Source: Leptasterias polaris (taxonomy: Eukaryota; Echinodermata; Asteroidea; Forcipulatida; Asteriidae). From it: a stretch of DNA of 64,000 nt. The notes beneath the pieces were generated by a model. That model had not been told where the DNA came from. It did no database searches and saw only the letters and a program-made list of their open reading frames with translations. Positions 1 through 64,000 of the stretch are shown one piece after another (positions within the stretch are counted from its first letter, which is position 1; each line of letters opens with the position of its first letter). Made by a program: the position numbers and the translations under genes. The stretch lies in the NCBI GenBank assembly GCA_037783415.1, contig JAZGTN010000015.1:6955001-7019000 (forward strand), written 5' to 3'.

Positions 1-321
1 TGTGAGTGTTGATTCTTTTTGTGCATCTTTATGTGACAACAGTAACAACACCCATGATGTCAATTTTAACACACCTGTTTTTCCAAGTACACATGTCCAA
101 TATATTGATGCATTTTGAAATGTACAACAGCTCGTTTAATAGAAAAGTAATCGGCAGACTTCTTAATAAAAAATAAATCGCAAAGAGTGGAAGACACTTT
201 CTTGAGTGGAGAAAAGAAAATGAGGTATCGAAATGAGGTAACGAACAACAAGCACATCAGGAAAGATGTTTAATGGAATTAAATTGCAGGTCCCAATTTT
301 GTGTTTTCTATTCCTACCTCA

Positions 322-470
322 ATGCGCGTGATTGGTCTACAGCCTACTTACTCATCACACACACCAGTCGACCACCCACTCCTAGATTAGCCATATTCAA
401 AGCTGGACATAAGTATACTAGGAGTTGTACAAAAAATGGGGACTTGCGATTTCATTCCATATTAGATGAA
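322..470 (+). repeat. Dispersed repeat, copy 1 (second copy at 7595-7760)
   Basis: The stretch from CCTCAATGCGC to ATTTCATTCCAT recurs, diverged and with small indels, at 7595-7760. The shared words include CCACCCACTCCTAGA-like and GCTGGACATA. It has no coding signal. Confidence 0.65.
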
Positions 471-526
471 AGACCCTGACTTTTTGAGGTTCAAATAGAT
501 GTGCTTTTATCTTCATCTTCCTCAAG

Positions 527-3500
527 GGGGTCATATTTTTCTTGGCCGGGTATGAAACCACGAATGCTCTCCTAAGCTTCGCTGCGTATGCCATGGCAAC
601 CAACCCAGACATCCAAGAAAAACTCCATGCAGAGATTGACAGAAGCGCCCCCACACGGGACAGTCTTGGCTATGATGTCATTTCCAAGATGGATTATCTT
701 GATAAGGTGGTCAGTGAAACGCTGCGCATTTATCCAACAGGAACAATGTAAGAAAACAAGCCTCCAAATTGTTGCTGATAAATTGCAAATGTTTTGGTTT
801 GGAATTTTAGGTTCTATAGAATAATTCGCATTGCAATTAAAACCCCCAACTGGCATTACGCAACACACGGGACTAACGTTTTTTGTTTTTTGTGTGTTTT
901 TTTTAACGTCCATCCAATACTGGTTTGTCCTTCTCATAACTAGGACACGATCCAACGCTCTGCTGATCAAAATCACCACAGTCCAATGCCCAATTTAATA
1001 AAGCAGAAAGTTTAGCAGAAGATACAGAAAATGTCTTTGCTTAGAAAAAAAATGAGTTGGGCACCAGAACAATGTTAACTTCATGGAAAGTTGTCAGAAT
1101 TCTGTTTCTGCTTAGCAAAGTTTTTCTGTGCTTAGCAAGCTTTTAGTGTGCTTACAGGCTTTATGAAATTGGGCCTAGTGCACCAGACTGCCCAGCCACG
1201 GTACGCCGTGGCGAATCAACTAATGCATTGTATGTTTTGTCTTTAGATTTGATCGCGTATGTAACGAGACCATCACTTATGATGGGCTAACGATTGAAAA
1301 GGGAGTTGCTATTATTGTGAGCGTATGGTCAATTCATCACAACGAGGAGTATTGGCCAAACCCATCCAAGTTCGATCCTGAAAGGTAAAAACATAATCCA
1401 GTGTTGTCTTTGTTTTTGTTTACCATTGCATCACATTTGAAATAGTTTTATATTTCGAGAAATTATAAATAGCTGTTGCAAACTGCTTACCAACTAAAAA
1501 GAACTATGGTATAAATGCGTAAAATAGTTAATGGCCTGACGTTTCGACCCTAGCTGAGTCTTTCTGGAAGGCTAAAAGAACCTTTCGTGAAAGACTCTGC
1601 TAGGGTCGAAATGTCAGGCCATTAACTATGTTTGCAGTTTTATGTTTACTCAAGTCCCTGATGTCAAACTTCAAGTTTTTTATTATTGTTTAATCCATCA
1701 GGTTTAGTACCGAGAATAAATAATCCATACAACCGTGTACTTATTTGCCGTTTGGTATTGGACCTAGGAACTGCATCGGCATGCGATTTGCCTTGCTGGT
1801 AATTAAAATGGCGCTGGTACGTGTGATGCAGAACTTCCGGTTTGAGGTCAGTCCGGAAACTGAGGTAAGCGTGGTTACATAAAACCAAAGAAAGAAATGG
1901 CTTTAATAATAAAATGCAAGATTGTTGTCATTCTGCAAACGGATTGCGAGAGTGTTCAAAGCACCTTAACAAGTTGTACGTTCGGGATGCTAGGTGGCAG
2001 CAGAGTTGCCGGTGCATTCTGGGAAATGTGGGCATGCCAGAAATAGAAGCCCGTTTAATATGCCAGTTATAACTTTGTCATAACGTACACTCCAAATAGA
2101 TCACGGAGTTTTGTTCAAGCTAATTGGCTTAATTTAACCTGTATGAACTGCTTCTCCACGATGTAAGATTGCATCCCTGCAAAACATGTGTGGTTATATT
2201 TTTAAGTTTTAGCAAAATTATGTGTTAACGCGAGGGTTTTATGCGGAACAATTGATAAGCGGACAGAATGTAGACCTAATAGTTGATGTATCACACAGTC
2301 ATTGACTGACAACTGTATAAAATAGACTTTGGTTTTCGAGCTTGTTACCGCTCGTTACTGGTGAGGTTCTGCCATGTCAGTAATAATTTGTTTTGTATTG
2401 TATTAATTTTATTCCCAAAACGGAACAAACCCCATACCCTGGGGAAGGGTTACAACAATAATTTTTTTTTTAACTTACAATAATAACAAAGAAGGAGAGG
2501 TTAGCATGAACAAATATTAAATTATACTTGGTTTTCCTTTAACTTAAAAGCAGAGAATATGTACTTCGCAACACAATTCATAATGGTTTTATCGTGAGAA
2601 CTCATAAGGAAAATAAATTTGTCCTTTTCCAATAAGATACTAAAATCCGTGTAACTTTGAGCAATGGTATCATACAATTTCTTTCTGAATACAGTAAACA
2701 TTGGGCAAAAAACAAATGAAGTGAATTTCCGTTTCAACATCCTCCAAGCAATGGAGACAAATACGATCCTTAAATTCTACGCCTGTATATCTCCCAACCT
2801 CAACTTGTAGTTTATGTGCTGAGCATCTAAAACTTGCTAAATAGTGACGATATTGAGGATTGTACAAATAACTTAGGTATGGCTCTATCTCGAAGTTCCT
2901 TTTAAACGTCCTATATGTCCTAAGTTTATTTCTATGGGTAGAAGAACCCCGGGAGTCATCATGTAATCTTTCAAACCAGTTACAAATAAAGACATTGCTT
3001 AATTCTTTTCTAAATGCATCACAAAGTACACGTTGGCACCGAATTCCTGACAAGCTCAAAGGTGCATTCCATTTGACCAAACCAAAGGTATTCTGGATCT
3101 TGAGGAACAAAGATGGTTTCCTCGCAATTCCCAAGCTAATGTCCTCTTGAAAAGCACTATAAAGAATGGAGTTTGTGGGTTGACCAGTTAACTAAAGTCA
3201 GTATTTAAAAGTGTTATAACATTGTTCGATGTATAGAGGAAATCTACCCAATTCACCCAGAACAGCATCATTAGAAGTACGTCTATTTACATTCAAAATA
3301 AATTTAAACCAATTCATTTGAAACACTTCTGCTTGATTGTCACTTTTCTTCCATGTAATTTCTGAACCATAATTAATAATTGGTTTCAGTAGCATATCAA
3401 AAAATTTCAAAAGTAAAACAGGAGATAAATCATTGCTTATATTTTTTCTTATTAGATACGCTAGATATATAATAGTTTATTAAACAACTTTCTTTTTTAC

Positions 3501-3607
3501 TGAAAACACATTGAACTATTCACTCTTTATTCCAGATTCCTCTTACACTTGGCAGTGTTAATTTGGCCCCGAAGACTCTGTTCGTGCGATTTGTCCCACG
3601 ACAGTAA
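527..3607 (+). CDS. Cytochrome P450, CYP3-like (clan 3), 3' exons only; in-frame stop
   Basis: P450s are heme monooxygenases, and clan 3 members are usually anchored in the endoplasmic reticulum. Four exons are visible: 527-747, 1247-1384, 1702-1864 and 3536-3607. All have AG/GT borders and matching phases (2, 2 and 0 at the three junctions). Exon 1 carries the I-helix motif AGYETT and the K-helix ETLR. Exon 2 ends in KFDPER. Exon 3 carries the heme-ligand motif [10 protein letters not shown]. The last exon ends FVPRQ followed by TAA at 3605-3607. [11 protein letters not shown] and [10 protein letters not shown] are typical of CYP3-type enzymes. The N-terminal half lies outside the window. 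In the chosen frame exon 3 has a TAA at 1721-1723, upstream of the heme cysteine, and no other AG acceptor avoids it. This is therefore a pseudogene, a null allele or a base error. The substrate cannot be inferred. Family assignment is confident; functional status is not. Confidence 0.88.
988..1174. mobile_element. MITE-like element with GCCCAATTT...AAATTGGGC ends
   Basis: The left end GCCCAATTTAATAAAGC and the right end GCTTTATGAAATTGGGC are near-perfect inverted repeats. The interior has several GCTTAGCA words. It lies in the P450 intron between 747 and 1247. A related right end (TATGAAATTGGGCC) occurs near 48480. Confidence 0.7.
1528..1631. repeat. Imperfect palindrome in P450 intron
   Basis: Arms of about 45 bp read TAGTTAATGGCCTGAC, then TTTCGACCCTAGC and AGTCTTTC, and return in reverse complement, ending GGCCATTAACTA. 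A short spacer contains AGGCTAAAAGAACC. It looks like a hairpin-type MITE. Confidence 0.7.
1721..1723 (+). other. In-frame TAA in the P450 heme exon
   Basis: Exon 3 begins after the AG at 1700-1701. Its first base completes the AGG arginine codon, and the frame reads [23 protein letters not shown]. The residues on both sides of the stop follow the P450 pattern, so the frame itself is not in doubt. Confidence 0.8.
2390..3480 (-). mobile_element. 5'-truncated non-LTR retrotransposon (LINE) in the last P450 intron
   Basis: Minus-strand frames encode the end of a LINE reverse-transcriptase protein. At 3410-3198 the pattern is [10 protein letters not shown], then [20 protein letters not shown]. 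At 3134-2670 it is [18 protein letters not shown], then [19 protein letters not shown], which includes the Cys/His cluster found after the RT domain. A further fragment lies at 2740-2522. The frames are offset, so frameshifts have accumulated. A T-run at 2460-2472 on the plus strand fits a poly-A-like region near the 3' end, and the exact 3' border is uncertain. It is antisense to the P450 gene and is a dead copy. Confidence 0.75.
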
Positions 3608-4499
3608 AATCAACTAAAATCGACTAACGGATTTGCCTGGATTTGTACACGGTCTGATGCGACAATGTAGACTTATGCATAGCAGTGGTTAGCAAAGGGT
3701 GTATTCTTCAACGCCATCGCTGCAGCCAATGGCCAGAGCAGCAGCCATAGTTACTTGATTCCCACACCACACCAAAATTCTCGTAAAAACAATACTTTTC
3801 TATCTCGTGGTAAGAAGAGATAAGTAATTTCATCACCCATCCATTGACTGTCACTGACGACGTGTATTTGGCATCACTGTATAAAAATTAAATCTAACGT
3901 TGTTTTAGAGATGCTTTTATTGTGATCCTTGTGAATGTTTTATAATCATTTTGATAAATTTAGCTGTAGAATAAATTAGAAATAATTAATATTAACAAGT
4001 ATGCCATCATCACCAAGTTTAACAAAAATTATAGCAAATAAAAATTGCATTATGACAATATGTTTGATTTGCTTATCCAATGCATTATAATAAAACTATT
4101 ACTGTTTGTATTTTAAAACAAAAGTAATTTTAAAATATACGAACGATTGTTTTAAAATGTGATATGGAAAAGACTATTCTGCAGTACTTAATGTTGTGAT
4201 TGAACCTTTACTAATATCAGCCCTTCTGAAAGCCCAATGTATTATACAAATTTAATATAAAACTTCCGTATCTATGAAAATATACTAACACTATTTTTTT
4301 ACCCAGAAAAGATTTTAACGTAGACCTCATCCACATGGCAATAAACAAATACAGTTGTGTTTTGGGTGCAAGTAGACAAAATGAGTGTTTTATATGATTT
4401 TCTGATCAGCGATCTTAGAGTTTAAGTTTGTGCTGACAAGAACGTAATTCTATAAGAACAAGGCACCGAATGACAATGCACACGCAGTGACAATTTAAA
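3608..4499. other. Intergenic, AT-rich, nothing recognised
   Basis: Downstream of the P450 stop I see only AT-rich sequence. There is no splice-bounded reading frame, no clear repeat pair, and no RNA gene. Confidence 0.5.
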
Positions 4500-4660
4500 T
4501 TCATGACTATTTAACTCTAGTATAGTATGTTTCACTGCAGCCACCCGAATTCATTGGTATTTCGGATCTGGTGGGAATCTGTGTAGACTGACACCGTATT
4601 GTAGTGTTGCAACCGGCAACAATACATCTTGATGGAATGTTCCATAACAAAAAGACAAAT
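4500..4660 (-). pseudogene. Relic of a THAP zinc-finger domain
   Basis: On the minus strand one frame reads RCIVAGCNTT (a C-x4-C start) and an adjacent frame reads GVSLHRFPPDP, then IRVAAVKHTILE with a stop in between. In that order these match the THAP signature: CxxxC, then a HRFP-type block, then a WxxAV-type block. THAP domains bind DNA and occur in both host proteins and transposases. The frameshift and stop show decay. The homology is read by eye and is moderate in strength. Confidence 0.4.
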
Positions 4661-4749
4661 ATCAAGAGATTTGGCCAAAGAAACGACGTGCATGAAGTTA
4701 CATAAGGTTGTGTGCAGCTGTACCACACCCACACATCGATCGCTACGCA

Positions 4750-5791
4750 CCAACAGACGATAATGTGCCTTTGTCTACGTCACAATTTGTCCCCTTTTAG
4801 GGGCGCGGATTTCACCCCTATTATGTTTCTTTTGCGATATATGACCTTTTTTACAAAATTCTAATTCACAGGACCTTGGGGGAAAATGCGCAATCCAACC
4901 ATAATGTTTTCCCCGTTTAATTTACACACTAAATTTAAAGAGTAATTTCAGTAAAGTTGTAAATTAATGAAGTTGTTGCACGATTTTTCCTTCTTCAATC
5001 TATGAAAAAAAGAAATTATACAGCTTGAATTCCAACATTATGACAACTATGATGACACATGACAATTTATGACTTGAAGTTTCAAGCTCATGAGAAATTT
5101 CCAGTGAGACTAATCTTCTAAGGGCATCACTGGCTTCGACCAACATGCAAATCAAGAAACGCCAAGACATTGTGACAACACCTTGAAAAGGTTTAAGTGG
5201 AGAACAGCATCAACAAGTTCAAAGAAAATCATCTAGCTGGCAGGGCGGGGTAGGGGGTGTTTGGAACCTGCAAAATAAAATGTTACATTGTTGCTTACCG
5301 TTTGCCGTTTTCTAACTGTTCTTTGAATTCTACGGACGACTGCCCCTACGTTTACAGCAAATCCCGTAACATACAATCACACGCACTATCCAAAAATCTT
5401 CAACTCAGTATAGCCACAGTTTCTCGATAGTAACTCAACAGACATGTCCATAAATGTATTTCGATTTTAGGCTGAAACATGGGAGTTCTCCACGGTCTGG
5501 ATCTGTCTAAATAGCGGGGAAATAAATCTTCTCTGTCTGGGTCAAAACACATCATCAAGGTGTCCTGGTCAACCACAGCTTCATGTTCAAAATTCTTTTA
5601 GAAAGCAACCATTTAAAACTCAACCTCGATGACCACTGATGCAGTTCCGTATCGGAGAGAACGTCGTTGTGACAATGTTTGACATTATGTTAGCCTGGCC
5701 TTCGGTCATGGACATTAATTTCACTCTGCATTGTGGTAAATTACTCTCTACATCACATCCACCCCCGTGATCAACATTGCAATGATAAGTA
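4750..5791. other. Intergenic, nothing recognised
   Basis: Short frames on both strands have no recognisable motifs and no flanking splice signals. Confidence 0.45.
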
Positions 5792-5964
5792 TAGACCTTA
5801 TGCATATGACGTCATTTGAGTAGGGCGCCCTCACCTAGAGGTCAAAAGGAAGATGCTCATTGGCCAGTCTTGTGCGCCGCGCGTACAAATCAGCGCGTTT
5901 CCAGTGTTTCATCATCAGTTTACCTCTAAGATGGCGGCTTGGTGACGTCAATGCATAAGGTCTA
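5792..5964. mobile_element. MITE with TA-flanked inverted repeats
   Basis: The left end reads TA|GACCTTATGCATATGACG and the right end CGTCAATGCATAAGGTC|TA. The inverted repeats are about 21 bp with one small difference, and the flanking TA fits a TA target duplication of the Tc1/mariner type. There is no coding capacity. Confidence 0.75.
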
Positions 5965-6660
5965 TTGCATATTATTAGAAGAGCTCCAGAGGAGTTTTGA
6001 ATGTTCTGCAGAGTCGGCAAGTGATGTGAGCAAGGTTATAAGTGTCCTGAGGTCAACCGAGCCGTTTGTCATTAGTTAAGGAATGACTCAACACCTCAAT
6101 GTTGCCAAATGCTTCAACAGTTATTGGCCTTCTTTCTGAATGTATTAGCTATGATTTAGCTGTTTGCTAAATACACCAGTAAAGTTCATCAAAAACGCTA
6201 CGTCCAAATCCGAAAGGTGCGGCTATGCTGCCCTCCAGAACGTGACGACTCTCCATCCCTTTCAGTACTTAGGTGCTAATTGTGTGTTGAACATGCCGAT
6301 TTGATCTAAAGAGAACATCAAATCATGAACGAAACCGGGACTTTTGCACAAACAATGAGATCTATTGCGACGTGGCATGACCTGCTGTAAATTCCAGACG
6401 TAATAATGTAGGCATCTATGTAAAGAATAGACGTTTGTTCATTATTTAACAGCAGTTATGCAAATTACGACAGCTATGGGGACTTGTGTTTCGCCAGATG
6501 TGTTTATTCTACTATAGAGCTAAATCAACGTCATTTATGTGGGGTATTTCGAGTATAGTAGTCCCCGCAAAAGCTGTCATTTTTCTCCCAGCCACTTTTT
6601 TTCGATATCGGTCCGGGGTGTTTTAATTAATTGATGTGCATAAAATAGAGCTGAAAGCTG
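5965..6660. other. Intergenic, nothing recognised
   Basis: No gene, repeat pair or RNA feature could be supported here. Confidence 0.4.
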
Positions 6661-6785
6661 TCAATTAAATATAATGCAAGGTCTTTGAAATTCAGGACAT
6701 GTGTTTTGAAGGGGGATGTGGTTTACTGACCAAATGATATAATATAGTAACCTACAGTGTACAACCAATGAATACCTTTACGGAA
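6661..6785 (+). repeat. Dispersed repeat, copy 1 (second copy at 7767-7885)
   Basis: GCAAGGTCTTTGAAATTC, GGACATG, GGGATGTGG, GACCAAATGATATAAT and ACAACCAAT occur in this order here and again, diverged, at 7767-7885. Confidence 0.65.
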
Positions 6786-7594
6786 TACCGAAACATGTGT
6801 AACAGGTTTGAGTACGGCTGGTGCGCACTCTTTACTGGAACACAATAAATTTACAAGGGACACGCTGTTTAGTGGTATTGTAAAAATAGTGAAAGGTTTT
6901 ATTCTAATCCCGACTACATATAAAAGGGAGAGGCGATTTAAACGCTGTATTATACATTATAAATGAGATGATGATAATATCTCAGAAAAAAAAAGAGAAA
7001 GAGAAACCTGGCGGGTCTCGACAATAATCAATAAAATAGCAGTTAAAATTTATACAATGGGAATATAAAACAAAAGTAAATGAATGGCCTATCTGTTGGT
7101 GGTGGACTTGGCGGTGCACCCAGCGAAAGTGAAGAATGACTATAGCTGAAACACTTGATGATAATTCGAAGACGATGATGATACTTGAAGAAAACAATAG
7201 AAGATGATGACACAAGGGGTCGTTGAAGTTGAAGATGGGGGACTTGATGAAGCGGTGCGAAAACAGTTCCTTGTCCTTGATCAGGGGACAGGATAACTGT
7301 TTTCGTTACAACCAGATAAAGATGACGAACAAAGAAGTGATGATAGTTGATGTTTCGTTGTCCTGCTGGCTCTCTTGTTTTGAATCCGCCTAGAGCAGGA
7401 CCGGGGATGAACACATACGATAAATATGGTGATAACAAGTTGGGCTGGCGCAATCCAACGCAGATATCCGACAGAGGCAAAGTGCATAAACTGAAGAAAC
7501 TTGGGAGGTTAAATCTTACAACTTTCCTCTGTCGGAGTCCAGTGGCCAAGTGACCAAACACTTTCTTGAGTAAAGTCACTGACCCCTGGACAAT

Positions 7595-7885
7595 CCTTCC
7601 TCAATGCGCCGTGATTGGTTGCATATCCTGCAACCAATCTCCCAATAATCACTTAACTCCAGGCAACCACCCACCCCTAGACTCGCCCTAGTCTGTGCTG
7701 GACATAGGTAAACTAGGGGTTTATAAAAAAAGGAGGGCCTACAATTTCATCCCATTACACATGTTTGGAACAAGGTCTTTGAAATTCGGGACATGTTTTG
7801 TTTGTTGGGGATGTTTTCGTGGGGGGGGGGGGGGTGCACGGACCAAGTGATATAATTTATTAACTTACACACAACCAATCAAATT
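7595..7885 (+). repeat. Second copies of two dispersed repeats, adjacent
   Basis: 7595-7760 matches 322-470, and 7767-7885 matches 6661-6785. The two blocks may be parts of one larger element, of which the earlier copies are fragments. A G-run lies near 7819-7833. Confidence 0.6.
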
Positions 7886-8082
7886 AAGGCACACCACATT
7901 ATGTTTGGAACATTGAAATCATTTCATTTATTTATCAAGGCGGTTAACTACTGGGATATTGTAGCGGACTACTTTATTTCAATATTATTCTGGAGAAGAG
8001 AATCCCTTTTTGATTATATAATTTCTGAACTTTCCGCTCATATCTTGAAACTTGTCGTGCGCTTTTTCTAATAAAAATAATA

Positions 8083-8432
8083 ATAATAATAATATGGATT
8101 TATATCGCGCTTTATCACACCCAAGGGCGTCTCAAAGCGCTCATTATTACCCCTGGTCACTGGGCCATTTATTTCATTCCTTAAACCATCTCAGCTCCCT
8201 GGGGAGTATACAGCCTGTGCTGCAATATATGCGCTACTAAGCTAAATCAATCACAAGAACCATCTCTGCCCTCACAGGTACCCATTTTACCCCTGGGTGG
8301 AGAGAAGCAATTATAGTTAAGTGTCTTGCTCAGGGACACAAGTGTCACGATCCCGGGACTCGAACCCACACTCTGCTGAACAGAAACACAAGAGCTTGAG
8401 TTCGGTGCTCTTAACCACTCGGCCACGACACT
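8083..8432 (-). mobile_element. tRNA-derived SINE with (ATT)n tail
   Basis: Read on the minus strand, the element starts at 8432 with GTGTCGTGGCCGAGTGG, a box A of tRNA-Leu/Ser type. It has box B GGGTTCGAGTCCC near 8350. A conserved-looking body follows with CTCCACCCAGGGGTAAAATG and a 3' block GAGACGCCCTTGGGTG..AAAGCGC. It ends in an ATT repeat at 8083-8097. A tRNA-like head, a LINE-like 3' end and an (ATT)n tail are the standard SINE layout. Confidence 0.85.
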
Positions 8433-9060
8433 CCACTTCTAAGCGCCTTGCAATATTAATACCCCATTATTTTTGGCACTACGCATTCCTGATACCACTT
8501 AACTCCTTAGGAATATGCAGCATCGGCAACCAATGGGTACACATGTTGCTACAATACCCCGGGCGAGAATGACTCAGCCACCAGAACTTATTGACTTTCG
8601 ATGTGCTAAACCGTTCGGCTATACGACAAAAGGGCGTTCGGATTTAATTTGTGTTTTGCCATAAAACAATGCCTAGTGTGGATAAGATGCTTGCATATCA
8701 TAAAGTAGTGTTAGTGCGCACGCGCAATGTTCAATTTAAATATTTCAAAGGAAAAGTCTACTCGAATACTTCACTAAAATACTGGGAAAAGGCATAAGAT
8801 TAACTTAATAAATGTCCAGAGCTGCAGTAGAATGTAGGGAAACTTTAATATTAGGCTAATAGCAGGTTATGGAATACTGGATAAGTTTATTGGGGTAGGC
8901 CTATTAAACAATTATGGTATAGGGAAACACTAATTGTTATGTTACTGTTGGGCCACTATACAAACTGTCATACTGTATTGGGACAATGTGATACTGTGTT
9001 ATAATACTTTGGGAACTGCGTATAAGCCATCAGGCTCCTGAGATATCTGAAAAATTAGGT

Positions 9061-9800
9061 ATACTGTGTTAGGATATTATGATGCTGTATTTGGCCAATG
9101 GGATTTGTATTTATTATGAGAAACATAGAGTTACTGAGATATTCTGTGTAAGGATATTATGGTGCTGTTGTATTTGGCCTTTTTGGGATCTGTTAGAATA
9201 TGGGAAACATAGAGTTACTGAGATATACTGTGTTAGGATAGTATGGTGCTTTATTTGGCCATTGGGATCTTTAGTAGAATATGGGAAACATAGAGTTACT
9301 GAGGTATACTGTGTTAGGATATTATGCTGCTGTATTTGGCCTTTGGGATCTGTTAGAATAAGGGAAACATAGAGTTACTGAGATATACTGTGTTAGGATA
9401 GTATGGTGCTTTATTTGGCCATTGGGATCTTTAGTAGAATATGGGAAACATAGAGTTACTGAGATATACTGTGTTAGGATATTATTGTGCTGTATTTGGC
9501 CTTTGGGATCTGTAGTAGAATATGGGAAACATGGAGTTACTGAGATATACTGTGTTAGGATATTATGGTGCTGTATTTGGCTTTTGGGATCTGTAGTAGA
9601 ATATGGGAAACATGGAGTTACTGAGATATACTGTGTTAGGATAGTATGGTGCCTTATTTGGCCAGTGGGATCTTTAGTAGAATACGGGAAACATAGAGTT
9701 ACTGAGGTATACTGTGTTAGGATATGGTGCTGTATTTGGCCATTGGGATCTGTTAGAATATGGGAAACAAGAGTTACTTAGATATACTGTATTAGGCTCC
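9061..9800. repeat. 82-bp minisatellite, about nine copies
   Basis: Units of about 80-83 bp each carry GGGAAACATAGAGTTACTG, ATACTGTGTTAGGATA and TATTTGGCC. Decayed copies appear to extend left to about 8880. Some units are open in one frame (27 codons per unit), which produces long but meaningless reading frames. Confidence 0.9.
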
Positions 9801-10034
9801 TTATCAGATACTTCTTGATACAAGGATATGATTCATTACGGGGAATTAGAACAGTGGCGTAACTACACTTGTTATGGGGGGGGGGGGGGGGGGTCATACG
9901 GGTGCATGACATAGTTTGGAGGGCTTTTTAGGGGGTGCAAGAATCATAAGCAGGAGGGGCCTGTTTGCCCCAATTTTTCAGATAATCTTTTGAGACATTA
10001 CACTACTTGGATACTATGTAAAATTGCAATTTAC

Positions 10035-10040
10035 TTTAAT
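10035..10040 (-). terminator. Candidate poly-A signal ATTAAA for the lectin gene
   Basis: On the minus strand ATTAAA lies about 40 bases past the stop codon at 10083-10081. It is a common variant of AATAAA. The call is positional only. Confidence 0.3.
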
Positions 10041-10080
10041 TGGTAATTTTTGTTGAATTAATTGTTTTAACAACAATAAT

Positions 10081-11416
10081 TTAGGGATGCAGTCCATGCG
10101 GGACCATGTATTTTTGCTTGTGTATGTCATTCCTCTTCTTTGTGACAGGCTTTTCCGTTGTCACGTGTTTCTTCGTTGTAACAGGCTTTTCCGTTGTCAC
10201 GTGTTTCTTCGCTGTAACAGGCTTTTCCGTTGTCACGTCCACCTTTTTCTTTAGGACACGTTTTAGGGCTGTTGGTTCCTCTTCGACTATCGGTTCTGGT
10301 GCCTTTTCGACTACTATCGGTTCTGGTTCACGACACACGTCCTCTGTGACGAGCTCCTTCACTGTTACTTCACACAACTGCAGATACGAAGGCGTGTCAG
10401 AGGGTATGTCGACACTAATGAAACGCGCCACCAACGGAGGATTGCATATGAACTCAATTGTGCCCCCAAACGGTGCTGCCATGTCGCTGCTTACTACATT
10501 ACCACATTGGGGATTGGCATGAATGTCGGTACTGGTACCCGCGCGAACAACAGCATTCGTCAAACGCTCACCTGGTGATATTGATGAACAAAACAGAAAT
10601 GGTCATTGTTGAAACATACAGTTATCCATTATCTCAATGAAGCAGTTGTGCTGAATACTCACTACAACAATCTCCGCGATTGAGAACGACAACTCTGCTG
10701 ATGCAGTGTTCATCTTCAAGGTCCACCAGCCACCATGGATCGGCCTGTTCCTCTAAAAAAATTAAAAAAAATTAAAAAAATCAAGAAATTATCAAAGAAT
10801 TAATGAAATCAGTTCACTTCACATTTTGATAATCGTCTTCATTATTATTATTTTAAAAATCTTATACAGGGAGTGCACAAGATTGGTTTGAACATGATCA
10901 CAGATTTGCACAAAACTTTACATGGTATAAAGATGTTCATGGAGAAAAACTTCCCTTAAATTATGTTTGCTAGAAATGCTGTAAATTTGAGAATTGAGTA
11001 TACAACTATTAGTTTTGATCTCAGAAGTCTAAAACTCGGTATTTAATTTTGAAAAAAAGGACAACAAATTTGTTTTTTCCAATGTTTTCTCGCGACTCCG
11101 AAGACCGACCGAGCCTAAACCTTTACTTTATTTTGGGTTGCATAGTTATGAAATGTGAATACTGGTCTTTGACAATCACTAATGTTGACCTCGTGCTTAA
11201 TTTGCGACGTCCCCCACAGTACAGAAGTCTCCAAATGTTACTGATAAAATCAGTCTGACTTTCTCTGTATTATAAAACAATACTTACTTGTGAATGCACA
11301 GAGAAAGTTAGGTGACTGTTGAGAATCACGGTTGCCGTCTGCAGCTTTATCTGCAGAGTATCTCTCGTCATAAGAGGAACTTTGCTCCGTTGGCTTACCA
11401 ATAATGGATAAATCCC
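10081..11416 (-). CDS. FTP domain 3 and repeated C-terminal tail (exons 9-11)
   Basis: Exon 9 (11416-11288) encodes DLSIIGKPTEQSSSY to FLCAFT. Exon 10 (10752-10663) encodes EQADPWWLVDLEDEHC to NRGDCC. Exon 11 starts ERLTNAVVRAG and completes the domain at LQLCEVTVKEL. This domain keeps PWW, both arginines of NRxDCCxxR and all the expected cysteines, so it looks the best preserved. The tail after it has a short PEPIV repeat and then three near-identical units of the type VTTEKPVT(A/T)KKH. It ends at TAA 10083-10081. The tail is strongly basic and threonine-rich, which suggests O-glycosylation or binding to anionic surfaces; that is inference. Confidence 0.85.
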
Positions 11417-14400
11417 CTGTACATTAATTAAAAGGAAAAAAATAAAAGAAAAGTATGAGCCATAAAACGTTAAAGGCGTGCTGTGCTACTTTCGTTGTAA
11501 AGGTGAGTTAAATTTAAGGATTGATGAAGTTTTCTTTTCCTTTCCAATACGTCTTTTTCCCTTTGCCTTTTCATGTTATTTTCTTTGCGTAATAATCGTC
11601 GCTCGTGCCAAGTAGTGACCTATCTTGCCCACAGCAAAAACAACAAGGAAATGTTTGGAGAAAGTTGCGATTGAAGTTGCACTTTTTTTTCAAACTGCTG
11701 TTTCGGAGTTGACTGTTTTTGTTTTGTTTTTTATGAAAAAAAATTAAGCTGACTACTTCGTATACAAATGGCATTCTGTTTTCATTCCTGCATTCCTGAA
11801 TTCCTGTGTTTTCATTACCGGTAATTAGTAATTAGTTTTAAACACATACGTCACTTCGTAAAAATGAACAAAAATCTCAATTTTTTACCGCAGAACGCTG
11901 TGTACAAATCAATGCATATAATAGAGACCTATTGAGATGCAAACGTCACACAAACGCGCAAGTGACGTATCGAGATAGAACACTTCGCCGAAATACAAAA
12001 TTGCACGTCTAGTGATACGTCGCTCATGCTAATTAGTGTCACTACAAAACCAATACAAATTAAGTACTGAAACTTGCTGAAAATTAAAAATATGGGTATA
12101 TTCTAACAACTTTTATAAAAACCGATTAGAAAACATGTGTGATTTTTGACAGATAAATTCATGATGAACGACGACATGTCATTTTAAATGTTTTCCTCCC
12201 ACATCAAAAATTGAAACTGTCTCCGTTGTCTTCTGTCCATGATTAGGTTCTTGGCTACTGATTAAGTTTGCTTTTCTGAGAATCCTTGGTTTCACAACGA
12301 GAATAAACAAACAAATAAATAAATAAATAAATCTTCTGAAAGTTTATCGTCGTTCGTTTGAGCTTACATCGAATGAACATAACTTTTTCGTTTATTCCTT
12401 ATCTTAATGTCAACAAATAACGTACACAATCACAGCCTAAAACGTCATTATACTAACTTTCCTCACTTCCGCACGGGTCGACGTTTAGTTCCTCGATCTC
12501 GACCTCACGTAGATGTAAATGTTCCTCTCTGCCTGGTATGTCAACACTGACGTAACGCGCCCTCAACGGTGGACCACAGTAGACATCCATTACGCCGCCA
12601 AGATGCCGGGCTTGACTAGCAGTTATCGGTGTTCCGCACGGAGCATTTGAATGTATGTTTGGACTCAGCCCTGCTCTTACAACTGCATCTGTTAACCTGT
12701 CGCCTATAAATATATGTAAGTCATGTCCCTGTTAAGTAGCTTTTTAAAACCACAACTAAACTAAAATTACAATGTCTACTTTCTAACAAGTCCCGATTCA
12801 GAGTTGATCCGGGGTTAGATTGGTACCCTGCCATTAAAGACAGACACTTTTCTTAAAAAACCCAATGGTGTCATTTTGTGGACATAAATTTAAAAGCAAT
12901 ATGAAACGTAAATCCAAGACTGATAATCGTACAAAGTGATATGGCAGGCAAAGTCAAAGGAACATCTGGCAGCCAACTTATAAAGGCGCGGTGTTAGGCG
13001 TTATTCACGAGCCTCAAAGTGTTAAGTCAGATGTTCGAGCTACGTGTGAGTCAGCATGACTTAAAAGTCTGAGTCTTAAACACGTTTACTGTCTAGGAAG
13101 CCAAGTCGTGTTGATCCGGAAAACGGATGACGCTGACCCGGTGTCATGGGGGTTTTGTCGTCCCCCTCCCGATGTGTGTGTTTGGCCCCATGATTTTATG
13201 CAACACCAACAAACTGGCCTTGCTGAACGACAATGGGCATGAGACACATTTTCTTGTCAATTCTAACCCAGGACTCTTCAGAAGGTGGAATAAACTCTTC
13301 TATCCGCCCAAAATATCGTGGGTTTTTATTTAACTCGTATATCAAGTAATGTTTATAGGAAAAGTCAATTGGGTCAACCATTATGAGCGTTAATATATAC
13401 TTACTGCAACAATCAGCACGGTTGTAAAGGGTGACTTTACTGATGCAGTGCTCTTTTGATAGAGTCACTTTCCACCAAGGATCAAAATCTTTAGCTGCGC
13501 CAAAAAAAATCAGAAAATAGTTATTGGTTATTCAATTCTGTGAGGTTTGTGCGATAGATGAGGGCTAGGGAAAAAACCAAAATGGATCCGCTATTTAGTC
13601 CAGTAACTAGACGACAATACTTTTTCTAAGTCATTGTGAAATAAGCAGTTAATAGCTTGGCAGGATTCGAACCTATAACCTTGTGATTGCAAGTCTTGCA
13701 GTCTAACCAATTGAACATGGTTACTTTATGGATAAGTACGATCAAAGATGGCAATTCGCAATCAACGGGAAGACATACTAATGGACAGGACGAAAAGGTA
13801 TGTTATTTCTTTTTAGGAGTTTTCTTCACACGTTTTAAATATTCTAAACTCATGAAGACATTTGACATCTTTGGATTCCTTGAATATCTGAGTTCATTTT
13901 TGCTGCGTAGGCTTACCATACTTGACACACAGGAACAGATGACTTGTGACGAAATACAACACAGAAATTCTTGAGAGCTGTACGTATCGTAGATAGTTTT
14001 AGTAGTTTCTCAATATTTTGAGATGTTATATATTTTCCCGTTGGTGATTAATCTGACCACTTGTTATTGACGACCATGGAGAACGTGCACATCAGACAAA
14101 GATGATCGCTGAGCAATTATTTAGACTGGTCCCCTGACTTCATCCGCAAAAATAAAGACAGGCACTGGTTTGACAGGCCCAATGATTTCATTGGATGCAA
14201 TGATTTCATTGGATAAACGTGCAGTGACGTAAAGCTTTCCACTTCTGTGTTATGATTGTCTGCTAAAAAGTGACGTAGTTTTTCAGCCACACCACCAGCA
14301 GCTGTTCGATTGTCTGCTGCATGCAGTGTGTGCATAATGTTTGTATGTGTAAACTACGAATCTCCGCCGTGTGAACGAATGCAAGGTCAAAGGTACATCC

Positions 14401-17400
14401 GACAAGATCCCGCCGAGCGCTCACGGCTGATATCTGGCATTATTCACGAGCCTCGAAGTGTGACGTCAGATGTTTTGATTTCAACAACATTTATTTCATG
14501 CTGGTACATAAATATCATACATGCAAATACAATTTAAGTAATCAGTACATACCTGTACATACAATTCCAAAATTATGAGAACAATAGTTAAATTTACCAA
14601 CATGTAGGAAAAGGGTGAAGCGTGACGCTTTTATGCCATTCCCTATGACAGACAAGGACTCGGACAAGACAAGGAGACAGTGAGACCAGACTAACTAATT
14701 AAAATGATTATACGATGTTGTGTAGAAATAATGATACATATAGAACTAAATTATACATTTTATTAATACATGTTAATACATGCTCAAAAGGTAATGTTTC
14801 AGGTTTTGGGAAAATGATTTAAGTGTGAGGGACTGTCTAATATCAAGGTTAAGATTATTCCAGAATAGAATGCATCTTGGTATGAGGCTGTTTTTGGATA
14901 AAGAAGTTCGATTGTATATAGTATAGAGATCACCCCTAGATGCACTTCTGGTTCCATGCGTATGTACTGATGAACATGATATAAAGAGATCATGTTCAGG
15001 CCAGTTAAGCAATATTCAGCTTCATGGTATCACGTGGTATTGAAATGATATTCTTTGTCCATTGCTGGCATACAGGGTGTGTACAGCGTAATCAGATCAT
15101 TATTGATCTCAACGCTCTCGGAATATTTATAAAGGTCAAATGTGTGAAATTTTTGGGGACGCCAGGCAGCTAAAGACTAAACCAGATTATTATTGTTGTT
15201 TGACAATGAATATTAACTTGGCATGTCTGCTGCCAACTTTTGTTCCAAAGTATCAATGTTTAACGGTTTCAATAAAATTAATGGTTACCTTTTCCATACC
15301 TAAGCTTTGGCTCTGGCTTAAATTTGGGACTAGTGTGCATTTTTGCACGGTGCATAAACATCAAAAGGAGCCCATTGTAGACAGGAAATAGAAATAGAAA
15401 TAGCACTATAATAAGAGAGGAAAAATGTCAGTGAATGTAGTGTTTGCCCAGGGAAGTCATTTTCACTTCACAGTACATCATTGGTGGAAGTCTAAAATCA
15501 AAATTCACGAACAGAAAAAGTTCCTTTTATTACCATGTTTTAGCATATCTTTTTACAATGTAGCCTAACTGCTTTGATTTTCAAGAACAAAGATTTTCTC
15601 AGTAAGAAAATCAAGTTTCCACGTGCATTCTGGTATGGCAAATGCCATCTTTGAAAACGACATCGCCAGGACAAATTCTAGGTGGCGCACTATATTTCAT
15701 ATCACCCATTTACTATGAGGTATCGTCTTGTTTTACCTGTGCAAGCAAACCCGTTGCGGTGTAATGTCGAAATGTAGCCATCCGCAGCCACCCTCGCGGG
15801 AAACATTTTGTCGAAAGTAGAGCTTTGTTCTTTCAGTTCTTGCAATATAGAGACTCTGCCTATAGAAATGAAATAATATTGTACTTTTAAATAAAGTTTA
15901 ATCACATTCATTCACAAAGTGACCCATTTAAAGCGTGTTTATTCTTTTTGCTATTTTTTTTTTCAAAACAGAGTCGATCATGTTTTGAAGAGAGAAATTG
16001 TTTTAGCCGAAGTTTAAAAGTGCTACTGCGTCAATTGCTGCACCTTGTTTGTTACTCACAATACTTAAAGGTTAAGAACGGGATGCGTGATGCTGATAAT
16101 GATGCGCTTTTTACCCGAGTCGGAGCTTTGGATTTCAGCATTTTTATGCATTCTCCTTAGGAGCGTGCAGCATCCCTTCAAAGGGTGTAAATAATTGTCA
16201 TCAACATCTTTGCCACTGAAGTTACCCACTTACTCCTGAGTGATGATACCATAAAGAAAGGGAGATTACTTTAACACTTGTTCTTAGATTAATAAATATT
16301 TTTCTGTAATATTCCACGTTAATACGGCTGTTACAGGTTGCATGGCTTTTGACTTGCACCCGAACAAAGATATTGATAAAATAGGGAGGCTGCCAAGATA
16401 GGTTCTAGATAACTCAGTTGATTTAGAGCGTCGAAGGTTCAAATTCTGCTCCTAGTAAATTATTTTTTTCAACCTCAAATTAGTTAAAAGTTACCCTGTT
16501 AACTTCCCTTGTGGTTTATTACTTTATTACGAAATAAAAAGTCCCATCCTCTTCAGGTGACCCCTCTGCCGCCGCTTCCAAAGCTGTATCGTAAGCTTGG
16601 ATGTGATCGCTGGCTACACGGAAGTTACAGGTTAAAATTCTTCTAACTGTCACCCTCGAACAAAGGTATTGACAGAATACTCAGGGTACCTCAAACATTG
16701 GGCTAGATAGCTCAGTTGGTAGAGCGCCGGAACGTTAATCTGTGGGTCGCAGGTTCAAATCTCACTGTCGTCAATTTGTCTTGGTTTAACCTAAAATCAG
16801 TTTAGTAATATTATGTGACATACTCTGTGGTCGATAGCATCGTTGGAGAGGGTACTCCTCAACCGTCACCTCCATCAGCTGAAGGTGTTGCTTATTGTAG
16901 TTATACGGTAGAACAACGCTGACCAATTTCGCCAACAACGGAGGGTCACAGTAAACATCAATTATGCCTCCTGCTTTCTGAGCCTGGTGGTCCGTCACTG
17001 GGGTCCCGCATCGTTCATTTCGGTTTGGGATATTGTTAAAACCAGCTCTAACAATTGCCACTTCCAAACGGTCACCTAAAGCAACAAAAATACGATATAA
17101 ATTATTTCCTATGGTCTACAATATTTACAATTTTGCTAATTTTGTCCAGTTTTCTTGAAAGTAAAGTGCTTGGGTGCAATGACGTCACGTGAGAAAATAA
17201 CCATTTGCATCACTCATCAACTAAACGTACATTCTTAGGGGCAGAGAAGCAATTAGTCCATATATTGGACCCTCTTTTATAATTATTTATGGAAATCACA
17301 AGGGCAATTAATTAGGCCTTACCTAATCAAGCAAGAAAAACAAGCTAAAATATATTATTTGCACGAGCTGGGAAGCAATATGGATACCAAAGAGGGTTAT

Positions 17401-20352
17401 ATACAATGAGATACTACGAATTACTAGGTGGCGGCAGACTGTATTAAAGGTAATTCCATCGATCGTAAACAATGAACTGTAACTGATAAGTCTGCTGCCA
17501 CCTAGCGTCGAAAATTATCCAATTCAATCTCCATACTTACTGCAACAATCTGCCCGATTGTAAAGAGTTACTTTTCCAATACAGTGCTTCCCTTCAAGAT
17601 GAACTGACCAGGCCGGGTTTCCATCCAATTCTAAAACGAAAAGTCAAAATAAAACGCCCTCTTGAAATAAGTTTACATACAACATCAAAACTACACAAAT
17701 GCCACCAATTATCTCAAAGGGGTCCATATTTACTCCCTTGTATTAACTTCATGCGGCCACTGTCTGCCCATCGTCTGACATTTTGGGAGGTAAAATTCGT
17801 TATGCAGATCAGGAGTGCGTTCCAATTTTGCAAACGTTGCCAACAATCTCCAGTGGAATGCGTTGTGCGCCGCCAATGTTTCGCCGCCTGGTGAGCCTCT
17901 TTTTGTGCGAGCATGGCCTAAAATGCACTTTGCGCAGTACCACAGGGGGAACCTGACTCCCAAAATAGTGCTAGCAATGTATGTTGTGACGCCAAGTCAA
18001 TTGGGTCATAAGGCAACAGCTTTTCTTGATAAGACCTGTTCGTCGATTGGTGCTTCGGGTAGGATTGTGGTTTCTTGATCTACCGTTGAATGAGTGTTAC
18101 TTGCCTGTTCGCGTATGAAATTACAATGTAAGACTTTACGCTACGCAAATTACGAAATCCCAAGTTAAACTTAATCATAAACTAACTATAGTTATTCCTA
18201 AACTATAGCTTACTTGTTATTGCAATACCATTCTGTGTGTCTCCGTCTGCTGCATTTTGGGAACTATAAACTGTGTTGTTTTCCTGATATGTGGAGCTTT
18301 GCTTGGTTTTCAATCCAACAATGGACAACTCTATGATAATCAAAAAAGATCAAATATTGATAATGCCTTTTTAGCAATTGAAACTGTGTTGAATGTTACA
18401 CAAACAAATAAAACAACAAGAAAACACCTTAACACACAAAAAACCATAAAACAATTTTTGCCATACGTATACAGAGCCAAATGATCAAGAGCTATTTAAA
18501 GTACTTGGGCCATTCAGATATTTTTAAATTAAAAAATTATTGTTGTTAGTTATCTTAAAGATTTGTAGTAAAGTGAAGACAAAAATATACTTGGCCATTA
18601 CTTTCATATAAGAACTCACAATAGCATTTTGCAATTCTCTTTTTGGTGAATTTGTGCAAATTAATAAGGATCATCGGTGAGGCTCCTTCATATCTGTCTG
18701 ATCTCTTGTCCCTGTACAATCCACCACGGGCTTTAAGATCAGCCACTCAGAAATTACTTTGTGCGATGCCCAGCAAGACGTCTACCTACTGAAGGAGTTT
18801 TTCTGTCATTGCACCTAAGTTATGGAACTCACTACCGTTTGATATCAGGAACTCTTCTACGATTGCTCGATTCCAGTCCCGCCTCAAGACTCACCTTTTT
18901 AAATCAGCTTATTGTATTTAACTATGTGCTGACATTTTATTGCTATTCTGCTTTTTGAACAATTCCAATGATTTTTATTTTGTGGTTTTTAAGAATGTTT
19001 TTATCTGTTTACTCTTATTGGGTTTTACTACTCAATGTTTTTCCTTGTCTTTGGCTGGTTTTTTGGTATATTTTTTAACTATTGCAATAGTTAAATATAT
19101 TAAGACAATATATTGTCTCTTTTGGTCTCGTCTCTGTTTATTCCATTAATTTGTACAGCGCATAGAGACCTTTTGTTTTATTCGCTTAATAAATGTTTGG
19201 TATTATTATTATTATTATTATCCCCGACACGCAGGTTTTATTGCAAGTACTCGAGGACGAATTGTACGTACTTTTGAGTTTATACTCGTCGATGTCAGCC
19301 TCTCCCGCGTCGTCTGCCTAATTACACATTGAAACAAATACAGCAAATATAATGTTAATGTTTATGTTTAAAAAGGGTTGCACTGAACCACATTGGGGTT
19401 GCAAATGTAGTGTATCAGGCTTTAGAATGTTGGTAACACCTGCGTAAAAAAACCAATTATTTCACCGAATACAGAATCTAGTCGGATGCACCTACCGCTG
19501 TAGACGTTGCTGGTCACACTTTGTGACCGGAGAATTCTGCCCCCCATACGGCGAACTGTAAACAAGTTTCTTTCTGACAGCGCGCTCTTATGAATCACCA
19601 TTCTCTAGCTAATGTTGATTTCCAATGGTGGACAGAATCTTCAGGGGATAGATTTCCCTGTGACACCTCCGGCAACACCTAGGTTCGACGTACTCAGGTA
19701 AAAGCTGTTGTCTTGAAGCGCAATCATAAAAACATATTGTAGTCATCGCTGAGGCATCAGTGACTCGTCGCTGAAGACGCTGGTGACCATATGCGTTCGA
19801 CGATTATAAACCGACCTTAAAGTTGCACTTTAAAGGTGGCATGTTGTACATGGAATGAGCTCTCACCCAGTTTCTACATGCAGGCGCCCTCCCTCTACGT
19901 ATCATGAACAACAAATGTATAAAACTAGACATAGAAAAAAGCAGAGACAGAGTAAAGTGCAATCAACGCGCAGCAAAAATGTATATACTTTTCTCTCAAA
20001 GTGTATAATTATATATATTTAAAAAAACGACGACAACTGTTACATTCAGATCAAAAAGTAATTACTTGTAAAATTACAGTATGCCAATTTGACAACCCAG
20101 TCTCAATACTTCGAGTTGTAAGGGCAAGGCAGCTTGCTTAGAAGAGTGCACATTTAAAGAGGGAAATGTGAATCTGAAGGGGCATCAATGCAATGACCAG
20201 GGCAAGGTGGCAATTGCCTCCTTTGCCTCCGTGAATTATCAAACTTGAACTTAGAGGAAGAATGAGCTACACCAGAAATAAATGTAATATCTTACCATTG
20301 CTCCCTTGAATGTCAAGAGGCTGAATAGTAACAAAATAAAAACGACCTCCAT
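10081..20352 (-). CDS. Secreted lectin-like protein with three fucolectin (FTP) domains
   Basis: Eleven exons, 5' to 3' on the minus strand: 20352-20296, 19604-19496, 18330-18214, 17630-17541, 17075-16824, 15859-15737, 13494-13405, 12703-12458, 11416-11288, 10752-10663, 10571-10081. The lengths sum to 1794 nt with no internal stop, and every internal junction after exon 2 is phase 1. The predicted protein is about 597 residues: a signal peptide (MEVVFILLLFSLLTFKGA), a linker, FTP domains at about 57-205, 211-358 and 363-505, then a Lys/Thr/Glu-rich tail. FTP domains (eel fucolectin, tachylectin-4, pentraxin-1 type) bind fucosylated glycans and act in innate recognition outside the cell. The motifs seen are KPTEQSSS, DPWW, NRxDCCxxRL, CGxP, CxPPLxARxVSV and LQLxEVTV. 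Exon 2 and the GTTAGT donor at 12457 are the least certain parts. Sugar specificity is unknown because a key His is replaced in all three domains. Confidence 0.85.
12458..15859 (-). CDS. FTP domain 2 (exons 6-8)
   Basis: Exon 6 (15859-15737) gives RVSILQELKEQSSTF to GFACTG. Exon 7 (13494-13405) gives KDFDPWWKVTLSKEHC to YNRADCC. Exon 8 (12703-12458) gives DRLTDAVVRAGLSPNIHSN, CGTPITASQAR, CGPPLRARYVSVDIPG and LHLREVEIEEL. If the weak GTTAGT donor at 12457 were not used, translation would stop at a TAG three bases later, giving a two-domain protein. Phase compatibility with exon 9 favours splicing. Confidence 0.85.
12940..13040 (+). repeat. Dispersed repeat in lectin intron (second copy 14375-14480)
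   Basis: GTCAAAGG, then ATTCACGAGCCTCAAAGTGT and GTCAGATGTT recur in the same order at 14375-14480. Both copies are diverged and non-coding. Confidence 0.6.
13550..13720 (-). mobile_element. tRNA-derived SINE remnant
   Basis: The minus strand shows TTCAATTGGTTAGACTGC (box A-like), CTTGCAATCACAAGG, and box B GGTTCGAATCC near 13655, followed by an unrelated body. It lies in the intron between lectin exons 6 and 7. Confidence 0.6.
14480..15060 (-). mobile_element. LINE 3' fragment in lectin intron
   Basis: The minus-strand frame 15012-14773 encodes the C-terminal end typical of a LINE RT protein: VHTHGTRSASRGDL, then IPRCILFWNNLNLDIRQSL and LKSFSQNLKHYLLSMY, then stop. It is strongly 5'-truncated. 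The AT-rich flank down to about 14480 is probably its 3' UTR. Confidence 0.7.
15062..15736. other. Lectin intron sequence, nothing further recognised
   Basis: This stretch lies within the intron after exon 6. I found no extra exon with matching phase and no repeat partner in the window. Confidence 0.4.
16330..16800 (+). mobile_element. Two head-to-tail tRNA-derived SINE copies
   Basis: Each copy carries a tRNA-like head. Copy 1 has a damaged TAGATAACTCAGTTGATTTAGAGC. Copy 2 at 16703 has TAGATAGCTCAGTTGGTAGAG and box B GGTTCAAATCTC. Both have the family tail CTTCCCTTGTGGTTTATTA or AACCTAAAATCAG. The same family occurs at 29321-30261 and 52205-52493. The 3' end touches the 3' border of lectin exon 5 on the opposite strand. 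Confidence 0.8.
16824..18330 (-). CDS. FTP domain 1 (exons 3-5)
   Basis: Exon 3 (18330-18214) gives LSIVGLKTKQSSTYQ and NAADGDTQNG. Exon 4 (17630-17541) gives LDGNPAWSVHLEGKHC to YNRADCC. Exon 5 (17075-16824) gives DRLEVAIVRAGFNNIPN, CGTPVTDHQAQ, CDPPLLAKLVSV and LQLMEVTVEEY. The first Trp of the usual PWW is replaced (PAW), so this domain is the most divergent. If the donor GTATGT at 16823 were missed, translation would run 12 more codons to a TAA inside a neighbouring SINE. Confidence 0.85.
18630..19222 (+). mobile_element. 5'-truncated L2/CR1-type LINE with (ATT)n tail
   Basis: Plus-strand frames give APSYLSDLLSLYNPPRALRS, then FSVIAPKLWNSLPFDIRN and FQSRLKTHLFKSAY, then stop. This is the C-terminal RT signature of L2/CR1 elements, with at least one frameshift. 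The 3' end has TACAGCGCATAGAGACC and an ATT repeat at 19201-19220. It sits in the lectin intron between exons 2 and 3. Confidence 0.85.
19496..20352 (-). CDS. Signal peptide exon and linker exon of the lectin gene (exons 1-2)
   Basis: Exon 1 (20352-20296) starts with ATG, encodes a 19-residue hydrophobic leader and ends at GTAAGA in phase 0. Exon 2 (19604-19496) reads RMVIHKSALSERNLF to SVTSNVYS and ends at GTAGGT in phase 1. This supplies exactly the phase that exon 3 needs. The exon 2 acceptor (GCTAG) has a poor pyrimidine tract, so this exon rests mainly on the phase argument. Confidence 0.6.
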
Positions 20353-23220
20353 TTTAGAATAATCCCTTCTCTTCCGTTCCTCTTTTCTCACTGATGCAGA
20401 CACAAATTGATTTAAAGTTCTCTTTCCATTTGGTTTTTATTATGGGAACCGAGGTAAGCTATATCGATTTACCTATAGGTATGATGATTAACATTCTATG
20501 AATAAATTATCAATAGGGAACAGGTGTAATTAGAAATACTGGAGTCACGTATTTTTCTTTGAGGGGTTCAGTGTATTGATATTTATGCCTACACATGGTT
20601 GAAGAATGGGCTGATGTTATGCATTCAGTGTTAGGCGACCACGCCTCTTTTCGTTACCGCTCTGGATAAACAAACAACAAATTTCCACTTACGTTTTGAA
20701 TTTTGTTCCTCTTGATAACAGGAGAAAATTACTTGCAAGGGTGATGGATCGAGTGCCACACTCCCGACCCCGCTACACCCCATGTCCTTCAGGAGTTACA
20801 GAACTAGTTATAACAAGTTAGTGAAGCATCATTTTAATGCGATAAAACAACTAAATCGAAATATGAAATGGCTCATCAAATGTGATAAGTTTTTCAAGTC
20901 AGTACAAAAATATGACATGCAACTAAAGTTATTGAGAAGCTCACGGTAAGCAACTAGATAATCAGATATAGGTTTTCCCGGTCCTTTTTGGAAAAACGCA
21001 TGCCAATTTAAGTGTTGCGTTATTCTTTTTCGCATGAAATTGAAATCCATCAATACAATCATTCAATTTCACTTAATATGAGCAACTGTACTTTTAGTCA
21101 ATTAAAAAAGATAACCAATCAATTTAACAAATCCACTCAAAACTTTCAAATTTGCAGCGGCTTTTTGCATAAGTCTCAAGTTGCACTTGCTCTGCTGAAT
21201 TAAAAGCCGTTTTCGCATGGTTAAACAGAACGCCCGATAAGTTGAGTTGAATATGATGATAATATAAATTATAGTACGCTTCAAAATAAAATTGAATGAC
21301 GTTTTCGACTGAAGAGACAAATCGCTTCAATACTAATGCATGGAAGTGAAAGAGGCTGCTTTTGTGCCAAAACTGACTGGGAAAACCAACATAATACCCT
21401 GCAAACATTCATTGAATATAATGTGTAATGCACTCCGCCAAGGAAGTCATGCTTTGTCTTGTTTTGAGCGACATTGTTGGCGTTTTAGGTATGGATTATA
21501 CTTATGTGGTTTAATTTGCAACAAGAAAGAATAGCCTTAAATAAATGTCACTCTACTAAAAGAAGATTGTGTGCCTGTCTGTAAGCATAAAATGGCTACA
21601 TATATCGACATAATGTGAAAAAAAATTCGTTCATCCTCTGATTTTTTTCCATTAACGTAATATTTAGGAATAAATCTTTCATTCCTGAAAGTTTAATAAA
21701 AATCCCTTTGTACATCCTCTAGATATTTGACCTTTTTTTTAAAGTTTTTTTTTTAGAAAATGGTTTCTGCCAGTTCTCGGTGCCAGCTCAAACGCGAAAG
21801 TTTACGTCGGTCTTCCCCGTGAAAACCACCGCGGTGTTGGGCCCTGTTTGCGCGGTCGTCGTCACGCGAATGAACGCATTGATCACCAGAGGACAGTCAA
21901 CAATCTTCAAGCTTCAGCGACTAAACTGATATGCCTCGAGTCATAAATATTCATAAACTGTGTTTCTTATGATCAGTTTGTAGTCGAAGTTGACAAGGAG
22001 CTTTTCTAAACCAGGCCTGGTGAGTTATTTTCGAGTTTACTTCATTCATTTGTTATGTTTGTATGTTTTTTGAACATTAGACACGACATCACATTAATAT
22101 GATCAATGATCGGGGAGTTTACAAACGTATTCAGGGCAGGGGAGAAACATGACACTATGGTTGGTTGCTAATCGCCACTTTAATGTTGCAAATCAATGTA
22201 TTGTTAAGGTCATGTTTCCAATTTATAAATGAATTAGTCGGTATGTAATAAAAGGGACTCGGTGGATAGGACTAGCTCCAAATAATTCTTCCTCCATGGT
22301 ACTACTAGTACTAGCTTCTAGCCTGTGTAGAGGTGTACGGTTCTCACCGAGCATTGATTGAGCGGTTGAGTCATATTGCTTTTAGTTGTTGAACACAATT
22401 TGGGTAATAACCCACTGATTCCCATACTAAACTATTTTTATGAACCAGAAATGGAATGTTAATCGCTGACGATGACCGAACGGCGACGCGAAGTTCAGAG
22501 GGTTGATGCTAGTTTGTACCATGGCACCCTTGTTTGCACACAGACACCGTACGACGTCGCGATACGAGCTTCGAACAGCTCGCTCGAGTCGCGAAAGTAA
22601 AATGAGACTATTTTGAACGTTGGTGGAGCTCTAGCAGTCATACCCCTTCCGCCCCCCCCCCCCCCCCCCTCCTCGCTTTCACCACCAGTAGTAACTTCCG
22701 CAGCTGCTCAGGTGGCGGGGGTATGTGCTCTACTTCGGGGCTGTTCTAGTTTATAAAAAATATTATTGACATACGTTTTTATTATTATTATTATTAATTT
22801 ATTTGAATACATACATTGATAAATAATTATCAATACAGACCGTGTGAAGATCGCGTGTGCTTTAATGCTTGAAACCTCCGTTTCCCACGCCACAGTTCCT
22901 TGTCGTGAGAAAGAAACAAAAACATGCATTTTAACGGACCCACGTTCGCATGCAAGCGAGACTTCCACGGTCTAATATCGACTAAGATATTAGGAATCAC
23001 GAGAAAATAGTGAAAACCCATGATTTGGACTAGCAAGCACAACATTAATTGTTTTACTCATTTCTTAAAAACCTAGCATTTCAAGGTAAAATATTTCAAA
23101 CGAAGTTTTTCCCACAATGACTATCTTTTTACCATGTTGGTTTCGTGTAAATCTGTAAACATTTATGATAACATTTCAATCTTACAAATGATGCACACAC
23201 CCTTTAATGTTGATCAATAG
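20353..23220. other. Intergenic upstream of the lectin gene; GC-rich block near 21770-21900
   Basis: No gene is supported here. A locally GC-rich block at 21770-21900 is followed by CCTG|GTGAGT at 22020, which could be a non-coding first exon and donor of an unseen gene; this is weak. A C-run lies at 22653-22670. No convincing TATA box was found for the lectin gene. Confidence 0.3.
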
Positions 23221-23225
23221 GGGAA

Positions 23226-23370
23226 TCAGGTTAATAGCTCATGTGGTTTCTTTCCCTGCGTTTCCACCTCTGTGGACACCGGTTCGAATCCCACCTCAGA
23301 CCGGAGCCTTGCACGGGATTGGGTTTTCAGTCCCTGGTTGCGTGTGTTTCCCCCATTCCCATATATAAAA
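23226..23370 (+). mobile_element. tRNA-derived SINE fragment (family shared with 30500-30680)
   Basis: Box B is CGGTTCGAATCCC at 23279-23291, followed by GGATTGGGTTTTCAGTCCCT and CGTGTGTTTCC. The same order occurs on the minus strand near 30640-30560. The box A region is poorly preserved. Confidence 0.6.
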
Positions 23371-24359
23371 CTTAATATCTCTGCTTGTTTCCTATTCATA
23401 CTGTTTTTGGCGCTATTTGTGCTGTTGGATGTATAATCAATAAATTTAAAGAATCTAAATAACAAAACATATTTAAAAAAACTGGAGATCAAATTTAATG
23501 CTTAATATTTATTCATACTAACCTCAACTGTTACTTTGGTATGTAAACAATAATACTTGACCCAATAATAATGTGGGAAGTGGCACAAATCGATTAACGG
23601 GACACATCATAGCCATGATCTTTGCTATAGTATTGAAATGTGTCATCAGGGTGCGTGGCATTGAGCAGTAGAAGGTGTCAACAGAACGATCTTTATCATG
23701 TTTGTAGGTTTTGAGTTTAATAGGTTTAAAGTTTCATGGGTTGTGGTTTTTGGGGGGTGTTAGGGTGTTAGGCTGCTGTGTACGTGGGAATGTTTTGTTT
23801 CAAGGAGTTTTTGCGTTGATGAGGTTGTTTTGTTTGTCTGTTATAGTTTTAAAGAGCATGTCCAAGCAGCTTCTAACGGGCAAGTTCGATATACTGGCAC
23901 CAGCTTCCTTTATTGGAACCTCGAAAACCATTCAGTCTTTTTATTTACGTACGAGTCTTTTCATTTACGTACGACCTACTCATACTATGGGTTTTACCAA
24001 TTGAGGTGGTTCACACGACAGCAAAATGACACAAATGGGAATAACTAAATGATTTAAAGGGGAAAACAGCAACAAACAAAACGGTACAGGTCCAGACGTT
24101 GTATATAATCACAAATAACAATCATATGAATTTATTTACAAACAGAAAGAGGGGAATCAAGGAAACTTACAATAGGTAAATAATGAATAGCATAAAGCGA
24201 CTTGGTATAAATGAATATTATTATTTGGCCAAATTAGAGATTGAAATACCGTTTCAAACTAAATGCCGCCTGCTCAAACAACTCAGGTCTCTGCGCCAAC
24301 CACACAGTCACAAGGAGCGGGTAGTGGGTAGCCTTCACAGCAGAGCATCCCGTCATCAG
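23371..24359. other. Intergenic, nothing recognised
   Basis: Overlapping short frames at 23711-24048 in a T-rich stretch have no motif, start context or splice signal that would support a gene. Confidence 0.4.
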
Positions 24360-25090
24360 ACCAAGCCCTAGTCTTGGTGCAAGACGTCCCTGTTCTGTAT
24401 TTCCACGATCCGCCCCATTACAAATTGCCGCCAATAGAGGGCGCTATCATTCCACGAACCCGCTATCACCCACGAACCGCTATCACAGGAACGTCTTGGT
24501 AATCTCGTCGAGTATCACGTGATACAATCGCTGTGACCTATATCTGCATATTCACATTGAGGTCACAACGGCAATACGCAAGCGCACGAACAAAAATTTT
24601 AAGCCGCATAACGACCAACCAGACTGGTCACGCTACTGTAGCAGACGAAATTGTATTGTCTACTATACTGACACACTGTGTGCTGTTCTGTGTAGCAAGG
24701 ACGGTCGGCCTCTTTCGTGATTTTTTGCAATTATGACGGCTAGCTGTGCTGGCGAATAATGGCCTCGCGATACTCATCACACCGTACGAAAAAGGGCGGA
24801 TGGTGTATAGTTTGTAACCGGCAGCTAGTAACTTGTAAGAGTTACACCACCTTTACTAACGAAAGCCAAGAAAAGGGCTTCATCAAAGATTTAAGTGAGA
24901 TTGTCGGCGAGGACCAGTGATCGAACGAGTCTGTTTCACAATATTGGTACTGTCTGCCTCAAATATAAATCAAAATTCACATTTCCCTTAAGTACACACT
25001 CAATGTTGGAGTATGATGGATTGATGAAGCTGTCAAGTAGAAATGCATTAATTAGGGGTTCGTATGGTGTTCCATGTGCCACTCCTTTCC

Positions 25091-25638
25091 GACGCCTTTT
25101 CAATTTTGTCCGTCGCCTTTTCAATTTTGTCCCTCGCCTTTTCAATTTGGTCCGTCGCCTTTTCAATTTGGTCCGTCGCCTTTTCAATTTGGTCCGTCGC
25201 CTTTTCAATTTGGTCCGTCGCCTTTTCAATTTTGTCAGTCGCCTTTTCAATTTTGTCCCTCGCCTTTTCAATTTTGTCCGTCGCCTTTTCAATTTTGTCC
25301 GTCGCCTTTTCAATTTTGTCCGTCGCCTTTTCAATTTTGTCAGTCGCCTTTTCAATTTTGTCAGTCGCCTTTTCAATTTTGTCCCTCGCCTTTTCAATTT
25401 TGTCCGTCGCCTTTTCAATTTGGTCCGTCGCCTTTTCAATTTGGTCAGTCGCCTTTCAATTTTGTCTGTCGCCTTTTCAATTTTGTCAGTCGCCTTTTCA
25501 ATTTTGTCTGTCGCCTTTTCAATTTTGTCTGTCGCCTTTTCAATTTGGTCAGTCGCCTTTTCAATTTTGTCCGTCGCCTTTTCAATTTTGTCCGTCGCCT
25601 TTTCAATTTTTTCCTTCGCCTTTTCAATTTTTCCATCG
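25091..25638. repeat. 21-bp minisatellite, about 26 copies
   Basis: The unit is GTCGCCTTTTCAATTTTGTCC with variants (TTTGG for TTTTG; CAG, CTG or CCG at the junction). Because 21 is a multiple of three, each frame encodes a heptad: RRLFNFV, SILSVAF or PFQFCPS on plus, and KLKRRRT on minus. One unit near 25455 lacks a T, which shifts all frames. I regard it as non-coding, while noting that long open frames exist on both strands. Confidence 0.9.
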
Positions 25639-26380
25639 TGGGTCGCGTGACTACCACGTGACTATCCATCAAAGTATTCGGCATTATCCTGATTTATTCC
25701 AGTTGATTCCAGTACATTAGCATTAAGTGCATTGGTTGATTATGATGGATTCAGTAGGCCTACAGTTGCAATTGATTGATTTTGGCGGATTTGTATGCAT
25801 GGTTTCTAGCAAAAACACCTAGGGAGTTGGGTCTAATTAGAGGAGAAACTTAAAAAAATATATATATACTGGTGGATATTTGAAGAAAAAAAAACCTGTC
25901 CTATCAGTGTGAATGTTTATTACAATGCTTTACATTAATTATCATATTTAGTTGAAATGTTCACTGATGAAATATTTATGCTTACAAATGTATAAATGTG
26001 GGCATTATACTTACAATAAAAAGGACCATGATTTAAAATTGTTCAGCTAAAATAACAAATATAATGTAACAGTAACAGAACAGTTTTCTACCATAAACTG
26101 TTAACTTTATGACCAAGTACTGGTTGTATAGTTTAATAATACCTGATACATGTACATGCATGGAGGAAGTGGTGCCAGTTTTAATCATATATTTGACACC
26201 ATAAATTTTCTTTATTTTTGTTTTCAAAGGAAAAGATGTAGATTCAGCATGATAGTCTTGGTTGTGTTGGATAATGTGAGACATCTACACTGTACATACT
26301 TCCTTGCCTTAAAAGCACAAATGTGAGGTTCATCCTCCAAAATGTAATAATGCGTACACAACAGTAACATTAAATCACCA

Positions 26381-26523
26381 GGGGCTGATTTTACAAAGAG
26401 TTCAGATTGATCTTAACTGTGTATTATTAATCTTAATTGATGCAATGTGTGATGTCACAATACAAATCACTATGGCAAATAACTTCAGATAAATCTTAGT
26501 AAGTCCTTTGTGAAATCGACCCC
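26381..26523. mobile_element. MITE with GGGGCTGATTTTACAAAG ends
   Basis: The left end GGGGCTGATTTTACAAAG and the right end CTTTGTGAAATCGACCCC are imperfect inverted repeats with matching TCAGAT..ATCTTA blocks inside. It is nested within the Mutator-like element. Confidence 0.75.
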
Positions 26524-26532
26524 ATCAGGCCT

Positions 26533-26587
26533 TATAGTAATAACATTATTTGAATACATACTGTATTCAAATAATGTTATTACTATA
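26533..26587. repeat. Perfect 26-bp palindrome with 3-base loop
   Basis: The arms 26533-26558 and 26562-26587 are exact reverse complements (TATAGTAATAACATT...). The loop is TAC. It lies ten bases from the neighbouring MITE. Confidence 0.9.
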
Positions 26588-27052
26588 CTATAACTTCTAT
26601 TACATTAACTGTCAACTTTTACGGCACGCTCCGCCATTACGCACAAACGACAGCAAAATACTAGTTTAAATAGTTCTATGGGTTACTACGGTTACTACGT
26701 ACACACGCGGGTGTCGGTCGACAAGTTCCATTCATATTCCCCACACACGATTCCATGTGCAGCCACAGTACAATAATAGAGATCAGTGGTTCACAAACGC
26801 GGCAGTTCAGGTACTAGACTGATCACGTGATTTCTTTATTGCAAAGAATTATGCAAATTTCTACGTCACAGCGGAATGTGCCTGGAATTTTCAAGGCAGT
26901 TTGACGAGATTACCAAGACGTTCCTGTGATAGCGGTTCGTGGGTGATAGCGGGTTCGTGGAATGATAGCGCCCTCTATTGGCGGCAATTTGTAATGGGGC
27001 GGATCGTGGAAATACAGAACAGGGACGTCTTGCACCAAGACTAACCAAGCCC

Positions 27053-27704
27053 CAGCCAGAGCACAGCATGAAGCCAGCGAGCACGCCCAAGTGTCGTCCT
27101 GCCAGTGGTGGTAGCGCCAGTCAATCCCCGTGGTGTGGTCGGTTAGCATCCTATCCCGAGCTGCGAGTCGAAGGAGGCAGCAGCGTGGGCATACAATGCC
27201 TTATAAACGCATTTTAGTGTTAAATCAAATGCGACCATGCTTGTTTTTTATAGTAATGACAGAAATTATTCAGCCAGCAGAGAACAATGCAGTAGAAAGG
27301 AACATCTAAACTAGGAATGTTCATTCAGCTCGGCACGTATGTGCCTGGAAAAAACATTTCAAGCATCTCTGTCCTTTCTCTATGCTTCAAGGAACAGTTT
27401 CTGGTTTGTCATTATTCTGTGCTATGCTTAATAGTGGCAGCATAAGCACATTTTTGGTGGGTTTGTTTGCTAACTCCGTAACGTGACTATGCTTATTAAA
27501 ACAACATAACGGCTGGTTTGATTTTGGTGAGGCGAAGGGCGCAACCCTCCTCACACCCTCCATAACCCCATTCCGATTCGCACCCGATAGAGTCCCAGTC
27601 AAACAGGGTCAACAAAACTTTCCAGTTGCCGATTCATACAGCAAACATATTGAATGCATGATAGTTTGCCTTCCCAGGGTGCTCTCCACTAGCATCAAGC
27701 CCTA
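27053..27704. other. Intergenic, nothing recognised
   Basis: I found no supported gene or repeat partner in this stretch. Confidence 0.4.
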
Positions 27705-28044
27705 ATTCTTCTTCTTCTTCTTTCGAGTCCATGATCTACTCTTCAAAAATTTTGGCCAGGATTGGGCACATCTTACAGCCTTCTCGTTTGCTGCCATTGG
27801 GCCTTCAAGGCAGCACTGCTCCTCAAGGGGCTGGGCATCGTAGAAGGTGTGGCATAGATTGGCGTGATGTGCCACAATCGCAATTGGTGTCAACATCGTC
27901 AGTATTTCCTATGGTGGCCCTGAAGGGACGACACGCACATCGCAAATATCTTTGCAAATATTTGCAGTGATGTCGCAAATATATCTGTAAACGGTAAAGA
28001 GGCTTCAAAAGGGGAACTTTTTTGAGAACCACAATCTTGGACAA
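27705..28044 (-). mobile_element. LINE 3' fragment with GAA-rich tail
   Basis: The minus strand reads CRPFRATIGNTDDVDTNCDC, then MPHLLRCPA, and after a frameshift KAVRCAQSWPKFLKSRSW. This Cys/His-containing C-terminal segment is found after the RT of non-LTR elements. The fragment ends in a GAA repeat (CTT on plus at 27707-27722). Confidence 0.55.
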
Positions 28045-28106
28045 AAATCTGTAAACATTTGGTTCACTGAGATGGGATGGATGTCATTACAAGAACAATG
28101 TCTATA

Positions 28107-28313
28107 ATCAGGTGAGGTTTGCGGTAACACCAACACACCATGTGAATGATCTCTTTGTGGTGGTCCTGAAAAGAAATGGTAGTTTCACAACTCGATGTTT
28201 TGATCAGTATGCTCTGTTCGTCTTCATGAAGTTGTCAAACCACCGGGGCTTTTCAGAACCACCACTACTCAGAAGAAATTTTACACATGATATCACTGCA
28301 AACCTCACCTGAT
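28107..28313. mobile_element. MITE with 16-bp perfect inverted ends
   Basis: The left end ATCAGGTGAGGTTTGC and the right end GCAAACCTCACCTGAT match exactly. The interior is 175 bp and non-coding. No target duplication was assigned. Confidence 0.75.
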
Positions 28314-28496
28314 TGCACTTCCACCATGCAAAGTTTAAATCATACTTAAATTCTAGAACATGTTCAGCTAGTCTGGTGCATGGTTTTTAGGAAAGTTTTC
28401 AGGATTGAGGATACAAACATGGTGGCCTCCATTTACTATCAATTGTTAGGGCGTTACAATCATTTTTAGATGATCCACGAGTAAATGACAATAAAC

Positions 28497-28905
28497 ACTT
28501 TTAATGTACACAAATCAGTCTTTATGAGTTCAGGAGTATTATTTTATTTCAAGAAAAGTACCCCCTCTTCAGTTTCAATTTTAGTTAAGTATTTAAATTA
28601 AAAGCAGCTTAATTAAAAGAGAATGTTGCCAACAAATTGTATGAGTTCCTTACCCTTCTTGAATAATTAAAGACATTCTAAACAACCACCTTATGTACAC
28701 AAAGCAGTATTTTATAAGTTAAAAGTATTATTTAATGTCAAGATTAAAAAAAAAAAATAACACTAGTCATGTATTTGCATAGTTGACCTCCCCTTTGTAG
28801 TTTCAAATTTGAGTCAGTAAATAAAAAACAGCTAAATTAAAAAGGGAATATTTCCAAACTAATTCTTTGCGTTGCTTACTCGTCTTGCATTAAAAGACCA
28901 CCTTA
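28497..28905 (+). repeat. Diverged tandem duplication, about 200-bp unit
   Basis: The blocks at 28497-28690 and 28690-28905 share ATGTACACAAA.CAGT, CTTTGTAG/CTTCAG-TTTCAA, AGC(A)GCTAAATTAAAA-type words and CTTACTCGTCTT/CTTACCCTTCTT in the same order. Confidence 0.6.
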
Positions 28906-29320
28906 TCAAAAATGATCAGCTCAATGAAGACTTATGAGAAAATGTAAACAAAAATTACAAATTACAGTCAACACTTAGCAAGACAGGTTGTCTGGCAACT
29001 TGTAAAAAAAGACGTGTAATTGTTGTTTTGTGTTTGGCCTGGATGAAAACACATTACACATGAAATGTTTTCTCACTGTGAAACCCCAATACTCCAACTC
29101 CTCTTTCTCTCCCCCCCCCCACCCCAACAACTCCTGTACTTCACCATGCAATAAGCACAAACTAGGGCTGCTCATTAATTTTACATAGCAAACAAAATTA
29201 ATATTTAAAACAATAATAACAAATACTTATACATGTACTCAATAAAACCCTACATTTAAATTACCAGATGTGGTTGCGGTCAAATAAAAGTTACATAAAA
29301 GTCTCATAAGATAATAAAGG

Positions 29321-30261
29321 ATTTTGGGTTGAACAAAGAAAAATTGACTAGAGCGGGATTTGAACCAACGACCTCCGGTTTAACGTGCCGGCGCTCTACC
29401 AACTGAGCTATCTAGCCCTATGTTGGCGGTCTCCCTATGTTGGCGGTCTCCCTATGTTGGCGGTCTCCCTATGTTGTCAATATCTTTGTTCGGGGGGTGC
29501 CAGTCAGAAGCCATTCAACCGCAAACTGCTGTGTAGCCAGGGATCACACCCAAGTATACGATACAACCTGGGAAGCGGCAGCTTAAGGGGATGCGACTTT
29601 TTATATCAGATATCAAATAATAAACCACAAGGGAAACTGACTGGGTACATTTTTAAATGATTTTGGGTTGAACAAAGAAAAATTGACTAGAGCGGGATTT
29701 GAACCAACGACCTCCGGTTTAACGTGCCGGCGCTCTACCAACTGAGCTATCTAGCCCTATGTTGGCGGTCTCCCTATGTTGTCAATATCTTTGTTCGGTG
29801 GTTGCCAGTCAGAAGCCATTCAACCACAAACTGCCGTGTAGCCAGGGATCACACCCAAGTATACGATACAACCTGGGAAGCGGCAGCCTGGGGATCACCT
29901 TAAGGGGATGCGACTTTTTATATCAGATATCAAATAATAAACCACAAGGGAAACTGACTGGGTACATTTTAAAATGATTTTGGGTTGAACAAAAATCCCA
30001 GGTTGTATCGTATACTTGGGTGTGATCCCTGGCTACACGGCAGTTTGCGGTTGAATGGCTTCTGACTGGCACCCCCCCCGAACAAAGATATTGACAACAT
30101 AGGGAGACCGCCAACATTGGGCTAGATAGCTCAGTTGGTAGAGCGCCGGCACGTAAACCGGAGGTCGTTGGTTCAAATCCCGCTCTAGTCAATTTTTCTT
30201 TGTTCAACCCAAAATCATTTAAAAATGTACCCAGTCAGTTTCCCTTGTGGTTTATTATTTG
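29321..30261. mobile_element. Composite insertion of three SINE copies, one inverted, with a single 15-bp target duplication
   Basis: Two minus-oriented tRNA-derived SINE copies (about 29321-29656 and 29657-29985) are followed by a plus-oriented copy (about 29995-30261). Each copy has box A TAGCTCAGTTGGTAGAG and box B GGTTCAAATCCCGC on its own strand. The whole block is flanked by ATAAGATAATAAAGG at 29306-29320 and 30262-30276, so it entered as one unit. The family is the same as at 16330-16800 and 52205-52493. Confidence 0.85.
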
Positions 30262-30499
30262 ATAAGATAATAAAGGTGTACAGAAATATGTACAATGTGA
30301 TCAACAAGGTAACAATCCAAAATGGCTTGCTGAATTAATCATAGTGACCATCAGAAATATTCCTCTGCATGTACAATAAGGTATTTAAACAAACCATCTC
30401 AAATGTATCTCCTCAATACATGTATTAGGATGACAAAAGAGACTTTTTTTCATTTAATTTATTCTGGTTGTGAAGCCAAGGACTCTCAGGAAAGCGAAC

Positions 30500-30680
30500 T
30501 TAATCACTGTACTAGCCAAGAACCCAATGGGGGAGAAGACGAGGAACTTTCAGTTTTAGATGCAGGAGGAAAACCCACGCAGTCTGGTAGGGACTGAAAA
30601 CCCAATCCACATAGTGCCCCCAGCAGGATTCGAACCAGAGTCCTACAGGTGAAAGGAGAGGAAAGATGCCTCTACACCAA
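30500..30680 (-). mobile_element. tRNA-derived SINE (family of 23226-23370)
   Basis: The minus strand has GGTTGGTGTAGAGGCATC, box B CTGGTTCGAATCCTGC, then GGATTGGGTTTTCAGTCCCT and GACTGCGTGGGTTTTCC. Confidence 0.7.
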
Positions 30681-30790
30681 CCCAACCACCTCATTGAAAC
30701 GGGGGATAGTTTAATTTTCATTATCGCATTGTTTTTCTATTCTCCCTTTACCACAATTTGGGGTCGCTTTCTGTCCCGCTTGCCTAATCA

Positions 30791-32164
30791 TCACCAATCG
30801 TCTCCATCTAGACCTTCCACCGTCTTCTCCCCAGACTCCTCCTGAATTGTTGTCCCTTGTCCCTTCTTTGAACAACCATCATCGGCCTTTGTTCTTTTAT
30901 TAGACTTCTTCCCAGTTGTGCTCTTCTTTCCTATTGATAAATAATCACCTTCTTCAGTTAATACTTTTCTTCTCTTCAGATGTTGTCTCGCTCTTCCCGG
31001 CCTGCTCTGTGTTTCTTGGACATCTTCAATGCCAGGTTTAGGTTGAGGTCTGCCAACAGGTTCAGTTATTAAATTAAACCTTGACACAAACCTTTCCACA
31101 GCAGTGTCCTTGTCTGGTCTTGTTACCGTGCTTGAATGATAGGGGGCCAGGATTGCCAACAACCTGAATACAATTTGACTTTATGTCTTCTCACTCTGCT
31201 GATAAAGGAGCACTGCCGCCTTGATGACTCTCTTTGCACAATCTGAAATTATTCAGAATATGAAGTAACAACAATTACAAACATTTCTCATTGAATAGAT
31301 TCTTGTAAACCTGAATAACCAATATTCATTATAGGTCATTCTTTGAGTGCTCATTAAAACCTTGTGGCTGCTCAAAGCAACTATAGCTTCAATGGCTTGA
31401 GGTTCTCAGACAATAACCACCATACAGGGCCAAGACAGTGTTGTACAAATTGTATGGGGATTAAAAGGATTAGGACATGGGGCTCCATAAAACTGATCAT
31501 TATCCCAGGAAATGATTATTGATTTTTTTTTTTTTTGGGGGGGAATTATTAGTAATCTACATTTCACTTGAATAAACTTATACATTTCCATTAAAGTCAA
31601 TGTACCATAAGCATTTGAAATGGCGCTGTAGGAAACAGCATTTATCTAGAAATTCAAACTGCTACTAAGCAGTCACTTTTTTTAAAAGGATCTAGTTTAT
31701 TCTAATGAATCTATGATTCCTTAAAAGGCCCAATTTGTCCACATCTGGGGAAATTAAGTTTGTCTTGAATAGTTCCTTTGTACTAGCTAACTTGGAAGAT
31801 CATCTAAATAGCCTGTGTTTATGAGCAGATTATCACAGCCATCAAAGTGCTACCACAAAAATACCAGTGCTGATGGTGTGAATACAACTTGTTTAATTTT
31901 TCATTCTTCCCAAACTTGATGTGATATTGTGATGACCAGTTTGAATGTGACCAGTTTGAATGTAACCAAGCTCTAAGAAAGCAATATTCTTATAATTTTT
32001 AAAAGAGCAAAAACATTATAATGCCAACCAGAACATGGCGTGATTCTATTGATATGTCAAGGTTGCAACAACTGTGTAATGATAAAGTACAATCAACAAT
32101 ACTGACCTACGTGTTACCCCGTGTTTGAAGAACAAAATCGAACATATTGCTGGGTTGGTGTAGC
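30791..32164 (-). pseudogene. 3' exons of an unidentified basic protein, interrupted by a stop
   Basis: Exon 32164-32118 (acceptor GCAG, donor GTAACA) reads LHQPSNMFDFVLQTR and joins in phase 1 to an exon starting at 31242, which reads DCAKRVIKAAVLLYQQSEKT. A TAA follows at 31183-31181. The same frame then stays open for a further 129 codons, from SQIVFRLLAILAPYHSS, ending in a Lys-rich region (LKRRKVLTEEGDYLSIGKKS, then TGKKSNKRTKADDG) with TGA at 30793-30791. Either the gene ends at the TAA or, more likely from the length of the open frame, the TAA is a nonsense change in a longer C-terminus. I do not recognise the family. The basic tail could be nuclear, which is inference. Confidence 0.45.
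31250..32110. other. Intron of the fragment above; repeat-poor
   Basis: It contains a T-run at 31520-31536. No additional exon or repeat partner was recognised. Confidence 0.35.
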
Positions 32165-32429
32165 CTGCATTGAAGTACATAACTAACAGGTACAGAACTG
32201 AATATTTAAGTAGCAAGGAAAATAACTATGGACATAATAAACAAGAAGAATTTTACATTTTAGCAATTATTAGAACAGACACAGAGTATGTAGAAAATGT
32301 AAAGGGAAGTAAAATTGAAAACTACATAAAAGTATTATGAGCGCTATGGGACATCCTACGTTCCACACAAAGACTAAAATAAACTAGTAATAAATTTTTG
32401 TTGCATAACAAAAACGAGGTGTTCGGCAT

Positions 32430-33285
32430 GATATTAAAATTTTGGTCGTAATAAATCCCAGCTTGAATTCATGCAAGCTTAGTTTCAGCTTGACCAAGAA
32501 TTTATTTATCTGCATAAAGATCTTGTAAAACTGCTCATTGAAGGTGAAGTCATGTTACACTTAATGACGTCATCGTGATGTGAACTAAATTTGTGGATGT
32601 AACACATCCCAACTTGAATATGTGCAAAGTTTCACCTTGATCACCAAAGTTGTTCTTTACATGTAGATCTCGTAAAAAACTACCTTTATGGTAATGTAAC
32701 GTGACAAATGACGTCGTGAAGACGTCAGTCCATATTTTAACCGTAAATGACTTTCCAAGCCTTTTGCAAAACAAAATTTGATTGCAGCTTGTTTTGTTAT
32801 AATAATATGCAACAAGTGGTAACAAATGTTTTAAAAAAGTAACAAATAACATGATGATGTCATCATTACGTGACTTCAGGATTTAGATGTCAATGTCATT
32901 GTCTAACAATACATCAAGTCGGTCGGACTTAGGGTTTTGTAGATACACGGCTTCAAAAAGTGCACCTTTAAGGCTTTATCACGTGACACATGATGACGTC
33001 ATCAATCTACAACTTCACACATTTTTGTCTGCATGAAGGTCATTAAGTATACGAATTATGAAACGATTATCATAATTTTGCCACAGATATCTAGTTAAAG
33101 TGTATTTTGAACTGTTTCTAACCTGCCGCTAGAGCGCTCTTGGTATTTATGACGTCACTGGTCCTATTATTTAAAACCGGACCCTTGCTGGACTATAAAA
33201 TCGTTGAAAACAACTCCCCAAAAATTCTCATTTTTACATTACAAGGCACTTCCGGTTTCTACCGAAAGTAGAGGTCAAGTAATGT
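32430..33285 (-). repeat. Stem-loop-family repeat body, inverted copy of 56080-56570
   Basis: The minus strand reproduces the order seen at 56080-56570: the ACTTCCGGT block, GGCACTTCC/AAGTGCCTTGTAAT, GAGCGC(C)CTCTAGCGGCAGGT, CATTATGACCTTCATGCAGAC-type words, TGATGACGTCATC and CACGTG. It consists of diverged internal units with TGACGTCAT. The head that this family should have is not seen, and the foldback element begins where it would lie. Confidence 0.6.
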
Positions 33286-33543
33286 CACGCACAAATTTAG
33301 TCCATGAGCCAGGTGCCGAAATTTCACATATTGGTACCACTTCGAGGGACTAATTCCAATATCACTTTTCTTGTTGCAAATAATCCATAACTTACCATAA
33401 ATTATGATAGCCTTTCGAAAAAATTAGATTTCTACCAGTTTTCGAAAGATTTCACCGTAAAATCTGAAACCTCTCAGCCTCTTCCGTTATTGATAAGTCA
33501 ACGGCTGTTTACGTATTAACAACATTATAAGCCCATGCGTTTG

Positions 33544-33937
33544 TACGGAAGCCGGATAGTGCCAGGAAATAAGAAGTGAATAATTTTTTTCATGAGCGCG
33601 AGAATATTTTTTTGTACCATTTATCCGGCGGCCGCCACTTAATTATCCGGCGGCCGCCACTTAATTATCCGGCGGCCACCACTTATTATCCGGCGGCCAC
33701 CACTTAATTATCCGGCGGCCGCCACTTAATTATCCGGCGGCCGCCACTTAATTATCCGGCGGCCGCCACTTAATTATCCGGCGGCCGCCACTTAATTATC
33801 CGGCGGCCGCTACTTAATTATCCGGCGGCCGCCACTTATTTATCCGGCGGCCGCCAGATAAATGGTTCAAAAAAATATTCTCGCGCTCATAACAAATTAT
33901 TTCACTTCTTATTTTCTGGCACTATCCGGCTTCCGTA
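33544..33937. mobile_element. MITE with 6-bp target duplication, nested in the foldback arm
   Basis: The ends TACGGAAGCCGGATAGTGCC and its exact complement form the tips of inverted repeats of about 80 bp that also contain GAGCGCGAGAATATTTTTTTG. CGTTTG flanks both sides (33538-33543 and 33938-33943). The opposite foldback arm near 35330 keeps the uninterrupted site (CTGTTTGCACGG on the complementary strand), which confirms the borders. Confidence 0.85.
33620..33858. repeat. 22-bp GC-rich minisatellite, 11 copies
   Basis: The unit is TTATCCGGCGGCCGCCACTTAA. Eleven CCGGCGG words are spaced about 22 bp apart, and most copies contain GCGGCCGC. It forms the core of the nested MITE and is far more GC-rich than its surroundings. 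Confidence 0.9.
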
Positions 33938-35560
33938 CGTTTGCATGGAGAGAGAATAATTTGAGTGCATACTCAAACAGCCGTTGTTTTTTTTCCACTT
34001 TGCTGCCTCTCAATAAAAACAGACCGTCAGCCATTTTGTTTTCGCTTGACGACAAAGTCGACAGTTTACAGTTGATTTTAGACCTTTATGAGTAAACAAT
34101 CAATGTGTGTTTTTATAAAGAATAGAGGTAAGCTATTTTTTATATGGCTGTTGATTTAAAGGAGGGGGAAAGTGCACATTGAGTAAAAAACACACATTAA
34201 GCGTGCCGGGAATGTGATGTCCTTCCGCCTGCCCATTATATGCTGACCGAGGACAATCGGTGACGATCCAGATCAATGCTGTTCACATTTATAATTGTGG
34301 TACTAAAATACCTGAATTTTAGAGATGTAATACACAGCCAATTTGTAAATTTAATTAATTATGAATGACAGAAAAAGGCCGACTGTATAACATGTTTGTT
34401 TTTTCAATTGTTGCATAACCCTTGGCAGTGCTAGTGAAATTTTAAAGGGGTTAGCAAAAATTGCTGCCCTGCTTATCTGCTCGTCACTTTCTTTTTATCG
34501 TTTCCCAGGCTTTAGGATTCGATTCCCTCTGAAATGAAACATATCGGTGTTTTCAGCCTTCACTATTTTCCAAATTTATTTAAAAATCATCTACTGGTGC
34601 CGGGCAGTGGCTCCCCTGACAAGAAATTAGTGAGGGGTTGCATGGGGGAACTTGTTTTTCTCAGTGTTCGTTTTCTCTTTTAATACTAGGCTTCTTCCAC
34701 TCTACTTTTTTTCTTTTGATTTTGAGTGGTAAAAGAAAAAAGTTCTAGAGCAATTGTTATTCTTTTCTTTTATATGTAGGTTGAATTACAACGTTAAAAT
34801 GCCAAGGGCAGTAAAAAATAGTAAGGGGCACCCTCTGTCATGTCATCCCCACCCAACCCTTATCCCCGATACGGTTAAGTAGGCCTGCAAAGATTTGGTG
34901 GAAAAATTCTCCCTTAATCCACTTTTCTTTGTCAGAAGTATTTAAAGCACTTCTAGGGAGACATAACAAAAAACAGAGAACGTATCTGAGCACTCTCCAA
35001 AGTGTATTGTTGATTCAGTTGGATAAGACCGGCACGACACAGGTGCTACATACTCAACATGAGCTACTAATTGTAATAGAATAAAACCTGCACCACAACC
35101 TTCTCTTAACTTTACAAACAACATTTATAATCAAAAGGCAATGTTATATAACGTATAACAAAGGCATTTTTCAACAGAATGACACTAAAACCAATTAATT
35201 CCTCTTGATGACTGTTGATGAAAAGTACATCGGCATTATTGACAAAGAGAAACATTGTTGACATGCAGCATGCTTGCCATGTGACAAATACAACGGCTGT
35301 TTGAGTATGCACAACCAAATATTCACTCTCCGTGCAAACAGATGGGCTTAAAAAATTGTTACTATCTAAACGGCCGTTGACTTATCAAAAACGGAAGAGG
35401 CCGAGGGGTTTCAGATTTTACGGTGAAAATCTTTCGAAAACTGGTAGAAATCTAATTTTTTGGAAAGGCTATCATAGTGATATTAGAATTAGTCCCTTGA
35501 GTTGGTACCGGCAAGTGGGGCTGGCTCATGGACTATTATTGAGAAAATAAGAAATACATT

Positions 35561-36475
35561 ACCTTAGTATGGAATCTCGCAAAAAGCAACCTACGGTCTC
35601 ATGTCCTTGATTTGATATGGACTTTCAAAGATTTAAAAAAATAAAACTGACAGTCAAAAATCATACCATGATCAAATTATCCTATTCGTAATTAAAAAAC
35701 AAACCACCACTTGTCAAGTATAAAATATATGACAAAATATATGACAATTACTGTACAGGAAGTAAATTGCGACCTTCTTTGTAAACGATGATATTGACAT
35801 TTTCATTACCGTGTCTGAGAGACATACTCAGCGGGCCTATTAAGCCTTCGTGAGGCATGGGCACGTCGATCAACGTGCCGTCGGTCTCGATGTTTGATGA
35901 GAAGCGAACCAATTTCGATCTTTTTCAGATTGAGTTTAAGTCAGTTATTAAACGTCATACATATTACTAACTAGAACAGCAGAAGCTGCCATGGCGAGCT
36001 GCCGAACGCCCGATAGAGAAACAATGAATAATAGAAAAACAATCATTTGATCAACTGATGTTCAAAGAGGTGGGGACAATTAACAAGTATGTAGTTGACC
36101 ATTGCTTATACTTGGTCTGAAATGTGGGAAAGAGGCTCAGGATGGGTAGGGGCTAATTACGATGAAACATAGGTGTTTTATAAACCACATAATAACAAAT
36201 TCTTACATGTAGCGCTCTCAGCTCTGGTACATATACATGTATGTCATCAAAGACTTTAAATTACCAGAGTAGATGCATCTATGTATTGTACATGTATTGA
36301 AATTTACAGGTACTTTGAAAGATGCATGCTCGTCAAGAACATTATACATGTTATACAGGCGAAACAGTTACATGTTTTACATGTACATAAACTTTCAATC
36401 ATGCCATGAAACAATATTTAGAACAATATTTTGGAAAGGGGATAAATTGTTCCATAGTGTCATACATATACAATT
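35561..36475. other. Intergenic, nothing recognised
   Basis: No gene, repeat pair or RNA feature is supported. Confidence 0.4.
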
Positions 36476-36612
36476 GTTCAATTTAGTGCACATCACACAC
36501 ATTCATTGAACTAGTCAGTGTGGTTCAATTCAGTGCACATCACACACATATTCATTGAACTAGTCAGTGTGGTTCAATTCAGTGCACATCACACTCACAT
36601 TCATTGAACCTA
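36476..36612 (+). repeat. Short tandem repeat, about 56-bp unit, three copies
   Basis: The words TTCA(A)TT(C/T)AGTGCACATCACAC and TTCATTGAACTAGTCAGTG are repeated, the last copy being partial. CATGTATACACCACATGTAT words follow at 36639-36700. Confidence 0.8.
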
Positions 36613-36770
36613 GCCACACTGGTACATGATTGTAACACATGTATACACCACATGTATACTCATGTATACACCACATGTATACTCATGTATACACATGTAC
36701 ATTGCACACTGTGGATCCAACCACATTTTGGCTGTAAGACATTAAAAGCATTCTATTCTAAGATTACTCA

Positions 36771-37085
36771 AAGGAAGCTGTTTAATTTCCAGAGAAAAAT
36801 ACTGCACCCTGAAAACTTTAACATTTTTAAACACAAGGAAGCTTTTTAATTTCCAGAAGGTAATACTGTACCCTGAAAACTTTAACATTTTTAAACACAA
36901 GGAAGCTGTTTAATTTTCAGAGAGTAATACTGTACCCTGAAAACTTTAACATTTTTAAACACAAGGAAGCTGTTTAATTTTCAGAGAGTAATACTGCACC
37001 CTGAAAACTTCCAACATTTTTAAACTCAAGGAAGCCGTTTAATTTCCAGAGAATAATACTGTACCCTATAAACTTTAACATTTCA
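36771..37085 (+). repeat. 64-bp tandem repeat, five copies, between direct repeats
   Basis: Units start AAGGAAGCTGTTTAATTTCC at 36771, 36835, 36899, 36963 and 37028. The array is bracketed by direct copies of GCACACTGTGGATCCAACCA at 36704 and 37100. Confidence 0.85.
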
Positions 37086-37198
37086 AACAATTTCCATTTG
37101 CACACTGTGGATCCAACCACATTTTGGCTTTGAGACAAATAAACTGCAAATGAGGGTACAAATTATTTTACACAACAAACTATCAAAAAGTCTAAATG

Positions 37199-37232
37199 CG
37201 GACGGCCGGACGGACAGACGGACGGACGGACA
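37199..37232 (+). repeat. GGAC microsatellite
   Basis: This is an interrupted GGAC/GGCC/GACA repeat. Confidence 0.8.
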
Positions 37233-37799
37233 AAATCGGTATTACATAGGCTCGCATTCTGCTAAAGCAGCTCGCCAAAAAGGGTGGACATCTCAGTGAG
37301 AACTCCTCTTCTGTTCGTTGTTTACCATCAAACCATCAGACGGGCAAAAGGGAAATCACTGTACGTTTAACTTCGCACGAGTTTTTAGCGATAAACTCAT
37401 CGTACTCTTAAACTTTTGCACAGAGATAACATTATAATCGTACGCATCTGGTCAAAACTAGGAAATGAAGCACACACCGTCCTACTCGTACCCCCCCCCC
37501 CCACTTTCAATTGACAACGCATCGTACACATAACGTGTATAGCGCGCGCTGACGATTGTGCGTGTGTGGTGTGATGTGGCGCGAAAACGTTTGATTTTTT
37601 CCAACAGCGAACTAAAGAGGGCGCCCGTTGGGAATAATCGAAGTTGGGTGGCAAACATCGCAGAGGTGCAGAGCGGATAATCGCGATAAAAGTTGAGTGA
37701 TAATGAACAATGTTTCGCACCAAAACTACATGTAGAAATACATTGGCATTGATATTACAATAAACATTGCACACCCTCATATAATTAATCTAATATTTG

Positions 37800-38650
37800 A
37801 AAAACACGTTACTCCGGTTCACATAATTATAGGTTTTGTTACAAGTCATACATTAGCTGAAAGGTTTTAATGTACTGATTAGGATCTACACAAATGAGAC
37901 CAGTTTAAACTTGGCTTCTTGTTCAAACCGGAGGTTGAAATTAAATTTTTCAAAAAATAGTAATTTCTCACTCACACATTTGAGTTTTGTTTAATTCATA
38001 CGTTATGGGGGAGGAATGTACCAACTTAAGAAACGACACACAAAATTGACCATTTAACCTTGACTTCCGGTTAAACACAGGAGGATACAATTAATTATTT
38101 GAACAAATCATTGCTCCTATACCATTTATTAAATTATATTATCTGTACGTCGTCAGATAAGGCTTTCAAAGCATTACTACCGCTATAATTTGTAACCTCA
38201 TTGACATTGTCTTCCGGTTCAAACCGGAAGTTTACATTTTATATTTGAAAGAGTTATAACGTCTGAACCATCATTGGATTATTTCAATTTATGCATCATC
38301 TGAAAGGTCTAAATAGACTTATCACGTACTACACAATATGCGACCCCGTTTGACCTTGACTACCGGTTAAAGTAGGACATTTATTAATAATGTTAAACAA
38401 ATAAACAGTTCTAATCCAAATGATAGATTTTTATCATCTATACGTCATAAGATATAACTCAGAAGACTCCGAGTGTGACCTCGGGCTCATTTGACATTAC
38501 CTTCCGGTTCAAACGGAAGCTGAAACTTTATTTGAAAAAAATCAAAACTTCTGAACCAAATATTGGATTTTTACAATCCATCCATCATTTATAAGGTCTT
38601 AATAAACTTATCACGCGCTACACAAAATGTGACCCCTATTTGAACATTTT
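37800..38650 (+). repeat. Diverged tandem units of about 147 bp centred on CTTCCGGTTcaaACCGGAAG
   Basis: Blocks near 37910, 38065, 38212, 38355 and 38500 repeat the order ACTTCCGGTT, (A)CCGGAAG.T, TTTGAA, TCTGAACCA, ATCATCTGAAAGG/GTCA, and TTATCACG, GACCCC, TTTGACCTTGAC. Related units occur near 50470-50600. Confidence 0.65.
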
Positions 38651-39069
38651 CCACACTTCACTTAACAAAATTAGGACAAATCCAGCCAATGCAATTCCAC
38701 CTTCAATTGAGTTGGAGCATCGCATAAACAGAATATGATGACAGATTAAACTCAGAAATATTCTCTACATTGATCAATGCCACACGTTTTTTACCCGCCA
38801 ACTATTTGTTTTGTTATCATATCAATGTGAATACAAATAAATTGTATGTGCCATGTCGGACACATAAATTAAATCCTTAAAAATTCGATGTGAAAAAGCA
38901 TTTCTTGTGTTAAAGCCAATAATATTGTAAAGTTTCTGAACCTGCTATTTATATAGTTGGTATACTTTTAACAAGTGACCCAATGGCCGATGTGACCCTC
39001 CTGAAGCAACCACGAGACAAGCGAGACCAGCGAGACCAGCATTTCTCTCACCGTAATATTTACTCTTTT
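38651..39069. other. Intergenic, nothing recognised
   Basis: AT-rich, with no supported feature apart from a short GCGAGACCA direct repeat near 39019. Confidence 0.4.
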
Positions 39070-39628
39070 AGCAAAAAGATATGGGACTAATATCCACTCA
39101 TTTTAAGCAGGCTTCTATAAAAGACAAGATGCTCTTCGTGAACAGCGAAAGAGCTTCAGAGACATCCAATGATGACTCCTCAGCCTCGGTATCAATTTCT
39201 ACCCCATCCATGTCATCAGTTTCGTCAGCTTCAAGCGAGATTGTGAAAACGTTATCGTCAACGAATGATTCATCTTTGATTCGTAATATTTATTATCAAC
39301 AGTTTGCCCGTTGACAGAGTCATCCTGAAATGTTGACGTGTACGACAAGGCCGCTGAAGAGGATGACGATTGAGATGTAGAAGATAGTGAGGGCTGATAT
39401 GACGAAAAAGACGTATCCAAAGATGAATCATTCGTTGACGATAACGTTTTCACAATCTCGCTTGAAGCTGACGAAACTGATGACATGGATGGGGTAGAAA
39501 TTGATACCGAGGCTGAGGAGTCATCATTGGATGTCCCTGAAGCTTTTTCGCTGTTCACGAAGAGCATCTTGTCTTTTATAGAAGCCTGCTTAAAATGAGA
39601 GTGGATATTAGTCCCATATCTTTTTGCT
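39070..39628. repeat. Inverted duplication of a coding-like exon, 211-bp arms
   Basis: The left arm 39070-39279 and the right arm 39418-39628 are reverse complements with about three differences. Each arm follows a plausible splice acceptor (TTACTCTTTTAG on plus; GACTCTTTCAG on minus). The spacer is about 138 bp. Confidence 0.85.
39199..39628 (-). CDS. Putative serine-rich exon, unidentified
   Basis: On the minus strand, after the CTTTCAG acceptor, the frame reads KRYGTNIHSHFKQASIKDKM, then a Ser-rich stretch (SSASVSISTPSMSSVSSASS) and QPSLSSTSQSSSSSAALS. It continues across the spacer to ESKMN and into the opposite arm. The left arm holds the same exon on the plus strand, but a 2-base deletion (CACTCAT versus CACTCTCAT) changes the upstream frame. 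I do not recognise the protein. Ser/Thr-rich composition alone gives no function. It may be an exon of an unseen gene or part of a mobile element. Confidence 0.35.
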
Positions 39629-40628
39629 GAAAGAGTCGGTTTTCAAAGCAACATTTGAAATAACGGGACACTAAACTATGTACACCTTGATTTGGTGCCT
39701 TAACTGCATGGTAAAAGTTACATTCTATCGATTATTGTTAACATGAAAGTACGGTTTTCTTGTTGCGTTGAGCTAACAGAAAAAGGGTAAATGGAAGGTT
39801 TGTTACATATAGGAAGTTTAGAGGTTATTTAATTTGGTATTGTCCAATGCTTCCTTATTGATTAGTAAGTGCACTTCGTGTTTAATAAGTTAATAATAGC
39901 AAGCGTAATTTTTTTCAAGATAAAAATGCATCAAATAACGTTTTGCTTCACCAGATTTATTCGCATCTTGCTTTCTCCATCTGTGTCTTGGCTGGGAAAG
40001 GACTTCCTTCAGCGGGCAGAGTCAAGTGTCTGACGAGGGTGAGGAAGAGAAACACCCCATAGCCACTAGTCGCCATGCTGGTCATTATGCAGAGAGACAC
40101 GGGCGAGATTTCTAGCCTTGCTTGGTCGAATTCTAACAGCATCTACTGTGGATGCCCGTTGAATACACAGCATCTGTCTTGCTTGAGTGCTTCAAGGGAA
40201 TGTTGGGTACAAAATGTAGTGCAGACGAACACGTCACAACGATTACTACTTAAGTATTTATTTGTGGGGAAATTAACAAAAATAAATATGTGGTAAAGTA
40301 GAAAGAAACTTGAGTAAATCTTTTGTTTTCTTATGCTATAAAGTAGTCAAAGAAAATAATGGATTACGTTTTTAAAGTACAAATTATTTATAAAATTTTA
40401 TATTATTTGACTAAAACTAACTGGATATCACATTAGTAGCTAATGGGTTAAATGTTCTGTAGATTTACGCCTTTTCGTTTTTAAATGTCAAATTTATGGT
40501 AAAATTTTTAACATATTGCTTTAGTATCTACGTAATTGATTCAGTTAAATAAAACAAGTCTTGGGAAATAATATTCTACACGTGTTTTACTCTCTTAATG
40601 TATAGTCCTCGAGAATTGATTTCCCTTC
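39629..40628. other. Intergenic between the inverted duplication and the LDLR-A gene
   Basis: A short minus frame at 40082-39957 begins MTSMATSGYGVFLFLTLV and looks like a signal peptide, but it runs to a stop (EKARCE) with no donor matching a downstream exon, so it is not called as a gene. Nothing else was recognised. Confidence 0.35.
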
Positions 40629-40634
40629 TATAAA
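40629..40634 (+). promoter_or_regulatory. Candidate TATA box of the LDLR-A gene
   Basis: TATAAA, followed by GTATGG, lies about 145 bases before the start codon at 40778. It is a positional guess. Confidence 0.3.
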
Positions 40635-40777
40635 GTATGGTTGCTTCCACATAAACAACCCTCTTACGTAACTCACCATTGACCACTCCCTCTGATCGGG
40701 GGCCAACATTCTGTGAGCAGAAACTAGTCATTCGGGCACTTTGGCACACCTGAGGTACACGTGCCAGGTAGATCATC

Positions 40778-40924
40778 ATGCCGTTCAAGTCGCGTTTAAC
40801 GCCGTGCAGAATGAATGGCTGGATTCTGTCGGCCACGCCCTTAGTTTTGCTGTACATCGCGGTCACCATTCTCTATGTGCTGACGTTTGTTTCTAACCCA
40901 TGCTGTGACGAACTCGCGGAACAG
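40778..40924 (+). CDS. Exon 1: start codon and transmembrane signal anchor
   Basis: ATG at 40778 (context ATCATC before it) opens [15 protein letters not shown], followed by about 22 hydrophobic residues ([20 protein letters not shown]) and [10 protein letters not shown], ending at GTAACA in phase 0. Arginines and a lysine before the helix favour a cytoplasmic N-terminus. A cleaved signal peptide remains possible. Confidence 0.8.
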
Positions 40925-43900
40925 GTAACAATAATTGAGGGGTTTCTGTAGAATATGACGCTTTTTGTTATCTCCCCCAAACAACTTAGAAGCGATATTA
41001 GTATTGACTCACAAATCATGTCATTCCAAACTTTCAGAATAACGATTACAACAAAATTAGAAAGATGGATGTGACAATTTTTTTTTTACTCGAATATGAA
41101 ACAAAATAAACTTATCTGGGTAGCTACATTTGGTCATAAGTGAGAGGAAAGGGCAGATTAAGTTCTGAGCTTTTGCGATCCTCAGTTGATACGACTCGAC
41201 TAGTCGACCACACAAATTAATGATCCGCTTATGCAAAACTTAGTTTTTTTTGTTTCCCCTCCGTTATGGAATAGGACCCCGCAACCTTACATTCTCATGC
41301 TCCTCCACAACTGTTAAAAAACTAAAATACCATCAATTTCCACCATTGCTTGATTCTCAATTTTGTATTTTGGATATTTTATTTATTTGTTTCGTCTCAT
41401 CCTAACCGCCGTGACTTTGGTGGAATAGCAGTATAAAAGTGCCCCTGTTACGGGACCGAAGTTATGCGTAGAATGTGGCAGCTCATTGTCAATATCTTTT
41501 AGGGCGAACAATGTCTGGCTGTAGAGCAATACAAATAATGAACGAAAACGTATAATGAGTCTTTATAAATGAAACGAGGAGCCAGCATCCTGTGCAAATA
41601 TTTCAACAGTAAATAGCGAAACTAGTGGAAGTTAAAGGCTGTTTTCCTGATATATTATTCGTATGAAATACACTATCGCTATTCGCCCTGGTAGGACGTC
41701 TGTGTATGTTGCACTGTCGCGTTGTATGAAACGGAGGAATCCAACCCGGGGTTTTACCAATCTTCCCATTGTAGTGTTTCCGTCTGAAACGATCATCTTG
41801 TTCGAGAGCATTGGAAATGTTGGATCTTTCGTAAAATCTGAAATGGCTTTGCTAGAACAGAATACTGCATACAATAAAAACAATTTAAACTAAAGGCATA
41901 CGTGTAGTTCAAAACGAACTATAAAAAATGAAATGAACTTGTTTGTCTTTTCCAGTAACGGGTAATTTTGTTACCGGTACAAAGTTTCTTTGCACTTAAT
42001 CGACTAATTAGATCAGTGGTTATTTATCAGATTTGTATAATTAATGTTTGTTCATTACTTTTGTCCTTCTTTTCTCCCCCCCCCCCCCCCCCCCTTTCGG
42101 ATACATTTGATTTAAATGTATATTTTTTGTTGTCTAATGACAAAGAGGTTTTTCAAATTATGTCAATCTCAACATTGAGACCGATATGATGTCATGGTCA
42201 GTTTAACAAACTTGTATTTATTTGCACTGACCAATAATTTCAAAATGCACTCTTGTTTCCATAGTTCATTCGTTTTACTTGAATAATACGAATATTTTTT
42301 TATATTTTTTTCCGGACTATTTTAATTTGTTTATGATGACATTGATGGCATACTTTCATTTACTTCACACTGAAATCATAATTTCTTTATTTAATGTGCA
42401 TAGTGTTTAGCCTATATACGCATTAATATTATTCCAATATAAAACGATATCCTCTTGACCGAAAAAGGTACATTTGTTTTGATATTTGTATTGTTTTTAC
42501 AAACCTAACTATCAACCACAGTTTGGACTGTAAAGATTGAGATTGAAATTGTGCTGGTGTACATCAGCAGACTGGGCATAGTTGTTGGGAGGCATCAATC
42601 AACCTAAATGTCCTATATCCTGTTGTTTTATGTCACCCCATTCCAAACTGTTTGAAGATACTATATTGGAATGCCTGACCATGTTATTGTTGTCTGTGCC
42701 TGCTGGCCCCAGTCTTTCTGAATCCCTCACTTTAGTAAATTGGTACAAGTTTTAGTGAAGACTTCATATATAGGTGGTTGGTTTAAACAAAATGCCTTTG
42801 ATGATACCATTGCATTAAAAAGGTACAGCCAGTACGGGCATTGATTTTCTCAATTCCAAAGCATTGATTTCTACAAACCTAATTTCAGGGGGCTTCGAAG
42901 GGAGGTTATACCATTGGTAGTTACTCCAAAAACTAATGACCATAAAAACGTACTTGGTGAAGAGCACTGAACAGCTGTTGATAGTTATAACATTGTTAGA
43001 AATGACACCTTTTGAAGTAGTGTAGTTTTAGAAAAAGAAGTAAATTTTCACAAACAAATTTAAATCTGAGAAAGGTTTTGGCATGAAGCCTTTCTCCGGC
43101 ATCTCAAAGCACACAATTCTGTGAAACAATAGTGGTGTTTTCTTTCATTATTTGCTTGCATCTTCGATGAACATTTGACTTTACAATTGATATAGCCCTG
43201 CAAAAGTGGAACAACTACAAGTCTCCAACATCAGGATAAAATGTAGTAAAGTGCCACTGTATTTGATACTCGCATATAGTGTTCATGTTATCAACAATCT
43301 AAAACATCCAATGAAGTCGCTTTTCAAATTATACGCATCTGTAAACTTTTGTACAGGATTATTTTTAGTTCATTCCTGAATTTTAATTCAAACAAACAGC
43401 ACTGACTTTGAACTTTTGTCTGGCTCAAAATGTTCTCCTTGGAAGGTACAGACACATTTGTTAATGATATCCAATGGTGTCATGTTTCAAATTTCGCCGT
43501 GAAAGAGTATATCAAATAAAAGATTTCCACCATTTTTACTTGAGGGAAGAGAAGCATTTACCCACTTTAATAAGAGGCTCTATCTGAAAATGAGCTTATT
43601 ACTAAAATTGAATTTGACCTTTGAAACCCTCTTTATTAAAGATGATTTGCGTTTTTACTTTTTATATTTTTTATTTTTCTATGCAGATTCGACGTATACC
43701 AAAAGCAACATCAGAAAAACTTGTAAATAACGATAAAGGTAAGATTTATTAAATTATAGTTTCAAAAAAACATTTTGCATTATCTGACTCATTTAAGTTT
43801 TATTAGACATAGGCATTTTCCTGTGGTCTCCTCCTCAAATTGTACCTCGCTGGAAACACTGGCACCACTCCCGACACACAGCCAGTCTTTCCAGTGTTAC

Positions 43901-46900
43901 TGCTTTCAGTTCGGTGGTCTCACAACCCGACTCATTTAAGCTAAAATGAACCATAGTTCCAAAAGGGGGAAAATGGCATAAACTGGATGTGTCACTTTTC
44001 TAATTCACTACTCCAATGACAGGGTCAAGAGTGAAGCGACTTACACACTCGTGTGCCAGTAGTCAGTTCCGATGTGATGATGGGCATTGCATACCTTTCA
44101 CCTTTGTCTGCGATCTGCACCAGAGAGACTGTGTAGGAGGAGAGGTAAGTAGCGTACAACCAATTAATTAAAGGCAGGATGTACTTTTTTTTTTACTTCA
44201 CAAGTTGATTAATGATCATAAAAACTTACTTGGTAAAGAGCACTATGAGAGCTGTGAATAATATACAAATTATATTATTATAAACGACCCCCTTAGAAAA
44301 TAAAATGTGGTTTTAGAGAAAGAGGTTGAGCCAACTTTTATAGACATATTAAAAAGTTAATTCACAAGTTAAGTATACCATTTTGGAAGGTGCATTCCGG
44401 TTTCGGAAGTCCATCCTGATTATCTGTAAATTTTAGATTCTTGTAAAGCTAATGATTTTTTTTGTGTGGAGATAATACTAAATAATAACTGTTTTCCTGT
44501 TTTTGCATTTTTATAGAAAACTTGGACCTTTAGTTAATAGCCAAATCACTGACATGGATGAGAATTGACCAAGAGCATCTTTAATTTGGTCAAATGATTT
44601 AGAGTCTGTTTGTTGTCGTTAACTCACTATTGAGATGCTAGTCCATTGCTTGGTTAGTATTCAGTTTTAACAAGAGTCTCTCTTATTTTCTAGGATGAGA
44701 GAAATTGCCACAGTAATGTTTGCAACGAAGAACAGTACCAGTGCCCAAGTGGGAAATGTATTCCCAGGTATTGGGTATGTGACACTACTAATGATTGCCC
44801 AGATGGAGCCGATGAGACGCAGTTATATTGTCAGAGGAGACAGTGTGCAACTGGACAATTTCGATGCAACACAGGTATGGGCTTTGTCAAAGCGCCGTTA
44901 AAACAATGTTCAAAAGTATCATACAGGACTAGTGGAGTTGACGAAAAAGGCACACACAGTGTTTAGGTTTCGTTTGATTAACCATATAAATTGTGGCTTA
45001 ATTCGTTGTGTGAGTCAGGAGAAAATGGTAAAAAATCATGCATAATTTCCAGCATGAAACACATTATCCTTAATTTTAGTTGTAACAACCAAAATCAGCT
45101 GTTGTATTTTTGTTAAGGTTTACCATGTTTTACAGTTACAGTTTTCTCGAGTATGAACTCATTTCAGAGGGAAACATTCCACACACAAAATGGTTCTAGT
45201 ATCAGAGAATCTGACTCTTCATGCAATTCAAAAAGTGTATTGAAAAAGTATTTGTACCCGGAAATGCGCTGCAATCTTGAGTGATGATGCTTTATAAATG
45301 CCATGTATATGTAGAGAACCGTATATTTATCATCTCCCTGACTTGGTTCTCCCTTTCAGGTTCGTGCTTGCCAATACCATTCAGCTGTGATGGTGAGACA
45401 GATTGCAAAGATGGAGAAGACGAGTTGAATTGCCCTGGCTGCTTATCGAATGAGTTTCAGTGCAGAGATGGTCAATGCATTTTGTCAACTGAGATATGTA
45501 ATCGACAGAATGACTGTTCCAGTGGTGAGGACGAGTTGAATTGCCCCACGAGATGCAGTGTTTACCAGCTACAGGTAGGTTGGGTACAATTTAAGATGGA
45601 TGGGAAGTATGTGCTCTTTTAAAATTTAGTTTTACTTTTTGTTATGAGTTATCGCCTTACATCACAAGGCCAGATGGCCATTTCAAGATGAGGGCTACAT
45701 AATTAACTGGATTGGGCTGTCAACCCAAACCAGCACCTATTCTTGGGACTCACACAGGGTCGCCCCTTTCACAGTTTGTAAGGATGTAATCATGATGACA
45801 CCACCACAGCTTGGGTCCGGTGAGCTATACCGCTCGGCAAATGACAAACCACAGAAGTTATGGATAAAGAAAACTGAGTCATGCCTTTAGTAGTAGGGGA
45901 AATTGGGTTCAAATCTTGGCTGGTGTTAAGGCATTGTAATTTTTTTTCATTTGTTATAGCTGCAAGCCAAATAATTCATTTAGGTTTTTGTTTTTTTGTT
46001 TTTCAAAGTGTGGGAGTAAATGCGTATCAGTGGATCACCTTTGTGATGGTGTTGCAGACTGTGTGCAGGGTGAAGATGAGATTCCAGCCACCTGTAATGA
46101 ATTTGAGGAACTTGGTAAGACATTGTGTAACAAAGTGCAATTTATACTTGTCTTTGAATTTCAACCAGAAAAAACTGCCGTCGTCTTCTTACTGAACAAT
46201 CAAGCTGCCTAGAAAAGTCAATGTCAGAGGTGTATGGTCTTTAGTATTGTTTGGCAATAATGGAGTATTACATAGCCTCAGTTGGGCAAAAGTAAACCAC
46301 TGTGAAGTGATTCTTTACAAGTGTTCCATAGTTCCCTTTGATGTATAGGTCTACAGTGAGATTTTGTTTGAGAAACAAATCAATAGCGGCCAATGTCGTA
46401 GAGCTGGAACCCTGTCATGATCATCTGAGGAATCATCAGTGACATTGTTTTTTCACAGTTACAAAACCTACAGCAAGTTGAACGTCCTTGATAACCTAGA
46501 CTTGACGAGGAAGGGGGGGGGGGGGGTGTCAGCTCCCGTGGTTATATTTTTTTATGGGCTGGGGAAAACATCTTTACCATATATACCCAGAATACAAAAT
46601 CTGCCACATGGCTTAGTGTGAGTGTCAACACATGCAGTTCACAAACATTCAACCCTCTAATAAAGTGGAACAGCTTTGCAGTCTCCAATAACCCCCAACC
46701 CCATACCCCCAATGGGTCACTGTAACCAGAGGAAATATAAAACATTGGTGGGATTTTTGTTAGACGGTACTCAGTAAGGGTTAAGCACAACAAGTAGCTG
46801 AGCACAACACAATTTTGTTTAACAGAATATGGTTACCAGCGAAAAAAAACACCATACTACTGGCACAAGCTGTGACTGTTTTCCTGCTTATTAATGCATA

Positions 46901-49900
46901 GCAGAAAACTGTTAAAGCAAAATTGTCTGTTCCCCGCAGCTCTATTATTCCTAGGTTTCATTCAATAATTTGAATTGATGTTTCCTTGAAAACGTTTGTA
47001 CAGGTTTTGAAATATACCATTTGTCGTTTTCCCTAGGCAATTGTGATCCGCACTACCAGTTTGCCTGTTACAATGGAAGATGTCTTTCAAGGGAGTATGC
47101 ATGCGATGGCATTCCACACTGTTTGGGAGGCGAGGACGAACGACTCTGCTATCAACAAGGTAGACTTTAACTAATGACGTTAGTTTGTTTACCACTTTTC
47201 TGAAAGTGGGAAACCATTGTGTCTACTCGCAGTATGGTGTGCACAACAATGTCAGAGGTGTAGTATGGTCTTTAGTATTGTTTGGCAATAATGGAGTATT
47301 ACATAGCCTCAGTTGGGCAAAAGTAAACCACTGTGAAGTGATTCTTTATAATACAAGTGTTCCATAGTTCCCATTGATGGTATAGTCCTACAGTGAGATT
47401 TTGTTTGAGAAACAAATCAATAGCGGCCAATGTCGTAGAGCTGGAAACCTGTCATGATCATCTGAGGAATCGTCAGTGACATTGTTTTTTCACAGTTACA
47501 AAACCTACAGCAAGTTGAACGTCCTTGATAACCTAGACTGGACCATACGAGGAAGGGGGGGTATCAGCTCCCGTGGTTATATTTTTGTATGGGCTGGGGA
47601 AAACATCTTTACCATATATACCCAGCATACAAAATCTGCCACATGGCTTAGCGTGAGTGTCAACACATGCAGTTCACAAACATTCAACCCTCTAATAAAG
47701 TGGAACAGCTTTGCAGTCTCCAATAACCCCCAACCCCATACCCCCAATGGAAGGTCACTGTAACCAGAGGAAATATAAAACATTGCTGGGATTTTTGTTA
47801 GACGGTACTCAGTAAGGGTTAAGCACAACAAGTAGCCGAGCACAACACAATTTTGTTTAACAGAATATGGTTACCAGCGAAAAAACCCAACATACTACTG
47901 GCACAAGCTGTGACTGTTTTCCTGCTTATTAATGCATAGCAGAAAACTGTTAAAGCAAAATTGTCTGTTCCCCCGCAGCTCTATTATTCCTAGGTTTCAT
48001 TCAATAATTTGAATTGATGTTTCCTTGAAAACGTTTGTACAGGTTTTGAAATATACCATTTGTCGTTTTCCCTAGGCAATTGTGATCCGCACTACGAGTT
48101 TGAATGTTACACTGGAAGATGTCTTTCATTGATGTATGCATGCGATGGCATTCCAGACTGTTTGGGAGGCGAGGACGAACGACTCTGCTATCAACAAGGT
48201 AGACTTTAACTAATGACGTTAGTTTGTTTACCACTTTTCTGAAAGTGGGAAACCATTGTGTCCACTCAACTGTTGGAAATGCGGTAGCCCTACCCGCTCC
48301 CAGATACATCACTTGAGCAATGCAGTAAAACATAATGTGATGTCATCAGTACATGGGTCTAATGGACTATTTTCGTTTGCTCACGGTTTGCAGGGATAAC
48401 CCTGCTAACCGTGAGCACACAAACTGAAATGAAAACTTGCGCAGTAAGCACAAAATTTGCCGTTCAGTTCTATGAAATTGGGCCGACCCCATTTGTAACA
48501 TCACTCAGTAAAACAATTGTTGCTAATTCTATATTGTTTCCGAGGTGTAAAGTCAAATACATTGAACTTTTCTAACCACTAAAACATTGTCAAGTATTAC
48601 ACCTTGTTTTTCAAATGGCTTTTACCAGGAAACAATAGAGGACGGAACGGTGTTCAAATTGGACCTGTTGATCCGAGTAAGTTACATTTTTTGTTTTTGT
48701 GTAATGTTAAATTGTGGAAAGTATGATGTAATTAGCTGTTCCGACCTAGCTGTCGGAACAGCTTTTGTTTTCGTCGAGATTTTTATTAGCTGTTCCGACT
48801 TACTGTCGGAACAAAGTCAGAACAGGTGTTGTTTTCGTCGAGATTTATATTATTTTTCTTATACATTTGTTTCCGCCTAAATCCCATAGCATTTGTACAC
48901 GTTTTTTGTATACACCTAATATCCTTGAGCGTAAATATGAAAGAGTTAGATCCTATATCAAATTGAAGCTTAGTACATGAACTTAACTCTAAATGTGATA
49001 AATGTTAAAATTCTTAATTAATTAGCCACTTAACAGCGAGGTGAATATTTAATTAGCCAACCTTGTTAGCACCATATCTAAAAAAGTATACCCCCGATCG
49101 TCAAACTTTTTTCAGTTTTAGACTTCTGGGATACTGTAGATGTGCCTTTCGGCCTAAAATTACGGACGTCACAATGACGTCATTTATTGCGCGTTTTCGC
49201 CGTGTACAAAACACATGGAGATAGGGAAAACAAATCCGACTTATAGAAACATAATTTTTCAATTAAGCTCAAATTTAACGTCCTAGATTACACAAATGTT
49301 TCTTAAAACAAGAAATATTTTATTGACGGTCAGTTTAAAAGCATCAAAACTTATTGAAACATTGTAAGTAGAAAAAACCAAAAATTTTCAGGCAAATTTA
49401 ACGCCTTGGGTACTCTGCCTAGAATTTGATATGTGTTTATATACGAAAGGAGACAAATTTTAAACTCGTTCAAGTCCGCGACCCATTTATGACCTGTGCC
49501 GCACTCAAAGTAATGAAATAACAAAGACTTAAGCCTGTAAATGGAAACGATATGGGTGTGTTGTGGCATGGGATCGTTTGCTGTGCAAATCGTGATCGCA
49601 ATTATTATGGTCAGCATTTCACACCATTTCAAGTGAATTTTTCAACGTTTATCCGAACCGTACAAATGTGAACGTTTAACCGTACGATCTGTCACTTAAC
49701 TGTGTAACTGTCGCAGGCTTACGTATAAGCCTGCACATTCACGGTTATTTTTTTTTAAACGTTTAACTGTTTCTAAAAACAGTTGGTGACTCGTGTAACA
49801 GCAGTTTCATAAACATTTCAAGTAAAAAAACCTGTTTACACAACCGGCATGTGATCAAAAACATTGTGTCTTCATTCTTCATTGCAGCATTTTGACTTTG

Positions 49901-52900
49901 CGCAATCACCCTGCAAAAGCGAGCATGCGCAATCGAATTGTTGTGGAACGCCCCCTAGCGTTCAATGTTTCTTACAAATATTGCTGCAAGCACAGTTGTA
50001 TTGAAATAACAAAGACTGCGAGTCTGTAAATTGGGAATGATAGGCCTGTGTGTGTGTTTGTTACGCAGCACTTTTTAAGTGAATTTTTCAACGTTTATCC
50101 GAACCGTAAGATCTGTCACTTAACTGTGTAACCGTCACAGGCTTACGTATAAGCCTGAGCATTCACGGTTATTTTTTGTCAACATACCTTTTCTGAAACA
50201 GTTGGTGACCCGTCTAACAGCAGTTTCATAAACAAAATTTCAAGTAAAAAGACCTGTTTACACAACCGTGCATGTGACTAATATCCTAAAGCGTAATATG
50301 AAAGAGTTAGATCCTATATCAAATTGAAGCTTAGTACGTGAACTTAACTCTCAATGTAAATTTTTTTTAAATTCTTAATTAATTAGCCCATTTACAGCGA
50401 GGTGAATATTTAATTAGCCAATCTTGAGACCACTGTATCTCGAAAAGTATACAACCGATCGTCAAACTTTACTTCCGGGTCAACCGGAAGTGGGACCATC
50501 AAGAACTACACACCCGATTTTCAATTTCTGTTGTTATAAACCCTTTGAGCATTAAATGTTAGACAAGGGTTACCATGACCCCATGTTGACCTTTATTTCT
50601 GGTTTAAAAGCTCCTTTCGAATTAGTATCAGAATGAAGACTAGGTTTTCAGGCACACTTAAGTAAAAAGGGCCTGTCAAAAGTCATCTATCTTGAAATCA
50701 GACCAACTTATAGCTTTGAAGCACTTAATCGAAGCAAAACAACACGGAACAGTTTTGTGTTTGTCGACAAACACTTAATGTCTAGTTCTTTTTGCGCTTC
50801 GTCCAGCAACACTTCTGGGGTGTTAAAATTGATACCATGGGTGTTGTCACATATAGATACCAAAGAGAGAATCAAAATTAACACCAATGTAATTGTTGTG
50901 ACATAAACTAGTGATTTATTTAACACCTTACCGTGTGTAAACTTTGATTCTTGTATATAGGCTATATATGACAACACCCATGTGTCAATTTTAACACCAC
51001 AGTTTTTGCAGTGTAACTGTTCACATTGGTTTTAAACTATGTTTTAAGGATACAACTAATCCTTAAAGGGAGTGTACACCTTTGGTATTTACTCCCAAAA
51101 TTAAAGACCATAAAATCTTACTTGGTAAAGAGCACTGGAGGGCTGTTGAAAAATTGTTAGAAATGACACCCTTTGAAGTAATGTAGTTTTAGTTTTAGGT
51201 CATTTTCCACCGAAAATTTCAATCTGATGAAGGCTTCAGGCATGTAGTCTTTCTCAGACATCTGTAAGCATACAATTTTATGCAACGAGGGTGGTTTCTC
51301 GATGACCATTTGAGCCTTAATTTTCTCAGGTTGTTATTTTATTCATATGTTGGGATACACCAACTTACGATATTGAACTTTGACAATTAAAAACAAATTT
51401 CCCCTGCCTTAACGTTGTTGAGCTCCAGGAGAGTCAAACCACTAACAGGCCTGCCAACATGTGTGTCTTGCAATCGGGGAGTTTTTGTACAACAATCAGG
51501 GAGATGTTTAGAGTTATACACTCAACATAACACAGACAAAATTTCCATAATCAGAGAGATTTTTCAAATTTCTCCATCAATACATGGCGCATGATTGGCT
51601 TAATTTCAGAAAAAGTTGGCAGCTCTGCATTAATCTAGGTATTGATATCATGGCTTATTGTCACTGTGATCACTTGTGAAATACAGTCATTAGTTGTGGA
51701 TGATTTAGGGTTTTTTCCCCCCATGATAAGAAAAGTGAAAATTTGGTAATAGTGTGATTTTACACATCAGGTTTTCTTGCACATTGGTGTAAGGGTGAAA
51801 CTTAAGGTATCATTCTTTATGCCAGAAATGCAGCTAATACAATTAAAAACAAGTGATGAAATTGGTTTAAAAAATAACTGGAACTGGAACTGGAACTTGA
51901 TCAATCATTTAAGAAATGTTTAGGTCTGAAGGTTGTAATTGTTTGAAAAATAATTTCGAAAATTGCTCAATCTTAACCACCCTCAAGCATTATTATCCAA
52001 AGCCCAAGAAGTGTTCAGGTTCCATTAAAATCAGTAGATTCTTTTCTCATGTAAATTTATCCTTTTATTTTGCAATGGTTCTTAAAACTAAATTGACTCT
52101 TCCCAATTCCAACATGTTGGGCCATTCCTTCAAACCACATGAGTAAAATGAAAGTAAGTTCCTCTGAATCGGTTCATTCCTGTTTTGTTCTCTTCTAAGT
52201 ACAGTCAAATTGTGTATTTGACATAAAAAGTAGCATCCTCTTATACAGGATCCCTTTGCTGCCACTTCCTAGCTTGTATCGGATGTGATCCCTGGCTTTA
52301 CAGCAGTTACAGGTTGAATGGCTTATAACTGGCAACCCCGAACAACGACATTGACAACATAGGAAGACCGCAACATAGGGCTAGATTAATTATGCTCGGT
52401 TGTACAGACTGAGGGCCGGCACATTATTCTGGAGGTTGCAGGTTCAAGTTCTGCTCGAGTAAATTTTGTTTTTATTGAACCCCAAACATTTTAGGTGTGG
52501 TAAAAGAGCTTAGCAGGAAGTTCACTTTGCTGAAGGAGAAAGTTCAGATGCTGAAGGAGAAAGTTCAGATGCTGCAAGGACCGCTTGGTGAAGCTGGTAA
52601 GTGTTGTTATAATACTCGGTTTTCCTCTCATACATTTTTCGGCTACTTTAAAAACGTTTGTGAAAAGTACCATGTCCATTAAATCTTGCGCAAACCAAAG
52701 TACCTGATGCAAACCTAACAAACCCAATAATCAATTACTGAAAACTGCAAAAAACTCAACTAGAACCAGTAATTGGAAGGTACAAAATGGGCATCCTCTG
52801 AAGTAATTGAAATGTTAAAACTCTTTTGTTATCGATTTGTTGTTGTTGACATAAACAACCTTGGTGACCGCATTGTTTGCAAATGTACTGAAGTGTAAAA

Positions 52901-53760
52901 GCACACATTCTTAAAGCAAATTAAATCCGTCAAAAAATGTTGAAATTATTTATATTTGTTTCCTCAGTTTAATCTTAAAACTCAAACACTAGATGGTGCT
53001 CTGTTTGACATTTCGGACATTTCCACTCCATTTCTAATGAATTACTACACTATCTTATTTTATTTTACCACCACTGGAAAGGGCTGATCTTTCTCTTTCT
53101 GACCATTGTAAACTTGGGTATGGAGGGTGAACATGGACAAACCTACAGTTTCATAACGAAATGGCATTTGCTCATGATTGCATTTGTTCTTTGGTGTGAA
53201 ATTGGTCGACTTTACAAGTAATGGACATATACTTTGTTCATTTTTTGTTCGAGTAGGAACCACCACCTCTTATTTGTTTCTTGAAGTTGATGTTTTGGTT
53301 TTTTCCTTAAACTTTGTTTCTTGTCCTTTGTGAAGATGCCTTGAGAGTTGACCTGGAACAAGTTATCATGGAATGCATGACCACCCTGAATGACATCTTT
53401 GGCACCATTGGCCAAGATGATACAAACACCCTACCACAACCTGCAACAGAACCCCCCAGTAGTGAGATGATGACTGACCAACCAGCCCTGACTAGACCAC
53501 CGAGTCTCCCCTTCCCACCTCGACCAAGTGCCAACTCACCACCACAAGAGAATCCCTCCGGAGACGACGAAATGACACCACAGAGACGAAGTTTCATGAA
53601 AATTGACGAAGCACTGCGAGAAGAGAAGCAGCTGGCTGTAAAGTCAACTAATGAAAATCCATCAAAGAAGAAAACTCAAAAACAGGATAATTTTGTTTCC
53701 TATCGAAAGAGGCAACTAAAAAAGCTCATGCTAAAGAAGAATAATAACAGCCTTGGATAA
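40778..53760 (+). CDS. Membrane-anchored protein with seven LDL-receptor class A repeats and a C-terminal coiled coil
   Basis: Eleven exons: 40778-40924, 43687-43738, 44023-44144, 44694-44874, 45360-45574, 46009-46114, 47037-47159, 48076-48198, 48629-48676, 52495-52596, 53336-53760. All have AG/GT borders and compatible phases, and they sum to 1644 nt with one open frame (about 547 residues). Layout: a short basic N-terminus, a hydrophobic helix at about 15-37 (signal anchor, type II topology likely), a stalk with RVKR at 69-72, seven LDLR-A modules at about 77-354, a small Gly/Asn-rich linker, a coiled coil ([14 protein letters not shown]), a Pro-rich region and a Lys-rich end. LDLR-A modules are calcium-dependent, disulfide-linked ligand-binding units of about 40 residues. 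I do not recognise an orthologue. The combination resembles secreted or shed scavenger-type proteins, and the ligand is unknown. Confidence 0.88.
40925..43686 (+). other. Intron 1 of the LDLR-A gene
   Basis: It contains a C-run at 42077-42095 and one copy of the ACTTGGTRAAGAGCA repeat family (42885-43205). No extra exon was recognised; the frames near 41640-41890 have no motif. Confidence 0.5.
42885..43205 (+). repeat. Interspersed repeat, ACTTGGTRAAGAGCA family, copy 1
   Basis: In order: GGTAGTTACTCCAAAAACTA, ACTTGGTGAAGAGCACTG, GCTGTTGATAGT, GAAATGACACC..TTTGAAGTA.TGTAGTTTTAG and GCATGAAGCCTTTCTC. The same order is present at 51060-51415 and, in part, at 44165-44400. Confidence 0.75.
43687..44144 (+). 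CDS. Exons 2-3: stalk with furin-type site and start of LDLR-A 1
   Basis: Exon 2 (43687-43738) reads [16 protein letters not shown]. Exon 3 (44023-44144) begins with SRVKR, which fits the furin consensus R-x-K/R-R, then LTHSC and the first LDLR-A module ([17 protein letters not shown] to DCVGGE). Confidence 0.85.
44165..44400 (+). repeat. Interspersed repeat, ACTTGGTRAAGAGCA family, copy 2
   Basis: This is a diverged copy with ATAAAAACTTACTTGGTAAA, GAGCACTATGAGAGCTGTGA, ACGACCCCCTTAGAAAATAA and GTGGTTTTAGAGAAAGAGG. Confidence 0.65.
44694..46114 (+). CDS. Exons 4-6: LDLR-A repeats 2 to 5
   Basis: Exon 4 finishes module 1, encodes module 2 ([17 protein letters not shown] to CPDGADE) and starts module 3. 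Exon 5 (45360-45574) encodes the rest of module 3 ([17 protein letters not shown]), then module 4 (FQCRDGQC to [10 protein letters not shown]). It ends in the first loop of module 5. Exon 6 (46009-46114) encodes [24 protein letters not shown] and a C-terminal cysteine. Modules 2, 3 and 5 keep the Asp/Glu calcium-ligand pattern. Confidence 0.88.
45615..46008 (+). other. Intron 5; possible decayed SINE
   Basis: The complement of GAGCTATACCGCTCGGC near 45821 resembles a tRNA box A (GCCGAGCGGTATAGCTC), followed by a Pol III-like body. It is too decayed for a firm call. Confidence 0.3.
47037..47159 (+). CDS. Exon 7: LDLR-A repeat 6 with altered calcium ligand
   Basis: The 123-nt phase 1-1 exon reads [20 protein letters not shown], then [16 protein letters not shown]. 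The Asp that normally precedes the fourth cysteine (PDC) is His here (PHC). That Asp is a side-chain calcium ligand in LDLR-A modules, so calcium binding may be weakened. Confidence 0.85.
48076..48198 (+). CDS. Exon 8: LDLR-A repeat 7, duplicate of exon 7
   Basis: The exon has the same length and phase as exon 7. It reads [20 protein letters not shown], then [16 protein letters not shown] and keeps the calcium-ligand Asp. It differs from exon 7 at Q/E, A/E, N/T, SRE/SLM and H/D. Being phase 1-1, either exon could be skipped without a frameshift. Confidence 0.85.
48340..48490 (+). mobile_element. MITE fragment with TGAAATTGGGCC end
   Basis: It contains GGTTTGCAGGG and AACCGTGAGCACA words and ends CTATGAAATTGGGCC. 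Its right end matches that of the element at 988-1174. Confidence 0.5.
48629..53760 (+). CDS. Exons 9-11: linker, coiled coil and basic C-terminus
   Basis: Exon 9 (48629-48676) reads [15 protein letters not shown]. Exon 10 (52495-52596) reads [19 protein letters not shown] with an internal 8-residue repeat (LKEKVQM), a likely oligomerising coiled coil. Exon 11 (53336-53760) reads [20 protein letters not shown], a Pro-rich stretch ([18 protein letters not shown]) and a Lys-rich end [13 protein letters not shown] with TAA at 53758. Exon 9 is only 48 nt and is the least certain. Confidence 0.75.
48733..50600 (+). repeat. Stem-loop-headed repeat, family A, in intron 9
   Basis: It begins with two hairpins, AGCTGTTCCGAC/GTCGGAACAGCT at 48733-48762 and a related one at 48787-48818, each followed by TGTTTTCGTCGAGAT. 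The body contains two direct copies of a block of about 200 bp (48915-49120 and 50283-50470) and of a second block (49635-49850 and 50080-50277). It ends in CCGGTT-type units near 50470-50600. Confidence 0.65.
50803..51013. mobile_element. MITE with GGTGTTAAAATTGA...TCAATTTTAACACC ends
   Basis: The left end GGGGTGTTAAAATTGATACC, then ATGGGTGTTGTCA is inverted at 50969-51001 as TGACAACACCCATG, then TCAATTTTAACACC. A partial copy (ACAACACCCATGATGTCAAT) occurs at 45-75 at the window start. Confidence 0.75.
51060..51415 (+). repeat. Interspersed repeat, ACTTGGTRAAGAGCA family, copy 3
   Basis: This is the best preserved copy: GGGAGTGTACACCTTTGGTA, ACTTGGTAAAGAGCACTGGA, GCTGTTGAAAAATTGTTAGA, then TATTCATATGTTGGGATACA. 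I know this family from echinoderm sequences, from memory only. Confidence 0.7.
52205..52493 (+). mobile_element. Decayed tRNA-derived SINE abutting exon 10 of the LDLR-A gene
   Basis: It has GTGATCCCTGGC, GTTGAATGGCTTATAACTGG, a damaged box A (AGGGCTAGATTAATTATGC), box B CAGGTTCAAGTTCTGCTC, and the tail ATTGAACCCCAAACATTTTA. Its last bases run directly into the AG acceptor at 52493-52494. Confidence 0.75.
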
Positions 53761-54974
53761 TTACAAGCCACTATTGGCCACTGCAACGTTGATTATTTAA
53801 AGTTGTTTGTCAAAATGAATTATAAATACAGTTGCTGCAATGAAAGATGTAAGACAAGTCAACATTAGATTAATGTTTTAAGAAGATGCCAAACCCAAAA
53901 TGATAGGACTCTTTCATAAGTAATCACTTCATTGGATACATGTCATTTTACATTTTTTTTCAATTTTTGTTAAAAATAATGGATGGTATTGTCATGATCA
54001 CCAACTGAATTATAACTTCTGGGAAAACTGCCATTTGACTGCGAAGCAAATTGTTCACTAGCATAATAATGTGATAACTACAGTTATTTCAATAGCTAAA
54101 TCAAGACACCTAAGTTCATTTATAATTAATTACATATATTTTATTGACAGATTTTTTATTTATTTATAAAGATAAATTATTCAACTTTGAGGGTTTAAAA
54201 ATATCTCACACTTTTCAACAAGCATATAAGTATTAACAATTGCCAAGAACAACTTTATCGTTTCCTCAAAAATAAACTTGCTGAAATTCTGGCAAATTGT
54301 AGATTTGTTTTATACTTACAATTCATTTAAAAAAGTGAAAGTCCCTTTATAATCTGATTGAAAAAGTTGTTAGTTTTTTTCAGCACATTTAGTTGATTCA
54401 TGTCACTTGTAGAAACCAAGAAAATGTTAAGTTAAAACATGTGCGTGACAGTTCATAATTTTCAATTGTGTTTAGCAGTAGTTTGCCAGCACAAGGAAGC
54501 AATTTAATTTCAATCGACATCCATGACACACTACAATTGCTAGTTTGCTTTTTACAAAACAATTTAAAAAACCATCAAATTTCACATGATGATTTCTGGG
54601 TACAGATATTGTGGTTATGTACATGTACATGTATTTAGGGCTACACTACTCTGTAAATTTCACATAGTGAATGTCAATGTTTGTATTCCTTGGACTAAAA
54701 GTAAGTGTTGCTTAATTCACATCGACTTGAAAAGCCTTTGTGTATAATTTTGTTTGTATGATAAAGTTGCAAACCCCTGTACACTTGCTATAGATATCCA
54801 TTGCAAACTGTATGGGTGCTCAGTGTCAAACCTTACAAAATGATCCTTTGATTAAGTATTTTGATGTACGATTTATCACTAATACATGAATCATTCTTGT
54901 AAGAGTGCCTTTAGGGTCAACACTTCTCAATAAACAAATCATACAACTTGCCTATGACAATTCTTCATTGTTCT
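53761..54974 (+). other. 3' flank/UTR of the LDLR-A gene; AATAAA at 54271 and 54929
   Basis: AT-rich sequence without reading frames of note. Two AATAAA hexamers (54271-54276 and 54929-54934) are candidate poly-A signals. Confidence 0.35.
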
Positions 54975-55660
54975 TCATTTGTTTTGTTTGCGTTTGTGTA
55001 AACCCTGCAGTGAGGGGCCTGCTTGGTTGAAACGTCCCAAATCGCCTGATGTTTGATAGAGAGCTGAAATGGAGTGCAATGAGCAGAACATTCTCGGTTT
55101 TAAGTCTATCTTGGCAACTTTTAAAGATTTTGACTGTTTCTTGATAGAACGGTGCCTCAAAATGAAGCTTATAATGTATTTTTTTGTAAAAAAAATACTT
55201 TTCCCAAGCACCTGTAACTTGGCGACTGTCGTCACAAACGACTTTCTTTGGTTTGATTTTTAGGCAAAAAGGTGAGAAAAATATTTCGAGGCTGGCGACT
55301 GTCCTCTATATTCTTGGGTTTAATTTCGAGGCAAATCGGAGCGAAAACAAATTTTGAGGCTGAAAAATGGAAAGATTTGCAGTTTTGCTTTCAAAAAATG
55401 GCCGAAAATGTTTGGTTTCCAAATCGCCTGGTTTTTGAAACAGATGTGAAATGGAACAGAAGAACATTCTTGGTTCGGCAATTTTCTTTTGACTATTTCT
55501 TTTTAAACGGTGCCTCAAATTTGAAGCTTAAATGTGGGGTTTTTTCAGTCAAAACCCCTTGTCCCAAGCACCTGTAGTCGACTGTCATTTACATCAAAGG
55601 ACTTTCTTTAAGGCAAATCGGAGACAAAACATTTCCGAGGTTGGAAAAAAGGAGTCTTAT
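54975..55660 (+). repeat. Diverged tandem units of about 370 bp
   Basis: The order AAATCGCCTG, TGAAATGGA, CAGAA.AACATTCT.GGTT, GACT.TTTCTT, ACGGTGCCTCAAA, TGAAGCTTA, CCCAAGCACCTGTA and GGACTTTCTTT/GACTTTCTTT occurs at about 55030-55260 and 55425-55610. Confidence 0.75.
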
Positions 55661-55683
55661 TATCCCTTGCATTTATTTTTATT

Positions 55684-56570
55684 AGGTGTTCGGGCACACA
55701 GCCCGTAACACCTCTTGTTTTTAGGTGTTCGGGCACACAGCCCGTAACACCTCTTGTTTTTGTTCCGGTTTTTTTTCTTACTTTTTAATACTTCTTATTC
55801 TTCTTCTTATCCCCCGCGATTGTCCGCTAACAAAAGCACACTTCCCAAGCTCGTATAATTTTGAAATTTCTACCATAGTTAGATAACCATTAGGAGACGA
55901 AACAGTTTCATTTACGTCATGATGACGTCATCAGGTGTCAATTTACAAGGTTTTTAGAAAAAAATAAATTAATCTTTGAAAATCTGTAACAAATCACACT
56001 TAAGAGACCGGCGGTTGTTTTATGCGGGATCATACTTAGGTCATATAGGTCTTTATTTTTTGTCGTGTGCATGACCTCACATGACCTCTACTTCCGGTCG
56101 TAACAGGAAGAAACAGGAAGTGCCTTGTAATTTAAAAGTGGCACACTTTTTGAAGTTTTGTTTAACGGTGTTATAGTCGAGCAAGAGTCTGGTTTAACAA
56201 AATAAGACAAATGACGTCATAAAAGTCAAGAGCGCCCTCTAGCGGCAGGTTGAAAACAATTAAAAATGCACTTTTCCTAGATGTCTGTGGCGAAGTTTCA
56301 GGTAATCGTTTCGAAATTGGTATACATAATGACCTTCATGCAGACAACATATGTGTGAAGTTTTAGATTGATGACGTCATCGTGTGTCACGTGGTATTGC
56401 CTTAAAGGTTTACTTTTTGAAGCCGTGTATTTACAAAACCACAAGATCGACTGAGTTGAAACTTGGCATGTTGAAAGACAGTGATATTGACTATGTAAAT
56501 CTAAAGAAAGAACATGATGACGTCATTCCTTTTTTTTATACAAATATTTGAAATATTGACCAATTATTAC
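55684..56570 (+). repeat. Stem-loop-headed repeat, family B, with doubled head
   Basis: Two exact 39-bp copies (55684-55722 and 55723-55761) each form a hairpin from AGGTGTTCGGGC and GCCCGTAACACCT, followed by CTTGTTTTT. The body has TTCTTATTCTTCTTATCC, TGACGTCATCA, ACTTCCGG, GCGCCCTCTAGCGGCAGG and CACGTGG. An inverted, headless copy lies at 32430-33285. Confidence 0.7.
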
Positions 56571-57846
56571 GGGTATTTATTGACCCGCTGTCAAACCACG
56601 GGCTACACACACACTACGCGAACTAAACCAGTTTACTGTTTTGTTATCACGTAGTGTGTGTGTATACGTTGAGCAAATCATCCGCAAGGTTCGAATTCCA
56701 TCAAACATGCTTGTGGTCTAGTCTCTGTTCAAGGTTCGCGCAACCTGCTTTTGACAATACGCTTTGTTAGTCTCTAAAACAGCCGTCCATGCAAACCTCG
56801 TTAACAATCATATGCTATGCTTTCGATCGTGTGCTTTTTAAAACTTTTGCTAAAGCTGGTGGTGCTATATCAAATTATGGTCATGCTTTTACCACGCTTT
56901 GTGGCATTATTGGCTTGCTCTGTGACAGATCGGCTCGTTTTAGTCTACGCAAACACCAATGTGAGCATTTTTGTTGGCCAACAAAGACACACTTTGAGTC
57001 GTGCGTAGCGCGTACACGCGTGCACTTTTCCATTGTTTTTCATCAATGATGGTGGTCAATGACGTGGTCAATTTGCTTTGATTTGCTGTAAAACGTTAAT
57101 CGGTGACAGGGTACGCTGAATATAAGGCATTTCGTCACTAAGGTGACAAAAGGAATTGTCGTGTGCTTATTAATACTAGCAGAAAACATGCGTATAACGT
57201 AACAACGATCTACAACCACGTTGCAAATTTACAATAAATTTGCAATGTTGTGTTTTGCACTCGTGGGGCCCAATTTAATTATATTATGTACTGGAGCATT
57301 ATTTTTGTGCTCCTATAGTAAATTGCAAGATTGAGCTCAAGCCGCGATATATTACATTTAACGCTTGTTTTCCTGATAAAAGACGTCATCAATTGTAACA
57401 TGACTTCGACTTAAAGTTGCAGTTTTACCAGATTTGTATACACAGTATTACAATTGCCTGGTCAAGCTTAAAACCAAATTGATGTATTCAAGCTGACAAT
57501 GAGTAACATCCCATATTTGAACGTCATGCCGAACACCTTGTTTTTGTTGTGTAACAAAAATTTAAGTCTAGTTTTTTTCTAATTTTGTCGAAATCTGTAG
57601 TTTCCGAAAGTCTCTGTATGGTTTGTGAAATAAAGTCGCAAAGTTGCAGGTGCTTGTGACACGGGCGTTTGTTCAACATTCTACCTCGACAGTACCTAGC
57701 ACCTCGGCCTTACGTGAGATTGCACCTGCCACCGGTATTCTATTGTCACGTTTGAGAGAGCTCATTGTTAAAACGAGTAGCACGCCCTATATAACGACAC
57801 CCTACTGGGTACACCTCAGTGCATTTTTGTGACCGGTATCAACGAC
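56571..57846. other. Intergenic/retrotransposon 5' flank, nothing recognised
   Basis: A palindrome-like pair CACACACTACGCG / CACGTAGTGTGTGTG lies near 56609-56662. The left terminal repeat of the downstream retroelement could not be delimited. Confidence 0.35.
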
Positions 57847-58440
57847 ATGTCTTCGGAGCCAAACCTTTTTGACTTACTTAGTATCCCTTCGGACAGCGAG
57901 ACTTTAATGTCGCAGCTTGACCCAGGATCGGGCTCCGTTGCTGGCAGCAATCTGTCGGCAACTCGTGGTTCTTCGGTAAAACCAAAGCCAAAAAGAACCA
58001 CAAAAACAACCAATGTTGTTCACCGAGAAGAAATCTCGGATATGCAAGATAAGATGGCAACAATCGCCGAGGCCATGCAGACACTACAATCTACAGTGAT
58101 GTTTGCCATTGATGCTAGACCAACGAAACGTCAGAAAACTACCGAGAGTACAGTCTCGTCAAGTGACGAGTCCATCAACACGGCCACGGCAATCGACCAG
58201 CTTCTTCAGCCAGAGGGGGAGAAGAAAACCGAAGCAAGTGCCTCGGCAGGAGTCCTCGACGCCATTGAACAGCTCTACTCCAATGACGACTCTGGTGAGA
58301 AAGTCGACGATCAGCTAGCAACGGTAATGAGCAAAGTGCTCCGTCACAAGCCATCAGACGACAAAATGTCAGAAAAGCTAAATAGCCTCAAAAGACCATC
58401 TAACATTCAGGAACTCGAATGTACTCGAGTTAACCCTGCG
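57847..58440 (+). pseudogene. DIRS-like gag, N-terminal part
   Basis: The frame starts MSSEPNLFDLLSIPSDSETL and runs through a Thr/Ser/Lys-rich region to KLNSLKRPSNIQELECTRVN, the conserved RP..C..L...RVNP block of DIRS gag proteins. The frame is lost just after it. Confidence 0.65.
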
Positions 58441-58940
58441 AGAAGCGAATTTTTTGTGATTTGCCTCGTGGAACGGATGTGCTCACGCGGTAGGCATATT
58501 ATGTAATTAGTGAAATTGACACATGAAACAGCCACAAGGTAAAAAAGAAACAGTAGCCAGGTCACCTATATATACCCTGAGGGTATTTCTGGGTCAGGAT
58601 TGTAAACAAACAGCTCTGGTTTCCATTCACAGACAGATGACAAAGAGCATGTGTTCATACTATGGCGGCAATTTTTGTACACAAGGGAATTGCTGCCTTG
58701 GCGCAGACCCACTTTGTGACAGCTGGCCTACCCGGTGAACGACCTCGAGGGCAAAATCGGTTCAGCCACTTTGTTAAGGGGTGTTCAGGGTTGGATGAAA
58801 ATTAAGTTCAGCGAAAAAAAAAAAAAAAAGTGTTTTAATTAACAAAATTAGAAAAATTGTTTTACGGCTTGAGACCAGCCGCTTGAACCAGGGTTTTCCC
58901 TGAGATCTGGAGTACTTTGCCACCAAAGACCAGATCAACT
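58441..58940 (+). other. Degenerate middle of the gag region
   Basis: No clear frame is present. An A-run at 58816-58831 and GC-poor flanks suggest an insertion or decay between the two gag parts. Confidence 0.35.
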
Positions 58941-59434
58941 GATATAAAACTACAAAAGGTAGACAGGCCCTGCTAAAAAGCATTGTGCCACTTATTTCGG
59001 GTATGCAGTCTCTAATGGGAAATACCAGCGTTGACCCAAAAGCTCTTATCACAAAACGGTGTGACTCTATGGCCATAATTGGTTATGCAAGATACGAACT
59101 TAACCTGCGTCGTCGAGAATGCATCAAGCCTGACCTCAACCAGCAATTTGCTAATCTTTGTTCTACACAAACACCCGTAACTGGGCTATTGTTTGGAGAC
59201 AACCTTTCGCAGCAGTGCAAAGACATTCAGGAGACAAATAAGCTGGGCAAAAAATTTGGCAAGCATGCAGGTTCTTTCTCAAACTCTAAACAGGGTCATG
59301 GAAAACCGCATTACAGACGAGATCGCAAGCAAACTCGTCCATCTGGTCAGACGGGTTATTTAAACTACTCGCGCCAAAAGAATTGGCAGAGGAAAAAACC
59401 GTCAGAAGGACGACGGCCAACTGTGACCAAGTAA
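58941..59434 (+). pseudogene. DIRS-like gag, C-terminal part
   Basis: It reads LKSIVPLISGMQSLMG, then GYARYELNLRRRECIKPDLN, TPVTGLLFGDNLSQQCKDIQ and a basic, Arg/Lys-rich end with TAA at 59432. A one-base frameshift lies near 58963. Confidence 0.65.
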
Positions 59435-60287
59435 AGAACATAAACATATCGGTGAGTAAACACAAATGTGTCTTAACTGATCAAAATTCTACGGCAGGAA
59501 TTTTTCAGGCAGGTAGACTGGCACACTTTGTCGCTAAATGGCGCAAAATCACATCTGATGCTTGGGTGCTACACTACCATATTGAATTTGCCAAATGGCC
59601 TTTTCAAACTTGCATTCCTAAAGCAATACGCTTTTCTATTCAGGAATCTGCCATTATAACCCAAGAGGTTGAGGAAATGCTCCAAAAGTGAGCTATTGTT
59701 GAGACATCCCACACAGATGGGGAATTTCTGTCAAACATTTTCCTAAGACCAAAGAAAGACGGGTCTTTCCGCCCCATTATAAATTTACGGGGTTTAAATG
59801 CGTTTGTTGCTTATCACCATTTCAAAATGGGGACCATTCGCAACGCCATTCAGTTAATAAGACCAAACGATTACATGGCCTCTATCGATTTGAAAGACGC
59901 ATATTTCACAATTCCAGTCGCCAAAGAGCATAGAAAATGTCTGCGTTTTATTTGGCAAGACATAGTGTATGAGTTTACCTGCTTGCCCTTTGGCTTAGCG
60001 TGTGCCCCTCGGGTTTTCACCAAAGTTATGAAACCTATGATAGCTTCACTGAGGCAAATGGGCTACGGCAGGAATTTTTCAGGCAGGTAGACTGGCACAC
60101 TTTGTCGCTAAATGGCGCAAAATGGTGCGATTACATTGATGACACGTTACTTATTGGACGAACAGCCCAAGAATGCACTGACAATGTTCAGGCCAGAACA
60201 ACTCTTATTCAAGACCTAGGGTTCATGATAAATGCAAAAAAATAAATCATGACGCCTACACAGGAAATTGTTTTTCTTGGGTTTAAC
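59435..60287 (+). pseudogene. DIRS-like reverse transcriptase, broken
   Basis: Blocks: AGRLAHFVAKWRKITSDAWV, FLRPKKDGSFRPIINLRGLN, DYMASIDLKDAYFTIPVAKE, LPFGLACAPRVFTKVMKP, and the catalytic YIDDTLLIG. Breaks: TGA at about 59689-59691, a 61-bp transposed segment (60063-60123) just before YIDD, and TAA at about 60243. RT copies the element RNA into DNA; this copy cannot. Confidence 0.8.
60063..60123 (+). repeat. 61-bp transposed duplicate of 59489-59549 inside the RT
   Basis: CTACGGCAGGAATTTTTCAG...GGCGCAAAAT is identical at 59489-59549 and 60063-60123. The second copy interrupts the RT between LRQMGY and the YIDD motif. Confidence 0.9.
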
Positions 60288-60689
60288 TTAAAGATCTACT
60301 TCAACGATAATTGAGAAATAAAACAGATTTCTGAATCTCATACGTAATGTTATTAAGTATTCTGAATTTGTAGATTGGATTGTTTTACACCAATATTTTT
60401 TTCGTAATTTTAACCGAAAAAATGAAACCTTTCTTGGGGTTTTTAAAAACTCGCGCGCTTCCATGGCTCCCTCCATAGGCACTGTGCTTGTCCAATACTA
60501 AAGCACTTGCATTTACGCGCACCACAAACCCACTATAGGATACGTGCGTGAACCAGCGAATGATGACGTATTTGTTGGGACGGGAAACCAGGAAGTAGCG
60601 AGGTGTCGTGTGTTTACACGGTAACTATGCATGATGATCTCATTATTCGAAGACATTAACCAAGTTAAGACGAGATAATTTACCGTCCT

Positions 60690-60810
60690 GAACTCATGTG
60701 CTGTCGGTGGATGTACTCGGAACACAAATAAGAATCCAGATGTGAGTTTTTTTACCGATTTCCAAGAGATCCTGTCCAGAGAAGGGGGGTTTCGTGACCA
60801 ACACACGGAA
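60690..60810 (+). pseudogene. THAP-domain relic inside the TTAA element
   Basis: The plus strand reads NSCAVGGCTRNTNKNPDVSF and, in the next frame, FYRFPRDPVQRRG. This is the start of a C2CH THAP finger with a frameshift between the halves. The later Cys and His are not visible. Confidence 0.6.
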
Positions 60811-61057
60811 GGACTTTTGAGTGACACCGATTCAATTTTGACATGAAAACGTTACAGCAACCATATTGGACAACAGCAACCATTTCGTGATAAAAAGAAA
60901 TCGACGTTCTGCTGTTATTTCCATCCATTAGCGGCCTCATTCTTTGCAAATATGCCGCATGAAATAAGTACTTCATGACGATAAACAGTGGGCCTGGGGG
61001 AGAGTAAACAACAGTAAACATTGCATTGTTTGTTGTTCAAAAACCTGTGGGACTCAC

Positions 61058-61320
61058 CATTCAGTGTTATTTAGTCGCTCAGCTTCGCCTCCAGCATCAG
61101 GATTCTCACGTTCGCGATCCTCGGCGGCCAGTGGCTCAAACGGAATTCGCTCAAACCAATATGGTTCGGCAACTCCCCAAGCTTCACCAACGCCCTCTTC
61201 GTCTTCGGAGGAGCTCCCTCAACCGTCAGAGCTATCCTCACTATCAATACTATCATATGTATTTGCTAATTCTTCTTTGTCCACACTATGTTCCTCCCAC
61301 GATCCGCTAGTGTCTGACAT
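61058..61320 (-). pseudogene. First exon of a P2X7-like zinc-domain protein, with a stop
   Basis: From ATG 61320-61318: MSDTSGSWEEHSVDKEE, an acidic Ser-rich stretch with TGA at 61221-61219, then EPYWFERIPFEPL and ERLNNTEW at a donor (GTGAGT, 61057). Acidic N-termini followed by PYxFEP and RLxNTEWC are typical of invertebrate proteins with the P2X7 C-terminal-like zinc domain. Here only the first exon is seen. It runs towards the THAP relic, so the two are convergent. Confidence 0.5.
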
Positions 61321-61629
61321 TTTTTATTTTCGTTACCGTGAAAATAGCTATAGACGCGTACAATAAACACACTCTGCTGCGCGGGGGGTAAACAAGCCGT
61401 TTCCACTCATGTACGTCATCAAAGTCTATGGTATATTTTCATCACGTGACACGCTGTTTCCAAAAACTCGCTATGAGGAGCTGCTGAACGCTGGTCAAAA
61501 TGACCTTTTTTTTAAATTACGCAACCACCGCTAAAGATTTTCTTTGAAATATACGTAATCATGAAACACAAATTGATTGGATTTCGGTAAAGTTTAAATT
61601 ATCTTAGTGCCGTTGAAGTAGATCTTTAA

Positions 61630-62640
61630 ACTCTGTAACAATGACTATCTCAATACCTTCAACCAAAGTTGAAAATACTGTTCGGATAATCCAGAAACTT
61701 ATTGAGATGAAATCACCGAAAATTCGGGATGTTGCTAGTGTGGTTGGTCTTTTGGTATCATGTGAACTAGCAGTACCATATGGCCCATTGTACAGACATA
61801 CAATAGAAAATGAGAAAAACAAATGCTAGCTGAAAATTGTGATAATTTTGAGGCCAAGATGGCTTTGTCTGAGCAAGCTATATGTGACTTACGTTGCAAC
61901 GCGTTGGTGGTTAAAAACCTTACCGACATCGACAGCACCAATGCACAGGCACTTGCCTGATTACGTCATGGAAACTGATGCCTCAATGGAGGGCTGGGGT
62001 GCTCACTGTAATGGCCGCACTACAGGGGGACAGTGGTCCTGCCAAGAAGCCATGCATCACATTAATTATCTTGAGCTAAAATCTTGTTTTCTTGCTCTGC
62101 AATCATTTTTTACAGACTATAATGACATTGAAATCCATCTGAAATCGGACAATACCACAGCAGTAGCCTATCTTAAACATGTTGGTGGCCCAAAATCAGA
62201 GTCGCTGAACTCCCTAACTAGGGAAATTTTGTCATGGTGCATACACCGTAACATTTGGTTAAGGGTTTCCCACCTCCCAGGGTCGGAAAACGTCGCAGCC
62301 GATTATGCATCTCGACATTTCAGAGATGATTTGGAATGGAAACTGGACCCTTGTGTTTTTCAAGGAATAACCGAAATTTTTGTCATGCCGGATGTTGATT
62401 TATTCGCATCTAGGCTTAACTACCAAGTGAATTCATATATATCTTGGCGGGCAGACCCGTGCTCTGCACACATAGATGCATTTACACTAGACTGGTCTGG
62501 TTTTACATGCTTCTACGCATTCCCGCCGTTTTGCCTTATTGAAAGGGTACTAACAAAAATCGAGCACGATGGTGCGAAAGGTATTCTTGTCGCACCTTTA
62601 TGGCACACCCAATCTTGGTTTCCGAAAATGCTTAAACTGC
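61630..62640 (+). pseudogene. DIRS-like RT thumb and RNase H, broken
   Basis: 61641-61829 reads SIPSTKVENTVRIIQKLIEM, then VGLLVSCELAVPYGPLYRHT and stops at about 61827. After a frame change, 61930-62640 reads METDASMEGWGAHCNGRTTG, HINYLELKSCFLALQSFF, LKSDNTTAVAYLKHVGG, LPGSENVAADYASR, DVDLFASRLNYQVN and FPPFCLIERVLTKIEHDGAK. These are the RNase H and following blocks of DIRS elements, with TDAS, E, DNTT and AD as the catalytic positions. Confidence 0.8.
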
Positions 62641-62651
62641 TCAGTGTTGTA

Positions 62652-62772
62652 GGTCTCGAGACCTGGTCTCGGTCTCGAGACCGTCTCGAGACCTTTTTTT
62701 GGTGTCTCGGTCTCGGTCTCGGTCTCGGACTGCAAAAGTCTCGGTCTCGGAAGGGCTGGTCTCCCCCCCCCC
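62652..62772. repeat. GGTCTC/GAGACC simple repeat with C-run
   Basis: Repeated GGTCTCG and GAGACC words form small palindromes (GGTCTCGAGACC), then a C-run at 62763-62775. It truncates the retroelement. Confidence 0.85.
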
Positions 62773-62789
62773 CCCGTGCAAGGGTTTAA

Positions 62790-64000
62790 AGGCAGCCGTG
62801 TGGCCCTGCAGTCGCCACTTTGAGGCACTAGTGAGTACGGGCTTTTTGGGTCTAAGGGAAGATTTACACCTGTCGCAGTTTGATTATGGTTTCCCATGGA
62901 TAATAATTTGTGATTTTAATCAAACAAACCATAACTAGTTGGCCGAAGGTTAAATTGAAGTGCTTTTACATTGCAACGTGTAATAAAATGCTTAAATACG
63001 TTGTAACTCAATGAATTTGTAAATAAATATTATATGAAAAACTACATACCCGTGCATGCGTTTTATTATACTGTTTTGCCGTTTGTTTGTGTAAACGTCC
63101 GTTGGTTTGATTTGTTTTCAACAGTGTGGGCTACAAGTATGAATAACAAATTTAGAATGTTTTAGGGAATTTAGTTATTCTGTTCCAGCATTAAACAAAC
63201 CGTCTTCTTCCGCCTGGTTGTGTTATAAACTCACGCCATGCCAACAACGCAACCTTGTGCGCACGTTTTCTAAGCGGGATATACACAGAAAGCCAGGGGT
63301 TCGTTGAACGGCTCGAGGTATTTTAGCTGTTAGAGTATCATAGCAAACTTGTTGATGGACGAAAGCGATTACAAATTGGGCCATATAGTTGTGGTCAGGC
63401 GTCATATGTTACCATAGCAACCGTTTGTTTTGCTTTAAGACAAACGTTTAGAGTGTTTTCGGAAGTCTTTGTCCACAACATTTCTACTATCCCCGTCCCC
63501 CCACCCCAATATTAAAATAAAATAACTTATGATAGTGATGTGTCACGTGATAGTGTTAAATGTATTAAAATGGCCGCCATATATCCGGCGGCCATCATCA
63601 ACTTTCGATTTTGTCTTATCAGCACCCCCCCCCCCCCCGTTCCGTATATCCAAAACAGCCATGTTTTTGTTTTTATTAATGTTAAATAGCTTGCATTCTG
63701 CAACACACAAAGCGTTAATTTTACACAATCTTGTTGGTAAGTGTCACTTAATTTCACTAGCCCAGCTCACATAAACTTGCCCCACTTTGCTTTCGCATTA
63801 AATATCTGGGCCTTCCAGAACGCGGACGCAAACGAAAACCAAGCGGAAAATATTACTTCACAACTGTCTGCAAAGCAGAAATGAGCAGGGTACCAGTCAC
63901 AAATTGTACGTGTGACGTGATAGTTTGGCTGTAACCTTATTCTGGTGAGCATAATTTTGTGTGCTAAGCTATTTTTCATGCTTTAAGCAGCTATACGAAA
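62790..64000. other. Intergenic, nothing firm
   Basis: Short hairpin TGGCCGCC/GGCGGCCA at 63571-63594 and C-runs at 63496-63505 and 63625-63638. No supported gene. Confidence 0.4.

Follow-up and report, generated by a model that had tools for sequence, protein, structure and literature searches.

The window analysed here, a stretch of 64,000 nucleotides of Leptasterias polaris DNA, holds between positions 24369 and 27043 a segment (W) that a first-pass annotation had taken for an apparently recent, Mutator-like insertion. The locus thus raises the question of what kind of element W is, how recently it moved and what moved it. Its two terminal inverted repeats (arms), the left at 24369-24509 on the plus strand with the first bases TAGTCTTGG and the right at 26903-27043 on the minus strand, are complementary at 141/141 positions, as had been claimed. 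The 9-bp target-site duplication described on either side was also borne out: ACCAAGCCC is found exactly at 24360-24368 and 27044-27052, with no further occurrence across the window. The chance of two random 9-mers of the window agreeing is 1.2e-5, and exact inverted matches within 3 kb reached no more than 14-20 bp in 10 shuffled windows, so that neither the duplication nor the arms of W can be attributed to chance. In the real window minus W, the longest such match was 118 bp, in a foldback at 39 kb. No second element resembling W was found in the rest of the window, and the flanks of W gave no Pfam match above cut-off. A diverged continuation of the arms inward was considered and discarded, since 72/2000 shuffles were equally good, and 231/500 over a longer stretch. 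A relative of W on viral contigs was likewise rejected; a 21-mer and a 22-mer gave no match there, and an 18-mer gave 4 loci, which at best match W over 27-31 bp.

The 629.7-Mb genome was searched with a query of 152 nt taken at the left end, and 40 of 504 candidates, W included, were scored, at 99-100% identity. Exact matches to the 21-nt terminus numbered 414 genome-wide (201 + 213), as against 0 for the reversed control, and the family therefore comprises roughly 200 copies. We read 21 copies, namely W and 20 of the 39 other scored matches. All 20 of the latter have both ends, and 19 of them (20/21 counting W) are bounded by perfect 9-bp duplications that are all mutually different; the exception, L027, has no duplication at its ends. 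Homology extending past the arms, or an absence of duplications at other sites, had been named as findings that would speak against the reading of W as such an element; neither was encountered in the 20 fetched copies, homology beyond the arms being judged from the differing duplications. W is supported as a complete, young, non-autonomous insertion of 2675 bp and as a member of a multi-copy family. The first 100 of the 414 termini, paired by eye, gave 16 single ends and 42 facing pairs, of which 4 span 141-228 bp, 35 span 1.7-3.7 kb, and one each 5.1, 13.9 and 14.7 kb. The 9-bp duplications were present in 3/3 long copies and in 3/4 short ones (L051-L054, L053 being without). Three of these mini-copies are 84-94% self-complementary (ungapped), and L051 is not.

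The insertion sites are biased in composition. The 20 duplications have a mean GC content of 65%, whereas sequence drawn at random from the 20 fetched loci averages 40%, none of 2000 draws reaching 65%, and the flanks 10-59 bp from the insertion average 50% GC.

Family copies differ little from one another. We counted 0-2 mismatches among four copies of 2007 bp, 2-3 among three of 2226 bp, 1-12 among four of about 3.4 kb, which are mutually alignable, and 1-15 among five of about 1.7-2.1 kb. The fetched copy nearest to W is L013 (99.7% across 700 bp on the left, 99.6% across 460 bp on the right), and the other 19 are 96.9-99.1% identical to W over the left 700 bp. Since near-identical copies carry different duplications, they represent separate insertions, and the family is very young and recently amplified. 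The suggestion that W is recent thus holds on the strength of its near-identical relatives at separate sites, but not on that of its identical arms: 0 differences over 141 sites bound arm divergence only to about 2.1%, and a private base common to both arms in W and L013 makes arm identity a poor clock, as the arms may have been homogenised.

This private base is T132, found in both arms of W and L013, with G in both arms of the other 18 readable copies. The left arm is 141 bp in 21/21 copies. The right arm ranges from 112 to 141 bp in 20/21, within the length of more than 100 bp expected of the long repeats of Mutator-like elements (MULEs): it is 123 bp in 15 copies, 112 in L017, 139 in L013 and 141 in W, L029 and L031, and that of L024 is interrupted by a nested insertion and unreadable. 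One arm was probably copied onto the other in some copies, the shared T132 being the observation that this fits best. In a tree built on the left subterminal region, W, L013 and L031 group together (0.99), with the short type closer to W and L029 apart. Given the position of L029, arm length is explained by the loss of a repeat unit no less well than by copying, and a possible origin of the 123-bp right arms is such a loss in the other copies.

The arm itself is composite. Its bases 3-17 form a terminal palindrome, GTCTTG-GTG-CAAGAC (24371-24385, plus strand), expected by chance with a probability of 0.007 within the initial 20 nt of shuffled arms. Further in, CGCTATCA occurs three times (24442-24486, plus strand), the copies in the inner half of the arm being spaced 19 and 17, so that the arm carries about 2.5 copies of an 18-bp tandem unit, as expected of a foldback-type element.

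Between the arms lie a CpG-rich left subterminal region common to the family (24510-24926, plus strand), a 21-bp minisatellite with 26 unit starts (25088-25638), a degenerate MITE-like inverted pair with 18-bp arms at 83% (26381-26523), a perfect hairpin with 26-bp arms (26533-26587) and a CpG-rich right subterminal region (26611-26902, plus strand). The minisatellite, the MITE and the hairpin had been listed as contents of W and are all three there, but they are not its private cargo. The minisatellite is present in 21/21 copies, with 7-59 units by a one-mismatch scan that gives 25 for W. The MITE-like pair and the hairpin, whose palindrome exists in several variants, occur in 12/21 copies, exactly those that lack the second, inverted minisatellite array of the other 9 (the 1.8-2.1-kb type), and so mark one of two family types. 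A frame in L028 looks, by eye, like a LINE 3' end. The left subterminal region of W contains a short open frame (24759-24917, plus strand), whose translation starts MASRYSS and includes a CxxC motif, and for which there was no Pfam match at cut-off and no relative in one length-limited search. The minisatellite was rejected as coding sequence: 5/6 unit frames are open, yet the units differ at all three codon positions (8, 6 and 11 differences, counted by hand), and one unit of 20 bp counts against coding as well.

The interior could also be read as that of a Pack-TIR element, in which the CpG-poor middle would be a captured block of older host DNA between CpG-rich ends. When the array and the 41 bp after it are omitted, the observed/expected CpG ratios of left end, middle and right end are 1.22, 0.14 and 1.21, and 0/5716 fixed-layout controls are as extreme. 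With only the array omitted and the boundaries optimised in the controls too, 3/571 reach the value of W. The boundaries were picked post hoc, however, and the contrast is roughly halved when the array is kept. Moreover, 11 of the 20 fetched copies, as judged by their MITE, share this middle, so that any capture would be ancestral; a capture private to W is weakened accordingly, and we regard host-DNA capture as an unlikely account.

No transposase was found among the Pfam families listed for the six frames of W (stops read as X; one frame represented by the best 25 of 65 matches), where the matches fall on the array, in keeping with the earlier view that W encodes none. An autonomous partner with a MULE transposase, which was to be looked for as a check of that annotation, was found neither at the 12 PF10551 loci read nor in the long copies read. 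The PF10551 profile had 18 matches genome-wide, and none of these 12, read with 1.5 kb on each side, bears W-type ends. Five copies of a MULE-domain frame (L037-L041, L045; 645-1065 aa), 99.85-99.97% identical, constitute a separate very young family; one of its loci, read out to 9.4 kb, lacks W-type ends and is not bounded by other inverted ends either.

Of the copies read, the three longest (14.7, 13.9 and 7.1 kb) owe their length to nested insertions. Pfam was consulted with four frames of the 13.9-kb copy (C17, L046 + L047), with a frame of the 7.1-kb copy (L024) that recurs in the 14.7-kb copy (C9, L048 + L049), and with six frames of the 5.1-kb copy (C5). C17 was rejected as autonomous: its YqaJ and DDE_Tnp_4 genes are enclosed by AGACGATGTGACC inverted ends that are flanked by AT, left and right, and they therefore belong to a nested ISL2EU-like element, at about 5855-12416 of C17, whose YqaJ protein ends in a PHD-like C-terminus. 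C17 also holds nested LINE-like frames, the LINE and the element boundaries having been assigned by eye. L024 and C9 were likewise set aside, as their nested insertions are PF20700 elements bearing direct repeats of 480 bp, one in L024 versus three in tandem in C9, in agreement with the description of KolobokP in the accessible text of PMC9587614. These KolobokP-like insertions (L024:1641-6239; 1713-14581 of the element in C9) lie at nearly the same right-arm site, as a monomer in L024 and as a trimer in C9, whose units are 99.9% identical. C5 was also rejected; by eye one of its frames, among others, is LINE-like, and the six frames run for its 2.6-kb extra block gave no Pfam match. An autonomous copy may have escaped among the remaining 314 termini, as the first 100 of the 414 were examined.

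We consider it likely that W belongs to a very young family, of about 200 copies, of non-autonomous cut-and-paste DNA transposons that are moved by a transposase encoded elsewhere, most likely of the Mutator/foldback type. The ends, the duplications, the copy number, the near-identical copies, the target bias and the common interior, from which this reading starts, were directly observed. A transposase from elsewhere in the genome, most likely of the Mutator/foldback type, would recognise the composite ends, presumably by binding to the subterminal repeats. It would make cuts staggered by 9 bases in a GC-rich target, the element would insert, and filling of the gaps would leave the 9-bp duplication. 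In some copies the opposite arm has probably been overwritten by a copy of the first, and slippage would add or remove minisatellite units. With near-identical copies, the family is a good place to seek a working transposase. So many very young insertions would also let target preference, change in the minisatellite (7-59 units) and arm-to-arm copying be measured.

The superfamily is probably Mutator/foldback. No transposase is tied to these ends, and membership is judged from the length of the duplication and the anatomy of the arms; the label Mutator-like therefore stands as far as the long arms and the 9-bp duplications of 20/21 copies, within the 8-10 bp expected of MULEs, fit it, but lacks a transposase to match. 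hAT and P elements make 8-bp duplications and are rejected, the duplication being exactly 9 bp in those 20 copies. It is also too long for ISL2EU or another PHIS element, as ISL2EU duplicates AT and most others 3 bp (excerpts of PMC4482050). Evidence for MULEs in chordates is limited according to the portion of PMC6446971 available.

The closest parallels come from other animals, as described in the accessible parts of the papers cited. Muta1, an active mosquito MULE, and related Aedes MULEs (PMC5225508) have, like W, arms of about 145 bp with a terminal palindrome followed by subterminal tandem repeats, and like its family they show 8-9 bp duplications and many non-autonomous derivatives with varied interiors. 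Muta1 differs in having 9 copies of a 12-bp repeat, versus about 2.5 of an 18-bp repeat in W, and an autonomous copy, whereas none was found for the family of W among the copies read. Tm1 Mutator/foldback elements of root-knot nematodes (PMC3169594) share composite repeat-bearing arms, 9-bp duplications and MITE-like members; unlike W, they have asymmetric 7-bp terminal motifs outside the arms, and one copy has a transposase of the Phantom type. The Drosophila elements FB4 and Tetris (PMC8277862, PMC4079207) are, like W, non-autonomous, with 8-10 bp duplications and a mobilising transposase not found in these accounts, but their arms reach about 700 bp and up to 1,735 bp, respectively, against 141 bp. 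Moreover, the 21-bp array of W sits interior to its arms, and an inverted array pair occurs in the short type only.

Rehavkus, a Mutator-related group with a minisatellite before its 3' arm and a PHD-finger transposase (section 8 of PMC6446971, in the part available), offers a narrower assignment. Its minisatellite inside one arm and Mutator-like anatomy recall W, and the 9-bp duplication is compatible; the array recurs in every copy read, but in W it lies about 0.7 kb inside the left arm and not, as expected of Rehavkus, next to the repeat. Moreover, no transposase, and hence no PHD finger, was seen in the copies of the family that were read, the PHD-like match of the 13.9-kb copy lying inside its nested ISL2EU-like element, and that section knows Rehavkus only from insects and annelids. 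We therefore find this assignment rather improbable. Still less probable is a new superfamily that makes 9-bp duplications with a novel transposase. The lack of a PF10551 match near W-type ends in the 12 loci read and the CxxC frame without relatives in its one length-limited search would suit it, but the anatomy matches known Mutator/foldback elements, and 314 termini remain beyond the first 100. A Merlin element is practically excluded: its 8-9 bp duplications permit it, but Merlin arms open with a conserved GG (PMC8101967, as excerpted), which is missing here, all 21 copies opening TAG.

The arms of W, taken here as those of a Mutator/foldback-type element, also carry candidate CTCF-like cores. 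The scan used a CTCF consensus with Y as its final letter. The core in each arm, CCAATAGAGGGCGCT (left, 24431-24445, plus strand; right, 26967-26981, minus strand), is a sequence match one mismatch off that consensus, CCASYAGRKGGCRS (from the accessible text of PMC6746451). Such cores number 3 in the window versus 0.22 expected, 2 of them being those of W, and the left arm of 21/21 copies has one. It is conceivable, albeit a long shot argued from sequence, that the family is still mobile and that every insertion would add an inverted, convergent pair of such cores, 0.1-4 kb apart, at GC-rich and perhaps genic sites, with arm-to-arm copying keeping both motifs alike. If so, about 200 very young insertions would amount to a natural experiment on whether a mobile element rewires chromatin boundaries. 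The remaining core of the window (56231-56245) lies inside a dispersed repeat at 56106-56459 that is related to 32914-33263.

Other repeats were noticed elsewhere in the window. An element at 33294-35537, its ends set by eye, has imperfect arms opening TAGTCC and a 22-bp minisatellite of its own near the left arm; it showed no duplication and no Pfam match. The foldback-like inverted repeat at 39062-39636 has arms of about 225 bp (97%), separated by about 126 bp, and a duplication was looked for there and not found. At 29315-30264, direct and inverted repeats cluster together with sequences resembling tRNA-Asn and may be SINEs of tRNA origin. At 57781-62789 are the remains of a retroelement labelled DIRS-like by eye, with an RVT_1 match in one frame and relatives for another; a further search gave 6 matches. 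Among the at least 120 retroelement relatives listed are one from Diadema setosum, a sea urchin (48%), and one from Euphydryas editha, a butterfly (46%).
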